Source: Deltaproteobacteria bacterium (GTDB taxonomy: Bacteria > Desulfobacterota > Desulfuromonadia > Desulfuromonadales > JAAYDE01). Taken from it: 64,000 nt of DNA. The position numbers were made by a program, and so were the translations under genes. The stretch covers positions 1 through 64,000 of the forward strand of contig JAFGRU010000027.1 of NCBI GenBank assembly GCA_016934985.1, given 5' to 3'. This document shows positions 1-64,000 of the stretch, piece by piece (the stretch's first letter is position 1; each line of letters starts with the position of its first letter). Below the pieces are notes generated by a model. It saw only the letters and a program-made list of their open reading frames with translations, did not search any database and was not told the DNA's origin.

Positions 1-3000
1 CTGGGGTCCTGAGGCGGCATGGGCTTCGGTGACGCCGAAAGGCCACCAGCTGCCAGAGGATTCTGCTGCGGCTGTCGAGGAAGAGAGCCCGCTGCCTGTG
101 TATTCGATGTGAACCTTGGCTTCGACGTTGGGATTTCCGGCTGGAAAGGAGACATCGAGGTCAAAGGGGGTGACAAAAGGCCCTTGGGCCTGGTACTGGT
201 TGCCGTCGCGGTTGATGGCATAACGGACCGGCACATCGACGGAAGAGAGCACTTCGGAGATGGAGAAGCTGGTGGAAAAATTGAAGGAGAAGACGGCTGC
301 TCCGCTCTGGTGGCAGGTCAGTTTCACCGAATTCAGGTCGATGGGCGTCAGGCCCAGGGTCGATTTGCCGCCCAGGGCTATCTCCATGTCGGAACCGTTT
401 TCGAGAAGAGGGCGGCCGTCCATGGAATAGATGATTCCGGCAGCCACGACATTGTCGGCCAAGACGACATCTTCGGCTTCGAAACGGAAGGTTGTGCTGT
501 CGGCCCGGGCCGCCCAGCCGGTCTGCGGAAAGTTGCCGAAGAGGAGATCCCGGACTGTCATGGTGATGCCCCGGTACTCTTTGACGACTTCGCTTTGACT
601 GATAGCCGAGAAGTCGAAATAGGCCTCCTGCCCGGGCACGCCATGAACGAGACGGGCGTCCCCTTTAAGATGGGTTTCGAGCCAGGGCAGGTCGACGTCA
701 AGGTTGCGGTAGATGGCCAGGTTGCTTTTGCCGGTGTCCACGGAGATGGAAGAAAAGCCGATGCTTCCTTCCTTGTATGGGGTGGAGAAGGGCGCGCTGA
801 TTTCCGTTTTTCCGACCAGCCTGGTGCCTTCCACGCCCCAGTTGCTGACCCGCCCCTTGTTGGCTTCGGGCACCTGGAATTCAAACAGGTTGGGAATGAG
901 CTGAGCGTTTTCACCAAAGTGGAGGCCGGCCCATTCCATTCCTGCCCCGTTAGGATTGGCGGCCATGCCCTGGCTGGCGCTGAGGTCGAGGACGATCTCC
1001 TGTGGTTTGATGGAGAAGCCGCTGTTGCCGATTTCTATTTCCATATTGGCCGCTTCGCTGTAGTACCAGTCGCCGGCTTCGGAAACCGGGCCGGTGACCG
1101 TCCATTCAGGTGGCTGGCTCGAACCTGTCAGGTGCAGGTCGGGATCCCCTGTCCTGGCGTTGAGGGTCAGGTTCATGGGGGTTTGTCCGGCCTGTCCTGC
1201 GAGTTTTTTCAACTGCATGCGCATTCCTGCCTCGTTGACGGTGTAATCGAGGCTGTGATTGATGCTTCCGGAGGTCACCATGAGGCCGTCGGCGGCGACG
1301 CTCCAGTTGTTGATGGCAATAGGCAGGATATAGTGCGTGGCACTGCCTCCCTGGCCGGTGTAGAGGCCAAGGTTGAGGACCCCATTGCCGCTATATCTGC
1401 TACCCATTTTTGTCACTTCAAGATTGCGGATTTCGAAATGCTCGCCCGTCGAGGTGGGGAAGAGAAACTTGCAGGGTTTTGCAGGATCGCTGGCCGTGAC
1501 CCGGTAGTCAAACGGCTCGGACTTGACGTAATAGGGTTTCTCTTTCTTCTGCTGGAACTCCGGGTATTTTTTGGCTTTTGCAAAACAGTTGAGGCTGACC
1601 ATGACCGGGCGGCCGGAAATGCCCTCTTTGGAAGGGGAGAGGATGCTTATCTTGACGCCGCTTTTCTGGAAAGCGTTGAGGTGCTGGTTGTTGGAAACCG
1701 CCGCGGGAGCGGCATGGGCCTCGGCAACCAGCCAGGAAAAAGGATTGAAGGCGAAGCCCGAATCGCTGCCGAAAGCGTAGGATGAAGAACCTTGAGCGGC
1801 ATCCAGCAGGTTGAAAAGGACCTCCTGGCTCATATGGCTGACCTGAGGCAGGACTTCCGCTTCCACAACAAGAGAATAGGCTTTATTGGCCATCTCATCG
1901 GCCATTTCCACGACCGGCGAATTGAGCGGTTCCGTGGCAAAAGATTCGGGGGTCGGCGTATTCTGGGTGCTTTCGGTCAATGTGACGCCTTGTTCGGTGC
2001 GCAGGGGCGAGGCCAGGTCTTTTTCCACCGAGCCGATGACCATGCTGCTGTTTCCCTGCTTCAGACGCCAGGTGATTCTGGCCGTTCCCTCGCCGTAATA
2101 GGTCAGCCCGGCATTGCCCTGGAGGATGTCACAGGCGCTGACCTGGCCATCGAAGAGGCTGTCCAGTATGGCCTGGGCCGCAGCACCGGTTCCCGGCATG
2201 GCCTGCACCATTCCGGCGGCATTGGCCGACGTCTGACTGGCGACGAGATTGCCTATCTGGCCGCTGCTGTTGGCTGATGGCGATGTGCTGGTCTGGCTTT
2301 GGGAAGGCTTTTTCGGGATGGTTCTCTTGTTTTTCGGCAGGGGAATAGTGGTTTTCCCCTTTGAAGGCAGCGTTATGGCCTGGGAAGAACCCGAGCCGTT
2401 GATGCCGGTGATGGCTATGCTTTCAAGGTGGAGAGGTCCCTGGGCGACGAGGTCCTCGCGGAAAGCGATCTTTTTTGTTTCGCAGTAGATGAGGTGGGCG
2501 CGGCCGGCCATGGCGTAGTAGGAGTTTTCATTGAACTCGAAAGACGCTTTGCCCAGGCCGGACACCTGGAAATCCCTGCCACCGGCTTTCTGGATGCCCT
2601 TAATGGCTTTTAAATAGGGGGTGTAGCTCGAGGAAGAGAGGACCACAGGTCCCGCCGATGCCTGGGTGTTGCCATAGACCTCGTCATAGACCGAGGCCAG
2701 GGCGTCAGGGGAGCCGTTCTGAATATCATCCGAGGGAAGGACGAAGATGCGGACCGTGTAATTGCCGCTTCTCTCGTAGCGATGATAGTAGGTCTTGCCA
2801 AGAGGAATTATGTCGAGGCCGGATGGTTGGGAGAGATCGATCTCCAGCGGAGTGGCCCCGCTGCCGTCCCCCCAGTCGAGGAAAAGATTGGGAATATAGG
2901 TGACGATATTGCCGGGGCTTGGGACACTGCCGCTGACCTGAGTGGCATAGGGTATATAGCGGAGGTTAAGGGTGCCGGTCAGCTCCCAGCGGTCGCCGGG

Positions 3001-4698
3001 ATAGTTGGCTGCGCGGTTGCCCTTGTCAGGGTTGACGATGTTGATGGCCGAGGCTGACGCGGCAGATCCGGCACAAGCGAGACCGCTCGGCTTGCGTGGA
3101 GTGCACAGTGATTTGCGATCGGATATTTCAACCTCGACGTCTTTGGCAACGGTGACGGTTTTCACCATCGTTAAACCCGACTGGCCGCTTCCCCCTGATG
3201 AAATCGTTTTTTCCGTAAGATAGGTTTTATACCCGGCCACCTCCCACCAGACAATTAAGGGGGCGCCCAGGCCGTGAACGACGGTATTTTCACCGATCTT
3301 GCGGTCCTTGGTAAGCAGGTCGAGGAGGTAGGCGGTGTCCATCTTGAAGAAACTGGGAAGCTGGTTGACCTGTGTGCCTAAAAAATCGATCGAAACCGGG
3401 TTGATGTGCTTTTTCTCGATGATGAAGCCGTTTTCGGTGACAAGCCGGAATTCAAACCAGTCCGCCATGCCGGGGTTTTGTTCCCGCCAGGAAAAAAGGG
3501 TCTGCTCGTTGAGGGTTTCCGGGACCATTGACGTAGAAGTAAGAAAATCCTCAGGGCCGAGGAGCTCGATGCGGCCTTTTATCTGAACCTTGATATCCGG
3601 AGTGACCAGCTTGGGTCTGGGTTTTTTCACAAGCTTTCTGGCCACAACCCAGGCCTTGGCCGGGAAAGGGTTCCATGGCTGAGACGCGGCGTTTCGCAGC
3701 ATGAGGCTGCGCGAACCTGGAGCGGCCGAAGAGGCGACCTTGACGGTCATGGTCAATTTGCGCGGAGAGACAACGGTTAAGTCCTCGATTTCAATATTGT
3801 CGCCGAGGTCGGCTTCCAGACCCTCCGAGAAGTTCCGGCCTGTCACCTCAATCTGGTAGGTTTTGCCCTGGGACCACTGGTTGGGGAGAAGGGCCTGAAC
3901 GGAAAAGGTTGAAGACGTCTGTTTTTTGGTTGGACGATCGCTGTTGAGGGTTATGGGCAGGCCTATGGGAAGAGAGGTCGATCCGGCTACCGTGACTGCC
4001 ACCGAGGAAACGTGGCTTCCTCCGGCATCAACGAGGGTTACCAGGCGCGCACCGGGTTGGGCGTTGGCTGCGACGCTGATGGCAACCCTGAGGCGACTAC
4101 CTTCCGCTGCCGGGCTTGCGGCACTGATTCCGGACCCGAAATTGACTTCCGTGACACCTTCAAGGTGTATTCCGGTCAGAGTCAGGGAATAGGATTGCCC
4201 GGGCCTTAGCGTGTTGGGGACGATGGTTCTGACCGCTGGACTGACGGAAGTTGCTGTTACCGTGATCCGGGCTTGACTTTGGCGGACCTGGTCTCTGTAC
4301 TGCACCCTCACGAACCGCTGGCCTGGCGTAGCGTCGGCTGCAACGCTGATCGGTACGGTGGCATTGGTGCCGGTGTCATTGAGAAGGGTGGGGGGGCCGG
4401 TTGTTATTCCATCCCCGAGGATAATCCGCATATTGCCGCTGAGGTTCCGGCCCGTAATCGTAAGATTGCCGGACTGGCCCTGGTTGATGGTCGCGGGAAA
4501 AACGCTCAGCACGTTGGGAACGTCTGTCTGGCCGGCAGTGGTGGGGGCCATCGTTCCCGAGCCGCCGGGGCGGAGGATGATGGGAAGAGGCTGTCTCCGG
4601 CTGTCGGAATTCTGTTCGCGTTGCTGGGCGGCGAATGCCGGCAGGGAGAAAATCAGCAGCAAAACGAGCGTTGACCTGAACAACGTCAGTCGTTTCAT
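1..4698 (-). CDS. Giant exported IPT/TIG- and PKD-like-domain protein (C-terminus outside window)
   Basis: The reading frame is open from an ATG at 4698 to the left edge, giving 1566 codons without a stop, so the gene is partial at its 3' end. A Shine-Dalgarno GAGGTG lies 7 bases before the ATG. Residues 1-24 form a signal peptide (MKRL start, hydrophobic core, AFA-A site). Three IPT/TIG-like Ig domains follow at about 60-148, 154-237 and 266-345, recognised by repeated P-x-x-x-x-x-G-x-x-x-x-L-T-I-x-G-x-N-L patterns. A PKD-like segment is near 600-655 (LDWGDGSG, then YYHRYERSGNYTVRIFV). A low-complexity Lys/Pro/Ser/Thr linker follows, then a long beta-rich region. It is the last visible gene of the minus-strand operon with the two genes upstream. 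Such domains are typical of cell-surface or secreted adhesive or scaffold proteins; the actual role is unknown to me. Confidence 0.85.
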   Translation of the reverse strand, partial: MKRLTLFRSTLVLLLIFSLPAFAAQQREQNSDSRRQPLPIILRPGGSGTMAPTTAGQTDVPNVLSVFPATINQGQSGNLTITGRNLSGNMRIILGDGITTGPPTLLNDTGTNATVPISVAADATPGQRFVRVQYRDQVRQSQARITVTATSVSPAVRTIVPNTLRPGQSYSLTLTGIHLEGVTEVNFGSGISAASPAAEGSRLRVAISVAANAQPGARLVTLVDAGGSHVSSVAVTVAGSTSLPIGLPITLNSDRPTKKQTSSTFSVQALLPNQWSQGKTYQIEVTGRNFSEGLEADLGDNIEIEDLTVVSPRKLTMTVKVASSAAPGSRSLMLRNAASQPWNPFPAKAWVVARKLVKKPRPKLVTPDIKVQIKGRIELLGPEDFLTSTSMVPETLNEQTLFSWREQNPGMADWFEFRLVTENGFIIEKKHINPVSIDFLGTQVNQLPSFFKMDTAYLLDLLTKDRKIGENTVVHGLGAPLIVWWEVAGYKTYLTEKTISSGGSGQSGLTMVKTVTVAKDVEVEISDRKSLCTPRKPSGLACAGSAASASAINIVNPDKGNRAANYPGDRWELTGTLNLRYIPYATQVSGSVPSPGNIVTYIPNLFLDWGDGSGATPLEIDLSQPSGLDIIPLGKTYYHRYERSGNYTVRIFVLPSDDIQNGSPDALASVYDEVYGNTQASAGPVVLSSSSYTPYLKAIKGIQKAGGRDFQVSGLGKASFEFNENSYYAMAGRAHLIYCETKKIAFREDLVAQGPLHLESIAITGINGSGSSQAITLPSKGKTTIPLPKNKRTIPKKPSQSQTSTSPSANSSGQIGNLVASQTSANAAGMVQAMPGTGAAAQAILDSLFDGQVSACDILQGNAGLTYYGEGTARITWRLKQGNSSMVIGSVEKDLASPLRTEQGVTLTESTQNTPTPESFATEPLNSPVVEMADEMANKAYSLVVEAEVLPQVSHMSQEVLFNLLDAAQGSSSYAFGSDSGFAFNPFSWLVAEAHAAPAAVSNNQHLNAFQKSGVKISILSPSKEGISGRPVMVSLNCFAKAKKYPEFQQKKEKPYYVKSEPFDYRVTASDPAKPCKFLFPTSTGEHFEIRNLEVTKMGSRYSGNGVLNLGLYTGQGGSATHYILPIAINNWSVAADGLMVTSGSINHSLDYTVNEAGMRMQLKKLAGQAGQTPMNLTLNARTGDPDLHLTGSSQPPEWTVTGPVSEAGDWYYSEAANMEIEIGNSGFSIKPQEIVLDLSASQGMAANPNGAGMEWAGLHFGENAQLIPNLFEFQVPEANKGRVSNWGVEGTRLVGKTEISAPFSTPYKEGSIGFSSISVDTGKSNLAIYRNLDVDLPWLETHLKGDARLVHGVPGQEAYFDFSAISQSEVVKEYRGITMTVRDLLFGNFPQTGWAARADSTTFRFEAEDVVLADNVVAAGIIYSMDGRPLLENGSDMEIALGGKSTLGLTPIDLNSVKLTCHQSGAAVFSFNFSTSFSISEVLSSVDVPVRYAINRDGNQYQAQGPFVTPFDLDVSFPAGNPNVEAKVHIEYTGSGLSSSTAAAESSGSWWPFGVTEAHAASGPQ

Positions 4699-4774
4699 TA
4701 ATTCACCTCATGGAAAAGTGAGAGCAGGAAGGGCCCCTGGACGATGAATCTGGCGTCGTGTTCCCCCTGGGAGT

Positions 4775-4834
4775 CCCTTGGCTCTTCCAGGCAAAAGTCC
4801 AAGGGAAGACAGAAGCTGTTCTGCCTGGAAGAGC
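4775..4834 (-). repeat. Interleaved inverted repeats between two operon genes
   Basis: A perfect 13-bp inverted repeat, GCTCTTCCAGGCA (4781-4793) with TGCCTGGAAGAGC (4822-4834), has a 28-base loop. A second 7-bp pair, CCCTTGG (4775-4781) with CCAAGGG (4799-4805), crosses it, so in RNA the two helices would form a pseudoknot or be mutually exclusive. It sits in the 173-base gap between the 418-residue protein gene and the giant gene. There is no clear U-tract, so an RNA-processing or stability element, or a partial terminator that lowers expression of the giant gene, is as likely as a true terminator. Confidence 0.6.
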
Positions 4835-4871
4835 AGAGACGGGGGACATTATCTATTAAGGCCGCCCAAGT

Positions 4872-6128
4872 TCAGTTGGGAGCCCCGGCTTGCGGTTTTA
4901 CCTCCTCGTGTCCTTCCTTTTCGGCGGGAGTTTTGCCGGGGGCCGGCGCATGGAAATATACTATTCGCGAGAAGCTGGCGGCAAGGCCGGTTCTGCCGTT
5001 GAATGCTTGAACCCGCCAGACGTAAGGGATATCGGGAATAATGCGCTCCAGATCGAAGATGCTGATTTTGTAAGAGGGGTCCCGGGTCAGGGCGGCGAGG
5101 AGAGGTTTGTGCCCGGAAAAATCGATTTGGGAGAGGTCTTGAACCGCAGCCGGTGAACCCAGCCCGTAAATCTGGAAATGATAGACCACTCCGTTGCCGG
5201 CCGGCTGCCAGGAAAACTCGGGGAGGTTATCACGGGCAATGAGGATATGAGCCTTTTCCAGAGGTGAAATGAGCCTGAGAGAGCCGGGGGTCGGGCCGGG
5301 CGGCGTGTCGCTGACATAATAGAAAATGATCGGCTCGCTGAATCCCGGGGCGGGGTCGAGGATTTCGAATTCCACCCGGTGGAGCCCCGAGGCATAGGTC
5401 GGAAAAGATGGTGCTACCGGACTGGTAATGTTTACCTCCCGGATACCGGGCGCCAGATAACGGGTTACATAGCTGAGAAGCTGGCCATCAACCTTCCATT
5501 GTCCGCGCAGGGTGCCGCCGCCGGTGTAAGTGAGAGTGGCAGTGGCCGCCAGACCCCGGGTGTTTCTGGGGACGGTGATTCTTCCGCCGGAGGCAGAGCG
5601 TGTGCTGCCACTCGTCCCGGGTTGGTTGAACTCAAGTTTGAGGCGTGCCAGCGAGAAGGTTGCGGCGCTGGCCGGAGCCATCTGCAACTGAACTTCGGCG
5701 GTATCGGGAGGATAATTTGTGTCGGGGTCGGTATCCGCAAAGGTGCGGCGGTAATAGATGGTGCTCAGATTGTTTTCTATGGCCGTTCTGATAACTGCGG
5801 AGGGTACTATAACAGTCTCGGTTGTGGTCCCCCGGTTGTTGACCAGGGTGATGGTCAGGGTGGAATTAACCGTTCCCAAAACAGTTCCTCCCGCCGTCTC
5901 AAAGCGTCCGGAAGTGGATATCGCGGTAAAGGTTGGCGCATCGAGCTGGAAAGCGCGGTAGAAAACCTGAATTGAATTGTTGATGCCCGGAGTTATTCTG
6001 TTGCTGGGCGGAGTAGCGGTCATGATTATGGCAGATGCGCTGCCGCCGAAAACGGTTAATAGAAATGCGGCAATTGCCAGGATTTGTTGTATCGCAATAA
6101 CGCGGTTTTTGAAAATACCTTGGTTCAT
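4872..6128 (-). CDS. Exported protein of unknown function, 418 aa
   Basis: The ATG at 6128 has GGGAG just upstream and lies 24 bases after the stop of the beta-barrel-like gene, so the two are probably co-transcribed. The N-terminus has a basic start followed by a hydrophobic stretch (about residues 15-33) ending in SASA, a signal peptide. The mature part is rich in Thr/Ser/Val beta-strand patterns. Its C-terminal third (about 290-400) looks like a fibronectin/Ig-type fold (LRLISPLEKA, PEFSWQPAGNGVVYHFQIY, YVWRVQAFNG), the pattern of FN3-like proteins that describe extracellular ligands. I do not recognise a named family. Its place between an outer-membrane-like protein and a giant IPT/TIG protein suggests a periplasmic or surface partner of the same assembly. 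Confidence 0.75.
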   Translation of the reverse strand: MNQGIFKNRVIAIQQILAIAAFLLTVFGGSASAIIMTATPPSNRITPGINNSIQVFYRAFQLDAPTFTAISTSGRFETAGGTVLGTVNSTLTITLVNNRGTTTETVIVPSAVIRTAIENNLSTIYYRRTFADTDPDTNYPPDTAEVQLQMAPASAATFSLARLKLEFNQPGTSGSTRSASGGRITVPRNTRGLAATATLTYTGGGTLRGQWKVDGQLLSYVTRYLAPGIREVNITSPVAPSFPTYASGLHRVEFEILDPAPGFSEPIIFYYVSDTPPGPTPGSLRLISPLEKAHILIARDNLPEFSWQPAGNGVVYHFQIYGLGSPAAVQDLSQIDFSGHKPLLAALTRDPSYKISIFDLERIIPDIPYVWRVQAFNGRTGLAASFSRIVYFHAPAPGKTPAEKEGHEEVKPQAGAPN

Positions 6129-6152
6129 TACAGACTCCCGGATGGTTGATCG

Positions 6153-8408
6153 TTAAAGAAACATCAGTGAAAGTCCGCCGATGCTCAGCACCAGAAAAAC
6201 GGAGTAATCTTCTTCCGAATCGTCGCCGACCCGGTCGTCGACGCGACTGTACCTGGCCCGCAAGGAGATAGTTTTCTGCGCCTGTTTGAAAAACCAGGTT
6301 TCTGGATGCCAGTTATACTGGCAGATGCCATCGTAGGTAATGGTGTGAAACGAATTGTCGTCGGTGTCGGAATCGATGGCTGACAAAGTCATATATAAAT
6401 CATGAGAGGGATTAAACATGTAGGTCCCGGCCAGGGTGCCCTGCCAGGTTTCCGTGGTCGGAGTGCTGTTGTCTGACTCGGTTCGGCTCCAGGAGGCGCT
6501 TGGATTAAGCGACAGATTGACCGTGGGTTGATAGCCGAGGCTGATAACTGCCTGATGAGTGCGGCTGTCGCTGTCTGCGATGGAATCATCCTCAAACATC
6601 GTGAAGGAGTAGCTGGGTGAAAGATTCCATTTTTCCCTGACGATGGTGAAGCCTCCGCCGAAGGTCTGCGACAGGTTTTTGACGGCGTCTACGGTGGCCG
6701 GTTCATCGCTACTTTCCTGGTTGGTGATATTGGCGTTCAGGAAAAAGTTTGGCCAGTCAGCTTTGAAGAGGTTGTAGGAAAGATCAACGCTGGTGTTGTT
6801 GATGACAGGCAGAAGCGGGTCCTTTTCCATGTTGTCGCGGCTGTAAAAACCGCTGGCGGAAAGGCTCGATTCGGTAAATGTTTTAGTGCCGAAAAGGATG
6901 TACTCTTCACGGTTATCCACTTTTGTGGTGTCGACGATACTGCGGAAATTCTGGCCGATGTGCTTGTATCCGCCACCGTAATTGTAGCTCCCCGCGGTCC
7001 CTGAAAAACGTGCCAGCCAGGCTTCGCCGCGCTCATATCCATAGCCATCGCTGCTGTCTTCGTCATAACGGCTCCAGCCATACTCTCCCGTTAGTTTGAG
7101 TTTCTCTTCCAAGGGGGCGGCCGAGACCTGCAGCGAGTAGATTTGTCCCTGGCTCGCAGGAGAAAGAGAGCTGGTGGTGGAGTCGTTAGTATCTTCGATT
7201 TTTCCGGTAACGGCCGTTCCTTTAACGGCTATTTCCCCCGCCGTGTCCCAGCGCTGCTCCAGAGAGCCGCCCAATAGCCGCTGGTTCGGGTCGCCGAGAT
7301 CAAGGGCGTGGTCGAAATCGGTAGCATAGTCGCTGCGTAAGAGAAAGGCCTGTGCTTTTGTGTTTTTGTGATTAAGCTCGACAAGACCGCCGCGCCGCGA
7401 AATGGATTCACTGATCAGTTCGGTACCTTCGAAACTCAGATCACCGACGGCCAGGCGTTGTTGGCGGTAAAGAAGCTCGAGGAGAAAATTGTTGAGGTTG
7501 AAATTGTTTTCGGTCTCTTCCGCGCCTTCTTGTTCCGTATACCAGCCATTGGCCTCGAAGGCGATTTTGAGATCCCCTTTTTCCATAACAGATGTCAGAG
7601 TGGCGTTGGATTGAATTTTCCAGTCGGACTCTTGCGAGTTATCCTTTCCGGCGAGGCGGATATCGGTCTGGGCGTCCATCATGATCTGCCCGGAGACGCG
7701 GTCGAACATTTCGGATTGGGGGATGAAAAAATACCAGGTTCGGGGCGGGAGAATTGTGCCGGCAGAGTCCATGGTCTCAAGAGTGATGGAATGCTTGCCG
7801 AAGTCAAAATCGGCCTGGGGGGTGTATGTAATGCCCTTGGTGGTGACTTCGGTCAAAGGAGAAACGTCCACGTCATCAACGAGGAGGCGCATGGAGCCCC
7901 ATTGGGAAGAATCCTCAAAATCGGCAAAGCGGATCGATATGGTCGGGCGCTGGTTGCCGGCCCTCGCACCGTCCATTTCCGGGAAGGCCAGTTCTTTCTC
8001 GGCGGCTCCGCCCAGGGAGACCTCGGCACGCAGGGGATTTTTCCGCGGATTGAGTTTCGGCGAGGTGAAAATCCGGTCCCTGCCGTCTTTGACGGCAAAG
8101 AAATATTCGATGCCCGGCGGCAGCAGTTGACGCCCTTCAAGTATAGCGGCGAATTCAATTCCCGAGATCTTATCCATGGGGCGGGAGGTGTAGTCTGAGC
8201 TGCCTATGGCGCGAAAATTAAAAGTTGCCGTAACCGGCGGAACGAATTCCTGGGTGCGGATTTGGAAAACGATATTTTGACCGGCGGCCACCGGACCTTG
8301 CGGGGACGTGAGGATGATGCGTTCTTCAGCCAGACCAGTCATCGGGGTGAGAAGGATAAGACCAGCGGCAAGAAACCAGGAAATGACCTTTGATTCCATC
8401 TGTCGCAT
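6153..8408 (-). CDS. Outer-membrane beta-barrel-like protein with Ig-like N-terminus, 751 aa
   Basis: I place the start at ATG 8408, not at the in-frame ATG 63 bases upstream, because AGGAGG lies 10 bases before it and a clean signal peptide follows (residues about 5-27, FLAAGLILLTPMTGLAEE). Residues about 30-240 are beta-rich with a repeated Ig-like look (IILTSPQGPVAAGQNIVFQI; a periplasmic domain). From about 250 to the end the protein alternates polar and hydrophobic residues with many aromatic girdle positions, such as LAVGDLSFEGTELISESISR and NLSPSYSFTMFEDDS. It ends in strands YSVFLVLSIGGLSLMFL, as expected of an outer-membrane barrel, although the last residue is Leu rather than Phe. 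It is first in the operon with the two exported proteins downstream. The function is not known; a secretion or anchoring pore for the giant protein is only a guess. Confidence 0.75.
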   Translation of the reverse strand: MRQMESKVISWFLAAGLILLTPMTGLAEERIILTSPQGPVAAGQNIVFQIRTQEFVPPVTATFNFRAIGSSDYTSRPMDKISGIEFAAILEGRQLLPPGIEYFFAVKDGRDRIFTSPKLNPRKNPLRAEVSLGGAAEKELAFPEMDGARAGNQRPTISIRFADFEDSSQWGSMRLLVDDVDVSPLTEVTTKGITYTPQADFDFGKHSITLETMDSAGTILPPRTWYFFIPQSEMFDRVSGQIMMDAQTDIRLAGKDNSQESDWKIQSNATLTSVMEKGDLKIAFEANGWYTEQEGAEETENNFNLNNFLLELLYRQQRLAVGDLSFEGTELISESISRRGGLVELNHKNTKAQAFLLRSDYATDFDHALDLGDPNQRLLGGSLEQRWDTAGEIAVKGTAVTGKIEDTNDSTTSSLSPASQGQIYSLQVSAAPLEEKLKLTGEYGWSRYDEDSSDGYGYERGEAWLARFSGTAGSYNYGGGYKHIGQNFRSIVDTTKVDNREEYILFGTKTFTESSLSASGFYSRDNMEKDPLLPVINNTSVDLSYNLFKADWPNFFLNANITNQESSDEPATVDAVKNLSQTFGGGFTIVREKWNLSPSYSFTMFEDDSIADSDSRTHQAVISLGYQPTVNLSLNPSASWSRTESDNSTPTTETWQGTLAGTYMFNPSHDLYMTLSAIDSDTDDNSFHTITYDGICQYNWHPETWFFKQAQKTISLRARYSRVDDRVGDDSEEDYSVFLVLSIGGLSLMFL

Positions 8409-9358
8409 AACCGAGAAACCTCCTGTTCCGGAAATCCGGAGAATGAACAACAGACCTGGTGCTCTTTTCAAAAAACAGCGTCCACGATAGCGGGTTTATT
8501 TCATCTGAAGCTTTCGAGGCACAGGTCGATTATTATCAATAAAAATTTCAATTTTCCTGAATGGAAAGCTGCTCAAGCGAATGTTGATAATCAGCCCACC
8601 CGTGAGGACGTGGGGACTCAAGGCTTTTGCTCGGGGGAAGTCTTTGAGGAATGGAAGATGTATCGGTGCGAAGTATACGGATGATAGAAGATCCGAGCTT
8701 GGTGTTTTTTGGTATCACGCTTGTTACATTAAGGCAAGAAAATATTAATTCAGATCGGTTAATATGAATGCGAAAAGCATTGGTATTATGAAATTTTTTT
8801 AAAGGCCTGGGTGGCCTTTTTAAATAAGGTTTCCCTGTTGCATTTTGCAATACATCGATCCGGGTTCCCAAAAATTTTTTCGGCTGGGTTTGCAGTACCA
8901 AAGTCAGGGGCTATGGTTTCACCATTTGATGTTTGGTGCCCGCATGGGCAACTTTTATGTTTCCGGCCGATAAAGCTCACTCAAAGGTTGCGTTGCTGGT
9001 CAATTGGTTCACTTTGGACCGCTGTTCTATGAAACCCCACAAACAAGGCGGAAAAAAACCATGCAGGCGTGACGGGTCTTTTTGGTTTAATCTGTTTTTG
9101 GTGGCGCTGGAAGGTTTGGAATGTTCTCAGATGGCATGGGGTTTACATAAAAGCAAGCTGATATTAATTGCTGACAATTAAACTAGTTGATAGAGTTTCG
9201 AAAACAGTGATTTTCGGTAGAGCTGTCGGCTGCCAGAATAATGGCTGTTCGCCCATAGCTCGATTTATGGAATCTTTTGGGTATTGGGAATCAAATTACA
9301 GCTTGTTTAATGCCGCTCAGCCGAATAGGTTGATTTTATAAAGGGGAAATATCTGGTC
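8409..9358. other. Divergent intergenic region, no convincing gene
   Basis: These 950 bases separate the minus-strand secretion operon from xthA. The short reading frames inside have no Shine-Dalgarno sequence and no recognisable protein pattern. The stretch is AT-rich and must hold divergent promoters, but I cannot assign -35/-10 boxes with confidence. One structured element, the hairpin at 8801-8821, is listed separately. Confidence 0.6.
8801..8821 (+). terminator. Hairpin followed by T-run inside the divergent gap
   Basis: AAAGGCC (8801-8807), loop TGGGT, GGCCTTT (8813-8819) followed by more T residues has the form of a short Rho-independent terminator read on the plus strand. No plus-strand gene precedes it within this gap, so it would end a short untranslated or small RNA, or protect xthA from read-through. 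The stem is only 7 bp. Confidence 0.4.
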
Positions 9359-10177
9359 ATGAAAATTGTATCTTTTAACGTCAACGGAATTCGTTCCCGC
9401 CTTCATCAGTTGCAGGCCCTTGCAGAAAAACACCGCCCCGAGATTATCGGTCTGCAGGAGACCAAGGTCCAAGATAAAGATTTCCCCCTCGCTGCAGTCG
9501 AGGAACTCGGTTATCGGGTGGCTTTTCAGGGCCAGAAAACCCATTACGGGGTGGCCATCCTTTATCGCCAGGAACCGATCGAGGTGTGCCTCGGTTTTCC
9601 CTGGGACGGCGAGGAAGCGCAGAAGCGTTTTATCAGCGCGGTGTTCAAACTTGCATCCGGAGAGTCCCTGACAGTCATCAACGGCTACTTCCCCCAAGGG
9701 GAAAACCGCGACCATCCGGTCAAATTTCCGGCCAAAAGAAAATTTTATAATGATTTGCGTCGCTTTCTGGATGAGTATTGCGATCCGGCTAAACCCCTCG
9801 TGGTGATGGGCGATTTCAACGTCGCCCCCCTGGATGCGGAAATCGGCATTGGCGCGGATAACGCCGAACGCTGGCTGCGTACCGGCAAAACCTGCTTTTT
9901 GCCGGAGGAGCGCGAGTGGTTCGGCCATCTCCTGGACTGGGGCTTGTGCGACAGCTTTCGGGAGCTGAGTCCGGACATTGACGACCGTTTCAGCTGGTTC
10001 GACTACCGTAGCCGCGGTTTCGAGTACGAGCCCAAGCGGGGCCTGCGCATCGACCATGTCCTTTTGACCCGCAGACTTCTGGATGTCTGCCGGGAAGCTG
10101 CTATCGATTACGATATCCGCGCCATGGAAAAGCCTTCCGACCATTGCCCGGTATGGGTTGAGGTGGGGGTGGAGTAA
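9359..10177 (+). CDS. xthA: Exodeoxyribonuclease III (AP endonuclease)
   Basis: This Mg-dependent enzyme cleaves DNA 5' to abasic sites and removes 3' blocking groups in base-excision repair in the cytoplasm. At 272 residues it has the usual family length. The active-site residues are all visible: Asn7 in FNVNGIR, Glu34 in LQETK, Tyr110 (NGYFPQG), Asp152 and Asn154 in GDFNVAP, Asp232 in RIDHVLL and Asp261-His262 in PSDHCPV. The ATG at 9359 has AGGGGAAA about 12 bases upstream. It is monocistronic; the next gene starts 256 bases later. Nothing is odd about it. Confidence 0.96.
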   Translation: MKIVSFNVNGIRSRLHQLQALAEKHRPEIIGLQETKVQDKDFPLAAVEELGYRVAFQGQKTHYGVAILYRQEPIEVCLGFPWDGEEAQKRFISAVFKLASGESLTVINGYFPQGENRDHPVKFPAKRKFYNDLRRFLDEYCDPAKPLVVMGDFNVAPLDAEIGIGADNAERWLRTGKTCFLPEEREWFGHLLDWGLCDSFRELSPDIDDRFSWFDYRSRGFEYEPKRGLRIDHVLLTRRLLDVCREAAIDYDIRAMEKPSDHCPVWVEVGVE

Positions 10178-10340
10178 GCGACTTTTTTCACTTCTGATAC
10201 TCTCGGTCCTCAATGGTTTTTCACTAACCAAGTGACATCCCCGGTTTTTTCGGAGACCAAATTGGGCCGGGTCTGCCCCCTTCAAAGCCTGATCCCCCCT
10301 GAAACCCGCTCTGCCGGCCATTTGTTCTGCTGGATTGAAT

Positions 10341-10391
10341 TTTGCTTGAAAAGCAAAGGCTTTGCCCGGAATTCAGTGTTGAACTCCGGGC
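10341..10391 (+). promoter_or_regulatory. Two-hairpin structured leader upstream of the EAL-HDOD gene
   Basis: Hairpin 1 is TTTGCTT-GAA-AAGCAAA (10341-10357), a perfect 7-bp stem with a triloop. Hairpin 2 spans 10364-10391: GCCCGGA pairs with TCCGGGC and, after one A-C mismatch, TTCA pairs with TGAA around loop GTGT. The pair lies 42 bases before the ATG at 10434 and looks like a 5'-UTR control element. I checked it by eye against the GEMM cyclic-di-GMP riboswitch and did not find its conserved core, so no ligand is proposed. Confidence 0.5.
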
Positions 10392-10433
10392 GGAGCAGAT
10401 AAGCGGGAACTTTTCAGGGGGAGCGGAAGCGCA

Positions 10434-11711
10434 ATGTCTTTGGAACTTAATTGTGAAAATCATGACCAATATTTTTATGAAAATTATTTTCTGGCCCGGC
10501 AGCCGATTTTCGACAGGAATGGCAATACCTGGGGGTATGAGCTTCTTTACCGCAACGGCGCCCAAAAAGACAGGGCTGAGATAAACAACCAGGAGGAGCA
10601 GGATTTTGCGGCCCTTTCCGTGGCAACCTCCGGATTCAATATTTCCCAGGAAAATGCTGACCGGACAACGAAAATCTTTCTTAATTTCACTGAGAAGTTG
10701 ATTCTCGAAGATGGACCCAGGGCTTTGCCGCCTGCGATCTGCGTCATTGAGATTCTCGAAAACGTTCGGCCTTCCCCGCAACTGCTGGAAAAGATCATCC
10801 AGCTGAAGCAGGATGGCTACCTGATTGCCGTCGATGATTTTGGTGACTACCCCTGGCAGAAGGAATATCTCGACTTTGCCGATATCATCAAGGTCGATGT
10901 CCTCGGCAAAGACCCCGACTGGTGCCGGAAGGTCTTCGAGGAACTCAGCGCCAATCGCGCCTTGAAGCTTGCCGAAAAGGTTGAAAACAACGATGAATAC
11001 AAGTTTCTGCGGGAGTTGGGTTTTGATCTTTTCCAGGGTTTTTTCTTCGCCAGACCCGAAAATCTCAAGGGCCGAAAGATATCGTCTTCCCAGACCTCCA
11101 GATTCAAGGTGTTGCAAACTCTAAATGATCCGGACCTTGACCCTGAAAAGCTGGTTCAGCTTATTTCCAGCGACCCGACCATTACCTACCGCTTGTTGCG
11201 CTTTTTGAACTCCCCCGGTTTCGGCCTTTCCATGAAGATCAATTCGGTGCGCCATGCTGTGAACCTTTTGGGTGCCAAACGATTGAAATACTGGCTGCAG
11301 ATGGTCGTTATGTCAGACATGATGTCGAGTGGAAAATCCCAGGAGCTCTATGCCATGGCCCTTTACCGGGGCAAAGTGCTTGAGGAACTTGCCATCAGAG
11401 AGCAGGTCGGGAAGGTCAATCCTGAAACCATGTTTCTTTTCGGCATGCTTTCCCTTATCGACATCATGCTTGATACGCCCATGGCCGAGGTGGTTGAAAA
11501 ACTCCCTCTGTCAGAAGAGATGAAAGCCGGTTATACTGACAACTCATCCCCCTTCGCAGCTTATCTGGATATGATGAGAACCCTTGAGAAGGCCGACGTC
11601 GACGTGTTGGAGATCATGTGTGAAGAAACGCATGTGGATATGGCGGTTTTGGCTGAAGTTTCCATCAAATCCGCCATCTGGACCCAGCAAATGGCTGAGC
11701 ATCTGCTCTGA
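10434..11711 (+). CDS. EAL-HDOD signalling protein (YuxH type), probably non-catalytic
   Basis: This 425-residue protein has an N-terminal EAL-like domain (about 15-215) that opens with the typical FLARQPIFD and WGYELLYRNG. In the latter, the EAL triplet is replaced by Glu36-Leu-Leu. Later EAL metal-binding positions are also poorly kept, so cyclic-di-GMP hydrolysis is unlikely. The C-terminal HDOD domain (about 220-420) contains ISSDPTITYRLLRFLNSPGF and NSVRHAVNLLGAKRLKYWLQ, the helical HD-related fold that lacks catalytic His-Asp pairs. Family members act as protein-interaction hubs in motility, biofilm or cell-cycle control. A GGGGGAG ribosome site precedes the ATG. The structured leader upstream may control translation. 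Confidence 0.9.
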   Translation: MSLELNCENHDQYFYENYFLARQPIFDRNGNTWGYELLYRNGAQKDRAEINNQEEQDFAALSVATSGFNISQENADRTTKIFLNFTEKLILEDGPRALPPAICVIEILENVRPSPQLLEKIIQLKQDGYLIAVDDFGDYPWQKEYLDFADIIKVDVLGKDPDWCRKVFEELSANRALKLAEKVENNDEYKFLRELGFDLFQGFFFARPENLKGRKISSSQTSRFKVLQTLNDPDLDPEKLVQLISSDPTITYRLLRFLNSPGFGLSMKINSVRHAVNLLGAKRLKYWLQMVVMSDMMSSGKSQELYAMALYRGKVLEELAIREQVGKVNPETMFLFGMLSLIDIMLDTPMAEVVEKLPLSEEMKAGYTDNSSPFAAYLDMMRTLEKADVDVLEIMCEETHVDMAVLAEVSIKSAIWTQQMAEHLL

Positions 11712-11895
11712 GGTTTTTTGCCGAGGTGTTTAGAGAGGCGAATTGCAGCAGAAAAGAAGCTGCTTGGCGATTTCAGGCCGAGCTTCGAGTATTTAATATC
11801 CTCCCTTGAATTCTGACAATTCCCTGCTATTTTCTTTGCTTGTTTATGGCCTGGTCTCACCCATTCAGGAGATGAATAAATCTTTGTGGCGTTTC
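11712..11895. other. Convergent gap, no clear terminator
   Basis: These 184 bases lie between the plus-strand EAL-HDOD gene and the minus-strand activase gene. Only a weak 5-bp stem (GCAGC/GCTGC around 11747-11765) is visible and it has no T-run, so I cannot name a terminator for either gene. Confidence 0.3.
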
Positions 11896-14800
11896 TTAAT
11901 CGGATTTTTCTGCCGCCATACCGTAAAAACGTTGAGGTCCTAGAGTTTTTAGCAGGGCTAGAGCTACCTGCTGGGTGTCTATATCGCCCTGTTGGGAAAA
12001 GAGAGGGCATATTTTGCCCCTGGTGTCGGGAAGGGTTTCGCAAATGGCCGGGGAAAGAACCTGTCCCATGGCGGAGACCATGCACCCTTCCGGGGCCACA
12101 TTGAGAATCAGATCATATCCTTCCCGGAGTTTGACAAGGGTTTCACCCACATAGGGAATCAACTCACCGCCGGGCCGCCGGGTCGGTATGACTGCAGCGG
12201 CTTCGGCAAGGAGGTCTGGCATGGCATGAGGAAGGGGAATTTCAGCCGCCCGGTAAAGAGGGGCGGCCAAAATCTTTCGCAACAGCCAATGGGCTCCGGT
12301 GACAAAAAGAAGGCGTTTCTGTTTTTTGCGCAAAAAGCGTTTGCGATTGTGCCGAAACGCATCGGAATGTGCCAGGCGAATTTCCTTTCGGCTTTCGGCG
12401 ATGCTTTCTTTGGAGCGCATGATCATGCCGCCCAATTTATATTCCAGGAAACTCCATATCGGAGCTTGGGTCAGATGAAAGCGCCGGAAGCCAAGGATGT
12501 CCAGCAAGCTCCGATGCAGGCCTTCAAATTGGGCGGTCCGCATGTAGACTTCGCCATTAATGTGTATTTTTATTACGTTCTTTGGCAGCGGACCATGGCA
12601 CCATTTTTGGGAAAAGCAGTGCAGTGGTTTCAAAAGATCGCAAGCGTACCAACGGTAGGCAAAAAATTTGACCACCCAGCCGAAAAGAGGAATATGACCA
12701 AAGCGTTTGCCCCATTGCTGCCTTTTTGGGGATGGCGGCAGGCGTTTTTCGAAAATCTTTCCAAGTTCTTTTTTCAATCCCTTGTAGTCATTTAAAAATT
12801 GTGAATATTCATCCCCATTCCGGCAGCGGGTTGCGCCCTCGGCCAGTAGCTGGTGCAGTACGCCCTGGAGAATAATACTCTGGATACCACGCAGGAATAC
12901 CCAGTCTGGAAAACCGATGTTAAAGCCTTGGTTCTCATGGCCTACCAGAAACTGCATGATGGCTTCATCCGATTCATCCTGGGCAGAGGCACTGGATGAA
13001 GCCTGGTGCTGGTGTAAAAATATTTTATGGGTTTCCACATACTGGCCCTGGCGGCAGGGGCCGAGTCCTTTGTTGTTGAAAATCAGAAGGCGTTTTTTTT
13101 CAGCCAGTTGTGGATCACCAGCCAAACGTCTACGTTTGAAAGTTTTTACAGCTAGAAGAATATCCCCGTAAACAGCGGCAAGGGGGGTGCAAACGGAATC
13201 TCCGGCTACTGAACGGCCTCTTGCGACAGCCGCCTGAAGATCGTAGTCATCGTCATAATTGTCAAGACAGGTGAATCCTGCCCCGCGCACCACCGACAGA
13301 AGCAGGCGGTTGTCGGAAAGGGTGGGGAAACAGATGACATCCTTCTCCTTATCGAGGGGTTCGCGGTTGACCAGTGGATCAAGAACCCGGATGTCGAATT
13401 CCTCCTGGTTGAAGCCGGCCAGGGTTTGGTGCAGTCCGTCGCTTAACTGTTTGACGTAGGTGTTGATGCGGTTTTCCAGGTGCGCCAATTCCTGGATGGC
13501 GGCATCCGACTGAATACGCAGGACCGGACGGTTACGGGCCAATTGGTCGAGGAGAGGGTTGGTGACACTGTCGGGCCCGCACAAAAATGTGGAGACCTGA
13601 ACCAAGGGCAAGGGCCCATTCGCGCTGCTTTCAATTTTTTTAAAGATTTTTTTCAGGCCGGGATGACGCAGGATTGTGTGCAGCTGCCCCCGCGCTGCGG
13701 CCTGGGTCAGGGTGGCAATGGTGTGGGCGTTGCGCCAGTAGAGATGTTTGAATTCAGGGGCCGGATCGACCTCCAGCAGGTGGCCGGGAATGCCCGCGAG
13801 CCCCTTGTCACGCAGAAGCCTGCCAATATGGCTGTCGTAAATACCCGGATTAAGGACATATTCCCGTCCCAAAACCAAAGCCACCTGGTGCCCCTTGGCC
13901 AGGGCCTCCTCGACCAGTTCGGCAGCCTTGTCGGCGGTACGCGCTTTGAGGTTGAGCTGAGCTTCGACGGCCCTTGCGACAATCTGGCGAAAGCTTTCAA
14001 GGTCGGGGGCCAAGCCGTAATGACGGAAGACCGATTGCAAGCGTGAATGGAGTTTGTGGGCGAGAATTTCTCCGTCAAATGATTTGAGGTCGACATAAAA
14101 AAGGTTTATTCGGGCTTGAGGGAAATGTTTTAGCGCCACAGCCCGGGCGGCGGCAGGTCCCCCCTGATTGACGGTGCAGGCGCGTCCCAAAGATGCCCCT
14201 GAATGAGGGAGAAATTCGATTTGTGGAGCGAGGATCAGGCCGTGGGGTTCTTTCGCCAGACGAAGCATCTGTCCCATAGCGCCGATGAAAGGTGCGCAGG
14301 TGTCGATGGGGAAATGCGCACGGCCGAGGATGATATCCTCTTTTTCAAGGTTGTCCACATGGACCGGAATACCAAGTGGTAAAAAAAGATGGGCGAAAAA
14401 GGTTGCGAACTCCGATATGGCGAAACTGCGCGGAATAACCAGCCGTTCCGGATTTTCAGATGAAGGCAGTGCGTCGGCCATGAAATGCCATAGCTGACGG
14501 TAGGTGGCGGGTGCCTGGTCAGGTTTCTTCTCCAAATTACTTTGCTTCTCGTTGATGGAGGCACAGCCCCCCAGGAAAAAGCCAAACTGCTTCCCCTGGG
14601 GATCAACAGCAGTTAGATGGGAGCGGTTGCAGCGTGCTTCCTTATCACCGCATACTGTTCCCCGGCATGGGACGATTTTTTTATGGTAGTCCTGGTGGAT
14701 GAACTCTTCCAGCGAAATGCTTCGGGCGGAACGGAGCCCTTGTTCGGCGAGGGTGTTTATCAAACCGAGGCAGGCACGGTGCCCCGGGTTCGGAGGGACA

Positions 14801-16638
14801 AGGCAATAGGCCGGAGCTCCGAGATGCTCCTGGAGACGTTGGGCCACGGCCACCGGCAGGGGCTCGCTGAGCATGGTCTGGCCATGGAGCAGGGTCACGG
14901 CATGATGTGGCAGCTCGATGCGGTTCCAAAGACTGCGTGCCATATTTTCGGCGATGGCCCGGTTGGCCGAAGCCAGGATCTCTTCGCGGGGAATGCCCCG
15001 GGCTTCGAGACGGCGGGCATTCTCCAGCAGAAAGACGGCGCAGGTGGCGTTGATAGCGTAGCCCTTTTCCGCTTTCCAGGCCAGGTTGGTGGCTTCGCCA
15101 ATATCCGGGAAATGGAAGAGGGCCGCCAGTGTGTCCATGAGACTCCCCGTCCCGGCGGAACATTTGGTGTTCATGACATTGTCGAAGAGTTCCCCCTTTT
15201 TAAGAGCGATAGTCGAGACCTTGGTGTCTTCCCCACCGACATCCACCAGGATGCACAAGTCTTCATTAATGGTTTCAAGCCCGGCTTTTTTCAGACGACC
15301 GATGTGTTCCTTCACCAGACCGAGAGACCCACGGGCGTGAGCGTAATTCTCAACCAGTACCAGAAGGCGACCGGCCAGTTGCGGGTAAATGTGGGTAAAA
15401 GCTTGCTGCACCTGAAAACGGGCACTGCCGGTAATACCGATGCCGGCGATATTCAGAGACGTAGCGCCTATTTGGGTAAGCTCGGAGAGCAGAGTCTTGA
15501 TGGTATCGATGGTGTCCCCGGCGTTGCTGCATGTTCCTTGGTAAAAAACTTCCTGGTTGTCGGCACCGGCAACAACGAGCTTGGCCATGGTCGAGCCGAC
15601 ATCAAGTCCCATCAGGACCGGTTTGTTCCACCAATTTTCAGCGGCAAGCGCAGTTTTTGGGGATTGTTCCAGACGATGATACAGATTGTTGGCGACAAGG
15701 TGGGAGTGAGTGTTTGGGAGGGAAGGCAATCGATGGAGAGACGGCGAATCGAAAAGAGGACTCGCCTGAGGAAGAGGAAAGGAAGAAAACAACGACTTCT
15801 CCAATTGCATGAGACCTTTTAACGGTAGGCTTCCCTCGCGGTCGTGATGAATATTAAGTACACCTTTGCCGGCAAGAAAGTCTTCCGCACAGTCCCGGGC
15901 GAAGGCCCATTCAAACACCCCACCGGTCAGCCACACCGTTTTAAACCCTTTTGGAATGGTCTTGCAGGCTTTTAGAACTTCCGACTTAACCGTGACGGCC
16001 AGGGCATAGTCGATGGGCAGACCCTGGTTTTTATCCGAGATGGTGGCCGACGAGGCAAAGACTCCGCAGCGGTCGGTGCGAACAGGAATTTCCTGCCGTC
16101 TTCCCTTGCCCATATCCCCCGTGTAGTTGGCCAGGAGCGTATCGACCCTGGCGCGGTCGACGTTCAACTTTTGAAGGATGCGGTCGAGATTGAGGCCGCA
16201 ACCCGAACCGCAACGAGGTGGATGGGTGAAAAGATCCTGGTGGAGGTTGCCTGCCGGATCGACACCTACGGCTGTATATCCCGAAGCGGAGATTTCCAGG
16301 ATTGCCACAGGGTGGTCCTCAGCCAAAGACTCCGCCGCTGACCATAAGGCCGCTTCCGGCAGAACAATACGGCCTTTCCCGATCAGTTCCCGAACCAGAT
16401 CCCGGATCTTTCCGGTTAGAAAGATATCAGTATCCAAGCTGAGGGAGATCAGACCCAGAGCAGTCAGCTCAGCTTTAAGATCATTGTGGCTGGATAAGGT
16501 GTGGGATTGCAGAAGGTTCCGCTCGGAGTCACAACAATGAATCCGCAGCCTTTCCGTCCCGGCATCGATGAAAACTTTCCGGGCTTTTGCAGGGGAATCG
16601 ACAGGGCGGAAATTATCAGTTTTTTTTTGATGGGACAT
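11896..16638 (-). CDS. Giant 2-hydroxyacyl-CoA dehydratase activase-like ATPase (BadF/HgdC + DUF2229), 1580 aa
   Basis: Activases of this superfamily bind ATP in an actin-like fold and pass an electron from a 4Fe-4S cluster to a dehydratase or reductase. Here a degenerate first ASKHA module (about 20-330) is followed by a complete one from about residue 342. That module has GLDVGSTMAKLVV (phosphate 1), ILVDVGGEDTK (phosphate 2), and both cluster cysteines in MNTKCSAGTGS and NATCAVFLLENARRL. A DUF2229 region begins near 686 (FFLGGCASINEK, then HFPIDTCAPFIGAMGQ), with a long C-terminal HgdB-like region. I chose ATG 16638 (GAGGCGA before it) over an in-frame ATG 54 bases upstream that has no ribosome site. 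The substrate is unknown; no dehydratase subunit genes adjoin it, so it may be a self-contained or orphan radical-generating enzyme. Confidence 0.9.
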   Translation of the reverse strand: MSHQKKTDNFRPVDSPAKARKVFIDAGTERLRIHCCDSERNLLQSHTLSSHNDLKAELTALGLISLSLDTDIFLTGKIRDLVRELIGKGRIVLPEAALWSAAESLAEDHPVAILEISASGYTAVGVDPAGNLHQDLFTHPPRCGSGCGLNLDRILQKLNVDRARVDTLLANYTGDMGKGRRQEIPVRTDRCGVFASSATISDKNQGLPIDYALAVTVKSEVLKACKTIPKGFKTVWLTGGVFEWAFARDCAEDFLAGKGVLNIHHDREGSLPLKGLMQLEKSLFSSFPLPQASPLFDSPSLHRLPSLPNTHSHLVANNLYHRLEQSPKTALAAENWWNKPVLMGLDVGSTMAKLVVAGADNQEVFYQGTCSNAGDTIDTIKTLLSELTQIGATSLNIAGIGITGSARFQVQQAFTHIYPQLAGRLLVLVENYAHARGSLGLVKEHIGRLKKAGLETINEDLCILVDVGGEDTKVSTIALKKGELFDNVMNTKCSAGTGSLMDTLAALFHFPDIGEATNLAWKAEKGYAINATCAVFLLENARRLEARGIPREEILASANRAIAENMARSLWNRIELPHHAVTLLHGQTMLSEPLPVAVAQRLQEHLGAPAYCLVPPNPGHRACLGLINTLAEQGLRSARSISLEEFIHQDYHKKIVPCRGTVCGDKEARCNRSHLTAVDPQGKQFGFFLGGCASINEKQSNLEKKPDQAPATYRQLWHFMADALPSSENPERLVIPRSFAISEFATFFAHLFLPLGIPVHVDNLEKEDIILGRAHFPIDTCAPFIGAMGQMLRLAKEPHGLILAPQIEFLPHSGASLGRACTVNQGGPAAARAVALKHFPQARINLFYVDLKSFDGEILAHKLHSRLQSVFRHYGLAPDLESFRQIVARAVEAQLNLKARTADKAAELVEEALAKGHQVALVLGREYVLNPGIYDSHIGRLLRDKGLAGIPGHLLEVDPAPEFKHLYWRNAHTIATLTQAAARGQLHTILRHPGLKKIFKKIESSANGPLPLVQVSTFLCGPDSVTNPLLDQLARNRPVLRIQSDAAIQELAHLENRINTYVKQLSDGLHQTLAGFNQEEFDIRVLDPLVNREPLDKEKDVICFPTLSDNRLLLSVVRGAGFTCLDNYDDDYDLQAAVARGRSVAGDSVCTPLAAVYGDILLAVKTFKRRRLAGDPQLAEKKRLLIFNNKGLGPCRQGQYVETHKIFLHQHQASSSASAQDESDEAIMQFLVGHENQGFNIGFPDWVFLRGIQSIILQGVLHQLLAEGATRCRNGDEYSQFLNDYKGLKKELGKIFEKRLPPSPKRQQWGKRFGHIPLFGWVVKFFAYRWYACDLLKPLHCFSQKWCHGPLPKNVIKIHINGEVYMRTAQFEGLHRSLLDILGFRRFHLTQAPIWSFLEYKLGGMIMRSKESIAESRKEIRLAHSDAFRHNRKRFLRKKQKRLLFVTGAHWLLRKILAAPLYRAAEIPLPHAMPDLLAEAAAVIPTRRPGGELIPYVGETLVKLREGYDLILNVAPEGCMVSAMGQVLSPAICETLPDTRGKICPLFSQQGDIDTQQVALALLKTLGPQRFYGMAAEKSD

Positions 16639-17223
16639 TCGCCTCGAGGTTATTCCAGGATATAATTTTATTTTCTTGAAATTTTTGAACATTTTACAGG
16701 AAACATAAGATTTGAGTCCAGGAATCTCGTGGGGGCAAGGTGAAAGACGGAAAGTGCAGGGGAGGGAAGAGCCTTTTGCAAATCATTTTTAGGTCGACAC
16801 AAAGGCTGCCAGAAATTTTCCCAAACGTTGGGCGATACATTTGTTTTTCTATAAAATAATTTTTTTACTGCCGTCTTCAAAAGACCTGTCAGAGTGCCAG
16901 ATTGCCAGCGGTTAAAAAATAGTAATGAAAAATTCAGTGGATATCCGAGCTGTTGCGAGGTCTTGGTCTTGTGATAAACTTCCACGAATAACCCTGCCCT
17001 TTAAAAAAAAATAAATTTTGGTTGAATTGGTCTGCCTCTACAGCTACAGTGGCAACATCTATTTGAACTCATTAATGTTTTAAGAAAACGATTCGTTTGT
17101 AAATAGCGTTCTTCGAATAGTTGCCCCTATTTTTTTAAATCTGATAACCTAATGTTTAACTTGTTGATTAAATAAAATTATTAAAACTTAACATTTTTCT
17201 CAGTTACAGAAGATGGCTCCGCG
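16639..17223. other. Divergent AT-rich intergenic region upstream of the capsule operon
   Basis: These 585 bases hold no convincing gene. The right half (about 17000-17210) is very AT-rich and should contain the promoter of the capsule operon. I found no JUMPstart/ops element (GGCGGTAG) of the RfaH type and no clean sigma-54 box. Confidence 0.5.
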
Positions 17224-17619
17224 ATGAAGCAAATGAAGTATTTTGGCGGTTATTTCCCAAGGCGGATGTTTGCCTTCCTTCTTCCCCTTTTTCTCTTCGG
17301 TTGTGCCCCTTTGGCGGCTCGAAGTTTGTCCTCGCCACATGCTCCTCCTCCCCAGAAATCAGCAAGCCCTTTAGTTGACTGGGCTGCGACCGCTTCCGTT
17401 GGCAACCAAACAAAACTTACTGATTCCGCTTTTGGGGGAACCATCAAGGTCTACCTGGATCAGGAATATCTGGCTGCTTCGGGATTGACCTGCAAGAAAA
17501 TCCGGGCTCAAAAGAGGTCCTCGTTCAGTGAAGAGGTAGCAGTTTGTCGCAGTGAAAAGGGGAAATGGTTTCTGGCGCCGCGCATATGGGGTCATTTCGC
17601 AGGAGGAGATGGGAATTGA
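17224..17619 (+). CDS. Small lipoprotein at the head of the capsule operon, 131 aa
   Basis: The N-terminus has basic residues, then FAFLLPLFLFGCAPLAA. FLFGC is a lipobox, so Cys27 should be lipidated and the protein membrane-anchored in the periplasm. The mature part is short. It has a Ser/Pro-rich linker and then a compact domain with two more cysteines (LTCKKIRAQKRS and VAVCRSEKGKWFLAP), possibly a disulfide. The layout resembles the small DVU3141-type lipoproteins often encoded beside Kps capsule genes, a family call made from memory. Its stop overlaps the TTG start of kpsM, so it is translationally coupled to the exporter. It may act as an accessory factor of capsule export. Confidence 0.75.
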   Translation: MKQMKYFGGYFPRRMFAFLLPLFLFGCAPLAARSLSSPHAPPPQKSASPLVDWAATASVGNQTKLTDSAFGGTIKVYLDQEYLAASGLTCKKIRAQKRSSFSEEVAVCRSEKGKWFLAPRIWGHFAGGDGN

Positions 17620-18398
17620 ACACCTTCCGAACGGCAGTCAGGAACCAGGGGATCGTTGTCTGGGCGCTGATGCTGCGTGAAACCAAAACCCTGTTTGGCA
17701 AGCACAAACTGGGCTATCTGTGGGCGCCCATCAATGTGGCGTATGGCATCGGGATTTTCTGGTTTATCCGGGACTATGCCGGCTTTGAGCCGCCCCCCGG
17801 GTTATCGACACCTACCTTTCTTATTGGCGGTTTTATCCCCTTTTATTTGTTCTCCGAAATGGTAACCGGCGGCATGAATGCCATTGGTGGCAATAAAGCT
17901 CTGCTGACCTATCCCCAAGTCCAGCCTTTGGATCTTTTGATTGCAAGGGCTTTACTTAATGGCGCCATGTATTTTTGCGTCATGGTCTTTTTGCTGGTTG
18001 TAGCAAAGTTTATGGGATACCTGGTCGATATCCCTCATCCTGAGATTATGCTGTTGGCACTGCTGCTGGCGGTGCTTTTGGGGTTCGGGACCGGTTGCCT
18101 GTGTTCGGCCTTGAATCTCATGTGGCCCACCACCAATCGAATCGTACCCATGATTGTACGAGCCTTATTTTATGTCTCCGGCCTTTTCTTTTCCATTGAG
18201 GCTGCTCCGTCCGGCGCTCAAAACACTCTGTTTTTCAATCCGATATCACATCTGATAGAATTTTTGCGCAGCAGTTTTATTCCGGACCACCTCAGTCGTT
18301 TTGTGTATCTGCCCTATGTCGTAGGTTGGATTGTTGTCACCCTAGCGCTGGGGTTGTTTCTTGAACGCTATTCGCGGAATTATTTGGATAGAATCTAG
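17616..18398 (+). CDS. kpsM: Capsular polysaccharide ABC exporter, permease (KpsM-like)
   Basis: Inner-membrane half of the ABC-2-type exporter that moves the finished, lipid-linked capsule chain across the membrane together with KpsT. I place the start at TTG 17616: AGGAGG lies 9 bases before it, it overlaps the lipoprotein stop (TTGA), and it gives the expected 260 residues starting MNTFRTAVRNQGIVVWALMLRE. An in-frame ATG at 17565 has no such site. About six membrane spans are visible (for example YFCVMVFLLVVAKFMG, IMLLALLLAVLLGFGTGCL, VVGWIVVTLALGLFLE). RETKTLFGKHKLGYLWAPIN is the conserved cytoplasmic entry motif of this family. The next gene starts directly after its stop. Confidence 0.93.
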   Translation: MNTFRTAVRNQGIVVWALMLRETKTLFGKHKLGYLWAPINVAYGIGIFWFIRDYAGFEPPPGLSTPTFLIGGFIPFYLFSEMVTGGMNAIGGNKALLTYPQVQPLDLLIARALLNGAMYFCVMVFLLVVAKFMGYLVDIPHPEIMLLALLLAVLLGFGTGCLCSALNLMWPTTNRIVPMIVRALFYVSGLFFSIEAAPSGAQNTLFFNPISHLIEFLRSSFIPDHLSRFVYLPYVVGWIVVTLALGLFLERYSRNYLDRI

Positions 18399-19070
18399 AT
18401 GATCAGATTGGTTAACCTCAGTAAACGATACCGTGCGGGAAAAGGCAGTAAAACCGTTTTGGATAATGTTTCGGCAGATTTCCCGCCGGGACGAAACCTC
18501 GGAATCCTCGGGCGCAATGGTGCCGGCAAGTCGACTCTGCTGAGATTGATCGGCGGTGCTGAAAAGCCGACGTCCGGGAAGATACTGAGGGAGGGCAGGG
18601 TTTCCTGGCCCATTGGTTTCAGCGGTGGCTTCCATGGCAGTTTAACTGGGCGGGAAAACCTGCGTTTTATTTGCCGGATTTATCAGGCCGACATCCGGCG
18701 CGTAACCCGGTTCGTTGACGAATTTGCCGAACTGGGTGCCTATATGGAAATGCCCGTAAATACCTATTCTTCCGGGATGAGGGCCAAACTGGCTTTCGGT
18801 TTAAGCATGGCTATCGATTTCGAGTATTATCTCATCGATGAAATTACCGCTGTGGGCGACGCCAGTTTCAAGCGTAAAAGCGAGGAAGAATTCGCCCGAC
18901 GAAAAGATCGTTCAACGCTGCTCGTCGTTTCTCATAACGTAGGAACAATAAAAAATCATTGTGATGTTGCTGCCGTTTTGGAGAATGGATGCCTGACCAT
19001 GTTTGATGATGTTGACTCGGCAGTGAAGTACTATGAATATTTTATGGCCGAAAGTAGGAGGGCTGTTTAA
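18399..19070 (+). CDS. kpsT: Capsular polysaccharide ABC exporter, ATPase (KpsT-like)
   Basis: The 223-residue nucleotide-binding subunit of the capsule exporter has Walker A GRNGAGKST (residues 38-46), signature YSSGMRAKLAF and Walker B YYLIDEITAVGD. The switch His is in VVSHNVGTI. Length and the truncated helical domain fit KpsT-type ATPases, which lack the C-terminal carbohydrate-binding domain of O-antigen ATPases. The ATG immediately follows the kpsM stop, and its own stop overlaps the kpsE start (TAATG). Confidence 0.96.
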   Translation: MIRLVNLSKRYRAGKGSKTVLDNVSADFPPGRNLGILGRNGAGKSTLLRLIGGAEKPTSGKILREGRVSWPIGFSGGFHGSLTGRENLRFICRIYQADIRRVTRFVDEFAELGAYMEMPVNTYSSGMRAKLAFGLSMAIDFEYYLIDEITAVGDASFKRKSEEEFARRKDRSTLLVVSHNVGTIKNHCDVAAVLENGCLTMFDDVDSAVKYYEYFMAESRRAV

Positions 19071-20212
19071 TGAGCGTCAATTCCGATGCTTTTTCTTTCC
19101 TTCTGAACCTGCCTCCCAAAATGGGCGGTTTGTCGGTCAAAAAGAAGTTTTTATTTTTCGTTGGGCTGCCGACATTGCTGGCAGTTTTGTATTTTGGCTT
19201 ATGGGCGACGGATATGTACGTTTCCGAGGCTCAGTTCCTTATTCGTAACTCGGAAGGTGGTGGGAGCTCGGAGATACTGAGTTTTTTGGGGACAACAGGT
19301 GGCGGCTCCGTTATTTCGGACGGGTATGTCGTCAGGGAGTACATCGTTTCAATGAATCTTTTGCAAATTCTTGATCAAAAGCTTAACCTGAAAGAGCATT
19401 TCCAGAGTAGTGGTGCTGATTTTTTTTCAAGGCTGAAAGCCGATGCGACTTCCGAGGATTTTTTAGATTATTACCGCTCCCTTGTCAACGTCAGTTTTGA
19501 TTCGACAGGGGGGATTTTAACCCTCAAGGTCAGGGCTTTCAGCCCCGAAATGGCCCAGAAACTTGGCCAGGCCATTCTGGCTGAGAGCGAAAAGCTGGTC
19601 AATCGACTTCGTGAGCGGGCACTTCAGGACAGCCTGGCTCTGGCACGGCAGGAGTTGAAAAATAGTGAAGATCGAGTAACGGCCGCTCGTGAAGCCCTTA
19701 AAAAGTTCAGGCGGAAAAGCGATTTACTCAACCCTGAGGCTACGGCCGGGGCAATGCTGTCGTTGATTGCCGAACTGGAAGGGGAGGCGGCCAAAACCCG
19801 TGCCGAGCTCGCCGAAGCCCGGGCATACCTGCGTGAGGACAGCGCCAAGATAGTGGCTCTCAAGGCACGTATTAAAGCATTAGAGGGTCAGATTAAATCT
19901 GAAAAGAAACGCCTCACAGGTTCGGACAGCCGAGTGTTGAATGAGCTGGTCAGTGATTATGAACGATTAACGGTCGAAAGAGAATTTGGCGAAAAGCTCT
20001 ATATCTCCGCCTTATCCTCTATGGAAATGGCGCGGGTTCGAGCGGAAAGCAAGAGCCGTTACCTGGTGGCGTTTTCCGAGCCGAGCTTGCCGGAGGAATC
20101 TCTTTATCCTAAACGATTTCTGTCGATCGGTGTAATCTTTACCGGGGCCTCCCTTCTTTTTGGCATCGTATCTTTGGTTATTGCTGCAATTCGCGAACAT
20201 GCGGGGTTTTAA
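19070..20212 (+). CDS. kpsE: Capsule export inner-membrane/periplasmic protein (KpsE-like)
   Basis: A polysaccharide co-polymerase/adaptor that spans from the inner membrane into the periplasm and links KpsMT to the outer-membrane channel. The 380 residues have two membrane segments, at about 26-46 (FLFFVGLPTLLAVLYFGLWA) and near 350-372. Between them is a long periplasmic coiled coil (about 165-300, rich in Ala/Glu/Lys/Arg heptads). The conserved PxxP region before the second span reads EPSLPEESLYPKR. Start and stop are tightly packed against kpsT and kpsD. It has no cytoplasmic tyrosine kinase domain, as expected for the ABC-dependent pathway. Confidence 0.93.
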   Translation: MSVNSDAFSFLLNLPPKMGGLSVKKKFLFFVGLPTLLAVLYFGLWATDMYVSEAQFLIRNSEGGGSSEILSFLGTTGGGSVISDGYVVREYIVSMNLLQILDQKLNLKEHFQSSGADFFSRLKADATSEDFLDYYRSLVNVSFDSTGGILTLKVRAFSPEMAQKLGQAILAESEKLVNRLRERALQDSLALARQELKNSEDRVTAAREALKKFRRKSDLLNPEATAGAMLSLIAELEGEAAKTRAELAEARAYLREDSAKIVALKARIKALEGQIKSEKKRLTGSDSRVLNELVSDYERLTVEREFGEKLYISALSSMEMARVRAESKSRYLVAFSEPSLPEESLYPKRFLSIGVIFTGASLLFGIVSLVIAAIREHAGF

Positions 20213-20213
20213 T

Positions 20214-21815
20214 ATGAGATTTTTTCCCATATTGGTAATTTCAGGTTTGTTGCTTCTCCCTACTTTTTCTCAGGCGGCACCAAGTGTCGATAAAGAAGCT
20301 AACCCGTCCAGGTGGGATATGTATAACGGGCCAATTCCCTTTGGTGCGGAGCTTTTTCAGGGGAACTTTTCCAAAGGCACGTTTGACGAGTTGAATGCTG
20401 ACTACGTGATCATGCCCGGCGACAAGATAGCGGTTCGTCTCTGGGGGGCACATAAATTCGACGGTATTCTGGATGTGGATGCCGCCGGCAACCTTTTCCT
20501 GCCCGAGGTCGGGCCGGTGCGTGTGGCCGGAGTGAAGCACGCCGACCTTGGCAAGGTGGTGCAGGCCAAACTGAAATCGGTTTTTACCAACAACGTTGAA
20601 ATTTACACGAGTCTTATCAATACTCAGCCGGTTGCTGTTTTCGTTACCGGTTTCGTTGCCAGTCCCGGCCGCTATGCTGGTGGTCCGACCGACTCAGTCC
20701 TGTATTTTCTGGATCAGGCTGGCGGCATTGATCCCGAGCGCGGCAGTTTCAGGGATATCCGCATTTTGCGCGACGGCAAGCTTTTGACCAAAGTCGACCT
20801 CTATCCTTTTTTGTTGGAAGGGACACTGCCCCGCCCGCGCCTGGAAGAGGGGGATGTGATCCTGGTTGAGGGGCGCGGTATCGGGGTGGTGGCCGACGGC
20901 CAGGTGCGCCACAAGGCCCGTTTTGAGTTTCCGCCTTCATTTTCCGTGAAAGGTTATCAACTTCAGAACCTGGCCGTATTGCTGAACAATGTTTCCCATG
21001 CCAGTGTCGTCGGCTCCCGCAATGGCGCGCCCTTCAACATCTATCTGCCCCTGACCGATTTCCCCAAGATGATGTTAATGGACAACGATCAGGTTTTTTT
21101 TCATGCCGACACCCCCCGGACGACCATAATGGTTGCCGCCAAGGGGGCGATTGTCGGGGCTTCCCGCTATCCGGTCAAAAAAGACACCCGGCTTCTGGAA
21201 CTCCTCAATTACATTCCTGTTGAGCCCGAGTTGGCTAACCTCAATGGTATTCACGTTTTGCGCAAGAGTGTCGCAGAGCGCCAGAAGAAAGCCCTTCATG
21301 AAGCTTTGGCGCGTCTGGAGCAAAGCGCTCTTACAGGTACGTCTCAGAGCGCTGAAGAGGCGACCATTCGGGTTCGTGAGGCTGAACTCATCACCAAATT
21401 TATTGAAAAAGCCCGCACTGTTGAACCCGATGGGAACCTGGTGGTGGGTCATAATGGGAAACTGTCCGATGTCTACCTGGAGGACAGTGACGTAGTCGTC
21501 ATTCCACCGAAAAGTGATGTCGTTCTGATCAGCGGGGAGGTGATGATGCCTCAGGCCATCGTTTTCCGTCCGGGCCTGGATGCGGGAGATTTTATCGACA
21601 GTGCCGGTGGGTTTTCCGACCGGGCGAATAAAAGACAAATCCTTGTGGTCAAACCGAATGGCGAGGTTTTGCCGGCCAGTAAAAACCACATTGCCGCCGG
21701 GGACCATATTATGGTTCTGCCAAAATTCGATTCGAAAAATCTTCAAGTGTTTAAAGATATTTCTCAGATTCTTTATCATATTGCCGTGGCAACAAAAGTG
21801 GCCTTCGATTTGTGA
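20214..21815 (+). CDS. kpsD: Capsule export outer-membrane channel/periplasmic protein (KpsD-like)
   Basis: Member of the outer-membrane polysaccharide export (OPX) family that provides the exit path for capsule. I start at ATG 20214, one base after the kpsE stop, which exposes a clean signal peptide (MRFFPILVISGLLLLPTFSQA); the in-frame upstream ATG lies inside kpsE. The 533 residues include the polysaccharide-export motif near 60-120 (DYVIMPGDKIAVRLWGAHKF) and SLBB-type repeats (QPVAVFVTGFVASPGRYAGG; VVLISGEVMMPQAIVFRPG). The signal peptide has no lipobox, like KpsD and unlike Wza. It is the last of the exporter block; 282 bases follow before the next gene. Confidence 0.94.
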   Translation: MRFFPILVISGLLLLPTFSQAAPSVDKEANPSRWDMYNGPIPFGAELFQGNFSKGTFDELNADYVIMPGDKIAVRLWGAHKFDGILDVDAAGNLFLPEVGPVRVAGVKHADLGKVVQAKLKSVFTNNVEIYTSLINTQPVAVFVTGFVASPGRYAGGPTDSVLYFLDQAGGIDPERGSFRDIRILRDGKLLTKVDLYPFLLEGTLPRPRLEEGDVILVEGRGIGVVADGQVRHKARFEFPPSFSVKGYQLQNLAVLLNNVSHASVVGSRNGAPFNIYLPLTDFPKMMLMDNDQVFFHADTPRTTIMVAAKGAIVGASRYPVKKDTRLLELLNYIPVEPELANLNGIHVLRKSVAERQKKALHEALARLEQSALTGTSQSAEEATIRVREAELITKFIEKARTVEPDGNLVVGHNGKLSDVYLEDSDVVVIPPKSDVVLISGEVMMPQAIVFRPGLDAGDFIDSAGGFSDRANKRQILVVKPNGEVLPASKNHIAAGDHIMVLPKFDSKNLQVFKDISQILYHIAVATKVAFDL

Positions 21816-21929
21816 TAATTTGGATCTGGGTTGTTTAGACAGTCGCAAACCTTTTGTTGGCTTTTTGTTGGTCTATATTCCTCTCTCAGTTTTTTAAGTG
21901 TCTCTGAAAACCGGATGTAAATGGTTTAT

Positions 21930-21954
21930 TGCTGTTTATTATGCTGTTTATTAT
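21930..21954 (+). repeat. Short tandem direct repeat between kpsD and the biosynthetic genes
   Basis: TGCTGTTTATTA occurs twice back to back with a 12-base period. It lies in the 282-base gap (21816-22097), which otherwise shows no gene. It could mark a recombination or slippage site at the edge of the variable capsule core, or be chance in AT-rich DNA. Confidence 0.35.
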
Positions 21955-22097
21955 GATTGCTTTGGTAAACCTGAATGACCTTTCTACCTTCTGGCCAGAG
22001 TTGGAAAAAAATTACGCTGGGCACAATTATTAGGATGGTACCATTGATTTAGTGGGCCTTTGCTTTGGCGGTCTCTCCAAAAAGGAGAAATACAAAG

Positions 22098-23957
22098 ATG
22101 GCTGGTGACTCCAAAAAAATAGAAACCAATGAACCTCGTCATTTTTTGGAAACTACTCAGGCCGATCCAACTTTGCAGGGATTTGCTCGACGCTCAATGT
22201 TCTGGCGCCCGACTTATCTGAGTCCTTCTGCTTGGTTGGAACATATCCCTTTTGCTTTCTGGTTGATTGAGACCCATCAGCCGCAGGTTCTAGTTGAATT
22301 GGGGACCCATTACGGGGTTTCTTACTTTGCTTTTTGCCAAGCCGTTGAAAAACTTGGGTTGGATACCCGCTGTTTTGCCGTCGATACCTGGAAAGGGGAC
22401 GAACAGGCGGGTTTTTATGATGAAAAAATTTTCGAGCAAGTCCAGCGTTACAATGAAGCGCAGTATTCTGGATTTTCCCGCCTGATTCGCAGCACCTTCG
22501 ATGACGCACAGGCCTATTTTTCGGACGGTTTGGTCGACCTCCTTCATATCGATGGGTTGCATACCTTTGAGAGCGTTAAACATGATTTTGAAACATGGCT
22601 TCCGAAGCTTTCCAGTCGTGCAATAGTGGTAATGCATGATACCAACGTTCGGGAGCGTCAGTTCGGGGTTTTCAAGTTTTTTGAAGGTCTCAAGGGAAAA
22701 TATTCCTCTTTTGAATTTATTCACGGGCATGGCCTGGGGATATTAAAAGTTGGTTCGGCGCAAAACGAACTTATGAAACGTTTTTTTGACGTTTCTGAAA
22801 ATGAGGTTTTTAGGCAAGGTATTCATGAGGTTTTTTCCCGGCTTGGAAGGGCTTGTGCGGATTCCTTTACTGCGAGTCAGCAATTGGAGCGAGTCGGGGA
22901 TCTTAAAAAGACGATGGAAAGACAGAAAAAAGAGGTTGAGGATCTCAAACAGTCGTTTGACAAGGTAAAGGATGAGCTAAATACGCGATCCAAAGAACTT
23001 ACTGATGCCAAGACAAAACTAAAGAATCAAGTCGAACAGACTTCTGTGGAGTTAACCGCGTGTCGAGAAGAATTTGGAAAGGTGGAAAAGGAGTTGGAGG
23101 GACGGTTGGATGAAATAAAAGTTCTCAATACCACCGTTGCCGAGAAGGGAGAAGAAATATTCAAGTTGGAAAAGCTTTTATCTAACCGGGAAAGTGAGGT
23201 GATTTCCCTCCGCAATCAGGTTCAGGATCGCGATAAAGAGTTTCTCAGATTGAAGCAGGAGATTGAAAAAAAAATCAAAATGATGTCAGATTTGGAACTG
23301 AAGGCTAAAGAGGGTGACGATAAGCTTGCCGAAGCCAATCTTTGTATTCAGAATCGCTTTCGAGAATTGGCCACACTGACCAAAATGTTAGATGAGAAAG
23401 AGAAGGCACTAGGAGCGGCGGAGAAGCAGAGTGAAGAGCAAAAAAAGGAAATGAAATCTTTGCAGGCAATGTTAAAAGAAAGAGAGGATGCCTTAAATAT
23501 TGTCAATAAAGATCTGATGTCAGCGAATAAAATGCTAGAGGAAAAGGATAGAGCGCTTAGAAAAAAAGGGCAGGAATTTGAGAGGCAAAAACAAAAAAAT
23601 GAAAATTTTCGGAAGACTTTTTCTTGGCGAGTGACAAAACCGATTAGGGTACTTGCTAAGCCGTTTGGTAGTGGAAATTTAAAGAGGAAAGCGCTGAATA
23701 AACAGAGGGATGTTGTTAAAAATTCAGGACTGTTTGATGCTGCATGGTATCTGCAACAATATCCGGATGTTGCTAAAAATGGCGCGGACCCAATAGAACA
23801 TTATTTTCAATTTGGTGCAGAAGAAGGTCGAAATCCAAGCCCAAATTTTGATACAAAGAGATATTTAAGAGAAAACCCAAATTTAAAGCAAGCTTATAAT
23901 CCATTTTATCATTACATAGTATTTGGAAATATTAAAAGGACTTCTTTTCCAGAATAA
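22098..23957 (+). CDS. SAM methyltransferase - long coiled coil - DPIxHY repeat protein, 619 aa
   Basis: The start is ATG 22098, with AAGGAG 10 bases before it. Residues about 35-225 form a class I SAM-dependent methyltransferase domain of the Methyltransf_24 type (VLVELGTHYGVSYFAFCQAV as the glycine loop, DLLHIDGLHTFESVKHDF, AIVVMHDTN). Residues about 260-505 are an almost uninterrupted Lys/Glu-rich coiled coil. The C-terminus (about 545-617) carries two copies of a tryptophan/tyrosine-rich module, ALFDxxWYLxxYPDV and DPIEHYFQFGAEEGRNPSP-like, shared with the next gene. A tethered methyltransferase with a coiled-coil stalk recalls chain-terminating or length-controlling enzymes of O-antigen synthesis (WbdD); that is an analogy only. 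The gene is AT-richer towards its end. Confidence 0.82.
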   Translation: MAGDSKKIETNEPRHFLETTQADPTLQGFARRSMFWRPTYLSPSAWLEHIPFAFWLIETHQPQVLVELGTHYGVSYFAFCQAVEKLGLDTRCFAVDTWKGDEQAGFYDEKIFEQVQRYNEAQYSGFSRLIRSTFDDAQAYFSDGLVDLLHIDGLHTFESVKHDFETWLPKLSSRAIVVMHDTNVRERQFGVFKFFEGLKGKYSSFEFIHGHGLGILKVGSAQNELMKRFFDVSENEVFRQGIHEVFSRLGRACADSFTASQQLERVGDLKKTMERQKKEVEDLKQSFDKVKDELNTRSKELTDAKTKLKNQVEQTSVELTACREEFGKVEKELEGRLDEIKVLNTTVAEKGEEIFKLEKLLSNRESEVISLRNQVQDRDKEFLRLKQEIEKKIKMMSDLELKAKEGDDKLAEANLCIQNRFRELATLTKMLDEKEKALGAAEKQSEEQKKEMKSLQAMLKEREDALNIVNKDLMSANKMLEEKDRALRKKGQEFERQKQKNENFRKTFSWRVTKPIRVLAKPFGSGNLKRKALNKQRDVVKNSGLFDAAWYLQQYPDVAKNGADPIEHYFQFGAEEGRNPSPNFDTKRYLRENPNLKQAYNPFYHYIVFGNIKRTSFPE

Positions 23958-23995
23958 AACGGGAGCTCCCCTATAATACTAATTTGGCTTTAGAC

Positions 23996-26900
23996 ATGTT
24001 TGATTTTATTGATAAAAAAAAATTAATTGAGGGTTCAGGGTTGTTTGATAAGGATTGGTACCTTAAGGAGTACCCGGATGTGCTGGATATCAGAATGGAC
24101 CCTATTCAACACTATCTTCAATTTGGGGAACAACTGGGACGTAACCCCAGCGCTTCTTTTAATACGAATAGGTATACCCAAAATAATCCTGATGTTATTG
24201 AAAAAAAAATTAATCCACTAGTTCACTATATTTTGTCACGTGAGGATGTTGGGAAAAGGGGTAACGCTGAAAAATCAAATGATATTGAAGAGACTATGTG
24301 GGCTTTTGTGGTAGACGATTCTTTACAAAATGGGGCAAAGGTATCTGATCGGGAATTGCATGCGTATATAGATAAACTTGAAGAATCTTATGCAGATCAG
24401 TTGAGGGTGAAACAGAGTATAGAAGCTATTCAAGCAAATTTGGTTAGTCGAAATTCAGAGATTCGTACGCTTAAGCTTCGTTTAGCTGAGTTTAAAAAAA
24501 GTCAGGGAACTATTTTTGAAAAATCTTTAAGTACTTTTAAAAAGAAGTACGGTCCAAGCAAACGCAAATGGAGATTCGAAAACAAAAAAAAATGGCGCAA
24601 ACAAATTGTTTCTCAGCTTAGACAAACCCGTTTGGTGGATTGTGATTGGTACTTGGCTACTTATCAGGATGTTGCTAATGCACCCATAGATGCGGTTGAT
24701 CATTATGGCGTTTATGGTGTGTTGGAAGGTCGCAACCCAAATGCTTTTTTCGACACTCGGTGGTACATCTCTAGGAATATGGATGTGGCTAGCGCTGGAA
24801 TTAATCCCGTTATCCACTATTATTCAAAAGGTTGGAAAGAGGGACGTGACCCCTCGCCGCTTTTTAGCACAATAGCCTACACCAATGCTCATCCTGAACT
24901 TGTGTCAAAAAATATCTGCCCCCTTACTCATTTCCTTGAGAACGGACAAAGTTCCCCCACTAATAATTTTAACGATTTTGGGGGCTCTGGAAAGAGCGCC
25001 GCAATATCTGACATTGAGTCGTCAACGCCCCTTCGGGCGAATGTTTTTGCTGCGAGGGAATTCCTTTTAACTGAAACTCCAATTTTATTTCGCCAATTTG
25101 GCCCTGATAACAAATTTAAAGGGATAAACCGTTTTCATGGGATCTCACAGCGACCTGTTCAAAATGCAGAATCTGGTAATTTCTCAGCTCTTGAGCTTAT
25201 ACCCCTTTCAAACGAGGGTTTTTTGGAAATTCCTGGAGGGAGCTACCCTAAAAATCATGTGCTTAACATTGAAGTTGAACTGGAGAGCAAAACATCAGGT
25301 AAACTGCAACTTCAGTTTGTAACGGAAAGTGATCAACAGTACAACGCTGAAAAACAACAAGAACGTAAATTTTCAATCGGGAAAAATACTCTTCAGTTTG
25401 ATTTTGGCACAACATATCTAGTCGGTGCACAACGTTTGTTATTTAAGGGATTTTTCGATCCCATAGCCATTCGGTCAATTTCTCTTAAAATTTGCCCAAA
25501 AGAAATATTTAGCGGACCTTTATTCAGCTTTGTTATTCCTTGTTTCAATCATGGAGCTTTTGTTATTGAGGCTGTTGATAGTGTTAGGAAAATAAAAGAG
25601 GTTGAGCAATATGAGATCATCGTAGTGGATGATGGTTCAACCGATTTGGGTTGTATCGAAGTCCTCAATAGGTTGCGTGATGAAGGTGTTAGGCTTATTC
25701 GCCAAAAGAATCAGGGGTTAGGTTCCGCGAGAAACAATGGCATAATGCAAGCCAGGGGGCGTTACATCCTGCCAGTCGACGCTGATAACAAAATTCGCCC
25801 TGTTTACTTTTATCGGTCGATTGAAATTTTTGATACTGACCCTGAAACTGGCGTTGTTTTCAGCGATGTTCAGTTCTTTGGCGAGAAAAGTTTTCGAGGA
25901 AAACTTAATAGGCACCATTTTGCCCAACAATTTATTCAAAACCAAATTGATGCATGCGCCGTATTTCGACGAGAAGTTTGGGAACAGGTGGGCGGCTATC
26001 AGGAACAGATGATCGGGTACCAGGATTGGGAGTTTTGGACAGCTGTTGGTTCGCTCAAATATTGGAAATTTTATCATTTAAAAGAAATTGGCTTTGAGTA
26101 TAGGGTGCTCCCAGGTTCAATGGTTACCCATACTCGAATGTTTCATGAGGAGATTCTTGATTTTATTTCCGCGCGACACGTCAGAAATCTCAGACAAAGT
26201 CATGCGGAACTAAGAAAAAAGGTTGAGACGGATAGTCAGGGGAAATCCTCAGAACTTGGTGCTCCAGTAATTCTTTCTGGCCCAACTGATCCTTTAGTCA
26301 GCATTATTGCGCCCAATTTTAACAAAGAACGCTATCTCCCGACCCGGCTTGACAGCCTTTTCAAACAGACTTATCGAAATTTTGAAGTCATATTGCTGGA
26401 TGATGCTTCAAATGATGAAAGCAGAACAATTTTGGAGCGGTATGCCGACCGATATAATAATGTTCAACTGATTTTCAACGAAGAAAACAGCGGCAATGTT
26501 TTCAAACAATGGCAAAAAGGGATTGCGAGCGCCAAGGGGGACGTTATTTGGGTTGCTGAGTGTGATGATTACTGCGATACAGAATTTCTTTCGAAGCTAA
26601 TTCCCCACCTTTGCAGCCCTTTTAATGTTGGAGTCGCCTATTGCCAATCGAATTTTGTCAACGAAAAGGGGCATATTTTTGGTAACCATCTAAATATTTT
26701 GGAAGGTCTTGACAAGTGTCTTTGGCGTAACGACTTCCTGATGGAAGGGCCGGAGTTTGTCCGTCGTTACATGCGCCGAATAAACTGTTTGCCGAATGCC
26801 AGTGGTATTCTTTTCCACCGCCATTTAATGGAGCTTATTGATTGGGATGAAGTAACCTCCTACAAAGTGTGTGGGGATTGGTGTATCTGGGTAAAGTTAT

Positions 26901-27220
26901 TGATGAATTCAAATATTTACTTTTGTGCAAAGCCAATGAATTTTTTTCGTTTTAGTCAAGATACTGTTAGGGACAGTCATAGTCATGACCTTAGTCGTGT
27001 TGTTGAGCATCTGAGAATTATTGAAATGATTGAAAAAACAGTGGGGCTTACAGATGAGCAGAAGGAAGATGCCCTTTTTTGTTTCCGCCGCAGTTTGCAA
27101 CGGCACCTTGACAATAATGGTGCCAATGAGGATGACCTTTTAAATTTGCTTCGGAAACTCTACCAGATGGGTGGCCCCGTTGCGGTACGGCTTCCGGCCG
27201 ATAAAGAAAAAGGTAATTAG
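23996..27220 (+). CDS. Dual GT2 glycosyltransferase with N-terminal DPIxHY repeats, about 1074 aa
   Basis: I favour ATG 23996 as start; an in-frame TTG at 23984 is possible, and neither has a clear ribosome site. The N-terminal part holds at least five half-units of the module GLFDxxWYLxxYPDVxxxxxDPIxHYxxFGxxxGRNPS (about 10-80 and 215-315). Two GT-A family 2 glycosyltransferase domains follow. The first, near 510-720, has FVIPCFNHGAFVIEAVDSV and IVVDDGSTD. The second, near 766-1000, has PLVSIIAPNFNKERYLP, ILLDDASNDES and WVAECDDYCD as the metal-binding motif. It probably adds two sugars of the capsule repeat in the cytoplasm. The region is markedly AT-rich, consistent with acquisition from elsewhere. 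Confidence 0.88.
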   Translation: MFDFIDKKKLIEGSGLFDKDWYLKEYPDVLDIRMDPIQHYLQFGEQLGRNPSASFNTNRYTQNNPDVIEKKINPLVHYILSREDVGKRGNAEKSNDIEETMWAFVVDDSLQNGAKVSDRELHAYIDKLEESYADQLRVKQSIEAIQANLVSRNSEIRTLKLRLAEFKKSQGTIFEKSLSTFKKKYGPSKRKWRFENKKKWRKQIVSQLRQTRLVDCDWYLATYQDVANAPIDAVDHYGVYGVLEGRNPNAFFDTRWYISRNMDVASAGINPVIHYYSKGWKEGRDPSPLFSTIAYTNAHPELVSKNICPLTHFLENGQSSPTNNFNDFGGSGKSAAISDIESSTPLRANVFAAREFLLTETPILFRQFGPDNKFKGINRFHGISQRPVQNAESGNFSALELIPLSNEGFLEIPGGSYPKNHVLNIEVELESKTSGKLQLQFVTESDQQYNAEKQQERKFSIGKNTLQFDFGTTYLVGAQRLLFKGFFDPIAIRSISLKICPKEIFSGPLFSFVIPCFNHGAFVIEAVDSVRKIKEVEQYEIIVVDDGSTDLGCIEVLNRLRDEGVRLIRQKNQGLGSARNNGIMQARGRYILPVDADNKIRPVYFYRSIEIFDTDPETGVVFSDVQFFGEKSFRGKLNRHHFAQQFIQNQIDACAVFRREVWEQVGGYQEQMIGYQDWEFWTAVGSLKYWKFYHLKEIGFEYRVLPGSMVTHTRMFHEEILDFISARHVRNLRQSHAELRKKVETDSQGKSSELGAPVILSGPTDPLVSIIAPNFNKERYLPTRLDSLFKQTYRNFEVILLDDASNDESRTILERYADRYNNVQLIFNEENSGNVFKQWQKGIASAKGDVIWVAECDDYCDTEFLSKLIPHLCSPFNVGVAYCQSNFVNEKGHIFGNHLNILEGLDKCLWRNDFLMEGPEFVRRYMRRINCLPNASGILFHRHLMELIDWDEVTSYKVCGDWCIWVKLLMNSNIYFCAKPMNFFRFSQDTVRDSHSHDLSRVVEHLRIIEMIEKTVGLTDEQKEDALFCFRRSLQRHLDNNGANEDDLLNLLRKLYQMGGPVAVRLPADKEKGN

Positions 27221-27231
27221 AGGCGCCAAAT

Positions 27232-28782
27232 ATGGGACCCAAATGTACGTGCCAGCTAGACAACATGACTCTTGACCCATTTCTTATCGCTAGGGCCGCC
27301 CAATATGTGGTTCAACTGCGGGATGCAGAAAGTGGTGGGTTTGTTTTTGCGAAAGGAAACAAACCTACTCTGATGGGCACTGCTTATGCTGTCCATGCTT
27401 TGGAATTTTTGGGTGCTCTTGATCTTCTCTCAGAAAAGGAGAAAAGTGCTGCAGCGGGCTTTTTGATGCGTGGCTGTCGTGAAGATGGCAGCTTTCGAGA
27501 TCCGTTGTTTGAACCTTCAAGTATTGCAACAAAACAGCATGATGAGTCCTATTTTGATGGGGAAACTACCTGTTTTGTACAAAATGCTCTTGATGCCATT
27601 GGAGCGCCGCCACCTCCCCGGAGGGTTTTCTCAAAAGAAGTACTTACAGAGAAAGGGCTGCGGACAGAGTTCAACTCGTACGATTGGCATGATCCCCATC
27701 TTAATTCAAACCGAGTCATGTTCTGGATGGCGCAGTTTGCCCATGAGGTGGAGAGGCATGGCCGAAAGGATTTGCTTAGGCTTATTGATGTCGGTTTAGA
27801 CTGGATGGATGAGAACCAGAGCCCTGAGACAGGGCTCTGGGCTGGACCCGTTTCAGTGGGGCTCTCAGTTGCTATGGCTGCCACTTTTCATTACACCTTT
27901 TTTTATTCATATCGTAATCGTCCCTTGCTTTTTTTAGAGCGTATAATTGACTCCTGCCTTGAACTTCAACGTGATGATGGCCTTTTCTCTCGAAATGGCG
28001 ATGTTGGGCAGACTTGCTTGGACTACGATGCTCTTGATCTTCTTGCCAAGGCATCCTTGATAACTGATTATCGTTTATCTGATGTAGAAAAAGCTTTTGA
28101 CAGGGCTAGGCTGGCGTTATTGACCCTTCTAAATGATGATGGTGGTTTTGCAAATGTAAAAGAGCGTCGAAAGGGGAATAACCGGGTGCCAGGAAATGGA
28201 TTTTATCATACCGGCCTTGAAATTTGCTCTTGTGATAATATAGAAAGCAATTCTTTTTCAACGTGGTTCAGGCTTCTTGCATATGCACTGTGTTTTCAGC
28301 AAAAGGGGGCAAGTCTGCCTGAGAAACATCCGGTTTGTTTCCGTCGTTTGCCCTGGCTTGGATACCATGATGTTAAATCTATTAAAGCTTCCTATGAAAA
28401 TAAAGGTCATCAATCAAAAGCTGTTTTTTTGACTAGATGTACAGGTAAGGGGAAAACAAAGTGGGTGGGTAAAGGTTTTGATCGCAATTTGGATAAAAAT
28501 GGAGATAGTTACGTTTTTTATTTACCAGATGATTTGCGACATTTTGCTCTAAAAATAAAACTTTCCTCGTTACACCCCTTACAAGTTAGGGTAGCATATT
28601 GCTTAAAAGAGGAAAAACATATAATAGGAGATCATATTTTGAATCAAAAGGTTAATCCTGGAGAAAACTTATTATTTTTTCTTTTGGGAAATGAAGAAAT
28701 TAAAAAAAATATTTTTTTAGATTTTATAGGAAAAGATATTGTTAGCCATATTGATACTTTTTTAATTTACGAAATAAACTAG
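27232..28782 (+). CDS. Alpha/alpha-toroid (terpenoid-cyclase/prenyltransferase-like) protein in capsule locus, 516 aa
   Basis: The ATG at 27232 has GAGG 8 bases upstream and follows the GT gene by 11 bases. Residues about 15-360 contain repeated helical units with GGF/DGSF/DDGLF/DDGGF turns (ESGGFVFAKGN, REDGSFRDP, RDDGLFSRN, NDDGGFANV). These are typical of alpha/alpha-barrel proteins such as squalene-cyclase-like folds and carbohydrate-active toroids. A catalytic DxDD is not evident, so I do not propose terpene cyclisation. From about residue 395 the sequence changes to a beta-rich, very AT-rich segment with no recognised domain. Polysaccharide modification, lyase or structural roles are possible. 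I do not know the function. Confidence 0.7.
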   Translation: MGPKCTCQLDNMTLDPFLIARAAQYVVQLRDAESGGFVFAKGNKPTLMGTAYAVHALEFLGALDLLSEKEKSAAAGFLMRGCREDGSFRDPLFEPSSIATKQHDESYFDGETTCFVQNALDAIGAPPPPRRVFSKEVLTEKGLRTEFNSYDWHDPHLNSNRVMFWMAQFAHEVERHGRKDLLRLIDVGLDWMDENQSPETGLWAGPVSVGLSVAMAATFHYTFFYSYRNRPLLFLERIIDSCLELQRDDGLFSRNGDVGQTCLDYDALDLLAKASLITDYRLSDVEKAFDRARLALLTLLNDDGGFANVKERRKGNNRVPGNGFYHTGLEICSCDNIESNSFSTWFRLLAYALCFQQKGASLPEKHPVCFRRLPWLGYHDVKSIKASYENKGHQSKAVFLTRCTGKGKTKWVGKGFDRNLDKNGDSYVFYLPDDLRHFALKIKLSSLHPLQVRVAYCLKEEKHIIGDHILNQKVNPGENLLFFLLGNEEIKKNIFLDFIGKDIVSHIDTFLIYEIN

Positions 28783-29026
28783 TCTCTGTTTTTTAAAAGT
28801 ATATTATAGTCTTATAGATTTTAATAAGTGAAAATTTGCTATCATATAAATGGAGTTTCGGTTTTGGTGGCTTGACAGTTCCAGTACATTGTGGTGCCCA
28901 ACAAAAGAATTTAATTGTAATAGCAGCAACATTTTCTCTATGAAAGACCTTAACTAAAGGAATAACGCATTGGCATTTCAGTGCTATTAACAATGGCAAT
29001 ACCAGTGATAAGTTTTGAGAAAAGAA
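28783..29026. other. AT-rich gap before the transposase remnant
   Basis: No supported reading frame occurs here. The sequence is AT-rich with short homopolymer runs. It adjoins the IS3-type remnant and is probably scar DNA from past insertions. Confidence 0.4.
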
Positions 29027-29211
29027 GGAATCTCCTATGCTGAGCGCGCCAAGTGTGACCAGACGATCAATGAGGTGGCCAGTCGCTAGAATTAGATCCC
29101 AGCATGATTAACAACTGGAAACTGCAGGCCATCGACAGAATGGCCGCTGACTTTTCGAGTACTGCTGAGCGCAAGAGCAAGACGCAAGCCCCCGCCTTAG
29201 GAAAATTCTGA
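29027..29211 (+). pseudogene. IS3-family transposase OrfA remnant, frameshifted
   Basis: Two frames joined by a single missing base give an OrfA-like helix-turn-helix protein. The first, 29027-29085, reads GISYAERAKCDQTINEVASR. The second begins inside that last codon and reads LELDPSMINNWKLQAIDRM, ending at TGA 29209-29211 after AADFSSTAERKSKTQ. The pattern NEVASRLELDPSMINNWK matches the DNA-binding part of IS3/IS150-type OrfA proteins. No OrfB or terminal inverted repeats are left, so it is a dead fragment. It sits between two capsule-biosynthesis genes. Confidence 0.8.
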
Positions 29212-29299
29212 GACTTGCCACTGTGCGGGGAAGAATAACTATTAAATTGATATATACGGCTATTTAAGGGTTTTTCTAATAAAAAAACGGGGATGCATT

Positions 29300-30028
29300 A
29301 TGCAAAATCCTTGCAAAGAAATTTTTGACAAAGATGCCATGGCGGTTGCAGGAGCATACGACCAATATTTTAGAGTTGGAAATAATGCCTTGGAGATAAT
29401 TGAAAAGTCACTAGAGCTATCTGGAAGACGGGGGGACCCAAAATGCATTTTCGATTTCCCCTGTGGCGCTGGTCGTGTAACGAGGTGGCTGCGAGCCCGA
29501 TGGCCAAATGCCAGTATTTATGTATCTGACTTATCAAAACAAGAGATGGATTGGTGCGTCGGCAAATTTGGCTGTATAGAGGTAGAACCTCATGTGGACT
29601 TTGAGTCCGTTGTTTTAAGTCAAAAAATGGATTTAGTGTGGTGTGGTTCATTGTTGACCCATCTTTCGGAAGAGAGAGCTTTGCAATTACTAAGTTGCAT
29701 GTCAAGTTGGATAAAGCTTGGTGGAGTTTTTGTTGCAACAACACATGGAAGAGGGCGGATTAATCAATTATACAACGGATCTGCTTCAGGATTAAAAACT
29801 GAGGAAACTGATCGGGTTATTGCTGATGCTTCGAAAAATGGTTATGGCTATGGTGATTATTCAAATAATAAATATGGATTTTCTGTAAATAAACCGTCTT
29901 GGTTGATTGATTGGGTTGAGAAACAAGCGGATCTTAAACTCATCCTTATGAGTGAAGGCCTATGGGGAGGAAGGCAAGATGTTTTTGCAGTAAGTAAGGT
30001 TGCGCCTAGTTTTTGCTTTTCCCTTTAA
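29300..30028 (+). CDS. Class I SAM-dependent methyltransferase, 242 aa
   Basis: Residues about 45-150 form a Rossmann methyltransferase core: CIFDFPCGAGRVTRWLRARW is motif I with the glycine loop, IYVSDLSKQEMDWC supplies the acidic ribose-binding residue, and LVWCGSLLTHLSEERALQLL is motif IV with the usual post-motif helix. It probably methylates a sugar or a sugar-linked intermediate of the capsule. The ATG follows GGGGATGCATT with a modest ribosome site. The gene is AT-rich like its neighbours and starts 88 bases after the IS3 remnant. Confidence 0.85.
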   Translation: MQNPCKEIFDKDAMAVAGAYDQYFRVGNNALEIIEKSLELSGRRGDPKCIFDFPCGAGRVTRWLRARWPNASIYVSDLSKQEMDWCVGKFGCIEVEPHVDFESVVLSQKMDLVWCGSLLTHLSEERALQLLSCMSSWIKLGGVFVATTHGRGRINQLYNGSASGLKTEETDRVIADASKNGYGYGDYSNNKYGFSVNKPSWLIDWVEKQADLKLILMSEGLWGGRQDVFAVSKVAPSFCFSL

Positions 30029-30148
30029 AAGGGTCGTTATTCAAGAATTTTCGCCAATAATATTTGGAAGATGGATTTTTATAGAGACTTTAGAATTTTT
30101 TTGGTAGTGATCGAGGGGGTAATTTGTTGCTGAGGAATTTTGCTTGAG

Positions 30149-30778
30149 ATGAAAGATTTTTTAGAAGAAAAGTTGAGTAGTATTTTGCCCATCATTCAAG
30201 CCAGGATTATGGAAAATACAACTTGGTTTGGTGTGAAAACTTTAAAAAATCCTTTTGATTTTTGGGTTTATCAAGAAATCTTGTATCAGCAACAACCTGA
30301 TTTTATCATTGAAATTGGTGTTCGCTTTGGTGGTAGTACTCTTGCCCTTGGGCAACTTTGTGAATTAATTGGAAAAGGAAAGGTCATTGGGATTGATATA
30401 TCTTTAGCTGATGTGTCAGAGAGAGTTTGGGGACATCCACGAATCAATTTGGTAGAAGGGGACGCCTGTTCTTTAGTTGATGAAATAAAAGGTTTGATTC
30501 CGGAAGGTGGAAATGTATTGGTAATTGAGGATAGTTCGCATACCTTTGAAAATACTCTAAACGTTCTTCAGAAATACTCAACATTTATTCCTGTCGGCGG
30601 TTACTTCATTGTTGAAGATGGAATTTGTCACCATGGGTTGAATACCGGCCCCAAACCCGGGCCTTATGAAGCAACAGAAGCCTTTATTAAAGAAACTCCA
30701 AATTTTATCATTGATTCCCAAAAGGAAGACTTCTTAGTGACCTGGAACCCCCATGGGTATCTAAGGAGAATTTTTTGA
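30149..30778 (+). CDS. CmcI/rhamnosyl O-methyltransferase-like protein, 209 aa
   Basis: The pattern FIIEIGVRFGGSTLALGQLC, followed by VIGIDISLAD, LVEGDAC and VLVIEDSSHTFENTLNVLQ, is that of the cephalosporin-hydroxylase/CmcI and rhamnosyl O-methyltransferase group of SAM enzymes. In this group an Asp/His cluster binds Mg. The ending YEATEAFIKETPNFIIDSQ is also typical. I start at ATG 30149 (GAGGA 12 bases upstream); an in-frame TTG nine bases earlier is the alternative. A sugar O-methyltransferase for the capsule is the likely role. Confidence 0.82.
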   Translation: MKDFLEEKLSSILPIIQARIMENTTWFGVKTLKNPFDFWVYQEILYQQQPDFIIEIGVRFGGSTLALGQLCELIGKGKVIGIDISLADVSERVWGHPRINLVEGDACSLVDEIKGLIPEGGNVLVIEDSSHTFENTLNVLQKYSTFIPVGGYFIVEDGICHHGLNTGPKPGPYEATEAFIKETPNFIIDSQKEDFLVTWNPHGYLRRIF

Positions 30779-30794
30779 TAAGTGATTTTGTGCT

Positions 30795-31334
30795 GTGCAT
30801 AAGAGTTCCTTCCTAAATATGGAGCGCTTTGTTAAGGATTATCTAGCTTCAAAGAAGGATGATCCTTTTAGAGTTGCTGATATTGGTAGCCAAGATGTTA
30901 ATGGTTGCTATCGCCCACTTTTTAACTTCCCTTCTTGGCAATATGTTGGTGTTGATTTAATCCCTGGCCGGAATGTCGATGTCGTTCTCAAAAAGCAGTA
31001 TGCTTGGGATGAGCTTGAGAAGGAAAGTTTTGATGTAGTAGTTTCAGGGCAAGCTTTTGAACATATTGAGTTTTTTTGGATAACAATACTTGAAATTCGT
31101 CGAATTATGAAACCAGGCGGGCTTTGTTGCCTAATTGCCCCTTCTTCAGGTCCCGAGCATCGTTATCCTATGGATTGTTGGCGATTTTATCCTGATGGAC
31201 TTCGCGCCTTGGCAAAATACGCGGGGTTAACGGTTCTGGAGGTATACGCTCAATGGGATGCGGAAGAATATCCAGAGATGGATATACAATGGCAAGATTG
31301 TGTGTTGATTGCTCAGCGTCCCAGACAAAAATGA
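30795..31334 (+). CDS. SAM-dependent methyltransferase of the capsule locus, 179 aa
   Basis: I use GTG 30795, which gives the family-typical start MHKSSFLNMERFVKDYL; ATG 30819 is the alternative. The core has FRVADIGSQDVNGCYRPLF (motif I region), YVGVDLIPGRNVDVVLK (acidic loop residue), FDVVVSGQAFEHIEFFW and IRRIMKPGGLCCLIAPSSG. These place it in the Methyltransf_11-like family. It is the third methyltransferase in 2 kb, so the capsule repeat is probably methylated at more than one position or the enzymes act on different sugars. Confidence 0.82.
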   Translation: MHKSSFLNMERFVKDYLASKKDDPFRVADIGSQDVNGCYRPLFNFPSWQYVGVDLIPGRNVDVVLKKQYAWDELEKESFDVVVSGQAFEHIEFFWITILEIRRIMKPGGLCCLIAPSSGPEHRYPMDCWRFYPDGLRALAKYAGLTVLEVYAQWDAEEYPEMDIQWQDCVLIAQRPRQK

Positions 31335-31399
31335 ACCAGGAAATAGCTCTTCTTGTTTGGTGTGACTCATTAGTTTTCTCACCTTAAGGGCCGAGGTTT

Positions 31400-33733
31400 G
31401 TGAGTTTTTCAATTAAAAGAAAAATAAACTCCAAAATTGTCCAACTGAAAGCAGGTGGTTGGTTGCCTTCCATTCTGTGTGGGGCTAACTGGGCGTTTGT
31501 TAATCGAATGTCACCGATATCTAAAGAAAAACCAGGAGCGGAGCCTGCGAATGGGGTAAACAATTGTATTTTTGAGATCTCCCATATTGATTTGGCGCCC
31601 GGTTGGTATATGGTTGAGTTGAAGCTAAGAAGCGCTTTCGCCCGAGGAATTGCCTGCCTTATTTTTGACCATGGCGCTGGTGTTATTAATACCCTGACCT
31701 TGCCCTTTCTAAGTGGAAGGATGAGTAAACGCCTTTTTCGTCTGACTTCTTCACCTTGTACAGAGTCTCTTGGGGTCAAGGATGGCTCAGATGTTGAAAT
31801 CGAGGTCGAACACCTCCGTTTTGTTCCTGTTCCCGGTTTTTTTGCCCGCAGCCGCATGTTGCGGCGTTTGCGTAACCGGATTGGGGCTTACCATGAGCTC
31901 TCAAACTTCGCCGTCTGGCAAAAGATAAAACAGCAGGCTAAGGCCGCAGGACTGCCGACAGAAGAATTTTTGCAAAAATGTTACGACAAAACTTTTATTG
32001 AGACCTCGGTCAACTGTCCTTCCAGCTATAAAACCTGGATAACCTTGGTCGAGGCGCCCGACCTGCCGGATGAGCAAACGGTCCAGGCCGAGTTTGAAAC
32101 CATTAAAGACAAACCCACGATTTCCATAGTGATGCCCGTCAGCAATGCACCCGAGGAATTTTTAAGGCGAGCTATCGAATCCGTATTGCGGCAAAGCTAC
32201 CCGAACTGGCAACTGTGTATCGCGGATGATGCTTCTGCTGTAGTCCATGTTGAAAACTTATTAAATGAGTATGCCGCTTCGGATGAGCGTATCCGTGTGG
32301 CTTTTCGCAAGCAGTGTGGCCATATTTCCGAAGCCAGCAACACGGCCTTAAGCCTCGCCGACGGAGAATGGGTCGCCTTTCTCGACCATGATGATGAGTT
32401 GGCCGAACATGCTTTGTTTTTCATGGTGATGGGCGTGCGCGATTACCCTGCTGCCCGCGTGATTTACAGCGATGAGGACAAAATCGACGAGGAGGGGCGG
32501 CGTTTCGACCCGCTGTTCAAACCGGACTGGAACCCGGACCTGTTTATGTCGCAGAACTACGTAGGGCACCTGGCTCTCTACCAACGGAAATTAGTGACAG
32601 AAGTCGGTGGTTTCAGAAGCGGGGTGGAAGGCAGCCAGGATCAGGATCTGCTTTTGCGCTGCCTGGCGCATTTAACTGGGGATGAAATTGTTCATGTCCC
32701 CCGGGTGCTCTATCATTGGCGTGTGGCCTCCGGGTCAACCGCCCTGTCGGCGAAAGAAAAAGGCTACACCATGGAGGCGGGTTTGAAGGCGCTGCGGGAC
32801 TATTTTTCCACAGCTCCCAGGGTTGCCGTCGAAGGCGGGCTGTTGCCAAATACCTACCGGGTGCGTTATCCCCTGCCTGATCCTGCCCCTCTGGTCAGCT
32901 TGCTGATCCCGACCCGCGACCGGGCTGAGCTTTTAAAGAATTGTGTCGGGAGCATCCTCGCCCAAACGGATTATCCGAATTTCGAAATTCTCATTCTGGA
33001 CAATGGAAGTTCAGAGGCTGCAACGCTTGCCTTTTTCGACAAAATTCTAAAAGAGGACTCCAGAGTAAGTGTCATCGGTTGGCATCATCCTTTTAATTTC
33101 TCGGCTATAAATAATTTTGGGGTACAGCAGGCTGAAGGAGAAATTATAGGCCTGATAAACAACGATATCGAAGTTATTTCGCCCGGCTGGCTGACGGAGA
33201 TGGTGAGGCATGCTGTGCGGCCAGAGATCGGTTGTGTCGGCGCCAAGCTTTACTTTGCTGACGGTACTCTGCAGCACGCTGGAGTCATTCTAGGAATCGG
33301 CGGGGTTGCCGGGCATTCCCATAAATATTTTGGCAATCATGAACACGGCTATTTCGGCCGTTTGAAGCTGGTCCAAAACCTATCGGCTGTGACCGGAGCC
33401 TGTCTTGTGGTGCGCAAGGAGGTCTACCTGGCTGTTGGCGGTTTTGATGAAGAAAACCTTACCGTTGCCTTCAATGATGTGGATTTTTGTCTGAAGGTTC
33501 GAGAGGCTGGGTTGCGCAATCTCTGGACTCCCTATGCTGAACTTAATCACTACGAGTCACAGTCCCGCGGTTTTGAAGATACGCCGGCTAAGCAGGTCCG
33601 CTTCCACTCTGAGGTTGATTTTATGCGCCGGAAATGGGGTTCTTTGCTGGATCGTGATCCCATGTACAGTCCACATTTAAGCCGTGTTCGGGAGGATTTT
33701 TCTCTTGATGTATTATTGGATGTTTTGAATTAA
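31400..33733 (+). CDS. Tandem GT2 glycosyltransferase, 777 aa
   Basis: GTG start at 31400 with GAGG close upstream. Residues about 1-210 are an N-terminal accessory region with beta-sandwich-like patterns (CIFEISHIDLAPGWYMVELK). The first GT-A domain, near 235-480, has ISIVMPVSNAPEEFLRRAIE, IADDASA and VAFLDHDDEL as the metal-binding motif. The second, near 500-760, has PLVSLLIPTRDRAELLKNCV, ILDNGSSE, GLINNDIEVI and AVTGACLVVRKEVYLAVGGF. The architecture matches two-domain rhamnosyl- or glycosyltransferases of O-antigen and capsule loci. The base composition returns to the GC-richer norm within this gene. Confidence 0.9.
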   Translation: MSFSIKRKINSKIVQLKAGGWLPSILCGANWAFVNRMSPISKEKPGAEPANGVNNCIFEISHIDLAPGWYMVELKLRSAFARGIACLIFDHGAGVINTLTLPFLSGRMSKRLFRLTSSPCTESLGVKDGSDVEIEVEHLRFVPVPGFFARSRMLRRLRNRIGAYHELSNFAVWQKIKQQAKAAGLPTEEFLQKCYDKTFIETSVNCPSSYKTWITLVEAPDLPDEQTVQAEFETIKDKPTISIVMPVSNAPEEFLRRAIESVLRQSYPNWQLCIADDASAVVHVENLLNEYAASDERIRVAFRKQCGHISEASNTALSLADGEWVAFLDHDDELAEHALFFMVMGVRDYPAARVIYSDEDKIDEEGRRFDPLFKPDWNPDLFMSQNYVGHLALYQRKLVTEVGGFRSGVEGSQDQDLLLRCLAHLTGDEIVHVPRVLYHWRVASGSTALSAKEKGYTMEAGLKALRDYFSTAPRVAVEGGLLPNTYRVRYPLPDPAPLVSLLIPTRDRAELLKNCVGSILAQTDYPNFEILILDNGSSEAATLAFFDKILKEDSRVSVIGWHHPFNFSAINNFGVQQAEGEIIGLINNDIEVISPGWLTEMVRHAVRPEIGCVGAKLYFADGTLQHAGVILGIGGVAGHSHKYFGNHEHGYFGRLKLVQNLSAVTGACLVVRKEVYLAVGGFDEENLTVAFNDVDFCLKVREAGLRNLWTPYAELNHYESQSRGFEDTPAKQVRFHSEVDFMRRKWGSLLDRDPMYSPHLSRVREDFSLDVLLDVLN

Positions 33734-33771
33734 GCCTCTTATTTTCTGCTTTTTGAGTGATTGTTAAGAAC

Positions 33772-35172
33772 ATGGCCCAATATCAGTCGTTTCCAGGTGT
33801 CAACGGAGATTCCGCCAGTCTTGAAAAACTTAAGGCCTTGCGCCTGCCGTCCCTCAACGGCCAGAGCTTTCTGGATGTGGGTTGCAACGAAGGTTTTTTC
33901 TGCGGTTATGCCAGGTTCGACGGGGCGGGCCGCGTTGTTGGCCTCGATCAGTCGAATCTCTTTCTTGAAAGGGCACGGCAGCGTTTTCCCGATTGTGAAT
34001 TTTTGCAGCAGAGTTGGGACCAGTTGCCCCAAGGCCCTTTTGACGTTATTCTCCTGGCTTCGTCTCTTCACTATGCCGACGATCAGCCGGGTTTAATTCA
34101 CCGTCTAATGGAGGCACTCTCGCCTGACGGCACCTTGGTGATGGAAATAGGGGTTGCCCCTTCAGGCAAGAACGAATGGATAAAAGTCGAACGCGGTATC
34201 GACGAACGATATTTCCCTGCCATGCCCAAGTTGCGGGAAATTTTTGCCGATTACGCCTGGAAGCATATCGGCCCGAGCGTCCTTCAGGCGGGTGATCCGG
34301 TCCCACGCCATGTCTTTCATGTTAAACGGCGCAAACCCTTTGCCTACCTTTTATTGGAGCCGCCTGCCTATGGCAAATCGACCATTGGTCGGCTGCTTTT
34401 CCAAAAGGCTGGTATCCCTTTGATTTCCGGTGATCAGATACTGCTGCAGATTTTTCAAGGGAAACTCGCTGCAACGCCGGCTTTGGAGCGCCTGTTAAAA
34501 AAATATTTCTCCAGAACCACCATTGACCAGGTGACCGTGCGGATTTTCAAGAAGGGCCTTGAAGGGAACTTGTTTGCTTTGTTCCTGGATGCTGCTGGTT
34601 ACGAGGATTTTGCGCTTGATGCCTATATCCCTGCCGATTTTCATCAAAAGATTGCTGCAGCCATGAAGGTCAAGGGATATTTCCCGGTATTTTTGCAATG
34701 GGATAAAATGAACCTTGCACCAGAAGCGGCATGTGTGAGTGGCAAAAGGGCGGAGGGGTATTTCAAATCATTGGGGGAAAGTGCTGTGCCATCCGGACTT
34801 ATCATCGGCGTTAAAGGTGCCGTGGGGTTTGTTGAACGTTTTTCCCTCAACGAAGGCTGGTTGAACGTTGTTGGTTGGGCCATGGACGGGTCGGGGGAAT
34901 TTCCCAAGGTGCTGGAAGTTCGTTTGGGGAAGCGACGTATTTCGCCAGAGGGACTCATCAAAAAGGGTCGATCTGATGTTCAAAAACATTTCGGCCTCAA
35001 TCATGATCTTCTGGGTTTTTCTCTGCGGATTGAGACCCCTGAACTAAAGTCTATTGGTCAACTGCGCGAAGATTTTCAGCTTTTTGTCGGCAACAGTACT
35101 GACCGGCTGTTTGGTCCCCTTCCGTTTACCCGGAATCTAGTCAAGATGTTGGATAATGAGAATAACGACTGA
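33772..35172 (+). CDS. Methyltransferase - P-loop kinase-like - C-terminal carbohydrate-type domain fusion, 466 aa
   Basis: Start at ATG 33772. Residues about 30-180 are a class I SAM methyltransferase (SFLDVGCNEGFFCGYARFD, VVGLDQS, VILLASSLHYADDQPG). Residues about 190-335 begin with LLLEPPAYGKSTIGRLLF, where Gly201-Lys-Ser-Thr forms a Walker A-like loop. The usual first glycine is missing, but the shape is that of small-molecule kinases. Residues about 345-460 (GAVGFVERFSLNEGWLNVVGWA, then VRLGKRRIS, HFGLNHDLLGFSLRI) match the GWAxD-type accessory domain found in many polysaccharide-modifying proteins. A methyltransferase plus kinase recalls capping enzymes of O-antigen chain termination; that role is inferred. 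Confidence 0.8.
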   Translation: MAQYQSFPGVNGDSASLEKLKALRLPSLNGQSFLDVGCNEGFFCGYARFDGAGRVVGLDQSNLFLERARQRFPDCEFLQQSWDQLPQGPFDVILLASSLHYADDQPGLIHRLMEALSPDGTLVMEIGVAPSGKNEWIKVERGIDERYFPAMPKLREIFADYAWKHIGPSVLQAGDPVPRHVFHVKRRKPFAYLLLEPPAYGKSTIGRLLFQKAGIPLISGDQILLQIFQGKLAATPALERLLKKYFSRTTIDQVTVRIFKKGLEGNLFALFLDAAGYEDFALDAYIPADFHQKIAAAMKVKGYFPVFLQWDKMNLAPEAACVSGKRAEGYFKSLGESAVPSGLIIGVKGAVGFVERFSLNEGWLNVVGWAMDGSGEFPKVLEVRLGKRRISPEGLIKKGRSDVQKHFGLNHDLLGFSLRIETPELKSIGQLREDFQLFVGNSTDRLFGPLPFTRNLVKMLDNENND

Positions 35173-35222
35173 GTCTGGACGGCAGAAACGATTGCTTCAA
35201 AGGAAACCTGGAGAATCTGGCA

Positions 35223-36266
35223 TTGAATATAGCTTTTGTGGCGTGCAATCGGAAAGCTGAACGATTTCGCCAGGACCCCTCATTTATTTACCGTTGCGAG
35301 AATCTATCTCTTGCATTGCAGGCTGCAGGGCATCAGCCTGAATTAGTCCATTTAAGCACTTTCCCTTCTAATCAAAAATTCGATGTGGTGATTTTTCATC
35401 GTCCGCGCTGGAACTGGCGACTCTGCCTGATTCTTGCCCGGCTGAGACGGTCCGGAACCGTTGCTATCGCTGATGTGGATGACCTGGTTTTTGATGACAA
35501 GTATGCGAAATTCAGCCCCGGTGTGAAAAATGGCTTGGTACCTCTTGGCAAAACCACCAAACAATACGTTGCCCACAGGAAAGCCTTGGCGAGGTTTACC
35601 ATAATCACCGTGTCCACAGAGCCCCTGGCGGAGCATGCCCGAAAATTGTTCCCGTCACAACGCATTGAGGTAATACACAATGCGATTCATTTTTCCTGGC
35701 TGAAAAAACCAGTGCCTGAACCCCATGATTCCTCTCCGCCGGTCATTACCTATTTCCCTGGCACACGCAGTCATGATCAGGATTTTTCCGGTATTTCAGA
35801 TGCATTATCGCAATTTTTGAGGCGTCACCCCGAGGCCCGTTTACAGATAACCGGACCTTTGAAGTTCGCAATTGAGGCCCTACCGGAACAGGTGCTATAC
35901 AGGGAAAAAGTCCCTTTCTCATCTTTTGCCGAATTGTTCAGGGATGCCTGGGTTAATCTGGCACCTTTGGAGCCAACCCCTTTTAACCGTTGTAAGTCGG
36001 CACTGAAAATCATGGAGGCCGGTTATTGGAATGTCCCAACTATCTGTTCGCCGACGCCCGACGCGAGTCGTTTTGAGGGAGCAGGGGCTTCACTGGCAAA
36101 TGAGCCGGCTGCCTGGGTGAATTACCTGGAGGCTTTTCTGGATACTTCCTGTTACCGTGAGGCCACAAGCGGACTGAGGGCGCGGGTAATGAAGAGATCG
36201 GATATTGTGGGCCATGCCGAGCACTTGGTTCAAATAGCAGTGGAACGTCGCAAGGGAATCCTATGA
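35223..36266 (+). CDS. Glycosyltransferase, GT4/GT1-like GT-B fold, 347 aa
   Basis: TTG start at 35223 with CTGGAG upstream gives MNIAFVACNRKAERFRQDPS. The N-terminal half has VVIFHRPRWNWRLCLILARL and AIADVDDLVFD, and the C-terminal half has VITYFPGTRSHDQDF, LQITGPLK and FNRCKSALKIMEAGYWNVPTI. This is the E-x-x-x-x-x-x-P region that binds the nucleotide sugar in GT-B enzymes. It probably adds one capsule sugar from a nucleotide donor in the cytoplasm. Its stop overlaps the next start (ATGA at 36263), so the two are translationally coupled. Confidence 0.85.
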   Translation: MNIAFVACNRKAERFRQDPSFIYRCENLSLALQAAGHQPELVHLSTFPSNQKFDVVIFHRPRWNWRLCLILARLRRSGTVAIADVDDLVFDDKYAKFSPGVKNGLVPLGKTTKQYVAHRKALARFTIITVSTEPLAEHARKLFPSQRIEVIHNAIHFSWLKKPVPEPHDSSPPVITYFPGTRSHDQDFSGISDALSQFLRRHPEARLQITGPLKFAIEALPEQVLYREKVPFSSFAELFRDAWVNLAPLEPTPFNRCKSALKIMEAGYWNVPTICSPTPDASRFEGAGASLANEPAAWVNYLEAFLDTSCYREATSGLRARVMKRSDIVGHAEHLVQIAVERRKGIL

Positions 36267-37318
36267 CTGCCAGAAAGAGAAATAAAAATTCTACAGTCAA
36301 CTCAAGGCAAAGCAGTTCCCCGTTCGTGTTGAAATGCCTTCCAGGGTCGGTGCTGGTCGCCATAGCCCTTTGGAGGCGAAAAAAAGGGCTTTACGACAGA
36401 ACGACCCTGGCCTGTTTCAGTCGGGCTCGTAGGCGTAGCCTTTCTCCACGGATTCTTTTGGCCTATCTTTTATTTCGGCGCGATCTCGGTTACCCCCTGC
36501 AGCCTCGTTGGACACCCATCCTGATTCAACGTTTAAAAAGGCTTGGCGTGCGGCAAAGGCCTCTTGCTCTGGCTTTGTTGGCCGAGTGCAGCCCTAATGG
36601 ACTTGAACATGTCCCGCCGTCTTTTGTTCGGAAGGATGGTCACAGGCTACCCTCGCTTGCCGCCCTTATAAGCCGTCATCAGACCGCTGATAAAAATAAT
36701 TGGCTTGCCTCTGTGGAGGTTTCGCAGGGGAATTGGCGCCGGGCCTTTGCCGACTATCTCTGCTCGAAACAGAACGGGGGAATATGCGTGGTCGGCAACT
36801 CCGGGCGCCTGATTGGGGACGGCCAGGGAAGTCGGATTGACGATTGTAATGTGGTCGTGCGTTTTAATAATCATCGGAGTTCTGTCAGTCGTAAGGAAGA
36901 TATCGGGGAGCGTTTCGATGTTTGGGTGGGAGCACCCGATTTCACAGGCCAGGTGCCTCCTGCGATTCCCTGGGTCATCGTTTCCGGGCCGGATGTCCGT
37001 TATCGAAAACGTTCGTGGGCGTTGTACCAAAGCCGTCTGGAGGCAGGTCTGCCGGTTCTGACGGTTCCCCTGGTTGTGTGGCGCAAGCTTGTGACTACTA
37101 CCTGCGCGCCGCCAAGTGCTGGCATTCTTTTTCTGGCATGGTTAAAAGAATTATTAGGAAATTGGAATAATATCAACGTTATCGGATTTGGCCAAAATGG
37201 CCAAAAAGAAGTTTATCATCATGCCGATCCTGAAAGTCGCCCTTCGCCGCGACATAATTGGGGCAAGGAACAGGAACTTCTTGAACTGTGGCAATCGGAG
37301 GAGCTGCAAATTTGGTGA
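36263..37318 (+). CDS. GT29 sialyltransferase-like glycosyltransferase, 351 aa
   Basis: Residues about 173-300 hold the signature of family 29: ICVVGNSGRLIGDGQGSRID corresponds to sialyl motif L (VVGNSG...ID...VVRFNN), followed by DVWVGAPDF and, near the end, PSAGILFLAWLKEL and VIGFGQNG resembling motif S. VYHHADPESRPSPRHNWGKE supplies the late conserved His. Family 29 transfers sialic acid from CMP-sialic acid, and bacterial members occur in capsule loci. The actual sugar here (sialic acid, Kdo or another ulosonic acid) cannot be told. The N-terminal about 160 residues are basic and unassigned. It overlaps the preceding gene by four bases. Confidence 0.82.
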   Translation: MTARKRNKNSTVNSRQSSSPFVLKCLPGSVLVAIALWRRKKGLYDRTTLACFSRARRRSLSPRILLAYLLFRRDLGYPLQPRWTPILIQRLKRLGVRQRPLALALLAECSPNGLEHVPPSFVRKDGHRLPSLAALISRHQTADKNNWLASVEVSQGNWRRAFADYLCSKQNGGICVVGNSGRLIGDGQGSRIDDCNVVVRFNNHRSSVSRKEDIGERFDVWVGAPDFTGQVPPAIPWVIVSGPDVRYRKRSWALYQSRLEAGLPVLTVPLVVWRKLVTTTCAPPSAGILFLAWLKELLGNWNNINVIGFGQNGQKEVYHHADPESRPSPRHNWGKEQELLELWQSEELQIW

Positions 37319-37404
37319 TCCGGCCTTCAAGCGTTTTGGATATTCCGATTGGTTCTGACCTGTTTTAAGCAAAAAAATTCCATCTGAAAGGTGAGGGGTC
37401 ACTT

Positions 37405-39459
37405 TTGACGACCTTAGACAAATATAAACCTAGCAGCTGGAGAAAAGCTGTTTTTTTCTCCAAAGGCTTTTTCGACATTCCTCATTTGGCTAAATTTTTG
37501 CCTGAATGTCAGGACATCCGGTTTAAGCTGCCTTGGTCCAGGGGCTCCTTTGACGCTGTGCTGGGTTGGGGGCATAAGCCCAGCGCTGATAAAGCCAGGG
37601 CTTTTGCTGAAAAGGAAGGGCTTCCATATTTGGCGTTAGAGGATGGTTTTCTGCGCTCGGTGCGCCTGGGGCGTGATGGTGAACCGGCCTTGAGCCTGGT
37701 GGTCGATCCTGTCGGCATCTATTACGATGCGCGTCAGCCATCCCTGCTGGAAAATTTCCTTCAGCATAAGGGCTGGGAAACATCGGAATTATTGGAACGA
37801 GCTGCTTTTGTACGGCGCTGGCTGGTGGATGAGCGTTTGAGTAAATACAACCATGCTCCAGATCTAAACGTTTGGGAAGATTCGGACCGGGAGAGGGTGC
37901 TGGTTGTGGACCAGACCTGGGATGATGCCTCGGTAGGTGGCGGGTTGGCTGACGAGAAATCCTTTCAGCAGATGTTCGAGGCGGCTTTGGAAGAGAATCC
38001 CCAAGCTCAGGTGGTGATCAAAACTCATCCCGAGGTTGTTTCAGGTCACCGTCCGGGTTATTACGGGAAAATTCCGGATCATTCGCGGTTATCAGTGTTA
38101 ACGGACAACATCAATCCCTGGTCAGTGTTGAAGGGTGTTTCATCTGTATATACAGCTACCAGCCAACTCGGTTTTGAGGCACTTCTTGCCGACAAAAAGG
38201 TGCGTTGTTTCGGAGTGCCTTTTTATGCCGGGTGGGGATTGACCGAGGATGAACAAAAGTGTTGCCGTCGGAGTCGGCGTCGGTCGTTGGATGAACTGGT
38301 GGCCGCTGCCTATTTGAAGTATGCACGTTATGTAGACCCCGTTAGAGGAGAACCCTGCGGGATTGAAGTAATCATTGCCCTGCTTTCAGACCGACGCCGC
38401 CAGTATTTGCGGACCTACGGAAAAACCGTATGCAGTGGAATGTCGTTGTGGAAAAGAAGTTTTTTGCCCAGGTTCGTTGCCGCTAACAGGAAAGGCGTGG
38501 TTTTTGTCCGGCCGCCTGAGAAGGCCATAGAAAAAGCCATCACTTTGAATGCCAGTTGGACACTGTGGGCTTCAAAAGAAACGCAAGTGTTGCGGGCTCG
38601 TGCCAATGTTTCAGGAGTGAAAATGGTGCGTGTGGAAGACGCTTTTTTACGTTCCTCGGGCTTGGGTTCCGATCTGGCACGACCCTGGTCCCTGGTGCTC
38701 GATGACGAGGGGATTTATTACGATGCCACACGCCCCAGCCGTTTGGAAAACCTGTTAAATGAAACGGATTTTCCGGCAGGATTGTTGGTTAGGGCAAAAA
38801 TATTAAAAAAAACTATTCTCGAGCGGGGCATTACCAAGTATAATATCAGTTATGGGGATTTTGATTTTAAAAAGCCCCGTGAAAAAGTCACCATATTGGT
38901 GCCGGGTCAGGTCGAGGATGATGCTTCTATTCTGCGGGGTTCTCCAGAAATTCGCAATAATTTAGAGTTGTTGCGCCGAGTCCGTGAGAGACGTCCGGAG
39001 GCATTCATCCTTTTCAAACCACATCCCGATGTCGTGGCTGGGAACCGTCGCGGAACGGTCGCCGAGTCGGAAGCCTTGTGTTACTGCGATGCCGTAGTCA
39101 CGAACGCCGCCATGCACCGCTTGCTGGAGCAGGTGGATGAGGTTCACACTCTGACTTCTTTAACCGGGTTTGAGGCCTTGTTGCGTGGTATTCGTGTGGT
39201 AAACTATGGATGTCCCTTTTATGCCGGCTGGGGGCTGACGGAAGACGTTATTCCTCTTCCCCGGCGAAAGCGGGCTTTGACCCTGGAACAGTTGGTAGCC
39301 GGTGCCTTGATTCTTTACCCGGTGTATGTGGATCCAAAAACCCGGCAAGTCTGCTCTCCTGAACATCTGCTTGAACGCCTCGCAGCACCCAAAAAAGCAG
39401 TTCAGTGTCCTCCATTTAAAACGCGTGTGATCCGTTTTTTCCAACGTTTAAAGGGTTAA
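37405..39459 (+). CDS. kpsC: Capsule beta-Kdo linker transferase (KpsC-like)
   Basis: KpsC extends the poly-beta-Kdo linker on lysophosphatidylglycerol that anchors ABC-exported capsules. The 684 residues contain two homologous halves, each with the family hallmarks: LALEDGFLRSVRLGRDG with GIYYDARQPSLLENFL in the first, and VRVEDAFLRSSGLG with GIYYDATRPSRLENLL in the second. Each half is followed by a VLVVDQTWDDAS or VTILVPGQVEDDAS block and FYAGWGLTED. The start is a TTG at 37405 behind GAGGGG. The paired KpsS gene lies 105 bases downstream. Confidence 0.95.
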   Translation: MTTLDKYKPSSWRKAVFFSKGFFDIPHLAKFLPECQDIRFKLPWSRGSFDAVLGWGHKPSADKARAFAEKEGLPYLALEDGFLRSVRLGRDGEPALSLVVDPVGIYYDARQPSLLENFLQHKGWETSELLERAAFVRRWLVDERLSKYNHAPDLNVWEDSDRERVLVVDQTWDDASVGGGLADEKSFQQMFEAALEENPQAQVVIKTHPEVVSGHRPGYYGKIPDHSRLSVLTDNINPWSVLKGVSSVYTATSQLGFEALLADKKVRCFGVPFYAGWGLTEDEQKCCRRSRRRSLDELVAAAYLKYARYVDPVRGEPCGIEVIIALLSDRRRQYLRTYGKTVCSGMSLWKRSFLPRFVAANRKGVVFVRPPEKAIEKAITLNASWTLWASKETQVLRARANVSGVKMVRVEDAFLRSSGLGSDLARPWSLVLDDEGIYYDATRPSRLENLLNETDFPAGLLVRAKILKKTILERGITKYNISYGDFDFKKPREKVTILVPGQVEDDASILRGSPEIRNNLELLRRVRERRPEAFILFKPHPDVVAGNRRGTVAESEALCYCDAVVTNAAMHRLLEQVDEVHTLTSLTGFEALLRGIRVVNYGCPFYAGWGLTEDVIPLPRRKRALTLEQLVAGALILYPVYVDPKTRQVCSPEHLLERLAAPKKAVQCPPFKTRVIRFFQRLKG

Positions 39460-39564
39460 AGAAGTGGCATAAAAAAGTTATTTTGAGATCAACCTCCCAA
39501 AAATGTGTTTTGTCGGAATCAGGGAGTATCTGGCTTTCCTGATTAAACTCAAGGGGCTTACAAC

Positions 39565-40827
39565 ATGAAGCGCTCATTTCTCTTTCTTCAGGGGCCGCAT
39601 GGTCCTTTTTTCCGTCAATTGGGCAGCTTCCTGGCAGGCCAGGGACATCGGGTCCGCCGTGTCAACTTTCACGGTGGTGACGTTTCTGATTGGTCTGACC
39701 AAAACAGCGTTGATTTTCTTGAGCCGATATCCGCATGGCCGGGGTTTTGCCGCAAATTATTAGCGGAACAGGAAATATCCGACCTGGTGGTTTACGGGGA
39801 TTGTCGGTGCCAGCATACCAAGGCCATGGTCGAGGCCCGTCTGGCTGGGGTTCGCATCCACGTGTTTGAGGAGGGCTACCTGCGTCCGCACTGGATCACC
39901 CTTCAGGCCAACGGCGTTAATGGTCATTCCGAGCTTCCCAAGACCGCTGCCTTTTATTTAGATGTCGCCAAGAATCTGAGTGAGCCGGCGTTTTCTCCGG
40001 TCGGTCCTGCCATGCGCTGGCAGGTGGGCTATTGTCTGCGTTATTATGCCGGAAAAATTCGCCATCATGAAAGATTCCACCATTACTTGCGCCATCGGCC
40101 TTTGCATCCGGTCCATGAAAGCCGTTTGTGGCTGAAACGTTTCCTCTGTCACCCAGTGCGCAAACATCAGGCCTTGAAAAATTGCCGGGATTTACAGCAG
40201 GGGAATCCTCCCTATTACTTGGTTTGTCTGCAATTGGACAGTGATGCCCAGATTCAATGTCATTCCCCTTTTACAAGTGTAGCGGAATTTATTTCTCAAG
40301 TGTTGCGTTCCTTTGCCAACTTTGCGCCCGAAAATACCCGGCTTGTCATCAAGAACCACCCCCTCGACAATGGTGCCGTTAATTACCAGAATCTGATTAC
40401 AATTCAGGCCCACGCCCTGGGTATAGAGCACCGGGTGATTTTCCTCCATTATGGGCCTTTGGCTACATTAATTCGAGGCTCTCAAGGTGTTGTGCTCGTT
40501 AATAGCACCGTGGGGACTCAGGCACTATTCCATGCCAAACCGACCGTTGTGTTGGGTCGGGCGGTCTACGATTTTGCCTCGCTTACTTTCCAGGGGGGAT
40601 TGGATGATTTCTGGTATCATGGGGAACCCCCCGACCGGAAAGTCTTCCAGGCTTTTCGTCTTTATCTGTTCAATCACGTATTGTTGAACGGCAGCTTTTA
40701 TGCGCCAAAACTTCGAAAAACAGCTATTGTTAGTGCGACAAAACGTCTAAGCGAAATACCTCATCGTCCGGCTGTGATGTCCTCTCGTGTCATGATTGAA
40801 AAGATGTCCGAACCTGCTTTTCCCTGA
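39565..40827 (+). CDS. kpsS: Capsule beta-Kdo transferase initiating the linker (KpsS-like)
   Basis: KpsS adds the first Kdo to phosphatidylglycerol; KpsC then extends it. The 420 residues open with FLFLQGPHGPFFRQLGSFL and contain LVVYGDCRCQHTKAMVEARL and IHVFEEGYLRPHWITLQANGVN, both highly characteristic of KpsS/Wcb proteins. They are followed by LVIKNHPLDNGAVNY and VLVNSTVGTQALFHAKPTVV, the CMP-Kdo-binding half. ATG start. It closes the capsule operon; no strong terminator is visible in the 150 bases after it. KpsF and KpsU homologues, which make the Kdo precursor, are not in this window. Confidence 0.94.
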   Translation: MKRSFLFLQGPHGPFFRQLGSFLAGQGHRVRRVNFHGGDVSDWSDQNSVDFLEPISAWPGFCRKLLAEQEISDLVVYGDCRCQHTKAMVEARLAGVRIHVFEEGYLRPHWITLQANGVNGHSELPKTAAFYLDVAKNLSEPAFSPVGPAMRWQVGYCLRYYAGKIRHHERFHHYLRHRPLHPVHESRLWLKRFLCHPVRKHQALKNCRDLQQGNPPYYLVCLQLDSDAQIQCHSPFTSVAEFISQVLRSFANFAPENTRLVIKNHPLDNGAVNYQNLITIQAHALGIEHRVIFLHYGPLATLIRGSQGVVLVNSTVGTQALFHAKPTVVLGRAVYDFASLTFQGGLDDFWYHGEPPDRKVFQAFRLYLFNHVLLNGSFYAPKLRKTAIVSATKRLSEIPHRPAVMSSRVMIEKMSEPAFP

Positions 40828-40977
40828 AATATTTACGCAACGCTTCTCTGCTGACAGATATTATTGCGAGGCTCCTTTATAGAGCTTTAGTTTGGGTTGT
40901 GTCCGAGCTTGATCTGGTCTCATGGCCTGGGTTGTTTGCACTTCCCCTCATTGATCATCTTTTCAAACTGCCTTCTT

Positions 40978-41967
40978 TTAAAAAGTTGAAATCAAAGTCT
41001 GGACTTGCTTTTTGACCTGAGCAATCAGGTAGGTGTTGGTGACGATGCCTTTGAGGCTGCGCGGTCGGCTGCCAATCACCAGCCACCGCCTGAGATATTC
41101 TGTCAGCAGGCAAAGCCTGAAGTGAAGCGAGGCGGGCTGAACCAGGTCTTGGCCATATCCCTCAAGCAGTGGGAGAAGCCGTTTTGCAAAGCGATTTGGA
41201 TCATCATAAACCGGTTGTTGGGTCAGTAACGGATAAGCAATCGTCAGGTAAGTCACCATTCGTGCCAAGTCAACCTGCACTGGCTTGCGTACCTGAGCCC
41301 AGATGTCAAAACCAGTGGTCTGGTCGTTGCCAAGCAGCAGATTGAAAGGGGTGAAGTCCCCATGCAGTACGGCATGGGGCGCATCGGTCGGTGGCAGACA
41401 CGAGAGGAGATCCCGCAGGACATTGTATGCTTCCCCAAATCCCTGGAAAGCAGATCCGACGGGTTGTGCCCCACCCAGGGATCGAACCACCCTCTGTTCG
41501 ACAATCTCTTGGTAGTGGGCAAACACGACAGGACTACTACTGATGTTTGAGGCTTTATGAAAACATCGCAACCAGTGGCCGGTGCGGTGCAGAGCTGTTT
41601 CAACTTGTTCGTTCCGGAGCAACGGCGTCCATAAGAGGCGATGCAAGCTTCGGCCCGCAACCCATTCCATGACAAGAAATCGATGTTCGGTGTCGTAGCC
41701 GAAAATGGTTGGGACTCTACAGGAAGTTTCGGTTTCTGCCATGGTTTTCTGATAGTTTTGCAGGGCATTATACTGTTGGAGGGCGGCTTTGGGGTTTCCG
41801 GTTGCGGTGAAATGTTTTACCGCCAAGGTAAGCCCCGATGTGCTGGAGGTTGCGCGGTAGATGTCGCATTCTCTTGATCGGATGACCGGCCCGGTTAGCA
41901 GCCACTCAGCATCACTCTCAATGGTTTGGAGGGTTTGTCTGATGATCTGTTGGAGGGGGACAGTCAT
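40978..41967 (-). CDS. Aminoglycoside phosphotransferase/choline-kinase-like protein, 329 aa
   Basis: A protein-kinase-like fold is visible. A Lys-containing ATP strand (LTLAVKHFTATGNPKAAL) is followed by the hinge FLVMEWVAGRS and the catalytic loop HAVLHGDFTPFNLLL (Asp and Asn of HGDxxxxN). A weak metal loop with Asp is in PVQVDLARM. The family phosphorylates small hydroxylated molecules such as aminoglycosides, choline, homoserine or sugars. ATG 41967 is preferred over an in-frame GTG 30 bases upstream. It is transcribed against both flanking clusters and stands alone, so antibiotic resistance should not be assumed. A housekeeping or sugar-kinase role linked to the capsule or lipid locus is equally possible. 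Confidence 0.82.
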   Translation of the reverse strand: MTVPLQQIIRQTLQTIESDAEWLLTGPVIRSRECDIYRATSSTSGLTLAVKHFTATGNPKAALQQYNALQNYQKTMAETETSCRVPTIFGYDTEHRFLVMEWVAGRSLHRLLWTPLLRNEQVETALHRTGHWLRCFHKASNISSSPVVFAHYQEIVEQRVVRSLGGAQPVGSAFQGFGEAYNVLRDLLSCLPPTDAPHAVLHGDFTPFNLLLGNDQTTGFDIWAQVRKPVQVDLARMVTYLTIAYPLLTQQPVYDDPNRFAKRLLPLLEGYGQDLVQPASLHFRLCLLTEYLRRWLVIGSRPRSLKGIVTNTYLIAQVKKQVQTLISTF

Positions 41968-42744
41968 TTTCACAATTGCGAACAGTCTGGAAATCACATT
42001 TTACGCCAGGACCGCTGAATTAGTGCCCTGAAAACAGCAACTCAGCGGTATCTCGATGTTTCTGGCGATGTTGGATGAAAAGTAGCGGGAATGATTAGGC
42101 ATACTCCGCTGTCGCCGTTTGTGTCTGGGGAAACTAAGGGGAAGCTTTTCTCCCTAAGTGTATCACGTTGCCTTGATTAGCCAATTGTTGAGCAAAATGA
42201 GGCCCTATAAATTTTTTGAGCATGGCTTAATCTCTCGGTCAATCATTCTGACCCTATGAATAACAAACATTGTATGGATTTGCAAATATGAAGGCAGGCT
42301 GTTCCATCTGCTTACCTGAATCTCAATGGACTTGAAGATGCCTGCCGGAATTTCAGGGAAATTTCAACAACTACAGCGAATCACCTTTTAAAAGAAATAC
42401 CTGCCATCATATATATTCCTGCTTCTTCCAAAATGGTGGCAAACATCCTGATCTTACCATTTGATTGTGAGGCCTTGCGGCATGCCTGTTAGCACCAAAA
42501 GTTGCTGCCCGGCTTTGCCGTGGGGCCATTTCCTGCTTACCCCCTTATTTATTCCCTCTATCTGTCTGAAAATCGGGCTAAAGTCTTTCATCTTTAATCA
42601 GCATGAATTCCAAATTTCCTTGAAAAGGAATTGGTTTCTGTAATAGTATGGCGAGCCGAAATGTTAATTGATTCGAAACTTTACGGGCAATTATTAAGTA
42701 TTTTTTTAATCTGTTATTTTCACGGACCATTTTGACGGGACTCC
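41968..42744. other. Divergent intergenic region before the aryl polyene cluster
   Basis: These 777 bases contain no supported gene. The small frame around 42461-42643 has no ribosome site or recognisable pattern. A short hairpin, TTCCTT-GAA-AAGGAA (42616-42630), lies about 115 bases before the ketoreductase start. The AT-rich stretch 42660-42730 is the likely promoter area of the long plus-strand operon; I cannot assign boxes with confidence. Confidence 0.45.
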
Positions 42745-43473
42745 ATGCAGGGAAAAAAGATAGCTTTAGTGACCGGGGCAAGTAAAGGAATTGGTGCTGC
42801 CATTGCACGCGATCTTGCCGGTGACGGATTTCATATCTGGATAAATTACCGGAGTGATCACGAACAGGCGGAGTCGGTGGCCGGGGAAATCAGGCATGCC
42901 GGTGGGGACTGCACCCTTCTTCCTTTTGATGTCGCAGACAGAGCCGCAGTCCTGGAGGTGCTCGAACCGTTGTTGGAGAAAGAGGTTCCGGAAGTATTGG
43001 TAAACAATGCCGGCTTCGCCAGGGACGGTATTCTGGCGTTGATGAGTCCTGCGGACTGGCAAGACGTGCTCTCTGTTCATCTCAACGGTTTTTTCAATGT
43101 GACCAGAGTGGTTCTTGCCCGAATGATGAAAAAACGGCGCGGGCGTATCATCAACATTGTTTCCACCTCGGGTGAAACAGGAATAGCCGGACAGGTTAAT
43201 TATTCGGCAGCCAAGGCCGGGTTGATTGGTGCCACCCGATCTCTGGCGGTTGAAGTCGCGAAGCGCAATATCCTGGTCAACGCCGTTTCTCCCGGTTTCA
43301 TTGCCACGGAGATGACCCGTGATTTACCTAAGGAGCAGATACTTCCCATGATTCCTTTGGGGCGCATAGGTGAGCCTGAAGATGTCTCAGGGCTTGTCAG
43401 TTTCCTTTGTTCCGAGCGTGCCGGTTATATTACCGGGCAGGTTTTTGCTGTAAATGGTGGAACTCATACCTAG
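42745..43473 (+). CDS. 3-oxoacyl-ACP reductase (FabG/ApeQ-like)
   Basis: A short-chain dehydrogenase, 242 residues, reduces the beta-keto group of the ACP-bound growing chain with NADPH. Visible are TGASKGIG (residues 10-17), NNAG (87-90), the catalytic Ser140 in NIVSTSG, and Tyr153/Lys157 in VNYSAAKAG. It is the first gene of the operon; the next start follows 7 bases after its stop. Context shows it belongs to aryl polyene synthesis and not to housekeeping fatty acid synthesis, as no fabD or fabH is near. Confidence 0.94.
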   Translation: MQGKKIALVTGASKGIGAAIARDLAGDGFHIWINYRSDHEQAESVAGEIRHAGGDCTLLPFDVADRAAVLEVLEPLLEKEVPEVLVNNAGFARDGILALMSPADWQDVLSVHLNGFFNVTRVVLARMMKKRRGRIINIVSTSGETGIAGQVNYSAAKAGLIGATRSLAVEVAKRNILVNAVSPGFIATEMTRDLPKEQILPMIPLGRIGEPEDVSGLVSFLCSERAGYITGQVFAVNGGTHT

Positions 43474-43480
43474 ATAGAGG

Positions 43481-44704
43481 ATGTCCTGTTTGTATAGAGT
43501 AGCTATTACTGGTGTAGGTATAACCTCGTGTTTGGGAAATGATCTGGCAACGGTAGGAGAAGCTCTACGCGAAGGCCGTTCAGGAATAGTGACTGATTCT
43601 CAGCGTGTCAAGCTTGGTTTTCGCAGTCCGTTGACAGGGATCATTCAGAATTTCAATTATTCCATACTTACCCGCAAACACCGAAAAACCATGCCCGATT
43701 TTGCGGTATGGGCTTATGCTGCCGCCCGTTCTGCCCTCGAAATGTCAGGTCTTGGCGAAGATGCCGTCCAGAATTCGCAGACCGGGGTGATTTATGGATG
43801 TGATTCCAGCTGCGTTGCTGCTATTGAGCAGGTCGAAGATTTGCTGGCGCGGGGAGAGACCAAAGCAATTGGCAGTGGCCAGGTTTTCCGCTCGATGACG
43901 TCCTCAATCACCATGAATCTGAGCACCTTGTTCAAAACCAAAGGGGCTTGTTGGACGCTGAGTTCGGCATGTTCCAGCGGCGGCCATGCTGTTGGACAGG
44001 CTGCTGATTTAATTCGGCTGGGCCGGCAGGAACGTATCATCTGCGGAGGGGCTCAGGAGATCACCTGGCAGTCAATGTGTAGTTTTGACGGCCTGGGAGC
44101 TTTTTCCACCCGGGTGGATGATCCGGCCGGCGCCTGTCGTCCTTTTGATAAAGAGCGGGATGGCCTGGTGCCGAGCGGCGGCGCTGCAGCCGTTATTCTC
44201 GAGCGCTTTGATCTTGCTGAACAGCGTGGTGCGAAAATTCTTGGCGAAGTACTGGGCTACGGCTTCTCCTCCGATGGGGCTCATCTTTCCGTGCCGAGTG
44301 ATGACGGTCTCTGCCGTGCCATGCAGGCTTCGCTGGATCAGAGTGGGCTGGAGGCCGGGGAAATTGACTACATTTGTGCCCATGCCACCTCCACCCCGGT
44401 CGGGGATGCTATTGAAGCTATTAATATTAAAGAGGTTTTCGGTAAGAAAACGCCCTTGGTCTCTTCACTGAAGTCGATGACCGGCCATGAACTCTGGATG
44501 TCGGGTGCTTCCCAGGTGGTTTATTCGTGCATTATGGCCATGCAGGGATTCATTGCGCCCAATATTAATTTCTCTGATCCGAGTGAAGAATCTGCCAGTC
44601 TGAATATTATCAAAGAAACGGTTCCCCACCCACCGCGCAAGGTCTTATGCAATTCGGCCGGATTCGGTGGAACCAATTCAACCCTAATTCTGGCTTTTTC
44701 CTGA
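43481..44704 (+). CDS. Beta-ketoacyl-ACP synthase I (FabF-like; ApeR-like)
   Basis: A complete 407-residue condensing enzyme with nucleophile Cys164 in LSSACSSGGHA, His301 in CAHATSTPVGD, Lys331 and His336 in SLKSMTGHELW. It catalyses decarboxylative malonyl-ACP condensation with an acyl chain. It is one of three catalytically intact ketosynthases in the cluster. Known aryl polyene clusters contain a stand-alone KS (ApeR) plus a KS/chain-length-factor pair (ApeO/ApeC). This one or the KS at 46176 should be the stand-alone enzyme. A family-level comparison would be needed to say which. Confidence 0.93.
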   Translation: MSCLYRVAITGVGITSCLGNDLATVGEALREGRSGIVTDSQRVKLGFRSPLTGIIQNFNYSILTRKHRKTMPDFAVWAYAAARSALEMSGLGEDAVQNSQTGVIYGCDSSCVAAIEQVEDLLARGETKAIGSGQVFRSMTSSITMNLSTLFKTKGACWTLSSACSSGGHAVGQAADLIRLGRQERIICGGAQEITWQSMCSFDGLGAFSTRVDDPAGACRPFDKERDGLVPSGGAAAVILERFDLAEQRGAKILGEVLGYGFSSDGAHLSVPSDDGLCRAMQASLDQSGLEAGEIDYICAHATSTPVGDAIEAINIKEVFGKKTPLVSSLKSMTGHELWMSGASQVVYSCIMAMQGFIAPNINFSDPSEESASLNIIKETVPHPPRKVLCNSAGFGGTNSTLILAFS

Positions 44705-44709
44705 AAATA

Positions 44710-46185
44710 ATGTCATATGATTCGATTATCATCGGGGCCGGTCTTTCAGGCCTGACCTGCGCTCTGCTGTTGGGCCGCAGCGGCAGGAAGGTCCTTGTCC
44801 TCGAGCAAAACGCCCATGTTGCTCCTTTGGTCAGAGGTTTCAACAGGAACGGTCTTTATTTTGACAGCGGATTCCATTATGCCGGCGGCTTGGGTGATGA
44901 CGGCCCTTTAGACCTGTTTTTCCGCCATCTTGGCCTGGCGGGCAAGCTAAACCTGTTTCCATTTGCCCAGGATGGCTTTGACGGCCTGCGGCTGTCGGCA
45001 ACGGGTCAGGACTTTTTTCTGCCGGTTGGCCTGGCTAATATCGAGACGGTCCTGTCTGACAGGTTCCCGCAAGCCCGGGAAAAGATCTCTGCCTTTTTGC
45101 TGGAGGTCTCTTCCCGATGGCGGAATTTCCCCTATCTTGATCTGGACGTTGATCTCGCCGATTTCGGCATAAAAGTCGTTCACGGAATGTCTCTGCAGGA
45201 ACGCCTGCGGGAATTTGAGCCCTGGCCGCAATTGCAGGGCATTCTTTCCATGCATAGCCTGCTTTATGGCCTGCCTCCGGAATCGGTTTCGGTTTCTTTC
45301 AATGCAGTGGTTGCAGGATCCTACTATCATTCTGCTCATGGGATTGTTGGTGGCGGGCGCAGCTTAATAAACGCTTTTCAGGATCTGCTGGCAGAGGCCG
45401 ATGTTGAAATTCTCTGTAACAAGGATGTTGCCGGTGTTTTGACCGGGAATCATGGCGTCTCCGGGGTGCGATTGACTTCCGGTGAGGAGTTCCCGGCCGG
45501 GGAAGTGGTAGCCACTTTGAATCCTGGTCTGCTTCCCCAGCTTTTTCCCCCTGGCACCTTCCGGCCGGCTTATTCCAAGCGCTTAATAAATTTACGACAG
45601 ACCTCTTCGGCATATATCGGGTTTTTTCGCACCCGGGGAACGTCCGAGTTTTTGCGGGGACGCAATCTGTTTATCCAGTCCCATCCGGGGATTTTCAACG
45701 GTTCTGCCGATCAGGCCCTGGAGGAACGATCTTTTTATGTGACTGGCGCTGACCAGGGCAGTAGTGGTGGAATAAACGGGGTGGTCTGTATTGTGCCGGC
45801 GCGTTATGATGAAGTGTCCTGCTGGCAGGCGCCGGGGCCGGGCCGTCCCGAGGGGTATATTGCCTGGAAAAAGGAAATTGGCGAGCGCTTGTTGACGATG
45901 TTAAAGAAGAGCTGTCCGGAGATTTCGGAGCCTGAGCTGGTCGAACTGGGAACTCCGCTGACTTTCTGCCGATATTCCCGGGCAAACGAAGGCGCTGTTT
46001 ATGGTACAGGTCATTGGCTCGGGCAATATAATCCTCATCCGGCGACCCGTCTTCCCGGACTTTTCCTTTCCGGCCAGGCAGTCACTGCACCCGGCCTTTT
46101 GGGTGCCATAACGGCTGCCTACCTGACTTGCGGGTCGATTCTCGGGCACGAGCATTTGCGTGGAGAATTAAGAACATGCCGTTAG
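44710..46185 (+). CDS. CrtI/phytoene-desaturase-like FAD oxidoreductase, 491 aa
   Basis: The start at ATG 44710 gives MSYDSIIIGAGLSGLTCALL, a dinucleotide-binding GxGxxG with ELEQN-type acidic residue (VLVLEQN). The middle has FDSGFHYAGGLGDDG, GGGRSLINAFQDLLAEADVEI and the late FAD contact GTPLTFCRYSRANEGAVYG. It ends GLFLSGQAVTAPGLLGAITAAYLTCGS. This is the carotenoid desaturase/isomerase type of NAD(P)/FAD enzyme. It could desaturate, isomerise or otherwise oxidise a polyene intermediate. It is not part of the minimal aryl polyene set and its product here is unknown. Its stop lies inside the next gene, so the two overlap by 10 bases. Confidence 0.88.
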   Translation: MSYDSIIIGAGLSGLTCALLLGRSGRKVLVLEQNAHVAPLVRGFNRNGLYFDSGFHYAGGLGDDGPLDLFFRHLGLAGKLNLFPFAQDGFDGLRLSATGQDFFLPVGLANIETVLSDRFPQAREKISAFLLEVSSRWRNFPYLDLDVDLADFGIKVVHGMSLQERLREFEPWPQLQGILSMHSLLYGLPPESVSVSFNAVVAGSYYHSAHGIVGGGRSLINAFQDLLAEADVEILCNKDVAGVLTGNHGVSGVRLTSGEEFPAGEVVATLNPGLLPQLFPPGTFRPAYSKRLINLRQTSSAYIGFFRTRGTSEFLRGRNLFIQSHPGIFNGSADQALEERSFYVTGADQGSSGGINGVVCIVPARYDEVSCWQAPGPGRPEGYIAWKKEIGERLLTMLKKSCPEISEPELVELGTPLTFCRYSRANEGAVYGTGHWLGQYNPHPATRLPGLFLSGQAVTAPGLLGAITAAYLTCGSILGHEHLRGELRTCR

Positions 46186-47411
46186 CTTCAGTTGTCGTAT
46201 CCGGAATTGGCATCATTTCGCCTTTGGGAAATAGTTTTCCTGAATTGATGGAAGGCTTGCAGGCCGGATGTTCCGGAGTTCGCATAATTCCCGGTCTTGA
46301 GAAGATTGGCGGTCTGCGGCCCCGCCTGGGGGCTGTTGTAAGCGGGGTCGACGAAAAAAAAATCCCCCGGAAATTTCGTCGCTCCATGTCGGCCATGTCG
46401 GTTTTTGCTTATTTGGCCAGTCAACAGGCCCTGGAAATGGCCGGCTATCCCGAAGGACAGCTGGGTTCGGGAGCTTTGGGGGTCATTATTGGCTCGACGC
46501 TGGGGAGTACCACCACCAGTGAGGATTTTTTTAAAGATTTTTTTCGTGATTACAGCCTGGAACGAATGAAAACGGGGCTGTTTTTTCGAATGATGGGCCA
46601 CTCCTGTGCGGCAAATGTTGCCCAATCGCTGGGAATCACGGGTCGGGTCCTGGCTCCTTCCGCCGCTTGTGCAACAAGTTGTCAGGCGGTTGGTTACGCT
46701 TATGAGCAGATTGCCATGGGGCGTCAGGAGGCCATTCTCTGTGGAGGTGCCGACGAATTTCATCCCTTGACTGTGGCAACTTTTGATATTATGCATGCCG
46801 CTTCGACCGAATTCAATCTGCAGCCCGATGCCGCGCCGCGGCCCTTTGACAGCCTTCGGGACGGCATGGTTTGCGGTGAAGGCAGCGGGGTCCTGCTGTT
46901 GGAAAATAAAGAGTCCGCCCGGAAGCGTGGGGCGCGGATTCTGGCAGAAGTGGTGGGTTTTGCCACCACTTCCGACACTTCCAGTATTGCCAATCCCGAT
47001 GTCGGAGCGATGGTCACCTGCATGCGCCTGGCCATGGAGGATGCCGGGTGCTCCGCAGAGGAAATTGATTATGTTAATGCGCATGCCACTGGGACTATTC
47101 AGGGTGATAATGCCGAAGCGGAAGCGATCCGGCAGTTTTTCGGCGACAGGGTTCCGGTCAGCAGCCTGAAAGGGCACCTTGGCCATACCATGGCCGCCAG
47201 CGGAGCCATTGAACTTGCAGGGAGTATCGGCATGCTGCAGCATCAGGAATTGATCGCAACCCGCAACCTGGAGCAAGTTGATGTGAACTGCGCCGGCATA
47301 AATTGTTTTCAGAAAAATCATTCCCAGCCGCTCAAGACTGTTCTGAAAAACAATTTTGCCATGGGTGGAATAAATTCAACAATAATCTTAAAAGGATATC
47401 AGGATGACTGA
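46176..47411 (+). CDS. Beta-ketoacyl-ACP synthase II (FabF-like)
   Basis: Start at ATG 46176, overlapping the end of the FAD-enzyme gene. The 411 residues keep the full triad: Cys165 in APSAACATSCQ, His303 in NAHATGTIQGD, Lys332 and His337 in LKGHLGHTMAA. Active condensing enzyme. Immediately followed, with an 8-base overlap, by the ACP gene, which suggests that the two proteins work together, perhaps in priming with the aryl unit or in the main elongation. Which of the three ketosynthases starts the chain cannot be read from the sequence. Confidence 0.93.
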   Translation: MPLASVVVSGIGIISPLGNSFPELMEGLQAGCSGVRIIPGLEKIGGLRPRLGAVVSGVDEKKIPRKFRRSMSAMSVFAYLASQQALEMAGYPEGQLGSGALGVIIGSTLGSTTTSEDFFKDFFRDYSLERMKTGLFFRMMGHSCAANVAQSLGITGRVLAPSAACATSCQAVGYAYEQIAMGRQEAILCGGADEFHPLTVATFDIMHAASTEFNLQPDAAPRPFDSLRDGMVCGEGSGVLLLENKESARKRGARILAEVVGFATTSDTSSIANPDVGAMVTCMRLAMEDAGCSAEEIDYVNAHATGTIQGDNAEAEAIRQFFGDRVPVSSLKGHLGHTMAASGAIELAGSIGMLQHQELIATRNLEQVDVNCAGINCFQKNHSQPLKTVLKNNFAMGGINSTIILKGYQDD

Positions 47412-47658
47412 GCAGGAAGTGATTGAGTTGATTGATTCAAGCCTTGCGGAAGAATTCGAGCTTGAACGTGCCGATATGATTCCCGAGGCGAATCTTTATG
47501 AAGACCTGGGCCTGGACAGCCTGGATACGGTCGATATGGTGATTGTTCTGGAGAGTGCTTTCAATTTTAAAATTCGTGAAGAAGAAGCGGTTCGTGAAAT
47601 CCGCACCCTTGGAGACATTCACCGTTTTGTTCTGAGTAAAGTCGAACAACATTCATAA
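47404..47658 (+). CDS. Acyl carrier protein, 84 aa
   Basis: A small acidic helical protein with the phosphopantetheine site at Ser39 in DLGLDSLDTVDMV. It carries the aryl starter and the growing polyene chain as thioesters. The ATG overlaps the stop of the preceding ketosynthase. It is the only ACP visible in the window, whereas described aryl polyene clusters have two; the second may lie to the right of the edge. Confidence 0.95.
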   Translation: MTEQEVIELIDSSLAEEFELERADMIPEANLYEDLGLDSLDTVDMVIVLESAFNFKIREEEAVREIRTLGDIHRFVLSKVEQHS

Positions 47659-47675
47659 AAACCAGGGACGTATCG

Positions 47676-48473
47676 ATGGCAACCGATAGTCAGTGTGCAG
47701 CATCCGGTGGTTCTGCCGTATCAGCATTAAGCATTTTTTTGATGAATCTCTGGGCCTATCCGTCGCTGGTGCTTTGGACGTTCTTCGGCATTCTTGTCTT
47801 TCCATTTCTTTTCAGCGTCCTCTGGTTGTTTTTGCGCTGGCCGACAGGCCGCCTGACCCGCTGGTTTATCTGGATGTACGGGCGCGGCTGGCTCCTGCTG
47901 ATGAGCCCCTTTGTTCAGTTCCGGCGAGAGAATATGGGCGTGATCGGGCAGGGAAAGCCTTACCTGTTTACCGTTAACCACCTCTCATTTTTTGATACTT
48001 ACTGCATGGGGCTGCTGCCTGTTTATGATGTTGTTTTTGCTGTCCGGTCCTGGCCCTTTCGCATGCTCTGGTATGGCAGCTTCATGCGGTTGGCCGAGTA
48101 TCTGGATGTCGAAAACGGCAGCCTGGAAGAGACCATCAGCAGAAGCAAAGCTGTGTTTTCCGGGAAAGGAACGGTTTTGTTTTTTCCTGAGGGGCACCGC
48201 AGCCGCGATGGGCAACTGCAACGTTTTTATTCCGGAGGTTTCAATGTGGCGATTGCCGGCGGGGTGCCGATAATACCCCTGTGTATCACCGGCACCGACA
48301 GGTTCCTCCCCCCCGGGCGGAAACTGTTTCATCCCTGTCGCGTTCGCTTGAAAGCTTTGGAGCCGATTGATACCAGGGATTTTCGCGAAGAGAATGGCCA
48401 TGTGCGATTGCGCAAACTTGTTAAAGAGCAGATGAGCGATGCTCTTGAAAAAATGCGTGCCGAGGAAGATTGA
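47676..48473 (+). CDS. PlsC-type 1-acyl-glycerol-phosphate acyltransferase-like protein, 265 aa
   Basis: An N-terminal membrane segment (about 28-53, YPSLVLWTFFGILVFPFLFS) is followed by the acyltransferase motif H102-x4-D107 (NHLSFFD). Block III-like FFPEGHRSRDG and GGVPIIPLCITGTD come later. Inner-membrane enzyme that moves an acyl chain from ACP or CoA to a hydroxyl. Here it probably builds the glycerol-lipid anchor of the aryl polyene, as proposed for acyltransferases of APE and flexirubin clusters. The ligase gene downstream overlaps its stop (TGATG). Confidence 0.9.
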   Translation: MATDSQCAASGGSAVSALSIFLMNLWAYPSLVLWTFFGILVFPFLFSVLWLFLRWPTGRLTRWFIWMYGRGWLLLMSPFVQFRRENMGVIGQGKPYLFTVNHLSFFDTYCMGLLPVYDVVFAVRSWPFRMLWYGSFMRLAEYLDVENGSLEETISRSKAVFSGKGTVLFFPEGHRSRDGQLQRFYSGGFNVAIAGGVPIIPLCITGTDRFLPPGRKLFHPCRVRLKALEPIDTRDFREENGHVRLRKLVKEQMSDALEKMRAEED

Positions 48474-49789
48474 TGACTGTATGTGAATCAAAGGGGCCGG
48501 ACTTTGCCTCCCACGAGGAAATTGCCGGTAGGCAATTAATTCTTCTTCAGCGCCATTTATCTTATCTGCAACAGTTTTCTCCCTATTACAAAGAGTTGTT
48601 TCGCCGGCACCATTTTTCTCCTGAAGGTTTCCGGTCGCTTGCCGATCTGGCCAAATTGCCCCTGGTGGGCAAAGCTGATCTGACCGAGCATAACCGGGAT
48701 TTCCTTGCAGTTTCGGAAGATGAAATCGTAGACATCTGCCAGACCTCGGGCACCACTGGAAACCCTGTCACCCTTTGGCAGACGGAAGCAGATCTGCAAC
48801 GTCTTGCCCGTAACGAACAGTTGGCTTTTTCCATCGCCGCAATAAAAAAATCCGACCGGGTCCTTATCGGTGCGGCTCTCGACCGGGTTTTCATGGCGGG
48901 GCTTGCGTATTTCCTCGGGTTGCGGGAAATTGGCGCCACAGCGATCCGGGCAGGGTCCGGGCAGCCGGCCCTGGTGGCGGAATTGATTCGCCGGCAACGG
49001 CCGAATGTGCTGGTCGGAGTGCCGAGTCTGCTTTTGGATCTGGCGCAATTTTTTGCTGAAAATGGGCAGAATCCTGGAGACCTTGGAGTCGAGAAACTGA
49101 TTTGTATCGGCGAACCGGTTCGGGATGACGCATTGAATCTTTCGTCCCTGGGTTTGCTCCTTGAGGAAAACTGGCGGGCAAAAGTGCTTGGAACTTATGC
49201 CAGCACCGAGATGGCAACTTCTTTTGCCGATTGTACATATGGTTGCGGCGGGCATTTGCAGCCGGAGCTGATGGTGGTTGAGATTGTTGATGACCAAGGG
49301 CAGCCTGTTGCCGATGGGGAAGTGGGGGAGGTCGTAGCCACGCCGCTGGGTGTCGAGGGGACGCCGCTGCTTCGTTATCGTACGGGTGATGTCGCCCGTT
49401 TACACAGGGAAACTTGCCGTTGTGGCCGAAGAACGCCGCGATTGGGGCCTATCCTCGGGCGTCGGGCCCAGATGCTGAAATGCCGCGGAGCCACTTTTTT
49501 CCCAGCTGCGATCGGAAGTGCTTTGCAGGAAGTAAAAGGCGTTCAGGGGCATTATCTCGAGGTTTATTCTGATTTTAATCTTTCCGACCGGCTTCGGGTC
49601 ATCGTTGGGTCCGGCGATACGGGCCTGAATGCGAAGGCTATTGCTGAGCGGATTGCGGCGAAAACCCGGATCAAGCCGGAAGTGATCCTGGTCGCTCCTG
49701 AAAAGGTCAGGGAAAAAACCATCAGGCCCGATCAGCGAAAGCCGGTCACCTTTTTTGATTTCCGGGATCGTCATTCTGAACAGGAATAA
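48473..49789 (+). CDS. Aryl-acid AMP-forming ligase (PaaK-like; ApeH-like role)
   Basis: A 438-residue phenylacetate-CoA-ligase-type adenylating enzyme. The phosphate loop is QTSGTTGNPVT (about 90-100), the aromatic/adenine motif is GTYASTEMATSF, and the hinge/ribose region LLRYRTGDVAR is followed by CRCGRRTPRLG, whose cysteines are usual in this family. It should activate an aryl carboxylate, here most likely 4-coumarate from the neighbouring ammonia lyase, and load it on CoA or the ACP. Start ATG 48473 overlaps the preceding stop; the lyase begins 1 base after its own stop. Confidence 0.9.
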   Translation: MTVCESKGPDFASHEEIAGRQLILLQRHLSYLQQFSPYYKELFRRHHFSPEGFRSLADLAKLPLVGKADLTEHNRDFLAVSEDEIVDICQTSGTTGNPVTLWQTEADLQRLARNEQLAFSIAAIKKSDRVLIGAALDRVFMAGLAYFLGLREIGATAIRAGSGQPALVAELIRRQRPNVLVGVPSLLLDLAQFFAENGQNPGDLGVEKLICIGEPVRDDALNLSSLGLLLEENWRAKVLGTYASTEMATSFADCTYGCGGHLQPELMVVEIVDDQGQPVADGEVGEVVATPLGVEGTPLLRYRTGDVARLHRETCRCGRRTPRLGPILGRRAQMLKCRGATFFPAAIGSALQEVKGVQGHYLEVYSDFNLSDRLRVIVGSGDTGLNAKAIAERIAAKTRIKPEVILVAPEKVREKTIRPDQRKPVTFFDFRDRHSEQE

Positions 49790-49790
49790 T

Positions 49791-51380
49791 ATGGCTGAAA
49801 AAGAAACGGTTGTTCTAAATGGATGTGATCTGACCATTGACGATATTGTAGCCATTGGTGTCGGTGACAAGCAGGTCGCCCTGGATCCGCAGGCTGTTGA
49901 ACGTTGCCTGGCAAGTCGTCGCTTTCTCGAAGAGGAAATCGCCGCGAAAAGGGTTATTTACGGGGTCAACACCTCCTTTGGGCCCATGTGCAACAAGATC
50001 ATTGATGATCAGCAGATAGAGGCTTTGCAGGTCAATCTGATCCGCAGTCATGCCGCCGGCCTTGGTGATCCCCTCAAGGACTACATTGCCATTGCTGTGA
50101 TGGCCGTGCGTTTGAACACTCTTGTTAAAGGATTCAGCGGCGTACGGATCGAACTCCTTGAACATTTGCAGTGGCTTGTCAATCAGCGGGTTGCCGCCTA
50201 TATCCCTGAGATAGGGAGTGTTGGTGCATCTGGAGACCTCGTTCACCTGGCCCATCTGGCTCTGGCCGTTATCGGAGAGGGTAAGCTTTATTATCGCGGT
50301 GAATTGCGTGATGCAGAAGCCGTTTATAATGAACTCGGGCGGGGGCCGATGATGCTGAGCTTCAAGGAAGGCATTGCCCTCATGAATGGGACCAGTGCGA
50401 TGACGGCACTGGCGGCATTCGCTATTTTCGGGGCTCGGAAATTACTGAATATTGCTTGTTTGACCGGTGCATTTGCCATGGAAATCTTCGGAGGGATAGA
50501 CGATGCCTTCGATGAGGACCTTCATCTGGTCAAGCCGCATCAAGGTCAGGTGGCTGTGGCCAAGACGATTCGGAAGCTTTTCCAGGGCTCGGGGAATATC
50601 ACCCTGCGTTCCGAAATGCATGATTTGATACGCAAACAAAAGTCGGATGAACCGGTCTTTGAAACCAGTATCAATGTGCAGGATGTCTACTCGGTTCGGT
50701 GTACTCCGCAGGTCCTGGCGCCTGTCGCCGAATCGATTGGTCTGGCGGAGAAGGTTGTGGAGACCGAAGCCAATTCTTCCAATGACAACCCGATCGTTAT
50801 TCCGGAAAAGAAAAAAATTATTCATGGAGGCAATTTTCACGGCCAGAGCATTGGTTTTATCATGGATACTCTCTGCATGGCTGTAACCACTTTATGCAAT
50901 CTGTCGGAACGGCGTATCAACAAGTTCCTTGACCGGAATCTCAATGAAGGTTTGCCGGAATTTCTCATCCCCGGTCCCGTGGGTCTGACCATGGGTTTCA
51001 TGGGGGCGCAGTACCTGGCGACATCAGCTACCGCCGAGAACCGTCAGTTGGCTAACCCCGTCAGTACCAATTCCATCAGTTGCAATGCTTCCAATCAGGA
51101 TGTCGTCAGCATGGGAACGGTTGCGGCGAGAAAAGCCTTTAAATCTGTGAGCCTTGCCAAACATATTGTTACTCTGGAGATTCTTGCCGATTTGCAGGCC
51201 CTGGCGTTTCGAAATGCCGATAAGCTCGGGTACGCCACCGGAAAAATTTATCGGATTCTGAATCAGGATTTCTCCGTTTATGACAATCGGAGAATTTTTC
51301 ATGACGATCTGGTGATTTTCCGGAAGCTTCTTTTCTCCAGTCAGCTGTTTGATGATTTGTCAATCTACTGGGATGAGTAA
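49791..51380 (+). CDS. Aromatic amino acid ammonia lyase, probably tyrosine ammonia lyase
   Basis: A member of the MIO-dependent lyase family: the Ala-Ser-Gly triad that cyclises to MIO is residues 146-148 (VGASGDL). Tyr57 (YGVNTSFGP) and other active-site residues are present (SSNDNPIV, HGGNFHGQ). The selectivity position reads NLIRSHAAG (Ser86-His87), as in histidine lyases and also in the flexirubin tyrosine ammonia lyase of Flavobacterium. Histidine-degradation genes are absent, and an aryl-acid ligase adjoins directly. Together these favour deamination of tyrosine to 4-coumarate as starter for the polyene. Start ATG 49791, 529 residues. Histidine or phenylalanine as substrate remains possible. 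Confidence 0.87.
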   Translation: MAEKETVVLNGCDLTIDDIVAIGVGDKQVALDPQAVERCLASRRFLEEEIAAKRVIYGVNTSFGPMCNKIIDDQQIEALQVNLIRSHAAGLGDPLKDYIAIAVMAVRLNTLVKGFSGVRIELLEHLQWLVNQRVAAYIPEIGSVGASGDLVHLAHLALAVIGEGKLYYRGELRDAEAVYNELGRGPMMLSFKEGIALMNGTSAMTALAAFAIFGARKLLNIACLTGAFAMEIFGGIDDAFDEDLHLVKPHQGQVAVAKTIRKLFQGSGNITLRSEMHDLIRKQKSDEPVFETSINVQDVYSVRCTPQVLAPVAESIGLAEKVVETEANSSNDNPIVIPEKKKIIHGGNFHGQSIGFIMDTLCMAVTTLCNLSERRINKFLDRNLNEGLPEFLIPGPVGLTMGFMGAQYLATSATAENRQLANPVSTNSISCNASNQDVVSMGTVAARKAFKSVSLAKHIVTLEILADLQALAFRNADKLGYATGKIYRILNQDFSVYDNRRIFHDDLVIFRKLLFSSQLFDDLSIYWDE

Positions 51381-51805
51381 TGTCGGAGTTGACCCTTCCA
51401 ATGAATGCCGAAGAGCTGATGCCTCATCGCCTGCCGATGCGTCTCGTCGACCAGGTGTTTGAGGTTGAAGATGGCAAAGGAGTCATCAAGGCGCTTGTCC
51501 GGAGCGACTGCTTTCTGGTTGATGAGGCGGGCCGGTTGGAAGATAGTGCCCTGATCGAGCTTCTTGCTCAAAGCTTTGCAGCCTTGAAGGGTTATCGTGA
51601 TCGCAGAGATGGAAAGCCGGTCCGGCAGGGTTTTCTAGTCGGAATCAAGAATTTTGCCCGGCTGAAGAGTGTGCAGGCCGGAGATCTTTTGCGGATTGAA
51701 ATATGTACAATTGCTGAGCTGAACGATTTCGCTGTCGCAGATGGGAAAATCTGGTGCGACAGCGAGCTGTTCGCCCATGGTGAAATCAAGGTTTGGATAA
51801 AATAA
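51380..51805 (+). CDS. Hotdog dehydratase subunit (ApeP-like), 141 aa
   Basis: Single hotdog domain with the FabA/FabZ opening LMPHRLPMRLVDQV (residues 13-26) and Glu60 in DSALIELLAQSFAALKGYR on the central helix, where FabZ has its catalytic acid. The HFPG loop with the catalytic His of FabZ is absent. It probably dehydrates 3-hydroxyacyl-ACP together with the second hotdog protein encoded at 55492, which shows the reverse pattern. Its ATG overlaps the stop of the ammonia-lyase gene by one base. Confidence 0.85.
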   Translation: MSELTLPMNAEELMPHRLPMRLVDQVFEVEDGKGVIKALVRSDCFLVDEAGRLEDSALIELLAQSFAALKGYRDRRDGKPVRQGFLVGIKNFARLKSVQAGDLLRIEICTIAELNDFAVADGKIWCDSELFAHGEIKVWIK

Positions 51806-51807
51806 AA

Positions 51808-52452
51808 ATGTTGAAGACCAGCTTGTCAGCCGCAATATCCTTGATTTTGTTTATGGTTGCTCCGGCGCTTTGTTGTGCGGAATCAACGGACCTGAAATCG
51901 TTGCTGAATGAGTTGAAGATTGCTTCTGCCCAAACCCGGACTCTTTCAAGCCGGTTTGTTCAGGAAAAAAATCTGGCGATTTTTTCGGAAAAGCTGCTTT
52001 CACAGGGCCGTTTCGTTTTTCAAAGTCCCGACAGCCTTCGCTGGGAGCTGTTGACTCCCGTGGCTAGCGGTTTTGTCCTGCGTGGTTCGCGAGGTGAACG
52101 TTGGAATAGCCTCAACCGGGAGTTGGAGCGTTTTTCCGTGAAAGACAACCCCATCATGGGCATTGTCGCCCAGCAGCTTCTGGCCTGGGCGCGGGTTGAT
52201 CTTGACTGGCTGGAAAAACGCTATCATATGGAGTTGATAACTCTTAATCCGGCAAGGTTGCGTCTGATGCCCCTGGACCCTGGAGAGGCCGGTTTCATCG
52301 ACTATTTACAAATTCTGTTTGCCGATAATCGCCGCCATGTCGACGAGGTGTTGCTGATGGAAAAGGGAGGAGACAGCACCCTGCTTCGCTTTACCGATGT
52401 TCAGCTCAACATCGAGCTGCCTGAAAATATCTTTTCTCCGCCGGAATTCTGA
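51808..52452 (+). CDS. LolA-like periplasmic lipid carrier of the cluster
   Basis: ATG 51808 lies 2 bases after the preceding stop. A signal peptide (SAAISLILFMVAPALCCAES) is followed by about 190 residues of the LolA/LolB-like half-barrel (SRFVQEKNLAIFSEKLLSQG, SPDSLRWELLTPVASGFVLR, VDEVLLMEKGGDSTLLRFT). In aryl polyene clusters a protein of this fold ferries the lipid through the periplasm to the outer membrane. It is directly followed by the MMPL exporter and the lipoprotein, so the three form an export module. Confidence 0.9.
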   Translation: MLKTSLSAAISLILFMVAPALCCAESTDLKSLLNELKIASAQTRTLSSRFVQEKNLAIFSEKLLSQGRFVFQSPDSLRWELLTPVASGFVLRGSRGERWNSLNRELERFSVKDNPIMGIVAQQLLAWARVDLDWLEKRYHMELITLNPARLRLMPLDPGEAGFIDYLQILFADNRRHVDEVLLMEKGGDSTLLRFTDVQLNIELPENIFSPPEF

Positions 52453-54824
52453 TGAAGCTGTTTGCTGCCTGCTATACCGGGTTGCAGAAGCGACGACGAT
52501 GGTTGGTTCTGTTATTGTTGCTGCTTGCAGTCGGAAGCGTCTGGAATTTGTCGCGACTCAAAATTGAAGAAAGTATCGTTGCGATGCTGCCGGATGGGAA
52601 ATCCCGGGCGGCTAAAGATTTTGAGTTATTGACCAAGGCCCCATTTGCCCGAAAACTGATCATTCATCTTCGAGCTGCTCCCGGGGCCGGAGTTGAAGGA
52701 CTACTGGCCGCTACTGATCGGCTTCGGGCTTCACTGCCAGGCGAATTATTCAGCAATCCTGTCAGTGGCCCGAAAGATATGGGGACCTCCGCGCTCATGA
52801 GTGAGTTGGGAGATTATATGCCATTGTTGCTGGACAGAAAAGAACTCCAGCAGATCGCAGACCAGTTGAATCCAGAGAGTGTCGATGCCAGCCTTGCCGC
52901 GGACGTGACTCAGCTTCTTCAGCCGCAGGGCATTGCTCTAAAAAATAAAATCCGACGTGATCCCCTTGATTTGCAGCGCTTTGCCCTGCAAAAGCTGCGT
53001 TTTTTGAATCCCTTCCCTGGCATAAGGGTCGATAAAGGCCATTTTCTCAGCAGGGACGGGCGAAGCAGTCTGATCCTGGCCGATACTCCGGTATTGATGA
53101 CCGATGCGGCCGGCGGCAGGAAGCTGCTGGATGCTTTCCACCGCGCCCAAGGGCAGCTGCCTGCAGGAATCAGCGCTGAGTTGCTTAGCGGTCATCCGTA
53201 TACGGTGGCCAATGCCGAAACGATTCAGGGCGATCTGCGGGTGGTTCTGCTGGCATCCGCCGTCGGTATTCTCGTGGTGTTTGTGGTCTTTCTGCGCAGC
53301 CTGAGGGCTCTGCCGGTTTTTCTGCTGCCTTTGTTCAGTATGGCAGCCGCTTTGGTGATGGTGTCTCTGTGGTTTGACAAGCTTTCCGGAATTACCATCG
53401 GTTTCGGGGCGGTGCTGCTGGGCATAACCATTGATTTTGGCTTGCATGTTTATTTTGCCCTTCAGCTTGGCGATAATTCCCGTCCCCAGCTTCTGCAGGC
53501 GGTTTCACGACCGGTTTTGTTCGGTGGTTTGACCACCCTGGCGGCTTTTTCCGTTCTGTTGCGTTCGGAATTGCCGGGCCAAAGGCAGTTGGCGGTTTTT
53601 GCCATAGCCGGAATCACGGCTGCCCTGTTGCTGGCGTTGCTGGTTCTCCCCCACTTTATCGGCAAAAGGGAAGAGAACACCGGCTTGGGGAGGGCGAACA
53701 ACCCCGCCTCGCTCTATACCCGCAGGCCGGGGTTGCGTTGGTTCGTGCTGTTGTCCTGGGTCGGCATTGCCGGATTTTGCGCTTTTGCGGCGCAAGGACT
53801 TAGGATCAATGGGGAATTGCGTCAGCTTGGTTATATGCCGCAAGAGTTGCAGAAAGCCGAAAAAAGACTGGCCGAAGTCTGGGGGGGTGGACGCAACCGG
53901 GCGCTGGTCTTTGCCTCAGCCGCTGATTTGGATATGGCCCTGCAACGCAATGAGCAGGTGTGGCAAAGTCTCGTTGAGCATAAAGTTCAGGATGAATCGG
54001 TCAGCCTTGCTCCGTTGCTTGCCTCCAGGCAGACAAAGCGGCAAAGGGTTGATGACTGGCAAGTTTTCTGGCGTGAGCGGCGTGAAACCACAGAGGATCT
54101 GATACGTGCCGGTGGGCAAAAGTACGGTTTTTCATCAGATGCGTTTTCCCCCTTTTTTTCAGGCCTGGATAACCCTCCGAAGGACCTCGACATTGAGACT
54201 TTGCAACGCTGGGGGCTGGGGAGGTTGTTGGACAATCTGCTGCTGAAGGACAATAACAGCTATCAGCTGGTGAGCCTTGTTCCCGATCGACCGGAACTGA
54301 TCAGCCGTCTTGAATCTGAGCTGGCAACTTTGCCGGGCGTGACCCTGGTTTCCCAGACCCGCTTCGGTAAAGAGCTCAGCAGGGAAATTGGTATTGATTT
54401 CAGCCGTTTCATTATTTTTGCCGGACTTGGCGTGGTGCTTCTGTTGCTGGTCCTTTTCCGGCGCCTGCCGGAAGTTTTTCTGGCTTTGCTGCCGGTTGTC
54501 ACCGGGTTGGTGGTCATGTTCGGTGCCATGACCTGGATGGGGCTCGAATTGAATCTGTTCAACGGCGTGGCTTCCATCCTGATTATCGGTTTAGGGGTCG
54601 ATTACGGTATTTTTATGGTTTGTCATGACCGGCATAAGGAATATCTGGCTTCGTCCCGGGCCATTATTGTATCCGGTCTGACCACGCTGGTTGGTTTCGG
54701 GGCCCTGGTGCTTGCCAGGCATCCGGCCCTGCATTCCATCGGCCTGACGGTATTGCTGGGTATCAGTGCTTCAGTACCGACAGCGGTGCTCGTTATCCCT
54801 GCGTTTCAGAAGAAAGCCGGCTGA
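52452..54824 (+). CDS. MMPL/RND-type exporter of the aryl polyene lipid
   Basis: A 790-residue inner-membrane transporter with the RND superfamily two-fold repeat: one span near the N-terminus (WLVLLLLLLAVGSVW), a large periplasmic loop (about 40-255), five spans (about 260-400), then the same again. The proton-relay helices carry ITIGFGAVLLGITIDFGLHV and ILIIGLGVDYGIFMVCHD, typical of MMPL/SSD-like exporters. It likely lifts the finished aryl-polyene lipid out of the inner membrane to the LolA-like carrier. Its start overlaps the LolA-like stop (TGATG). Confidence 0.93.
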   Translation: MKLFAACYTGLQKRRRWLVLLLLLLAVGSVWNLSRLKIEESIVAMLPDGKSRAAKDFELLTKAPFARKLIIHLRAAPGAGVEGLLAATDRLRASLPGELFSNPVSGPKDMGTSALMSELGDYMPLLLDRKELQQIADQLNPESVDASLAADVTQLLQPQGIALKNKIRRDPLDLQRFALQKLRFLNPFPGIRVDKGHFLSRDGRSSLILADTPVLMTDAAGGRKLLDAFHRAQGQLPAGISAELLSGHPYTVANAETIQGDLRVVLLASAVGILVVFVVFLRSLRALPVFLLPLFSMAAALVMVSLWFDKLSGITIGFGAVLLGITIDFGLHVYFALQLGDNSRPQLLQAVSRPVLFGGLTTLAAFSVLLRSELPGQRQLAVFAIAGITAALLLALLVLPHFIGKREENTGLGRANNPASLYTRRPGLRWFVLLSWVGIAGFCAFAAQGLRINGELRQLGYMPQELQKAEKRLAEVWGGGRNRALVFASAADLDMALQRNEQVWQSLVEHKVQDESVSLAPLLASRQTKRQRVDDWQVFWRERRETTEDLIRAGGQKYGFSSDAFSPFFSGLDNPPKDLDIETLQRWGLGRLLDNLLLKDNNSYQLVSLVPDRPELISRLESELATLPGVTLVSQTRFGKELSREIGIDFSRFIIFAGLGVVLLLLVLFRRLPEVFLALLPVVTGLVVMFGAMTWMGLELNLFNGVASILIIGLGVDYGIFMVCHDRHKEYLASSRAIIVSGLTTLVGFGALVLARHPALHSIGLTVLLGISASVPTAVLVIPAFQKKAG

Positions 54825-54826
54825 CG

Positions 54827-55495
54827 ATGGGCAACCTTGTTTTTTTATTACTGACGCTTATTGCACTTCAGGGCTGTGTCCTGACGACGCCGCCTCTGAA
54901 GCTGGAAGAAAATTGCCGGACCGCTTTCCCTGGGCCGGAATTGGCCGAAAACCAGTGGCTGGCGCAGGATAAAACCTGGCGGCTTCGGCAGGCGGCATTG
55001 CTGGAGATCGGACCCAGGGAAATCCCTCTGGAGGGATTTCTGAGGCTTGATCTCAAAAACCGGGAGGCCCGCCTGGTGGCGATGAATGAACTGGGGCTTG
55101 TGCTGTTTGACCTGCAGGTCAGCATTTCAGATGAAAAATTGCAGCGGGTGGTCCCGCAGCTTCGAAAAAGGAAAGAACTGGCCAAGGGGATAGGACAGAG
55201 CTTACGGCGGATATTCCTCCTGCCGCGACCCCGGCCCGGCGATCAGTTGGAGAATTTTGCCAACAGCCAAAGGCTTTGGCGATCAGTTCCAGATGGACGG
55301 CTGCAGTTCGTTTTTGACTGTTCAGGTGATTTGCGGGAAACCCGGAAGAAGACCAACTCGGAAAACTGGCGCGTCTTATATGACAGCTACCGGTTGATGG
55401 AAAATTCGCGGCTTCCCATGAAAATTGTGATGAATGATTATCGACGCAACGTCAAACTGTCAATCTGGTTACATGAGGCGAAAACGGAATTATGA
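54827..55495 (+). CDS. DUF3261-type outer-membrane lipoprotein
   Basis: A short signal peptide with lipobox LQGC (Cys17) predicts a lipoprotein. Residues about 50-120 (WRLRQAALLEIGPREIPLEG, NELGLVLFDLQVS) follow the DUF3261 pattern, a family found next to MMPL and LolA-like genes in aryl polyene clusters. It presumably receives the lipid at the outer membrane. The start is 2 bases after the exporter stop, and its own stop overlaps the next gene (ATGA). Confidence 0.88.
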   Translation: MGNLVFLLLTLIALQGCVLTTPPLKLEENCRTAFPGPELAENQWLAQDKTWRLRQAALLEIGPREIPLEGFLRLDLKNREARLVAMNELGLVLFDLQVSISDEKLQRVVPQLRKRKELAKGIGQSLRRIFLLPRPRPGDQLENFANSQRLWRSVPDGRLQFVFDCSGDLRETRKKTNSENWRVLYDSYRLMENSRLPMKIVMNDYRRNVKLSIWLHEAKTEL

Positions 55496-55866
55496 ACAGC
55501 ATGCGTGAAGCCATCATCCGTGGAACTCTCAGCGGGCCTTCTGTGACTGCCGAAAGTGGCGAACAATGCTTTTGTTTCGACCACTCGTTTATAGGATTTG
55601 ACGGCCATTTCCCGGGGTATCCGATTTTGCCGGCGATTCTGCAGACGCTCATGGCACAGATTCTGGCTGAGGAGGTTGTCGGGGCGCCACTTCAACTGGT
55701 TGCCCTGAAACGGGCTAAATTCACCCGGCAATTGCGGCCAGGGGAAAAAATCAAGGTCAGGTTGAGTTGCCGGAAAGAGGGTATGGAGCTGCATTGTCCG
55801 GTGCAACTGTTGGTTGCTGATGAAACCGCTTCCAGTTTTACCCTGGTTTTTGGAGAAGCAGAATGA
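55492..55866 (+). CDS. Hotdog dehydratase subunit (ApeI-like), 124 aa
   Basis: FabZ-like hotdog domain with the catalytic His39 in FDGHFPGYPILPAILQ. The helix that should carry the catalytic Glu/Asp reads AILQTLMAQ with no acidic residue. It therefore probably cannot dehydrate alone and would need the Glu-bearing partner encoded at 51380. I recall reported APE dehydratases being heteromeric, which fits. The start overlaps the lipoprotein stop by 4 bases and its stop overlaps the thioesterase start, so coupling is tight. ATG 55501 is an alternative start. Confidence 0.85.
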   Translation: MNSMREAIIRGTLSGPSVTAESGEQCFCFDHSFIGFDGHFPGYPILPAILQTLMAQILAEEVVGAPLQLVALKRAKFTRQLRPGEKIKVRLSCRKEGMELHCPVQLLVADETASSFTLVFGEAE

Positions 55867-56324
55867 GAAAACCGTATTTCCGAATTCAGGAGGGTGTACC
55901 ACAGCCTTTGCGCTGCACGGTTGAACGGGTTGTCCGCTTCGAGGAGGTCGATGCGCTTGGTATTGTCTGGCACGGTCGTTACCCCAGTTATTTCGAAGAC
56001 GGGCGGGTGCTGCTTGGAGAAAAATACGGCCTTGGTTATATGGATTTCTACCATCAGGGCGTAGTGACGCCGATCAAGCAGATGCATATCGATTATAATT
56101 TGCCATTGCGATTCGGTGATCCATTTACCATTGAGGCGATCCTGCACTGGACGGATGCGACCCGGCTTAACCATGAGTTTATTCTGCGCAATGCTGCCGG
56201 GGAAATTACCACTACCGGTTATTCGGTGCAACTCCTGATGGATCAACAGCAGAATGTACTTGTGGTGGCGCCACCGTTTTTCGAGGATTTCCGCCAGCGC
56301 TGGCAAGCCGGGGATCTGTCATGA
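55863..56324 (+). CDS. 4HBT hotdog thioesterase (ApeK-like), 153 aa
   Basis: The pattern VRFEEVDALGIVWHGRYPSYFEDGR contains the catalytic Asp30 of YbgC/4-hydroxybenzoyl-CoA thioesterases. MHIDYNLPLRFGDPFTIEA is the conserved second strand. It would release the aryl polyene carboxylic acid from ACP, or edit misloaded ACP. Four-base overlaps with both neighbours. Confidence 0.9.
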   Translation: MRKPYFRIQEGVPQPLRCTVERVVRFEEVDALGIVWHGRYPSYFEDGRVLLGEKYGLGYMDFYHQGVVTPIKQMHIDYNLPLRFGDPFTIEAILHWTDATRLNHEFILRNAAGEITTTGYSVQLLMDQQQNVLVVAPPFFEDFRQRWQAGDLS

Positions 56325-57451
56325 GCCGCGTGGTTTTAACCCGGATCGCGACGGTCACTGCCCTTGGGGATGGCCTTGGAACGCTTTGGCAGGGCTTGCT
56401 GGCCGGGCAAAGCGGCATTGCGCCAATCAAGCGATTTGACTGCAACAATTACCTGTCCGGTCTGGGGGCCTGCATCGATGGACTGGCAACGCCAACCGAG
56501 GGTTCTCTGCTGGATGCCGTTCTTGACCGGGTTGTCAATGAGATGGGGGAGGTGCCCCCTGATTGCCGCCTGCTGGTCGCTTCAACCAAGGGTGAAATTG
56601 ATCGCCTCGAAAATGCCTGCAGACGTGGAGAAAAAATCCCTCAGGCAGTGCTGTTCGAGCCGCTGCTGGAGAAGATCGCCCGGCGTTTCAAGCTGTCCGG
56701 CCGGGGTATGAACATAAACGCCGCCTGTGCGTCCTCGACCATTGCCCTGATAAAGGGGGCATCGTTGATTTCAGGAGGTCATGCTGAAATGGTGCTGGTT
56801 TTAGGCCTCGATATCCTGAGCGAGTTTGTCTTTTCCGGTTTTTCAGCTTTACAGGCGCTTTCGCCCGATGCCTGCCGCCCTTTTGATTGCCACCGCAACG
56901 GGCTGACTCTGGGAGAGGCCGGTGTCGCACTTTTGCTGATGAGCGAGGAACGGGCCAGGCAGAGCGGTGAAATACCGATGGCGTTTGTTGCGGGCTGGGG
57001 AGCGGCTAATGATGCACATCACGTCACAGCTCCTGCCCGTGATGCCAATGGCCTGATTTTATCCATTCGGCAGGCTTTGAAAAAGGCGGATGTCGGGGTG
57101 GACAGGGTCGCTGCCATCAATGCCCATGGCACCGGAACGGTCTATAACGACGCAATGGAACTGAAGGCTTTCAAGGCAATCTTTGGCAACGGGCTGCCTC
57201 CTGTTCACGGGGTCAAGGGCAGCCTGGGGCATTGCCTGGGCGCTTCAGGAGGGGTCGAGATCGGGATCGCGTGCCGGGCTTTACAGGAACAGAAAATTCC
57301 CGGCACGATTGGCTGCTGGGAAGCGGAAGACGAAGCGCAGGGCATGATCGGCGCTTCGGCGCAGTCCATCGATGGCGAATACCTGCTCTGCTGCAACTCG
57401 GGTTTTGGCGGGGTCAACGGTGCGGTGCTACTGCGGAAAGGGGATTCATGA
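56321..57451 (+). CDS. Beta-ketoacyl-ACP synthase III of cluster (KS partner, ApeO-like)
   Basis: A 376-residue thiolase-fold condensing enzyme with Cys136 in NAACASSTIAL, His269 in INAHGTGTVYND, Lys299 and His304 in GVKGSLGHCLGA. It lies immediately before, and overlaps by 4 bases, a cysteine-less ketosynthase-like gene. That is the arrangement of KS/chain-length-factor pairs in type II polyketide and aryl polyene systems (ApeO/ApeC). It is therefore the likely elongating enzyme that builds the polyene. Confidence 0.92.
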   Translation: MSRVVLTRIATVTALGDGLGTLWQGLLAGQSGIAPIKRFDCNNYLSGLGACIDGLATPTEGSLLDAVLDRVVNEMGEVPPDCRLLVASTKGEIDRLENACRRGEKIPQAVLFEPLLEKIARRFKLSGRGMNINAACASSTIALIKGASLISGGHAEMVLVLGLDILSEFVFSGFSALQALSPDACRPFDCHRNGLTLGEAGVALLLMSEERARQSGEIPMAFVAGWGAANDAHHVTAPARDANGLILSIRQALKKADVGVDRVAAINAHGTGTVYNDAMELKAFKAIFGNGLPPVHGVKGSLGHCLGASGGVEIGIACRALQEQKIPGTIGCWEAEDEAQGMIGASAQSIDGEYLLCCNSGFGGVNGAVLLRKGDS

Positions 57452-58221
57452 GGGCCTGGATCAATGGTGTCGGCTGGATGACTCCCGCAGGCTGCGGCAT
57501 GGGCCGGGCAGGCAGCGAACAGCCCCTCTGTGCCGGACAACTGGATATCCCCACCCGCGCCCAGGTTTTTGAGGAACCGGACAAGCGTTTCGGGCGGCTC
57601 GACCCTTTTTCCCGGGTCGGTCTTGCCGCTGTGGCATTCTGCCTGCGTGACGCCGGAGAGGAACACTGGACGGAAAAGCGGCCTATCGGAATTGTCGCTT
57701 CCAGTCGTTACGGCTGCCTTGGAACAGATGTGGCTTATCTGGAGACCATGCTCCCCGATGGCGGCAAGCTGGCCAGCCCGAATCTCTTTGCCTACACTCT
57801 GCCGAACTGTTTCCTTGGTGAAGCGGCGCTCCGTTTTGGCCTGACGGGGAACAGTCTTCTCCTTAATCAGAAAGACGATAACGGTTTGTGCGCCGTACGC
57901 TTTGCTATGGAAGAATTGTCCTGGAGCGGGCAGCAGGGAGTACTGGCCGGTTTTTGCGACCTGCCGTTTTCAGAGATGGGGTTGGAGGTGGATTTCCCCG
58001 GCAGCCTTTTCTTTTTACTTGGGCGGGAGCCGGATGCTCGTGGCGTGACTTACGGGGAACTCAGGCTTTCCGGTGACCAACTGTTTTTTAAAGACAAAGT
58101 TGTCCCGGATTTTTCAGCCCTGGTGAAGGCTTGTCTAGGAGCCCATTTCATCAACAGATTCCCAGGCAATAAATTTCAGGGAAAACCGGCATGCCGGGAC
58201 AAGGAAGCGGTAAAAAGATGA
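57448..58221 (+). CDS. Chain-length-factor-like truncated ketosynthase (ApeC-like), 257 aa
   Basis: ATG 57448 overlaps the KS stop. Only the N-terminal thiolase half is present (about 250 residues against about 400 in full KS). At the nucleophile position the sequence is LLLNQKDDNGLCAVRFA (about 137-152), so Asp/Gln residues replace the catalytic Cys, and no HAHGTGT or GHxxGA block follows. Such inactive partners form heterodimers with the active KS and set chain length. ApeC of aryl polyene clusters has this form. Its stop overlaps the first radical-SAM gene. Confidence 0.87.
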   Translation: MRAWINGVGWMTPAGCGMGRAGSEQPLCAGQLDIPTRAQVFEEPDKRFGRLDPFSRVGLAAVAFCLRDAGEEHWTEKRPIGIVASSRYGCLGTDVAYLETMLPDGGKLASPNLFAYTLPNCFLGEAALRFGLTGNSLLLNQKDDNGLCAVRFAMEELSWSGQQGVLAGFCDLPFSEMGLEVDFPGSLFFLLGREPDARGVTYGELRLSGDQLFFKDKVVPDFSALVKACLGAHFINRFPGNKFQGKPACRDKEAVKR

Positions 58222-59477
58222 AAATGAATTTAATTTACCCTCGGTGGCCGAAACTTGATCGCCAGACCGAGTTTCACCTGCCTCCTCATGGACCAGCGGT
58301 TTTTGCCGCAGCCATCCCGGATGAGGTTGAGGTTGAATTTACGGATGAGAATCTGCAGCCGGTCAATTTTTCCGCAGATTGCGATCTGGTTGCCATTTCA
58401 ACCATGCTGACCTCGCAATTGCCCCGTGCTTTCGAAATTGCCCGGGAGTTTCGTGAACGCGGCAGGAAAGTCCTCTTCGGTGGCATATCAACGATGTTGC
58501 ATTCGGAAGAGGTGATGCAACATGCCGACGCGGTCTTTCTCGGCGAGGTCGAGGGGCGTTTCGGGCAGGTGGTGGAAGATTTCAAGCGCGGCGAACTGAA
58601 GCCGGTCTACAACTACATGAACAATCCCCCTGACACCAACCTCATTGGCACCGCCCGGCGGGAAATTCTCAACCGTGAGTTGTACAATTATCGCGGCGTC
58701 CAGATGCTCGACCTGGTGCACGCTTCACGAGGCTGTAAATTCAACTGCTTTCCCTGTTGCACCGGGTTTCTCGGGGGGCATAAGTTCCGTCCCCGCCCCA
58801 TTGACAAAGTCATTGAGGAGATGGCCGCCATCCAGAATAATCGGCTTTTCATTGTTGATAATTCACTGGCCCAGGATCGTCAATGGTTGATCGATCTGTT
58901 TACCGCCATGGCCCCTTTGAAAAAAAAGTTTGTTTCCCACCCGATTCTTGATGATGACGAAGTTCTCGAACGGGCTTCCGAGGCCGGCGCCTGGTATGTC
59001 TACCAGGCTGTATTTGATACCTCCGATGTGATACGCGACCGTGTTAAAAGGCTTAAGGATCACGGCATCGGTGTGGAAGGGACCATTATCCTGGGAACCG
59101 ACGATCAGAGCGAAAACGATATCAAGCGCCTGGTTGATTTTCTGCTGGATATCGAGCTGGACGTTGCCGAGTTTACCATCATGACCCCTTTCCCTCATTC
59201 ACCGATACGCCGGCAAATGGAGTTGCAGGGGCGAATTCTGACCAATGACTGGCTGAAGTATACCGCGGACAAGGTGGTCTTCCAGCCGAAAAAGATGAGC
59301 CCGGATAAGTTGCAGGAGCTTTATTATTATGCCTGGGATACTTTTTATGCCGACAGTGGTCATCAGTTGAAAATGGGAGAATTGTTCAAAAAGATTATCC
59401 GGCGGGAAATGGATGACGGCACTTATCATCGCTACAACCCGCGTAAACGCAGGGTATTCAAAAAGGCTCAGCCGTGA
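58218..59477 (+). CDS. Radical SAM enzyme 1 of the cluster, cobalamin-type N-terminal domain, 419 aa
   Basis: ATG 58218 overlaps the preceding stop. Residues 1-130 have a Rossmann-like B12-binding shape (EVEFTDENLQ, DLVAISTMLTSQLPRAFEIA, KVLFGGISTMLH, AVFLGEVEGRF), without the cobalamin-ligating His, which is common for this class. The 4Fe-4S motif is Cys173-x3-Cys177-x2-Cys180 (RGCKFNCFPC). The C-terminal half has YQAVFDTSDVIRDRVKRLKD and FTIMTPFPHSP as in tRNA/lipid-type class B radical SAM enzymes. The substrate is unknown; context points to a methylation, C-C bond formation or rearrangement on the aryl-polyene lipid. Confidence 0.88.
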   Translation: MKMNLIYPRWPKLDRQTEFHLPPHGPAVFAAAIPDEVEVEFTDENLQPVNFSADCDLVAISTMLTSQLPRAFEIAREFRERGRKVLFGGISTMLHSEEVMQHADAVFLGEVEGRFGQVVEDFKRGELKPVYNYMNNPPDTNLIGTARREILNRELYNYRGVQMLDLVHASRGCKFNCFPCCTGFLGGHKFRPRPIDKVIEEMAAIQNNRLFIVDNSLAQDRQWLIDLFTAMAPLKKKFVSHPILDDDEVLERASEAGAWYVYQAVFDTSDVIRDRVKRLKDHGIGVEGTIILGTDDQSENDIKRLVDFLLDIELDVAEFTIMTPFPHSPIRRQMELQGRILTNDWLKYTADKVVFQPKKMSPDKLQELYYYAWDTFYADSGHQLKMGELFKKIIRREMDDGTYHRYNPRKRRVFKKAQP

Positions 59478-60823
59478 GTCGGATTTTTCTGATTTCCAGC
59501 AATAAACACACGGACCCCTATCCGGTTTACCCCTTGGGGATGGCTGTGGTGGCTCGTGCACTGGAGGCTACCGGGCATTCGGTAAAGCAGTTTGATTGTC
59601 TGGTGCAGGGTGATTCCTTTGAGGAGTTGCGGCCCGCCATCGAAGCGTTCTCCCCCGACTTCCTGGCGATATCCATCCGCAATATCGACGATGTGGACTC
59701 GTTCAGCGGGGAGGCCGGCTGGTACCTTGGCCAGGTGAAAAATCTTATCGACAATCTTCGGAATATCTCTTCGGCTCGGGTCATCATTGGCGGACCGGGG
59801 TTGACCATCATGCCTGAGACCATAACCGATTATCTCGGTGCCGACCATGCCGTGGTCGGCGAGGGGGAAAAACGCCTGCCCGAGCTGATTGCCGCCCTTG
59901 GAGCTGGAAATCCCGCTGCCAGGGTAATTGAGCGGCAAACCCCACTGGAAGGGAATGATTTCAGTGCTCCCCTCTACGTAGCGGAACTGGTCGAGTATTA
60001 CCAAAAAAACAGTGGCATGGTAAACCTGCAGACCAAGCGCGGATGTTCCTATCACTGTAATTATTGTTCTTATCCTTATCTGGAAGGAAAACGCTTCAGG
60101 GTCCGTGATCCCCGCATGGTGGTGGCTGAACTTCGACAATTGAAGAGTGATCATGGCGTGCGGCGGCTTTTTTTTACGGATTCCGTTTTCAACGATCCTC
60201 AGGACCGTTATCTGGAGCTGGTTGAGGAGCTGATTCGTGCCGATTTGGATCTGCAGTGGACGGCATTTTTTCGTCCTCAAGGCTTTGGACGGTCGGAACT
60301 GGGCTTGATGAAAAGAGCCGGTTTATATGCTTTGGAGTTGGGTCCTGATGCCGCGAGCGACCGAACATTAGAGGGCATTGACAAAAGACTCACTTTCTCC
60401 GAGGTGCTGGAGGTTAACCGGGCCTGTCTGGAAGAGTGGCTGCCGGCGGCACATTATGTCATTTTTGGCGGCCCCGGGGAAAACCAGGAGACCTTGGCGG
60501 AGGGGCTGGCGAACCTTCGCGAACTTGGTCCTTCGGTTGTCTTCGCTTTCTCCGGGATCCGGATTCATCCCGGAACTGCCTTGCAGAAGATAGCTGTTGA
60601 GGACGGAGTAATTACAGCGGAGACATCGTTGTTAAAACCGGTTTATTATTTTTCGCCTCAAATTGATCACCGCCTGATGGAGGCCGCCATTAAAAGAGAC
60701 TTCTCCGGAAAAGCCAATCGTCTTTTCCCTCCGTCTGAAGCTTTGGAGCGGATGGCGGTTATGAAAGATTTTGGCTATCGCGGTTTGATGTGGGACAAAC
60801 TGGTACGTTTCCCAAAAAAATAA
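59474..60823 (+). CDS. Radical SAM enzyme 2, lipid-biosynthesis B12-binding type, 449 aa
   Basis: GTG start overlapping the stop of radical SAM enzyme 1 (GTGA). Residues about 1-140 form the B12-binding domain (YPLGMAVVARALEATGHSVK, DFLAISIRNIDDVDS, VIIGGPGLTIMP, AVVGEGEKRLPEL). The cluster motif is Cys191-x3-Cys195-x2-Cys198 (RGCSYHCNYCSYP). The rest has YALELGPDAASDRTLEGIDK and HYVIFGGPGENQET. From memory it resembles the 'lipid biosynthesis B12-binding/radical SAM protein' family seen in proposed ladderane clusters of anammox bacteria; a profile search would be needed to confirm that. Confidence 0.87.
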   Translation: MSRIFLISSNKHTDPYPVYPLGMAVVARALEATGHSVKQFDCLVQGDSFEELRPAIEAFSPDFLAISIRNIDDVDSFSGEAGWYLGQVKNLIDNLRNISSARVIIGGPGLTIMPETITDYLGADHAVVGEGEKRLPELIAALGAGNPAARVIERQTPLEGNDFSAPLYVAELVEYYQKNSGMVNLQTKRGCSYHCNYCSYPYLEGKRFRVRDPRMVVAELRQLKSDHGVRRLFFTDSVFNDPQDRYLELVEELIRADLDLQWTAFFRPQGFGRSELGLMKRAGLYALELGPDAASDRTLEGIDKRLTFSEVLEVNRACLEEWLPAAHYVIFGGPGENQETLAEGLANLRELGPSVVFAFSGIRIHPGTALQKIAVEDGVITAETSLLKPVYYFSPQIDHRLMEAAIKRDFSGKANRLFPPSEALERMAVMKDFGYRGLMWDKLVRFPKK

Positions 60824-61051
60824 CGAAACTTTTCAGCACCAGGACTTGTATCGCCCATGGAGAGGGCATCTGCCGCCCGGAGGGCGGCAGCTAAGCCCCA
60901 TGGATGGGTTCACGCGGCCCTTGGAATAGGCGATGTGAGGCCTCGTGCCGACATGCTGAACAATTTCAAAATGACCAGGCTGTTTGACACGTTTAAAGGC
61001 TCTTGGTGTTCAGCTTTGGGGCAGGCTCGGTTTGATTTTTGGTTTTTTTGA
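60824..61051 (+). other. Intercistronic gap with GC-rich hairpin
   Basis: This 228-base gap breaks an otherwise overlapping operon. It holds a perfect hairpin, CTGCCGCCC (60870-60878), loop GGA, GGGCGGCAG (60882-60890), flanked by two CCATGG palindromes (about 60855 and 60898). No T-run follows, so it is not a standard terminator. It may be an extragenic palindromic repeat or a processing site that separates the last part of the operon. The T-rich stretch before 61052 may contain a secondary promoter. Confidence 0.5.
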
Positions 61052-62503
61052 ATGAATAAAATTAATGAAAAAAATATTCTCCTGGTCCACCCGCTGGGTT
61101 ATCAGGTCGAAGCGGCGAGCCGTGATATTTCACGCAAGGCCAATATCATGCCGCCATTGGGGTTGGCCAGTATCGCAGCCTACCTCGACCGGGCCGGGTT
61201 CTGCCCTTATATCCTCGATTGTTATGCTCACCCGAATGCGGATGGCCGGTTGTGCGATTTGCTGAAAAGCCTTCGCCCCGCCCTGGTAGGTTTCAGTTGC
61301 ACGACGGCGAGTTTTCACGATGCCCTGCGTCAGGCGCACAGGGTTAAACAGGAACTCCCACAGAGCCGGGTTGTGTTCGGCGGGCCGCACGTTTCTGCCT
61401 TAAAAGAGAAAATCCTCGAATTTTCCAAAGCGATTGATTTTGTCGTTATCGGTGAGGGGGAGCAGACCATGTTGGAACTTGCGCAATCCGGTGGTGAAGA
61501 ACCGGCCGGGGTTGCCGGCCTGGTCTGGCGGGCGGCTGACGGCAGTATTGTCAATAACGGTTACCGCCGGGAGGCTCTGGTGCTCGATGATCTCCCTTTC
61601 CCTGCTTATGAAAAACTGGCCGGATACCCGGATGCTTACAAACTCCCGATCTTTAACTATCCTAAAATCCCCAACAGCAGTTGTATTTCCAGCCGCGGTT
61701 GCCCCTACAGCTGCAGTTATTGTGACCGCAGCGTTTTCAGGTCCACCTTTCGCTATAATTCAGCCGACTATTTATATCGGCACCTGCATTATCTTCATGA
61801 ACGGTTCGGCATCCGGCATATCAATTTTTATGACGACCAGTTCACTTTCCATCGCGGGCGGGTGGAGGAGTTTTGCCGACTTCTCATGGACCGCCCACTG
61901 GGGATGACCTTCAATTGTGCCGTGCGTGCTGAGCATGTTGATCGGGAACTGCTGCAGCTCATGAAAGCGGCCGGCTGCTGGATGGTGAGCCTGGGTATCG
62001 AAAGCGGGGATGAACAGCTGCTTTCCCGGCACCGGCAGAATGCCGACCTTGAGCGGCTTGCTGAGACTATTCGTACCATCAAATCGTGCGGAATCCGGAC
62101 CAAGGGGCTGCTTATGATGGGCTTGCCGGGAGAGACCCGGGCATCGATACATCGCAGCATGAAATATGTTTTTTCTCTGCCGATTGATGATTTCAACCTG
62201 GCCAAATTCACGCCGTTTCCCGGTTCGCCGATTTATGAGAATATCGACCGGTTCGGCAGTTTTGAAGAAGATTGGCAAAAAATGGACTGTATGCACTTCC
62301 AGTTTGTGCCCCAGGGCATGGAGAAGGAGCAGATGGAGAAGCTGTTTATCAAATTTTATAGAAGGCATTTTATGCGCAACCGGGTACTGTTCGGCTATTT
62401 GACCATGCTTTGGAAATCGCCCGACAGCTGGCGGCGCTTTGCTGCTGATGTAGGTCAGTTTTTGAGGTTTGCCTTTACCAACAAACGTTATGGCGGGGCC
62501 TGA
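61052..62503 (+). CDS. Radical SAM enzyme 3, cobalamin-type, 483 aa
   Basis: ATG 61052 follows a T-run without a clear ribosome site. The N-terminal B12-binding domain (residues 8-150) has MPPLGLASIAAYLDRAGFCP, VVFGGPHVSALKE and FVVIGEGEQTMLEL, the features of cobalamin-dependent radical SAM enzymes. The cluster motif is Cys217-x3-Cys221-x2-Cys224 (RGCPYSCSYCDRS). It is followed by INFYDDQFTFHRGRVEEFCR, WMVSLGIESGDEQLL and TKGLLMMGLPGETRASI. The pattern is that of HpnJ/BchE-type class B enzymes acting on lipids or pigments. The substrate is unknown. Confidence 0.88.
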   Translation: MNKINEKNILLVHPLGYQVEAASRDISRKANIMPPLGLASIAAYLDRAGFCPYILDCYAHPNADGRLCDLLKSLRPALVGFSCTTASFHDALRQAHRVKQELPQSRVVFGGPHVSALKEKILEFSKAIDFVVIGEGEQTMLELAQSGGEEPAGVAGLVWRAADGSIVNNGYRREALVLDDLPFPAYEKLAGYPDAYKLPIFNYPKIPNSSCISSRGCPYSCSYCDRSVFRSTFRYNSADYLYRHLHYLHERFGIRHINFYDDQFTFHRGRVEEFCRLLMDRPLGMTFNCAVRAEHVDRELLQLMKAAGCWMVSLGIESGDEQLLSRHRQNADLERLAETIRTIKSCGIRTKGLLMMGLPGETRASIHRSMKYVFSLPIDDFNLAKFTPFPGSPIYENIDRFGSFEEDWQKMDCMHFQFVPQGMEKEQMEKLFIKFYRRHFMRNRVLFGYLTMLWKSPDSWRRFAADVGQFLRFAFTNKRYGGA

Positions 62504-62561
62504 AGAAGAAAATTGATGTCATTAAATTTTTCTGGGTCCTTTAAAAAATTCCCGCCCTGCA

Positions 62562-62798
62562 TTGCCAAACCCCTGGCAATCTGCAACGGGTTTGATAGGG
62601 GGCGGACATGATGTGCTACTGGCAATCAACTGGGACCGGGGAGTCTGTCTTTGTGATTGCCAACCTGAACCGGTAGCTGGAAGTTTGAAACAGGAAAGTT
62701 TAGCATCGCTCTGGAATGGGCCGGCCATGCGCGAACATCGCCGGCGCATGGTCAGTCAGTACCCGCCCCGGGAATGCATGATCTGTCCAAGATTTTAA
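62562..62798 (+). pseudogene. SPASM-domain fragment of a radical SAM protein
   Basis: A reading frame ending at 62798 has the look of a SPASM tail: LLAINWDRGVCLCDCQPEPV, then AGSLKQESLASLWNGPAM, REHRRRMVSQYPPRECMICP. In SPASM proteins Cys residues in this layout bind auxiliary 4Fe-4S clusters. Only about 60 residues are recognisable. The radical SAM core is absent, the best start is a TTG without a ribosome site, and a second frame just upstream (from ATG 62516) ends at about 62610, as if a frameshift had occurred. It is most likely the remnant of a fourth radical SAM gene, but a small free-standing SPASM protein cannot be excluded. Confidence 0.55.
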
Positions 62799-62826
62799 CC
62801 AGGGGACGACGGTCAACAAAAGTTTT

Positions 62827-64000
62827 ATGGACGAGCGGATTAAAGTCATAGTCGCCATTCCGGTATATAACCATGCAGGAACCATTCGGCAGGTTGCTGA
62901 GGGTGTTTTGCGTCATTATGGCCAGGTACTTGTGGTCGATGACGGTAGCGCTGAACCTGTTGCTCCCCTGCTTGAGGATCTTGCCGTTGAAGTGCTGGCG
63001 CATTCCCGAAATAAAGGGAAGGGGGCGGCCATTCGGTCAGCAGCGGCCTGGGCGTTGGAACATGGTTATACGCACATGATCTGCCTTGATGCGGATGGCC
63101 AGCATGATCCGAATGATTTGCCGGTTTTTTTTAGTGAAATTGCCCAACACCCGAAAGCGTTAATTGTCGGCCACCGGGATTTTTCGCATGAATCGGTCCC
63201 CGGGTCCTCACGTTTCGGGCGGAAGTTTTCCAATTTCTGGCTGCGGCTTCAGACCGGAATCCGGCTCAAAGACTGCCAGAGTGGTTTTCGTGCCTATCCG
63301 CTCTTTGTTTTCGAACATCTAAGTTTCTGGACGCGAAAGTACAATTTCGAGATTGAAGTGCTGGTTCGCTCGGCCTGGGCGGGAGTGGAGTTGCGGGATG
63401 TCGATATCTCGGTCTATTATCCTTGCGGTGAAGAACGGATTTCGCACTTCCGCCTTTTCATGGATAATTGGCGTCTGACGATGCTCAATACCCATTTGAC
63501 ATTGCGCTCGGTCGTTCCTTGGCCGCACCGCAAAATTATTGAGAGGGAATCCTCTGACAAGAAATCTGTCCAAACGGTTTCGGTCGTGCATCCTATGCGT
63601 TCAATCCGCCAGCTCCTCAGGGAAAACAGCTCTCCGGAACGTTTGGCGGTCGCGGCCGGCGTCGGGGTTTTGCTCGGCACTTTGCCCCTGGTCTTCTGCC
63701 ATACGGTAGTTATTCTGTTCGTCTGCGGCTTTTTCAATTTGAACAAAGTCGCAGCGGTCAGCAGCAGCCAGTTCTGTATGCCGCCGGTTGTCCCGGCGCT
63801 CTGCATTGAGCTTGGCTATTACCTGCGTCATGGCGAGTGGCTGACAGAGTTGTCACTGCAGACCCTCGGCTATCAGGCCCCACAGCGGTTTTTTGAATGG
63901 ATTATCGGTTCACTGGTGCTGGCCCCCCTGTTGGCTGTGGTGGTTTGGGCACTTACCCTGTTTCTGGCTTTGATAATTGTGAAAAAAGATGAACAAACCG
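62827..64000 (+). CDS. GT2 glycosyltransferase - DUF2062 membrane fusion (3' end outside window)
   Basis: The frame is open from ATG 62827 to the right edge (391 codons). Residues about 5-210 form a GT-A family 2 domain of the dolichyl-phosphate-mannose-synthase type (KVIVAIPVYNHAGTIRQVAE, VVDDGS, ICLDADGQHDP with the DxD metal site, KDCQSGFRAY). Residues about 255-390 match DUF2062 (LAVAAGVGVLLGTLPLVFCH, several membrane spans, SSQFCMPPVVPALCIELGYY). Glycosyltransferases with this tail occur in aryl polyene clusters and in lipid-linked sugar synthesis. It may glycosylate the polyene lipid or make its headgroup. More domains could follow beyond the edge. Confidence 0.87.
   Translation, partial: MDERIKVIVAIPVYNHAGTIRQVAEGVLRHYGQVLVVDDGSAEPVAPLLEDLAVEVLAHSRNKGKGAAIRSAAAWALEHGYTHMICLDADGQHDPNDLPVFFSEIAQHPKALIVGHRDFSHESVPGSSRFGRKFSNFWLRLQTGIRLKDCQSGFRAYPLFVFEHLSFWTRKYNFEIEVLVRSAWAGVELRDVDISVYYPCGEERISHFRLFMDNWRLTMLNTHLTLRSVVPWPHRKIIERESSDKKSVQTVSVVHPMRSIRQLLRENSSPERLAVAAGVGVLLGTLPLVFCHTVVILFVCGFFNLNKVAAVSSSQFCMPPVVPALCIELGYYLRHGEWLTELSLQTLGYQAPQRFFEWIIGSLVLAPLLAVVVWALTLFLALIIVKKDEQT

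Follow-up and report, generated by a model that had tools for sequence, protein, structure and literature searches.

Flexirubin-type pigments, in which an aromatic polyene is joined to a resorcinol lipid, carry a ring methyl group that derives from methionine (PMC3992019). The flexirubin cluster of Chitinophaga/Flavobacterium (flxA-flxY, darAB; PMC3992019) resembles the locus analysed here in its TAL-type ammonia-lyase, PaaK-like 4-coumarate ligase and DarB, and in its several ketosynthases (KS), ketoreductase (KR), dehydratase (DH), acyl carrier protein (ACP), acyltransferase, LolA, glycosyltransferase (GT) and exporter. The arcuflavin cluster of Azoarcus BH72, a xanthomonadin-dialkylresorcinol hybrid (PMC3949708), shares with our locus a KS with an N-terminal-only KS partner (ArcK/ArcJ), acyltransferases, a GT, LolA, an exporter and an AMP ligase, as well as darB accompanied by a BtrH-like protein, an ABC transporter, an ACP and a KS (PMC3949708). 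The clusters proposed for ladderane formation in Kuenenia and Desulfotalea (PMC2649909, PMC4790861), where that role is unproven, are similar in combining a TIGR04072 member, PCL, a CrtI-like protein, non-canonical KS, GT, KR and ACP in one block.

The present locus comes from an anaerobe of the Desulfuromonas kind. We lean towards the view that the locus is an anaerobic flexirubin/arcuflavin-like aryl-polyene-dialkylresorcinol cluster, whose radical SAM enzymes tailor its lipid. It differs from the flexirubin cluster in its four B12-type radical SAM enzymes, its DarB-rSAM4 operon, its anaerobic hosts and the sub-cut-off scores of its Flx homologues, and neither DarA nor an ordinary SAM methyltransferase was recognised in the block. 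Whereas Azoarcus employs a chorismatase, a halogenase, a methyltransferase and DarA, an ammonia-lyase and radical SAM enzymes are found here. No earlier description of a flexirubin-like cluster with B12 radical SAM enzymes was found in the openly accessible literature; one may still exist.

Gene content of the cluster

The cluster genes located in the window (the whole stretch of 64,000 nucleotides that was analysed) are as follows.

42745..43473, + strand, ketoreductase, FabG/FlxB-like SDR; FlxB_rubin_SDR 303.1 bits (cut-off 340), FabG NF004200 296.3 (273)
43481..44704, + strand, ketosynthase KS1; catalytic Cys-His-His present
44710..46185, + strand, CrtI/CrtD-like flavin oxidoreductase; highest NCBIfam score 73 bits with CrtD (cut-off 550), 66.1 with Pfam Amino_oxidase
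46176..47411, + strand, ketosynthase KS2; catalytic Cys-His-His present
47404..47658, + strand, acyl carrier protein; ORF with DSL motif, kept in relatives
47676..48473, + strand, phospholipid/glycerol acyltransferase-like protein
48473..49789, + strand, FlxY/PaaK-like aryl-acid AMP/CoA ligase; NCBIfam FlxY 460.6 bits (cut-off 520)
49791..51380, + strand, MIO-type aromatic amino acid ammonia-lyase; HAL 493/524, FlxA TAL 459/700
51380..51805, + strand, FabZ-like dehydratase
51808..52452, + strand, LolA-like carrier; LolA2_flexi 88.2 bits (cut-off 125), Pfam LolA
52452..54824, + strand, MMPL/RND-type exporter
54827..55495, + strand, small lipoprotein-like protein without Pfam match; its conserved position is that of the lipoprotein of aryl-polyene clusters
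55492..55866, + strand, small protein at the dehydratase position, which is conserved; no family match
55863..56324, + strand, hotdog thioesterase; YbgC/FadM family, 52 bits
56321..57451, + strand, ketosynthase KS3; catalytic residues present
57448..58221, + strand, ketosynthase KS4, truncated and lacking the catalytic Cys/His; Pfam ketoacyl-synt N 28.4 bits
58218..59477, + strand, rSAM1, 419 aa; radical SAM enzyme with Rossmann-like N-domain, from an unnamed, highly conserved family
59474..60823, + strand, rSAM2, 449 aa; B12-binding radical SAM enzyme, TIGR04072 member
61052..62503, + strand, rSAM3, 483 aa; B12-binding radical SAM enzyme, closest to HpnJ/BchE
62827..63999, + strand, family 2 glycosyltransferase with C-terminal DUF2062; extends a few nt beyond the window, conserved beside rSAM2/rSAM3

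The original prediction had named CrtI-like, KS, ACP and DH genes, all of which were found. In the alignment, the RSH and NQDVVSMG segments of the ammonia-lyase match tyrosine aminomutase 2rjr, and the enzyme is probably tyrosine-specific. All of the flexirubin equivalogs stayed under their cut-offs (FlxA 459/700, FlxB 303/340, FlxY 461/520, LolA2 88/125), although FlxY, FlxB and LolA2 came close to theirs, and therefore these models do not class the cluster as a flexirubin one; the flexirubin LolB model NF053540 gave no match.

Three tandem radical SAM enzymes

The three tandem radical SAM genes predicted at 58218-62503 were confirmed as ORFs. rSAM2 starts with GTG and overlaps the rSAM1 stop by 4 nt, and a gap of 228 nt separates rSAM2 from rSAM3. 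All three enzymes carry the CxxxCxxC motif exactly at the predicted residues (Cys173/177/180 in rSAM1, Cys191/195/198 in rSAM2 and Cys217/221/224 in rSAM3), and because each pair is only 22-25% identical they are, as claimed, not close copies of one another. The expected Rossmann-like N-terminal domain was recovered in rSAM1 by an AlphaFold model and in rSAM2 and rSAM3 by Pfam. The description "B12-binding" holds for rSAM2 and rSAM3, whose family scores exceed the gathering thresholds, but rSAM1 reaches only a sub-threshold score. Among loci from named genomes, rSAM1 lies immediately 5′ of rSAM2 in 59 of 68, and rSAM3 lies immediately 3′ of rSAM2 in 34 of 76 loci; this gene neighbourhood is far from chance.

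The middle enzyme had been likened to the "lipid biosynthesis B12-binding/radical SAM" family, and rSAM2 indeed matches TIGR04072 (rSAM_ladder_B12) over its full length (residues 3-445) with 656.6 bits against a cut-off of 360, with Pfam scores of 68.4 bits for B12-binding (gathering 32.1) and 67.7 for Radical_SAM (gathering 29.5). Its closest families are methylases. The next best is BzaD, the benzimidazole lower-ligand enzyme (201 bits), followed by TsrM, the tryptophan C2 methylase (135 bits), but rSAM2 is far under both equivalog cut-offs (450 and 500, respectively). TsrM is the best PDB match of rSAM2 both by profile and by fold, and is the top structural match (6wte, TM 0.83) of the predicted rSAM2 model (pLDDT 90.7). 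The position of the cobalt-facing, lower axial Arg69 of TsrM is occupied by Arg in 135 of 136 rSAM2 homologues and by Lys in the remaining one, whereas that of Glu273, which blocks the unique iron in TsrM, holds V/I/F in all 136. The absence of Glu273 means that the TsrM mechanism is not transferable whole, and a full TsrM mechanism for rSAM2 was discarded. Sequence and model together suggest that rSAM2 is most likely a C-methylase acting on an sp2 carbon of the aryl ring or the polyene.

rSAM1 falls slightly under both Pfam thresholds (B12-binding 29.9 bits, gathering 32.1; Radical_SAM 25.0, gathering 29.5) and reaches no cut-off among the curated NCBIfam families (TIGR04072 45.1 bits, cut-off 360). 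Its AlphaFold model (pLDDT 88.5) combines the N-terminal Rossmann-like domain with a radical SAM fold and matches AprD4 best (6fd2, TM 0.77), followed by MgmA, TsrM and CysS. rSAM1 sequences from about eight phyla share 57-87% identity. Of the cluster genes that are widely shared, rSAM1 is the most strongly conserved among those compared, and it normally adjoins rSAM2; about 42 of the 53 rSAM1-bearing genomes of the source phylum also have TIGR04072 above cut-off. For rSAM3, the Pfam scores are 80.5 bits for B12-binding (gathering 32.1) and 90.7 for Radical_SAM (gathering 29.5), and the top NCBIfam scores are those of HpnJ (189 bits, cut-off 578) and BchE (167 bits, cut-off 481); no curated family cut-off was reached (TIGR04072 107.7 bits, cut-off 360).

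These matches bear on a tentative alternative, in which the cluster still makes an aryl-polyene/dialkylresorcinol lipid and only rSAM2 and rSAM4, a fourth enzyme described below, methylate, while rSAM3 and perhaps rSAM1 carry out oxidation, dehydration or ring closure. Both HpnJ and BchE are non-methylating families, and AprD4 is a radical SAM diol dehydratase. However, P-methyltransferase families also score 147-149 bits with rSAM3, neither rSAM1 nor rSAM3 reaches any family cut-off, and fold matches at 15-17% identity, with 16-17% in the comparison with AprD4, do not fix the reaction.

The dar genes and conservation of the cluster

The cluster runs on past the window end on the same contig, where the dar genes are located. 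A StlD/DarB-family ketosynthase scores 580.6 bits there (cut-off 450), DarH 470.5 (cut-off 300) and the DarG family 139.3 (cut-off 70). rSAM4, the fourth radical SAM enzyme of the whole cluster, lies 5 nt 5′ of darB downstream of the window, and the two genes form an operon. No DarA annotation was found among the neighbours of plasmid DarB genes. The catalytic Cys-His-His is retained in KS1, KS2, KS3 and KS5, whereas the Cys is lost in KS4 and KS6, and the ketosynthases form two active/inactive, KSalpha/KSbeta-like pairs; judged by its sequence, KS4 may be an ArcJ/chain-length-factor-like partner of KS3. The aryl-polyene-derived lipid of the original prediction is supported, and is sharpened to a flexirubin/arcuflavin-like one by DarB, DarG-DarH and the Flx-like genes.

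In order-level relatives, 25-30 genes are syntenic. The ammonia-lyase is absent from many otherwise syntenic clusters and present in 3 of the 14 loci with both flanks, so that the substrate of rSAM1 and rSAM2 need not be a tyrosine-derived ring; a strict link between rSAM1/2 and the ammonia-lyase was discarded for the same reason. At two loci (L145 and L161), rSAM2 directly follows the ammonia-lyase gene, without rSAM1 or the exporter.

It is improbable that the locus is a plain aryl-polyene carboxylic acid cluster of the APE/xanthomonadin type, with a different DarB product and no true dialkylresorcinol. That no DarA-like gene was recognised beside DarB is consistent with this reading, as are the many relatives that carry the polyene module without the darB part and the score of 494 bits for the DarB-specific model NF053539, under its cut-off of 550. 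Against it, the scores for the StlD/DarB subfamily, for DarH and for the DarG family all reach their cut-offs, and the Desulfuromonas group has kept darB and rSAM4 as a pair.

Relation to ladderane clusters

Less probable still is a product of the ladderane type, or another polycyclic lipid, in which the concatenated rings arise from a polyene acyl chain folded by the radical SAM enzymes; such a route has been proposed for anammox bacteria. rSAM2 belongs to TIGR04072, and a 2026 preprint places a "ladderane synthase" with non-methylating Cbl radical SAM enzymes (PMC13142503). In the genome taken as Kuenenia (G516), whose hydrazine synthase alpha aligns with 5c2v across 782 residues without visible mismatch, a TIGR04072 member (440 bits) is clustered with PCL, CrtI-like, MMPL, KS pairs, KR, ACP, GT and a distant rSAM1, in agreement with the gene list of kuste3335-3352 (PMC4790861). 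This cluster nevertheless differs from ours in lacking the tight rSAM1-rSAM2 pair and in having ordinary SAM methyltransferases, and neither an ammonia-lyase nor DarB was seen in it.

The distribution of the family argues against the ladderane link. TIGR04072 is above cut-off in only 5 of the 21 hydrazine-synthase genomes that make up the anammox set, and is missing from three single-contig anammox genomes (G550, G645 and G676), whose hydrazine synthase alpha is 80-89% identical to the others; in the source phylum it is above cut-off in 84 of 395 genomes. In the tree, the anammox members fall outside the window clade A (split support 95/98), and rSAM2 does not group with the Kuenenia cluster member. 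Desulfotalea has a syntenic cluster, yet makes no ladderanes (PMC2649909), E. coli with six Kuenenia candidates (kuste3603-3608) formed none (PMC4790861), and heterologous production from candidate genes was reported as unsuccessful (PMC9821293). DarB and DarH indicate resorcinols. Both the distribution in anammox genomes and the sequence tree weaken the ladderane reading, and decoration of the lipid by rSAM1-3 is more likely than the building of ladder-shaped lipids. Of the original interpretation, the family, the gene makeup and the aryl-polyene lipid are supported, but the ladderane link is not.

Equally doubtful is the proposal that rSAM1 and rSAM3 are radical SAM enzymes of a new, ring-forming kind, which would close carbon rings on the ACP-bound aryl polyene; were it true, anaerobes of many phyla would make an undescribed cyclised resorcinol-linked membrane lipid. 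A housekeeping role as MiaB/RimO methylthiotransferases was discarded, as an HMM search gave rSAM1-3 at most 29.6 bits against a cut-off of 251 and placed them as distinct enzymes outside these families.

Proposed pathway and implications

From the gene content, conservation, folds and motifs established here, we infer the product and every reaction of the flexirubin/arcuflavin-like pathway. The ammonia-lyase would generate an aryl-acrylic acid, probably 4-coumarate from tyrosine, which the FlxY-like ligase would activate and KS, KR, DH and ACP, with the two KSalpha/KSbeta-like pairs, would extend to an aryl polyene. The DarB-family ketosynthase would form a dialkylresorcinol precursor by condensing two acyl units, DarG-DarH and the acyltransferases might join and anchor the polyene and resorcinol parts, and the LolA-like and MMPL proteins would deliver the lipid to the outer membrane. 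Besides the putative C-methylation by rSAM2, rSAM1 may make a second obligatory change to the polyene/aryl chain, rSAM3 may perform an accessory, HpnJ/BchE-like step, and rSAM4 would act on the resorcinol half.

Our analysis reassigns a cluster with a ladderane-labelled radical SAM family to a pigment-lipid pathway that is testable and found in culturable organisms. It indicates that TIGR04072 by itself is a poor ladderane marker, and also draws attention to the unnamed rSAM1 family, whose link with this pathway is almost strict in anaerobes from about eight phyla. Since the Desulfuromonas group is culturable, the chemistry is directly checkable. If the proposed pathway is right, B12-type (cobalamin-type) radical SAM enzymes of anaerobes would replace the SAM methyltransferase, halogenase and DarA of the aerobic flexirubin/arcuflavin makers.

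Organization and family placement of the radical SAM genes

The window spans bases 1-64000 of a contig that is 84.7 kb long and belongs to a 3.58-Mb draft genome. The cluster genes are listed below; the downstream part lies partly outside the window, in locus L009 (contig 60000-79990).

58218-59477: rSAM1
59474-60823: rSAM2
61052-62503: rSAM3
42745-58221, upstream block, first part: KR, two KS, CrtI-like flavoprotein, ACP, acyltransferase
42745-58221, middle: FlxY/PaaK-like ligase, MIO ammonia-lyase, dehydratase, LolA-like protein, MMPL exporter
42745-58221, end: lipoprotein-like protein, thioesterase, KS3, truncated KS4
L009, first part: glycosyltransferase-DUF2062, lipid A-type acyltransferase, ACP, KS5-KS6, PagL
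L009, second part: DarG-DarH fusion, ABC transporter genes, another ACP
L009:13986-16435 (contig 73985-76434), opposite strand: rSAM4, then StlD/DarB-family ketosynthase

rSAM1 and rSAM2 overlap by 4 nt, and a 228-nt gap (60824-61051), the site of a strong hairpin with perfect pairing (CTGCCGCCC-GGA-GGGCGGCAG), separates rSAM2 from rSAM3. The cysteine motifs were found at the residues stated beforehand (Cys173/177/180, Cys191/195/198 and Cys217/221/224), and the three proteins, described there as not close copies, share 22-25% pairwise identity. The proposed placement of rSAM2 in TIGR04072, the "lipid biosynthesis B12-binding/radical SAM" family, was borne out by a full-length match (656.6 bits; cut-off 360), the next families, BzaD (201 bits) and tryptophan C2-methyltransferase (135), both falling below cut-off. 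In the same profile search, no family cut-off was reached by rSAM3 (nearest HpnJ, 189 bits, and BchE, 167) or rSAM1 (top score 53.7 bits). Both Pfam domains, B12-binding and Radical_SAM, scored above the gathering threshold in rSAM2 and rSAM3; rSAM1 fell slightly short of it for both. AlphaFold models showed a two-domain fold for rSAM2 (pLDDT 90.7; structural match TsrM, TM 0.83) and rSAM1 (pLDDT 88.5), the latter matching AprD4 first (TM 0.77), then MgmA, TsrM and CysS. With this fold and the AprD4 match, the rSAM1 model has the architecture of a B12-type radical SAM enzyme, with putative cobalamin binding. The window rSAM2 clusters with Desulfuromusa and Desulfuromonadaceae genomes. Elsewhere in the same genome (G000:C122:4691-6668), a second TIGR04072-like paralogue (298 bits, below cut-off) lies beside another radical SAM gene.

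Conservation of the gene pair and its cluster

The cluster is real and well conserved. A 25-30-gene block is syntenic in same-order relatives. Of 80 genome loci, 68 extend far enough upstream of rSAM2 to show its neighbour, which is rSAM1 in 59; the gene immediately downstream is rSAM3 in 34 of 76. The rSAM1-rSAM2 pair was seen in Desulfobacterota, Nitrospirota, Omnitrophota, Lentisphaerota, Verrucomicrobiota, Kiritimatiellales, Planctomycetota and Hydrogenedentes. In one set of 60 loci, rSAM1 had a median identity to the window protein of 67% (range 57-87), against 45% for rSAM2, 49% for KS5, 47% for the glycosyltransferase and 35% for the exporter. Where a locus carried them, rSAM3 and the ammonia-lyase reached 66% and 75%; these loci are fewer and nearer than those of rSAM1. 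Within the window's phylum, rSAM1 orthologues occur in 53 of 395 genomes, and about 42 of these 53 carry an over-cut-off TIGR04072 member, versus about 42 of the 342 others.

Predicted reactions and substrate

In TsrM, Arg69 shields cobalamin on its lower face, and Glu273 prevents AdoMet from binding to the cluster (PMC8992657, PMC13331322). Among 136 rSAM2 homologues, 135 have Arg and one has Lys where TsrM has Arg69; in place of Glu273, all have V, I or F. These residues suggest that rSAM2 shares the cobalt environment of TsrM but, lacking its Glu273, can probably still cleave AdoMet. Since BzaD and TsrM are its nearest relatives, rSAM2 would most likely transfer methyl to an sp2 carbon. The families nearest to rSAM3, HpnJ and BchE, are non-methylating, so rSAM3 could catalyse an oxidative or ring-forming step.

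Among solved structures, the ammonia-lyase aligned best with a tyrosine aminomutase, with which it has the RSH and NQDVVSMG segments in common; the Gln in NQDVVSMG is a TAL/PAL trait, Glu standing there in HAL. A HAL-like first motif combined with a TAL/PAL-like second is reported for FlxA of the flexirubin cluster, whose tyrosine ammonia-lyase activity is proven. Judged by the structural match, the FlxA motif pattern and this Gln, tyrosine is the likely substrate. The gene is optional, being absent from many related clusters; rSAM1 and rSAM2 therefore need not act on the tyrosine-derived ring. At two loci (L145:8360-11338 and L161:3076-6037), in a different KS/ACP/dehydratase cluster, an ammonia-lyase gene directly precedes rSAM2 and rSAM1 is absent, which hints at an aryl unit as the substrate of rSAM2.

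The proposed ladderane link

The original prediction also tied rSAM2 to ladderane clusters, and this part was weakened. Hydrazine synthase alpha of the right length was present in 21 Planctomycetota genomes, several of them drafts, and five of these 21 had TIGR04072 over cut-off; hydrazine synthase was 80-99% mutually identical in the seven genomes whose full-length protein was read. The hydrazine synthase alpha of G516 agrees with PDB 5c2v, a Kuenenia structure, over 782 residues with no visible mismatch, which identifies G516 as Kuenenia. In G516 and G686, the over-cut-off member lies inside a polyene-type cluster (PCL, CrtI-like, MMPL, KS pairs, ACP, GT) agreeing with the kuste3335-3352 gene list. 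Three single-contig anammox genomes (G550, G645, G676) had no over-cut-off member, just a stand-alone homologue (323-329 bits) with no lipid cluster around it in the stretch read; about 20 kb from it, G550 encodes a KS and a distant homologue of rSAM1. A maximum-likelihood tree, rooted with some uncertainty owing to its long outgroups, split the window type (45 rows) from the separate anammox-containing clades with support 95/98. Ladderane production is general in anammox bacteria, yet the enzyme is missing from several, so it is unlikely to be a general ladderane ring-former; the ladderane label for the cluster is weakly supported. A well-supported TIGR04072-like clade (about 305-340 bits) occurs in most anammox genomes (L184-L191, L200-L202, L212), with no lipid cluster around its members in the stretches read.

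The surrounding cluster

The predicted CrtI-like, KS, ACP and DH genes are all encoded within 42745-58221. Just upstream, the protein at 39565-40827 presumably resembles KpsS/LipB-type capsule export proteins. Cys-His-His is retained in KS1, KS2, KS3 and KS5, and the catalytic Cys is absent from KS4 and KS6, the pattern of KSalpha/KSbeta pairs. Family cut-offs were reached for DarB (580.6 bits; cut-off 450), DarH (470.5; 300) and DarG (139.3; 70); matches to FlxA, FlxB, FlxY and LolA2_flexi were all below cut-off. The B12-binding radical SAM protein rSAM4, nearest to hopanoid methylase HpnR (175 bits; cut-off 650), forms a two-gene operon with the StlD/DarB-family ketosynthase (5-nt gap), a pair kept in Desulfuromonas-group relatives. 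In G325 and G401 neighbourhoods (L055-L058), the rSAM1-to-rSAM4/darB half is present without the upstream polyene half, which suggests a two-module construction of the cluster. The gene set matches the one described for flexirubin (PMC3992019) and arcuflavin (PMC3949708) clusters. The locus is a flexirubin/arcuflavin-like cluster carrying B12-type radical SAM enzymes, its product and reactions being predicted.
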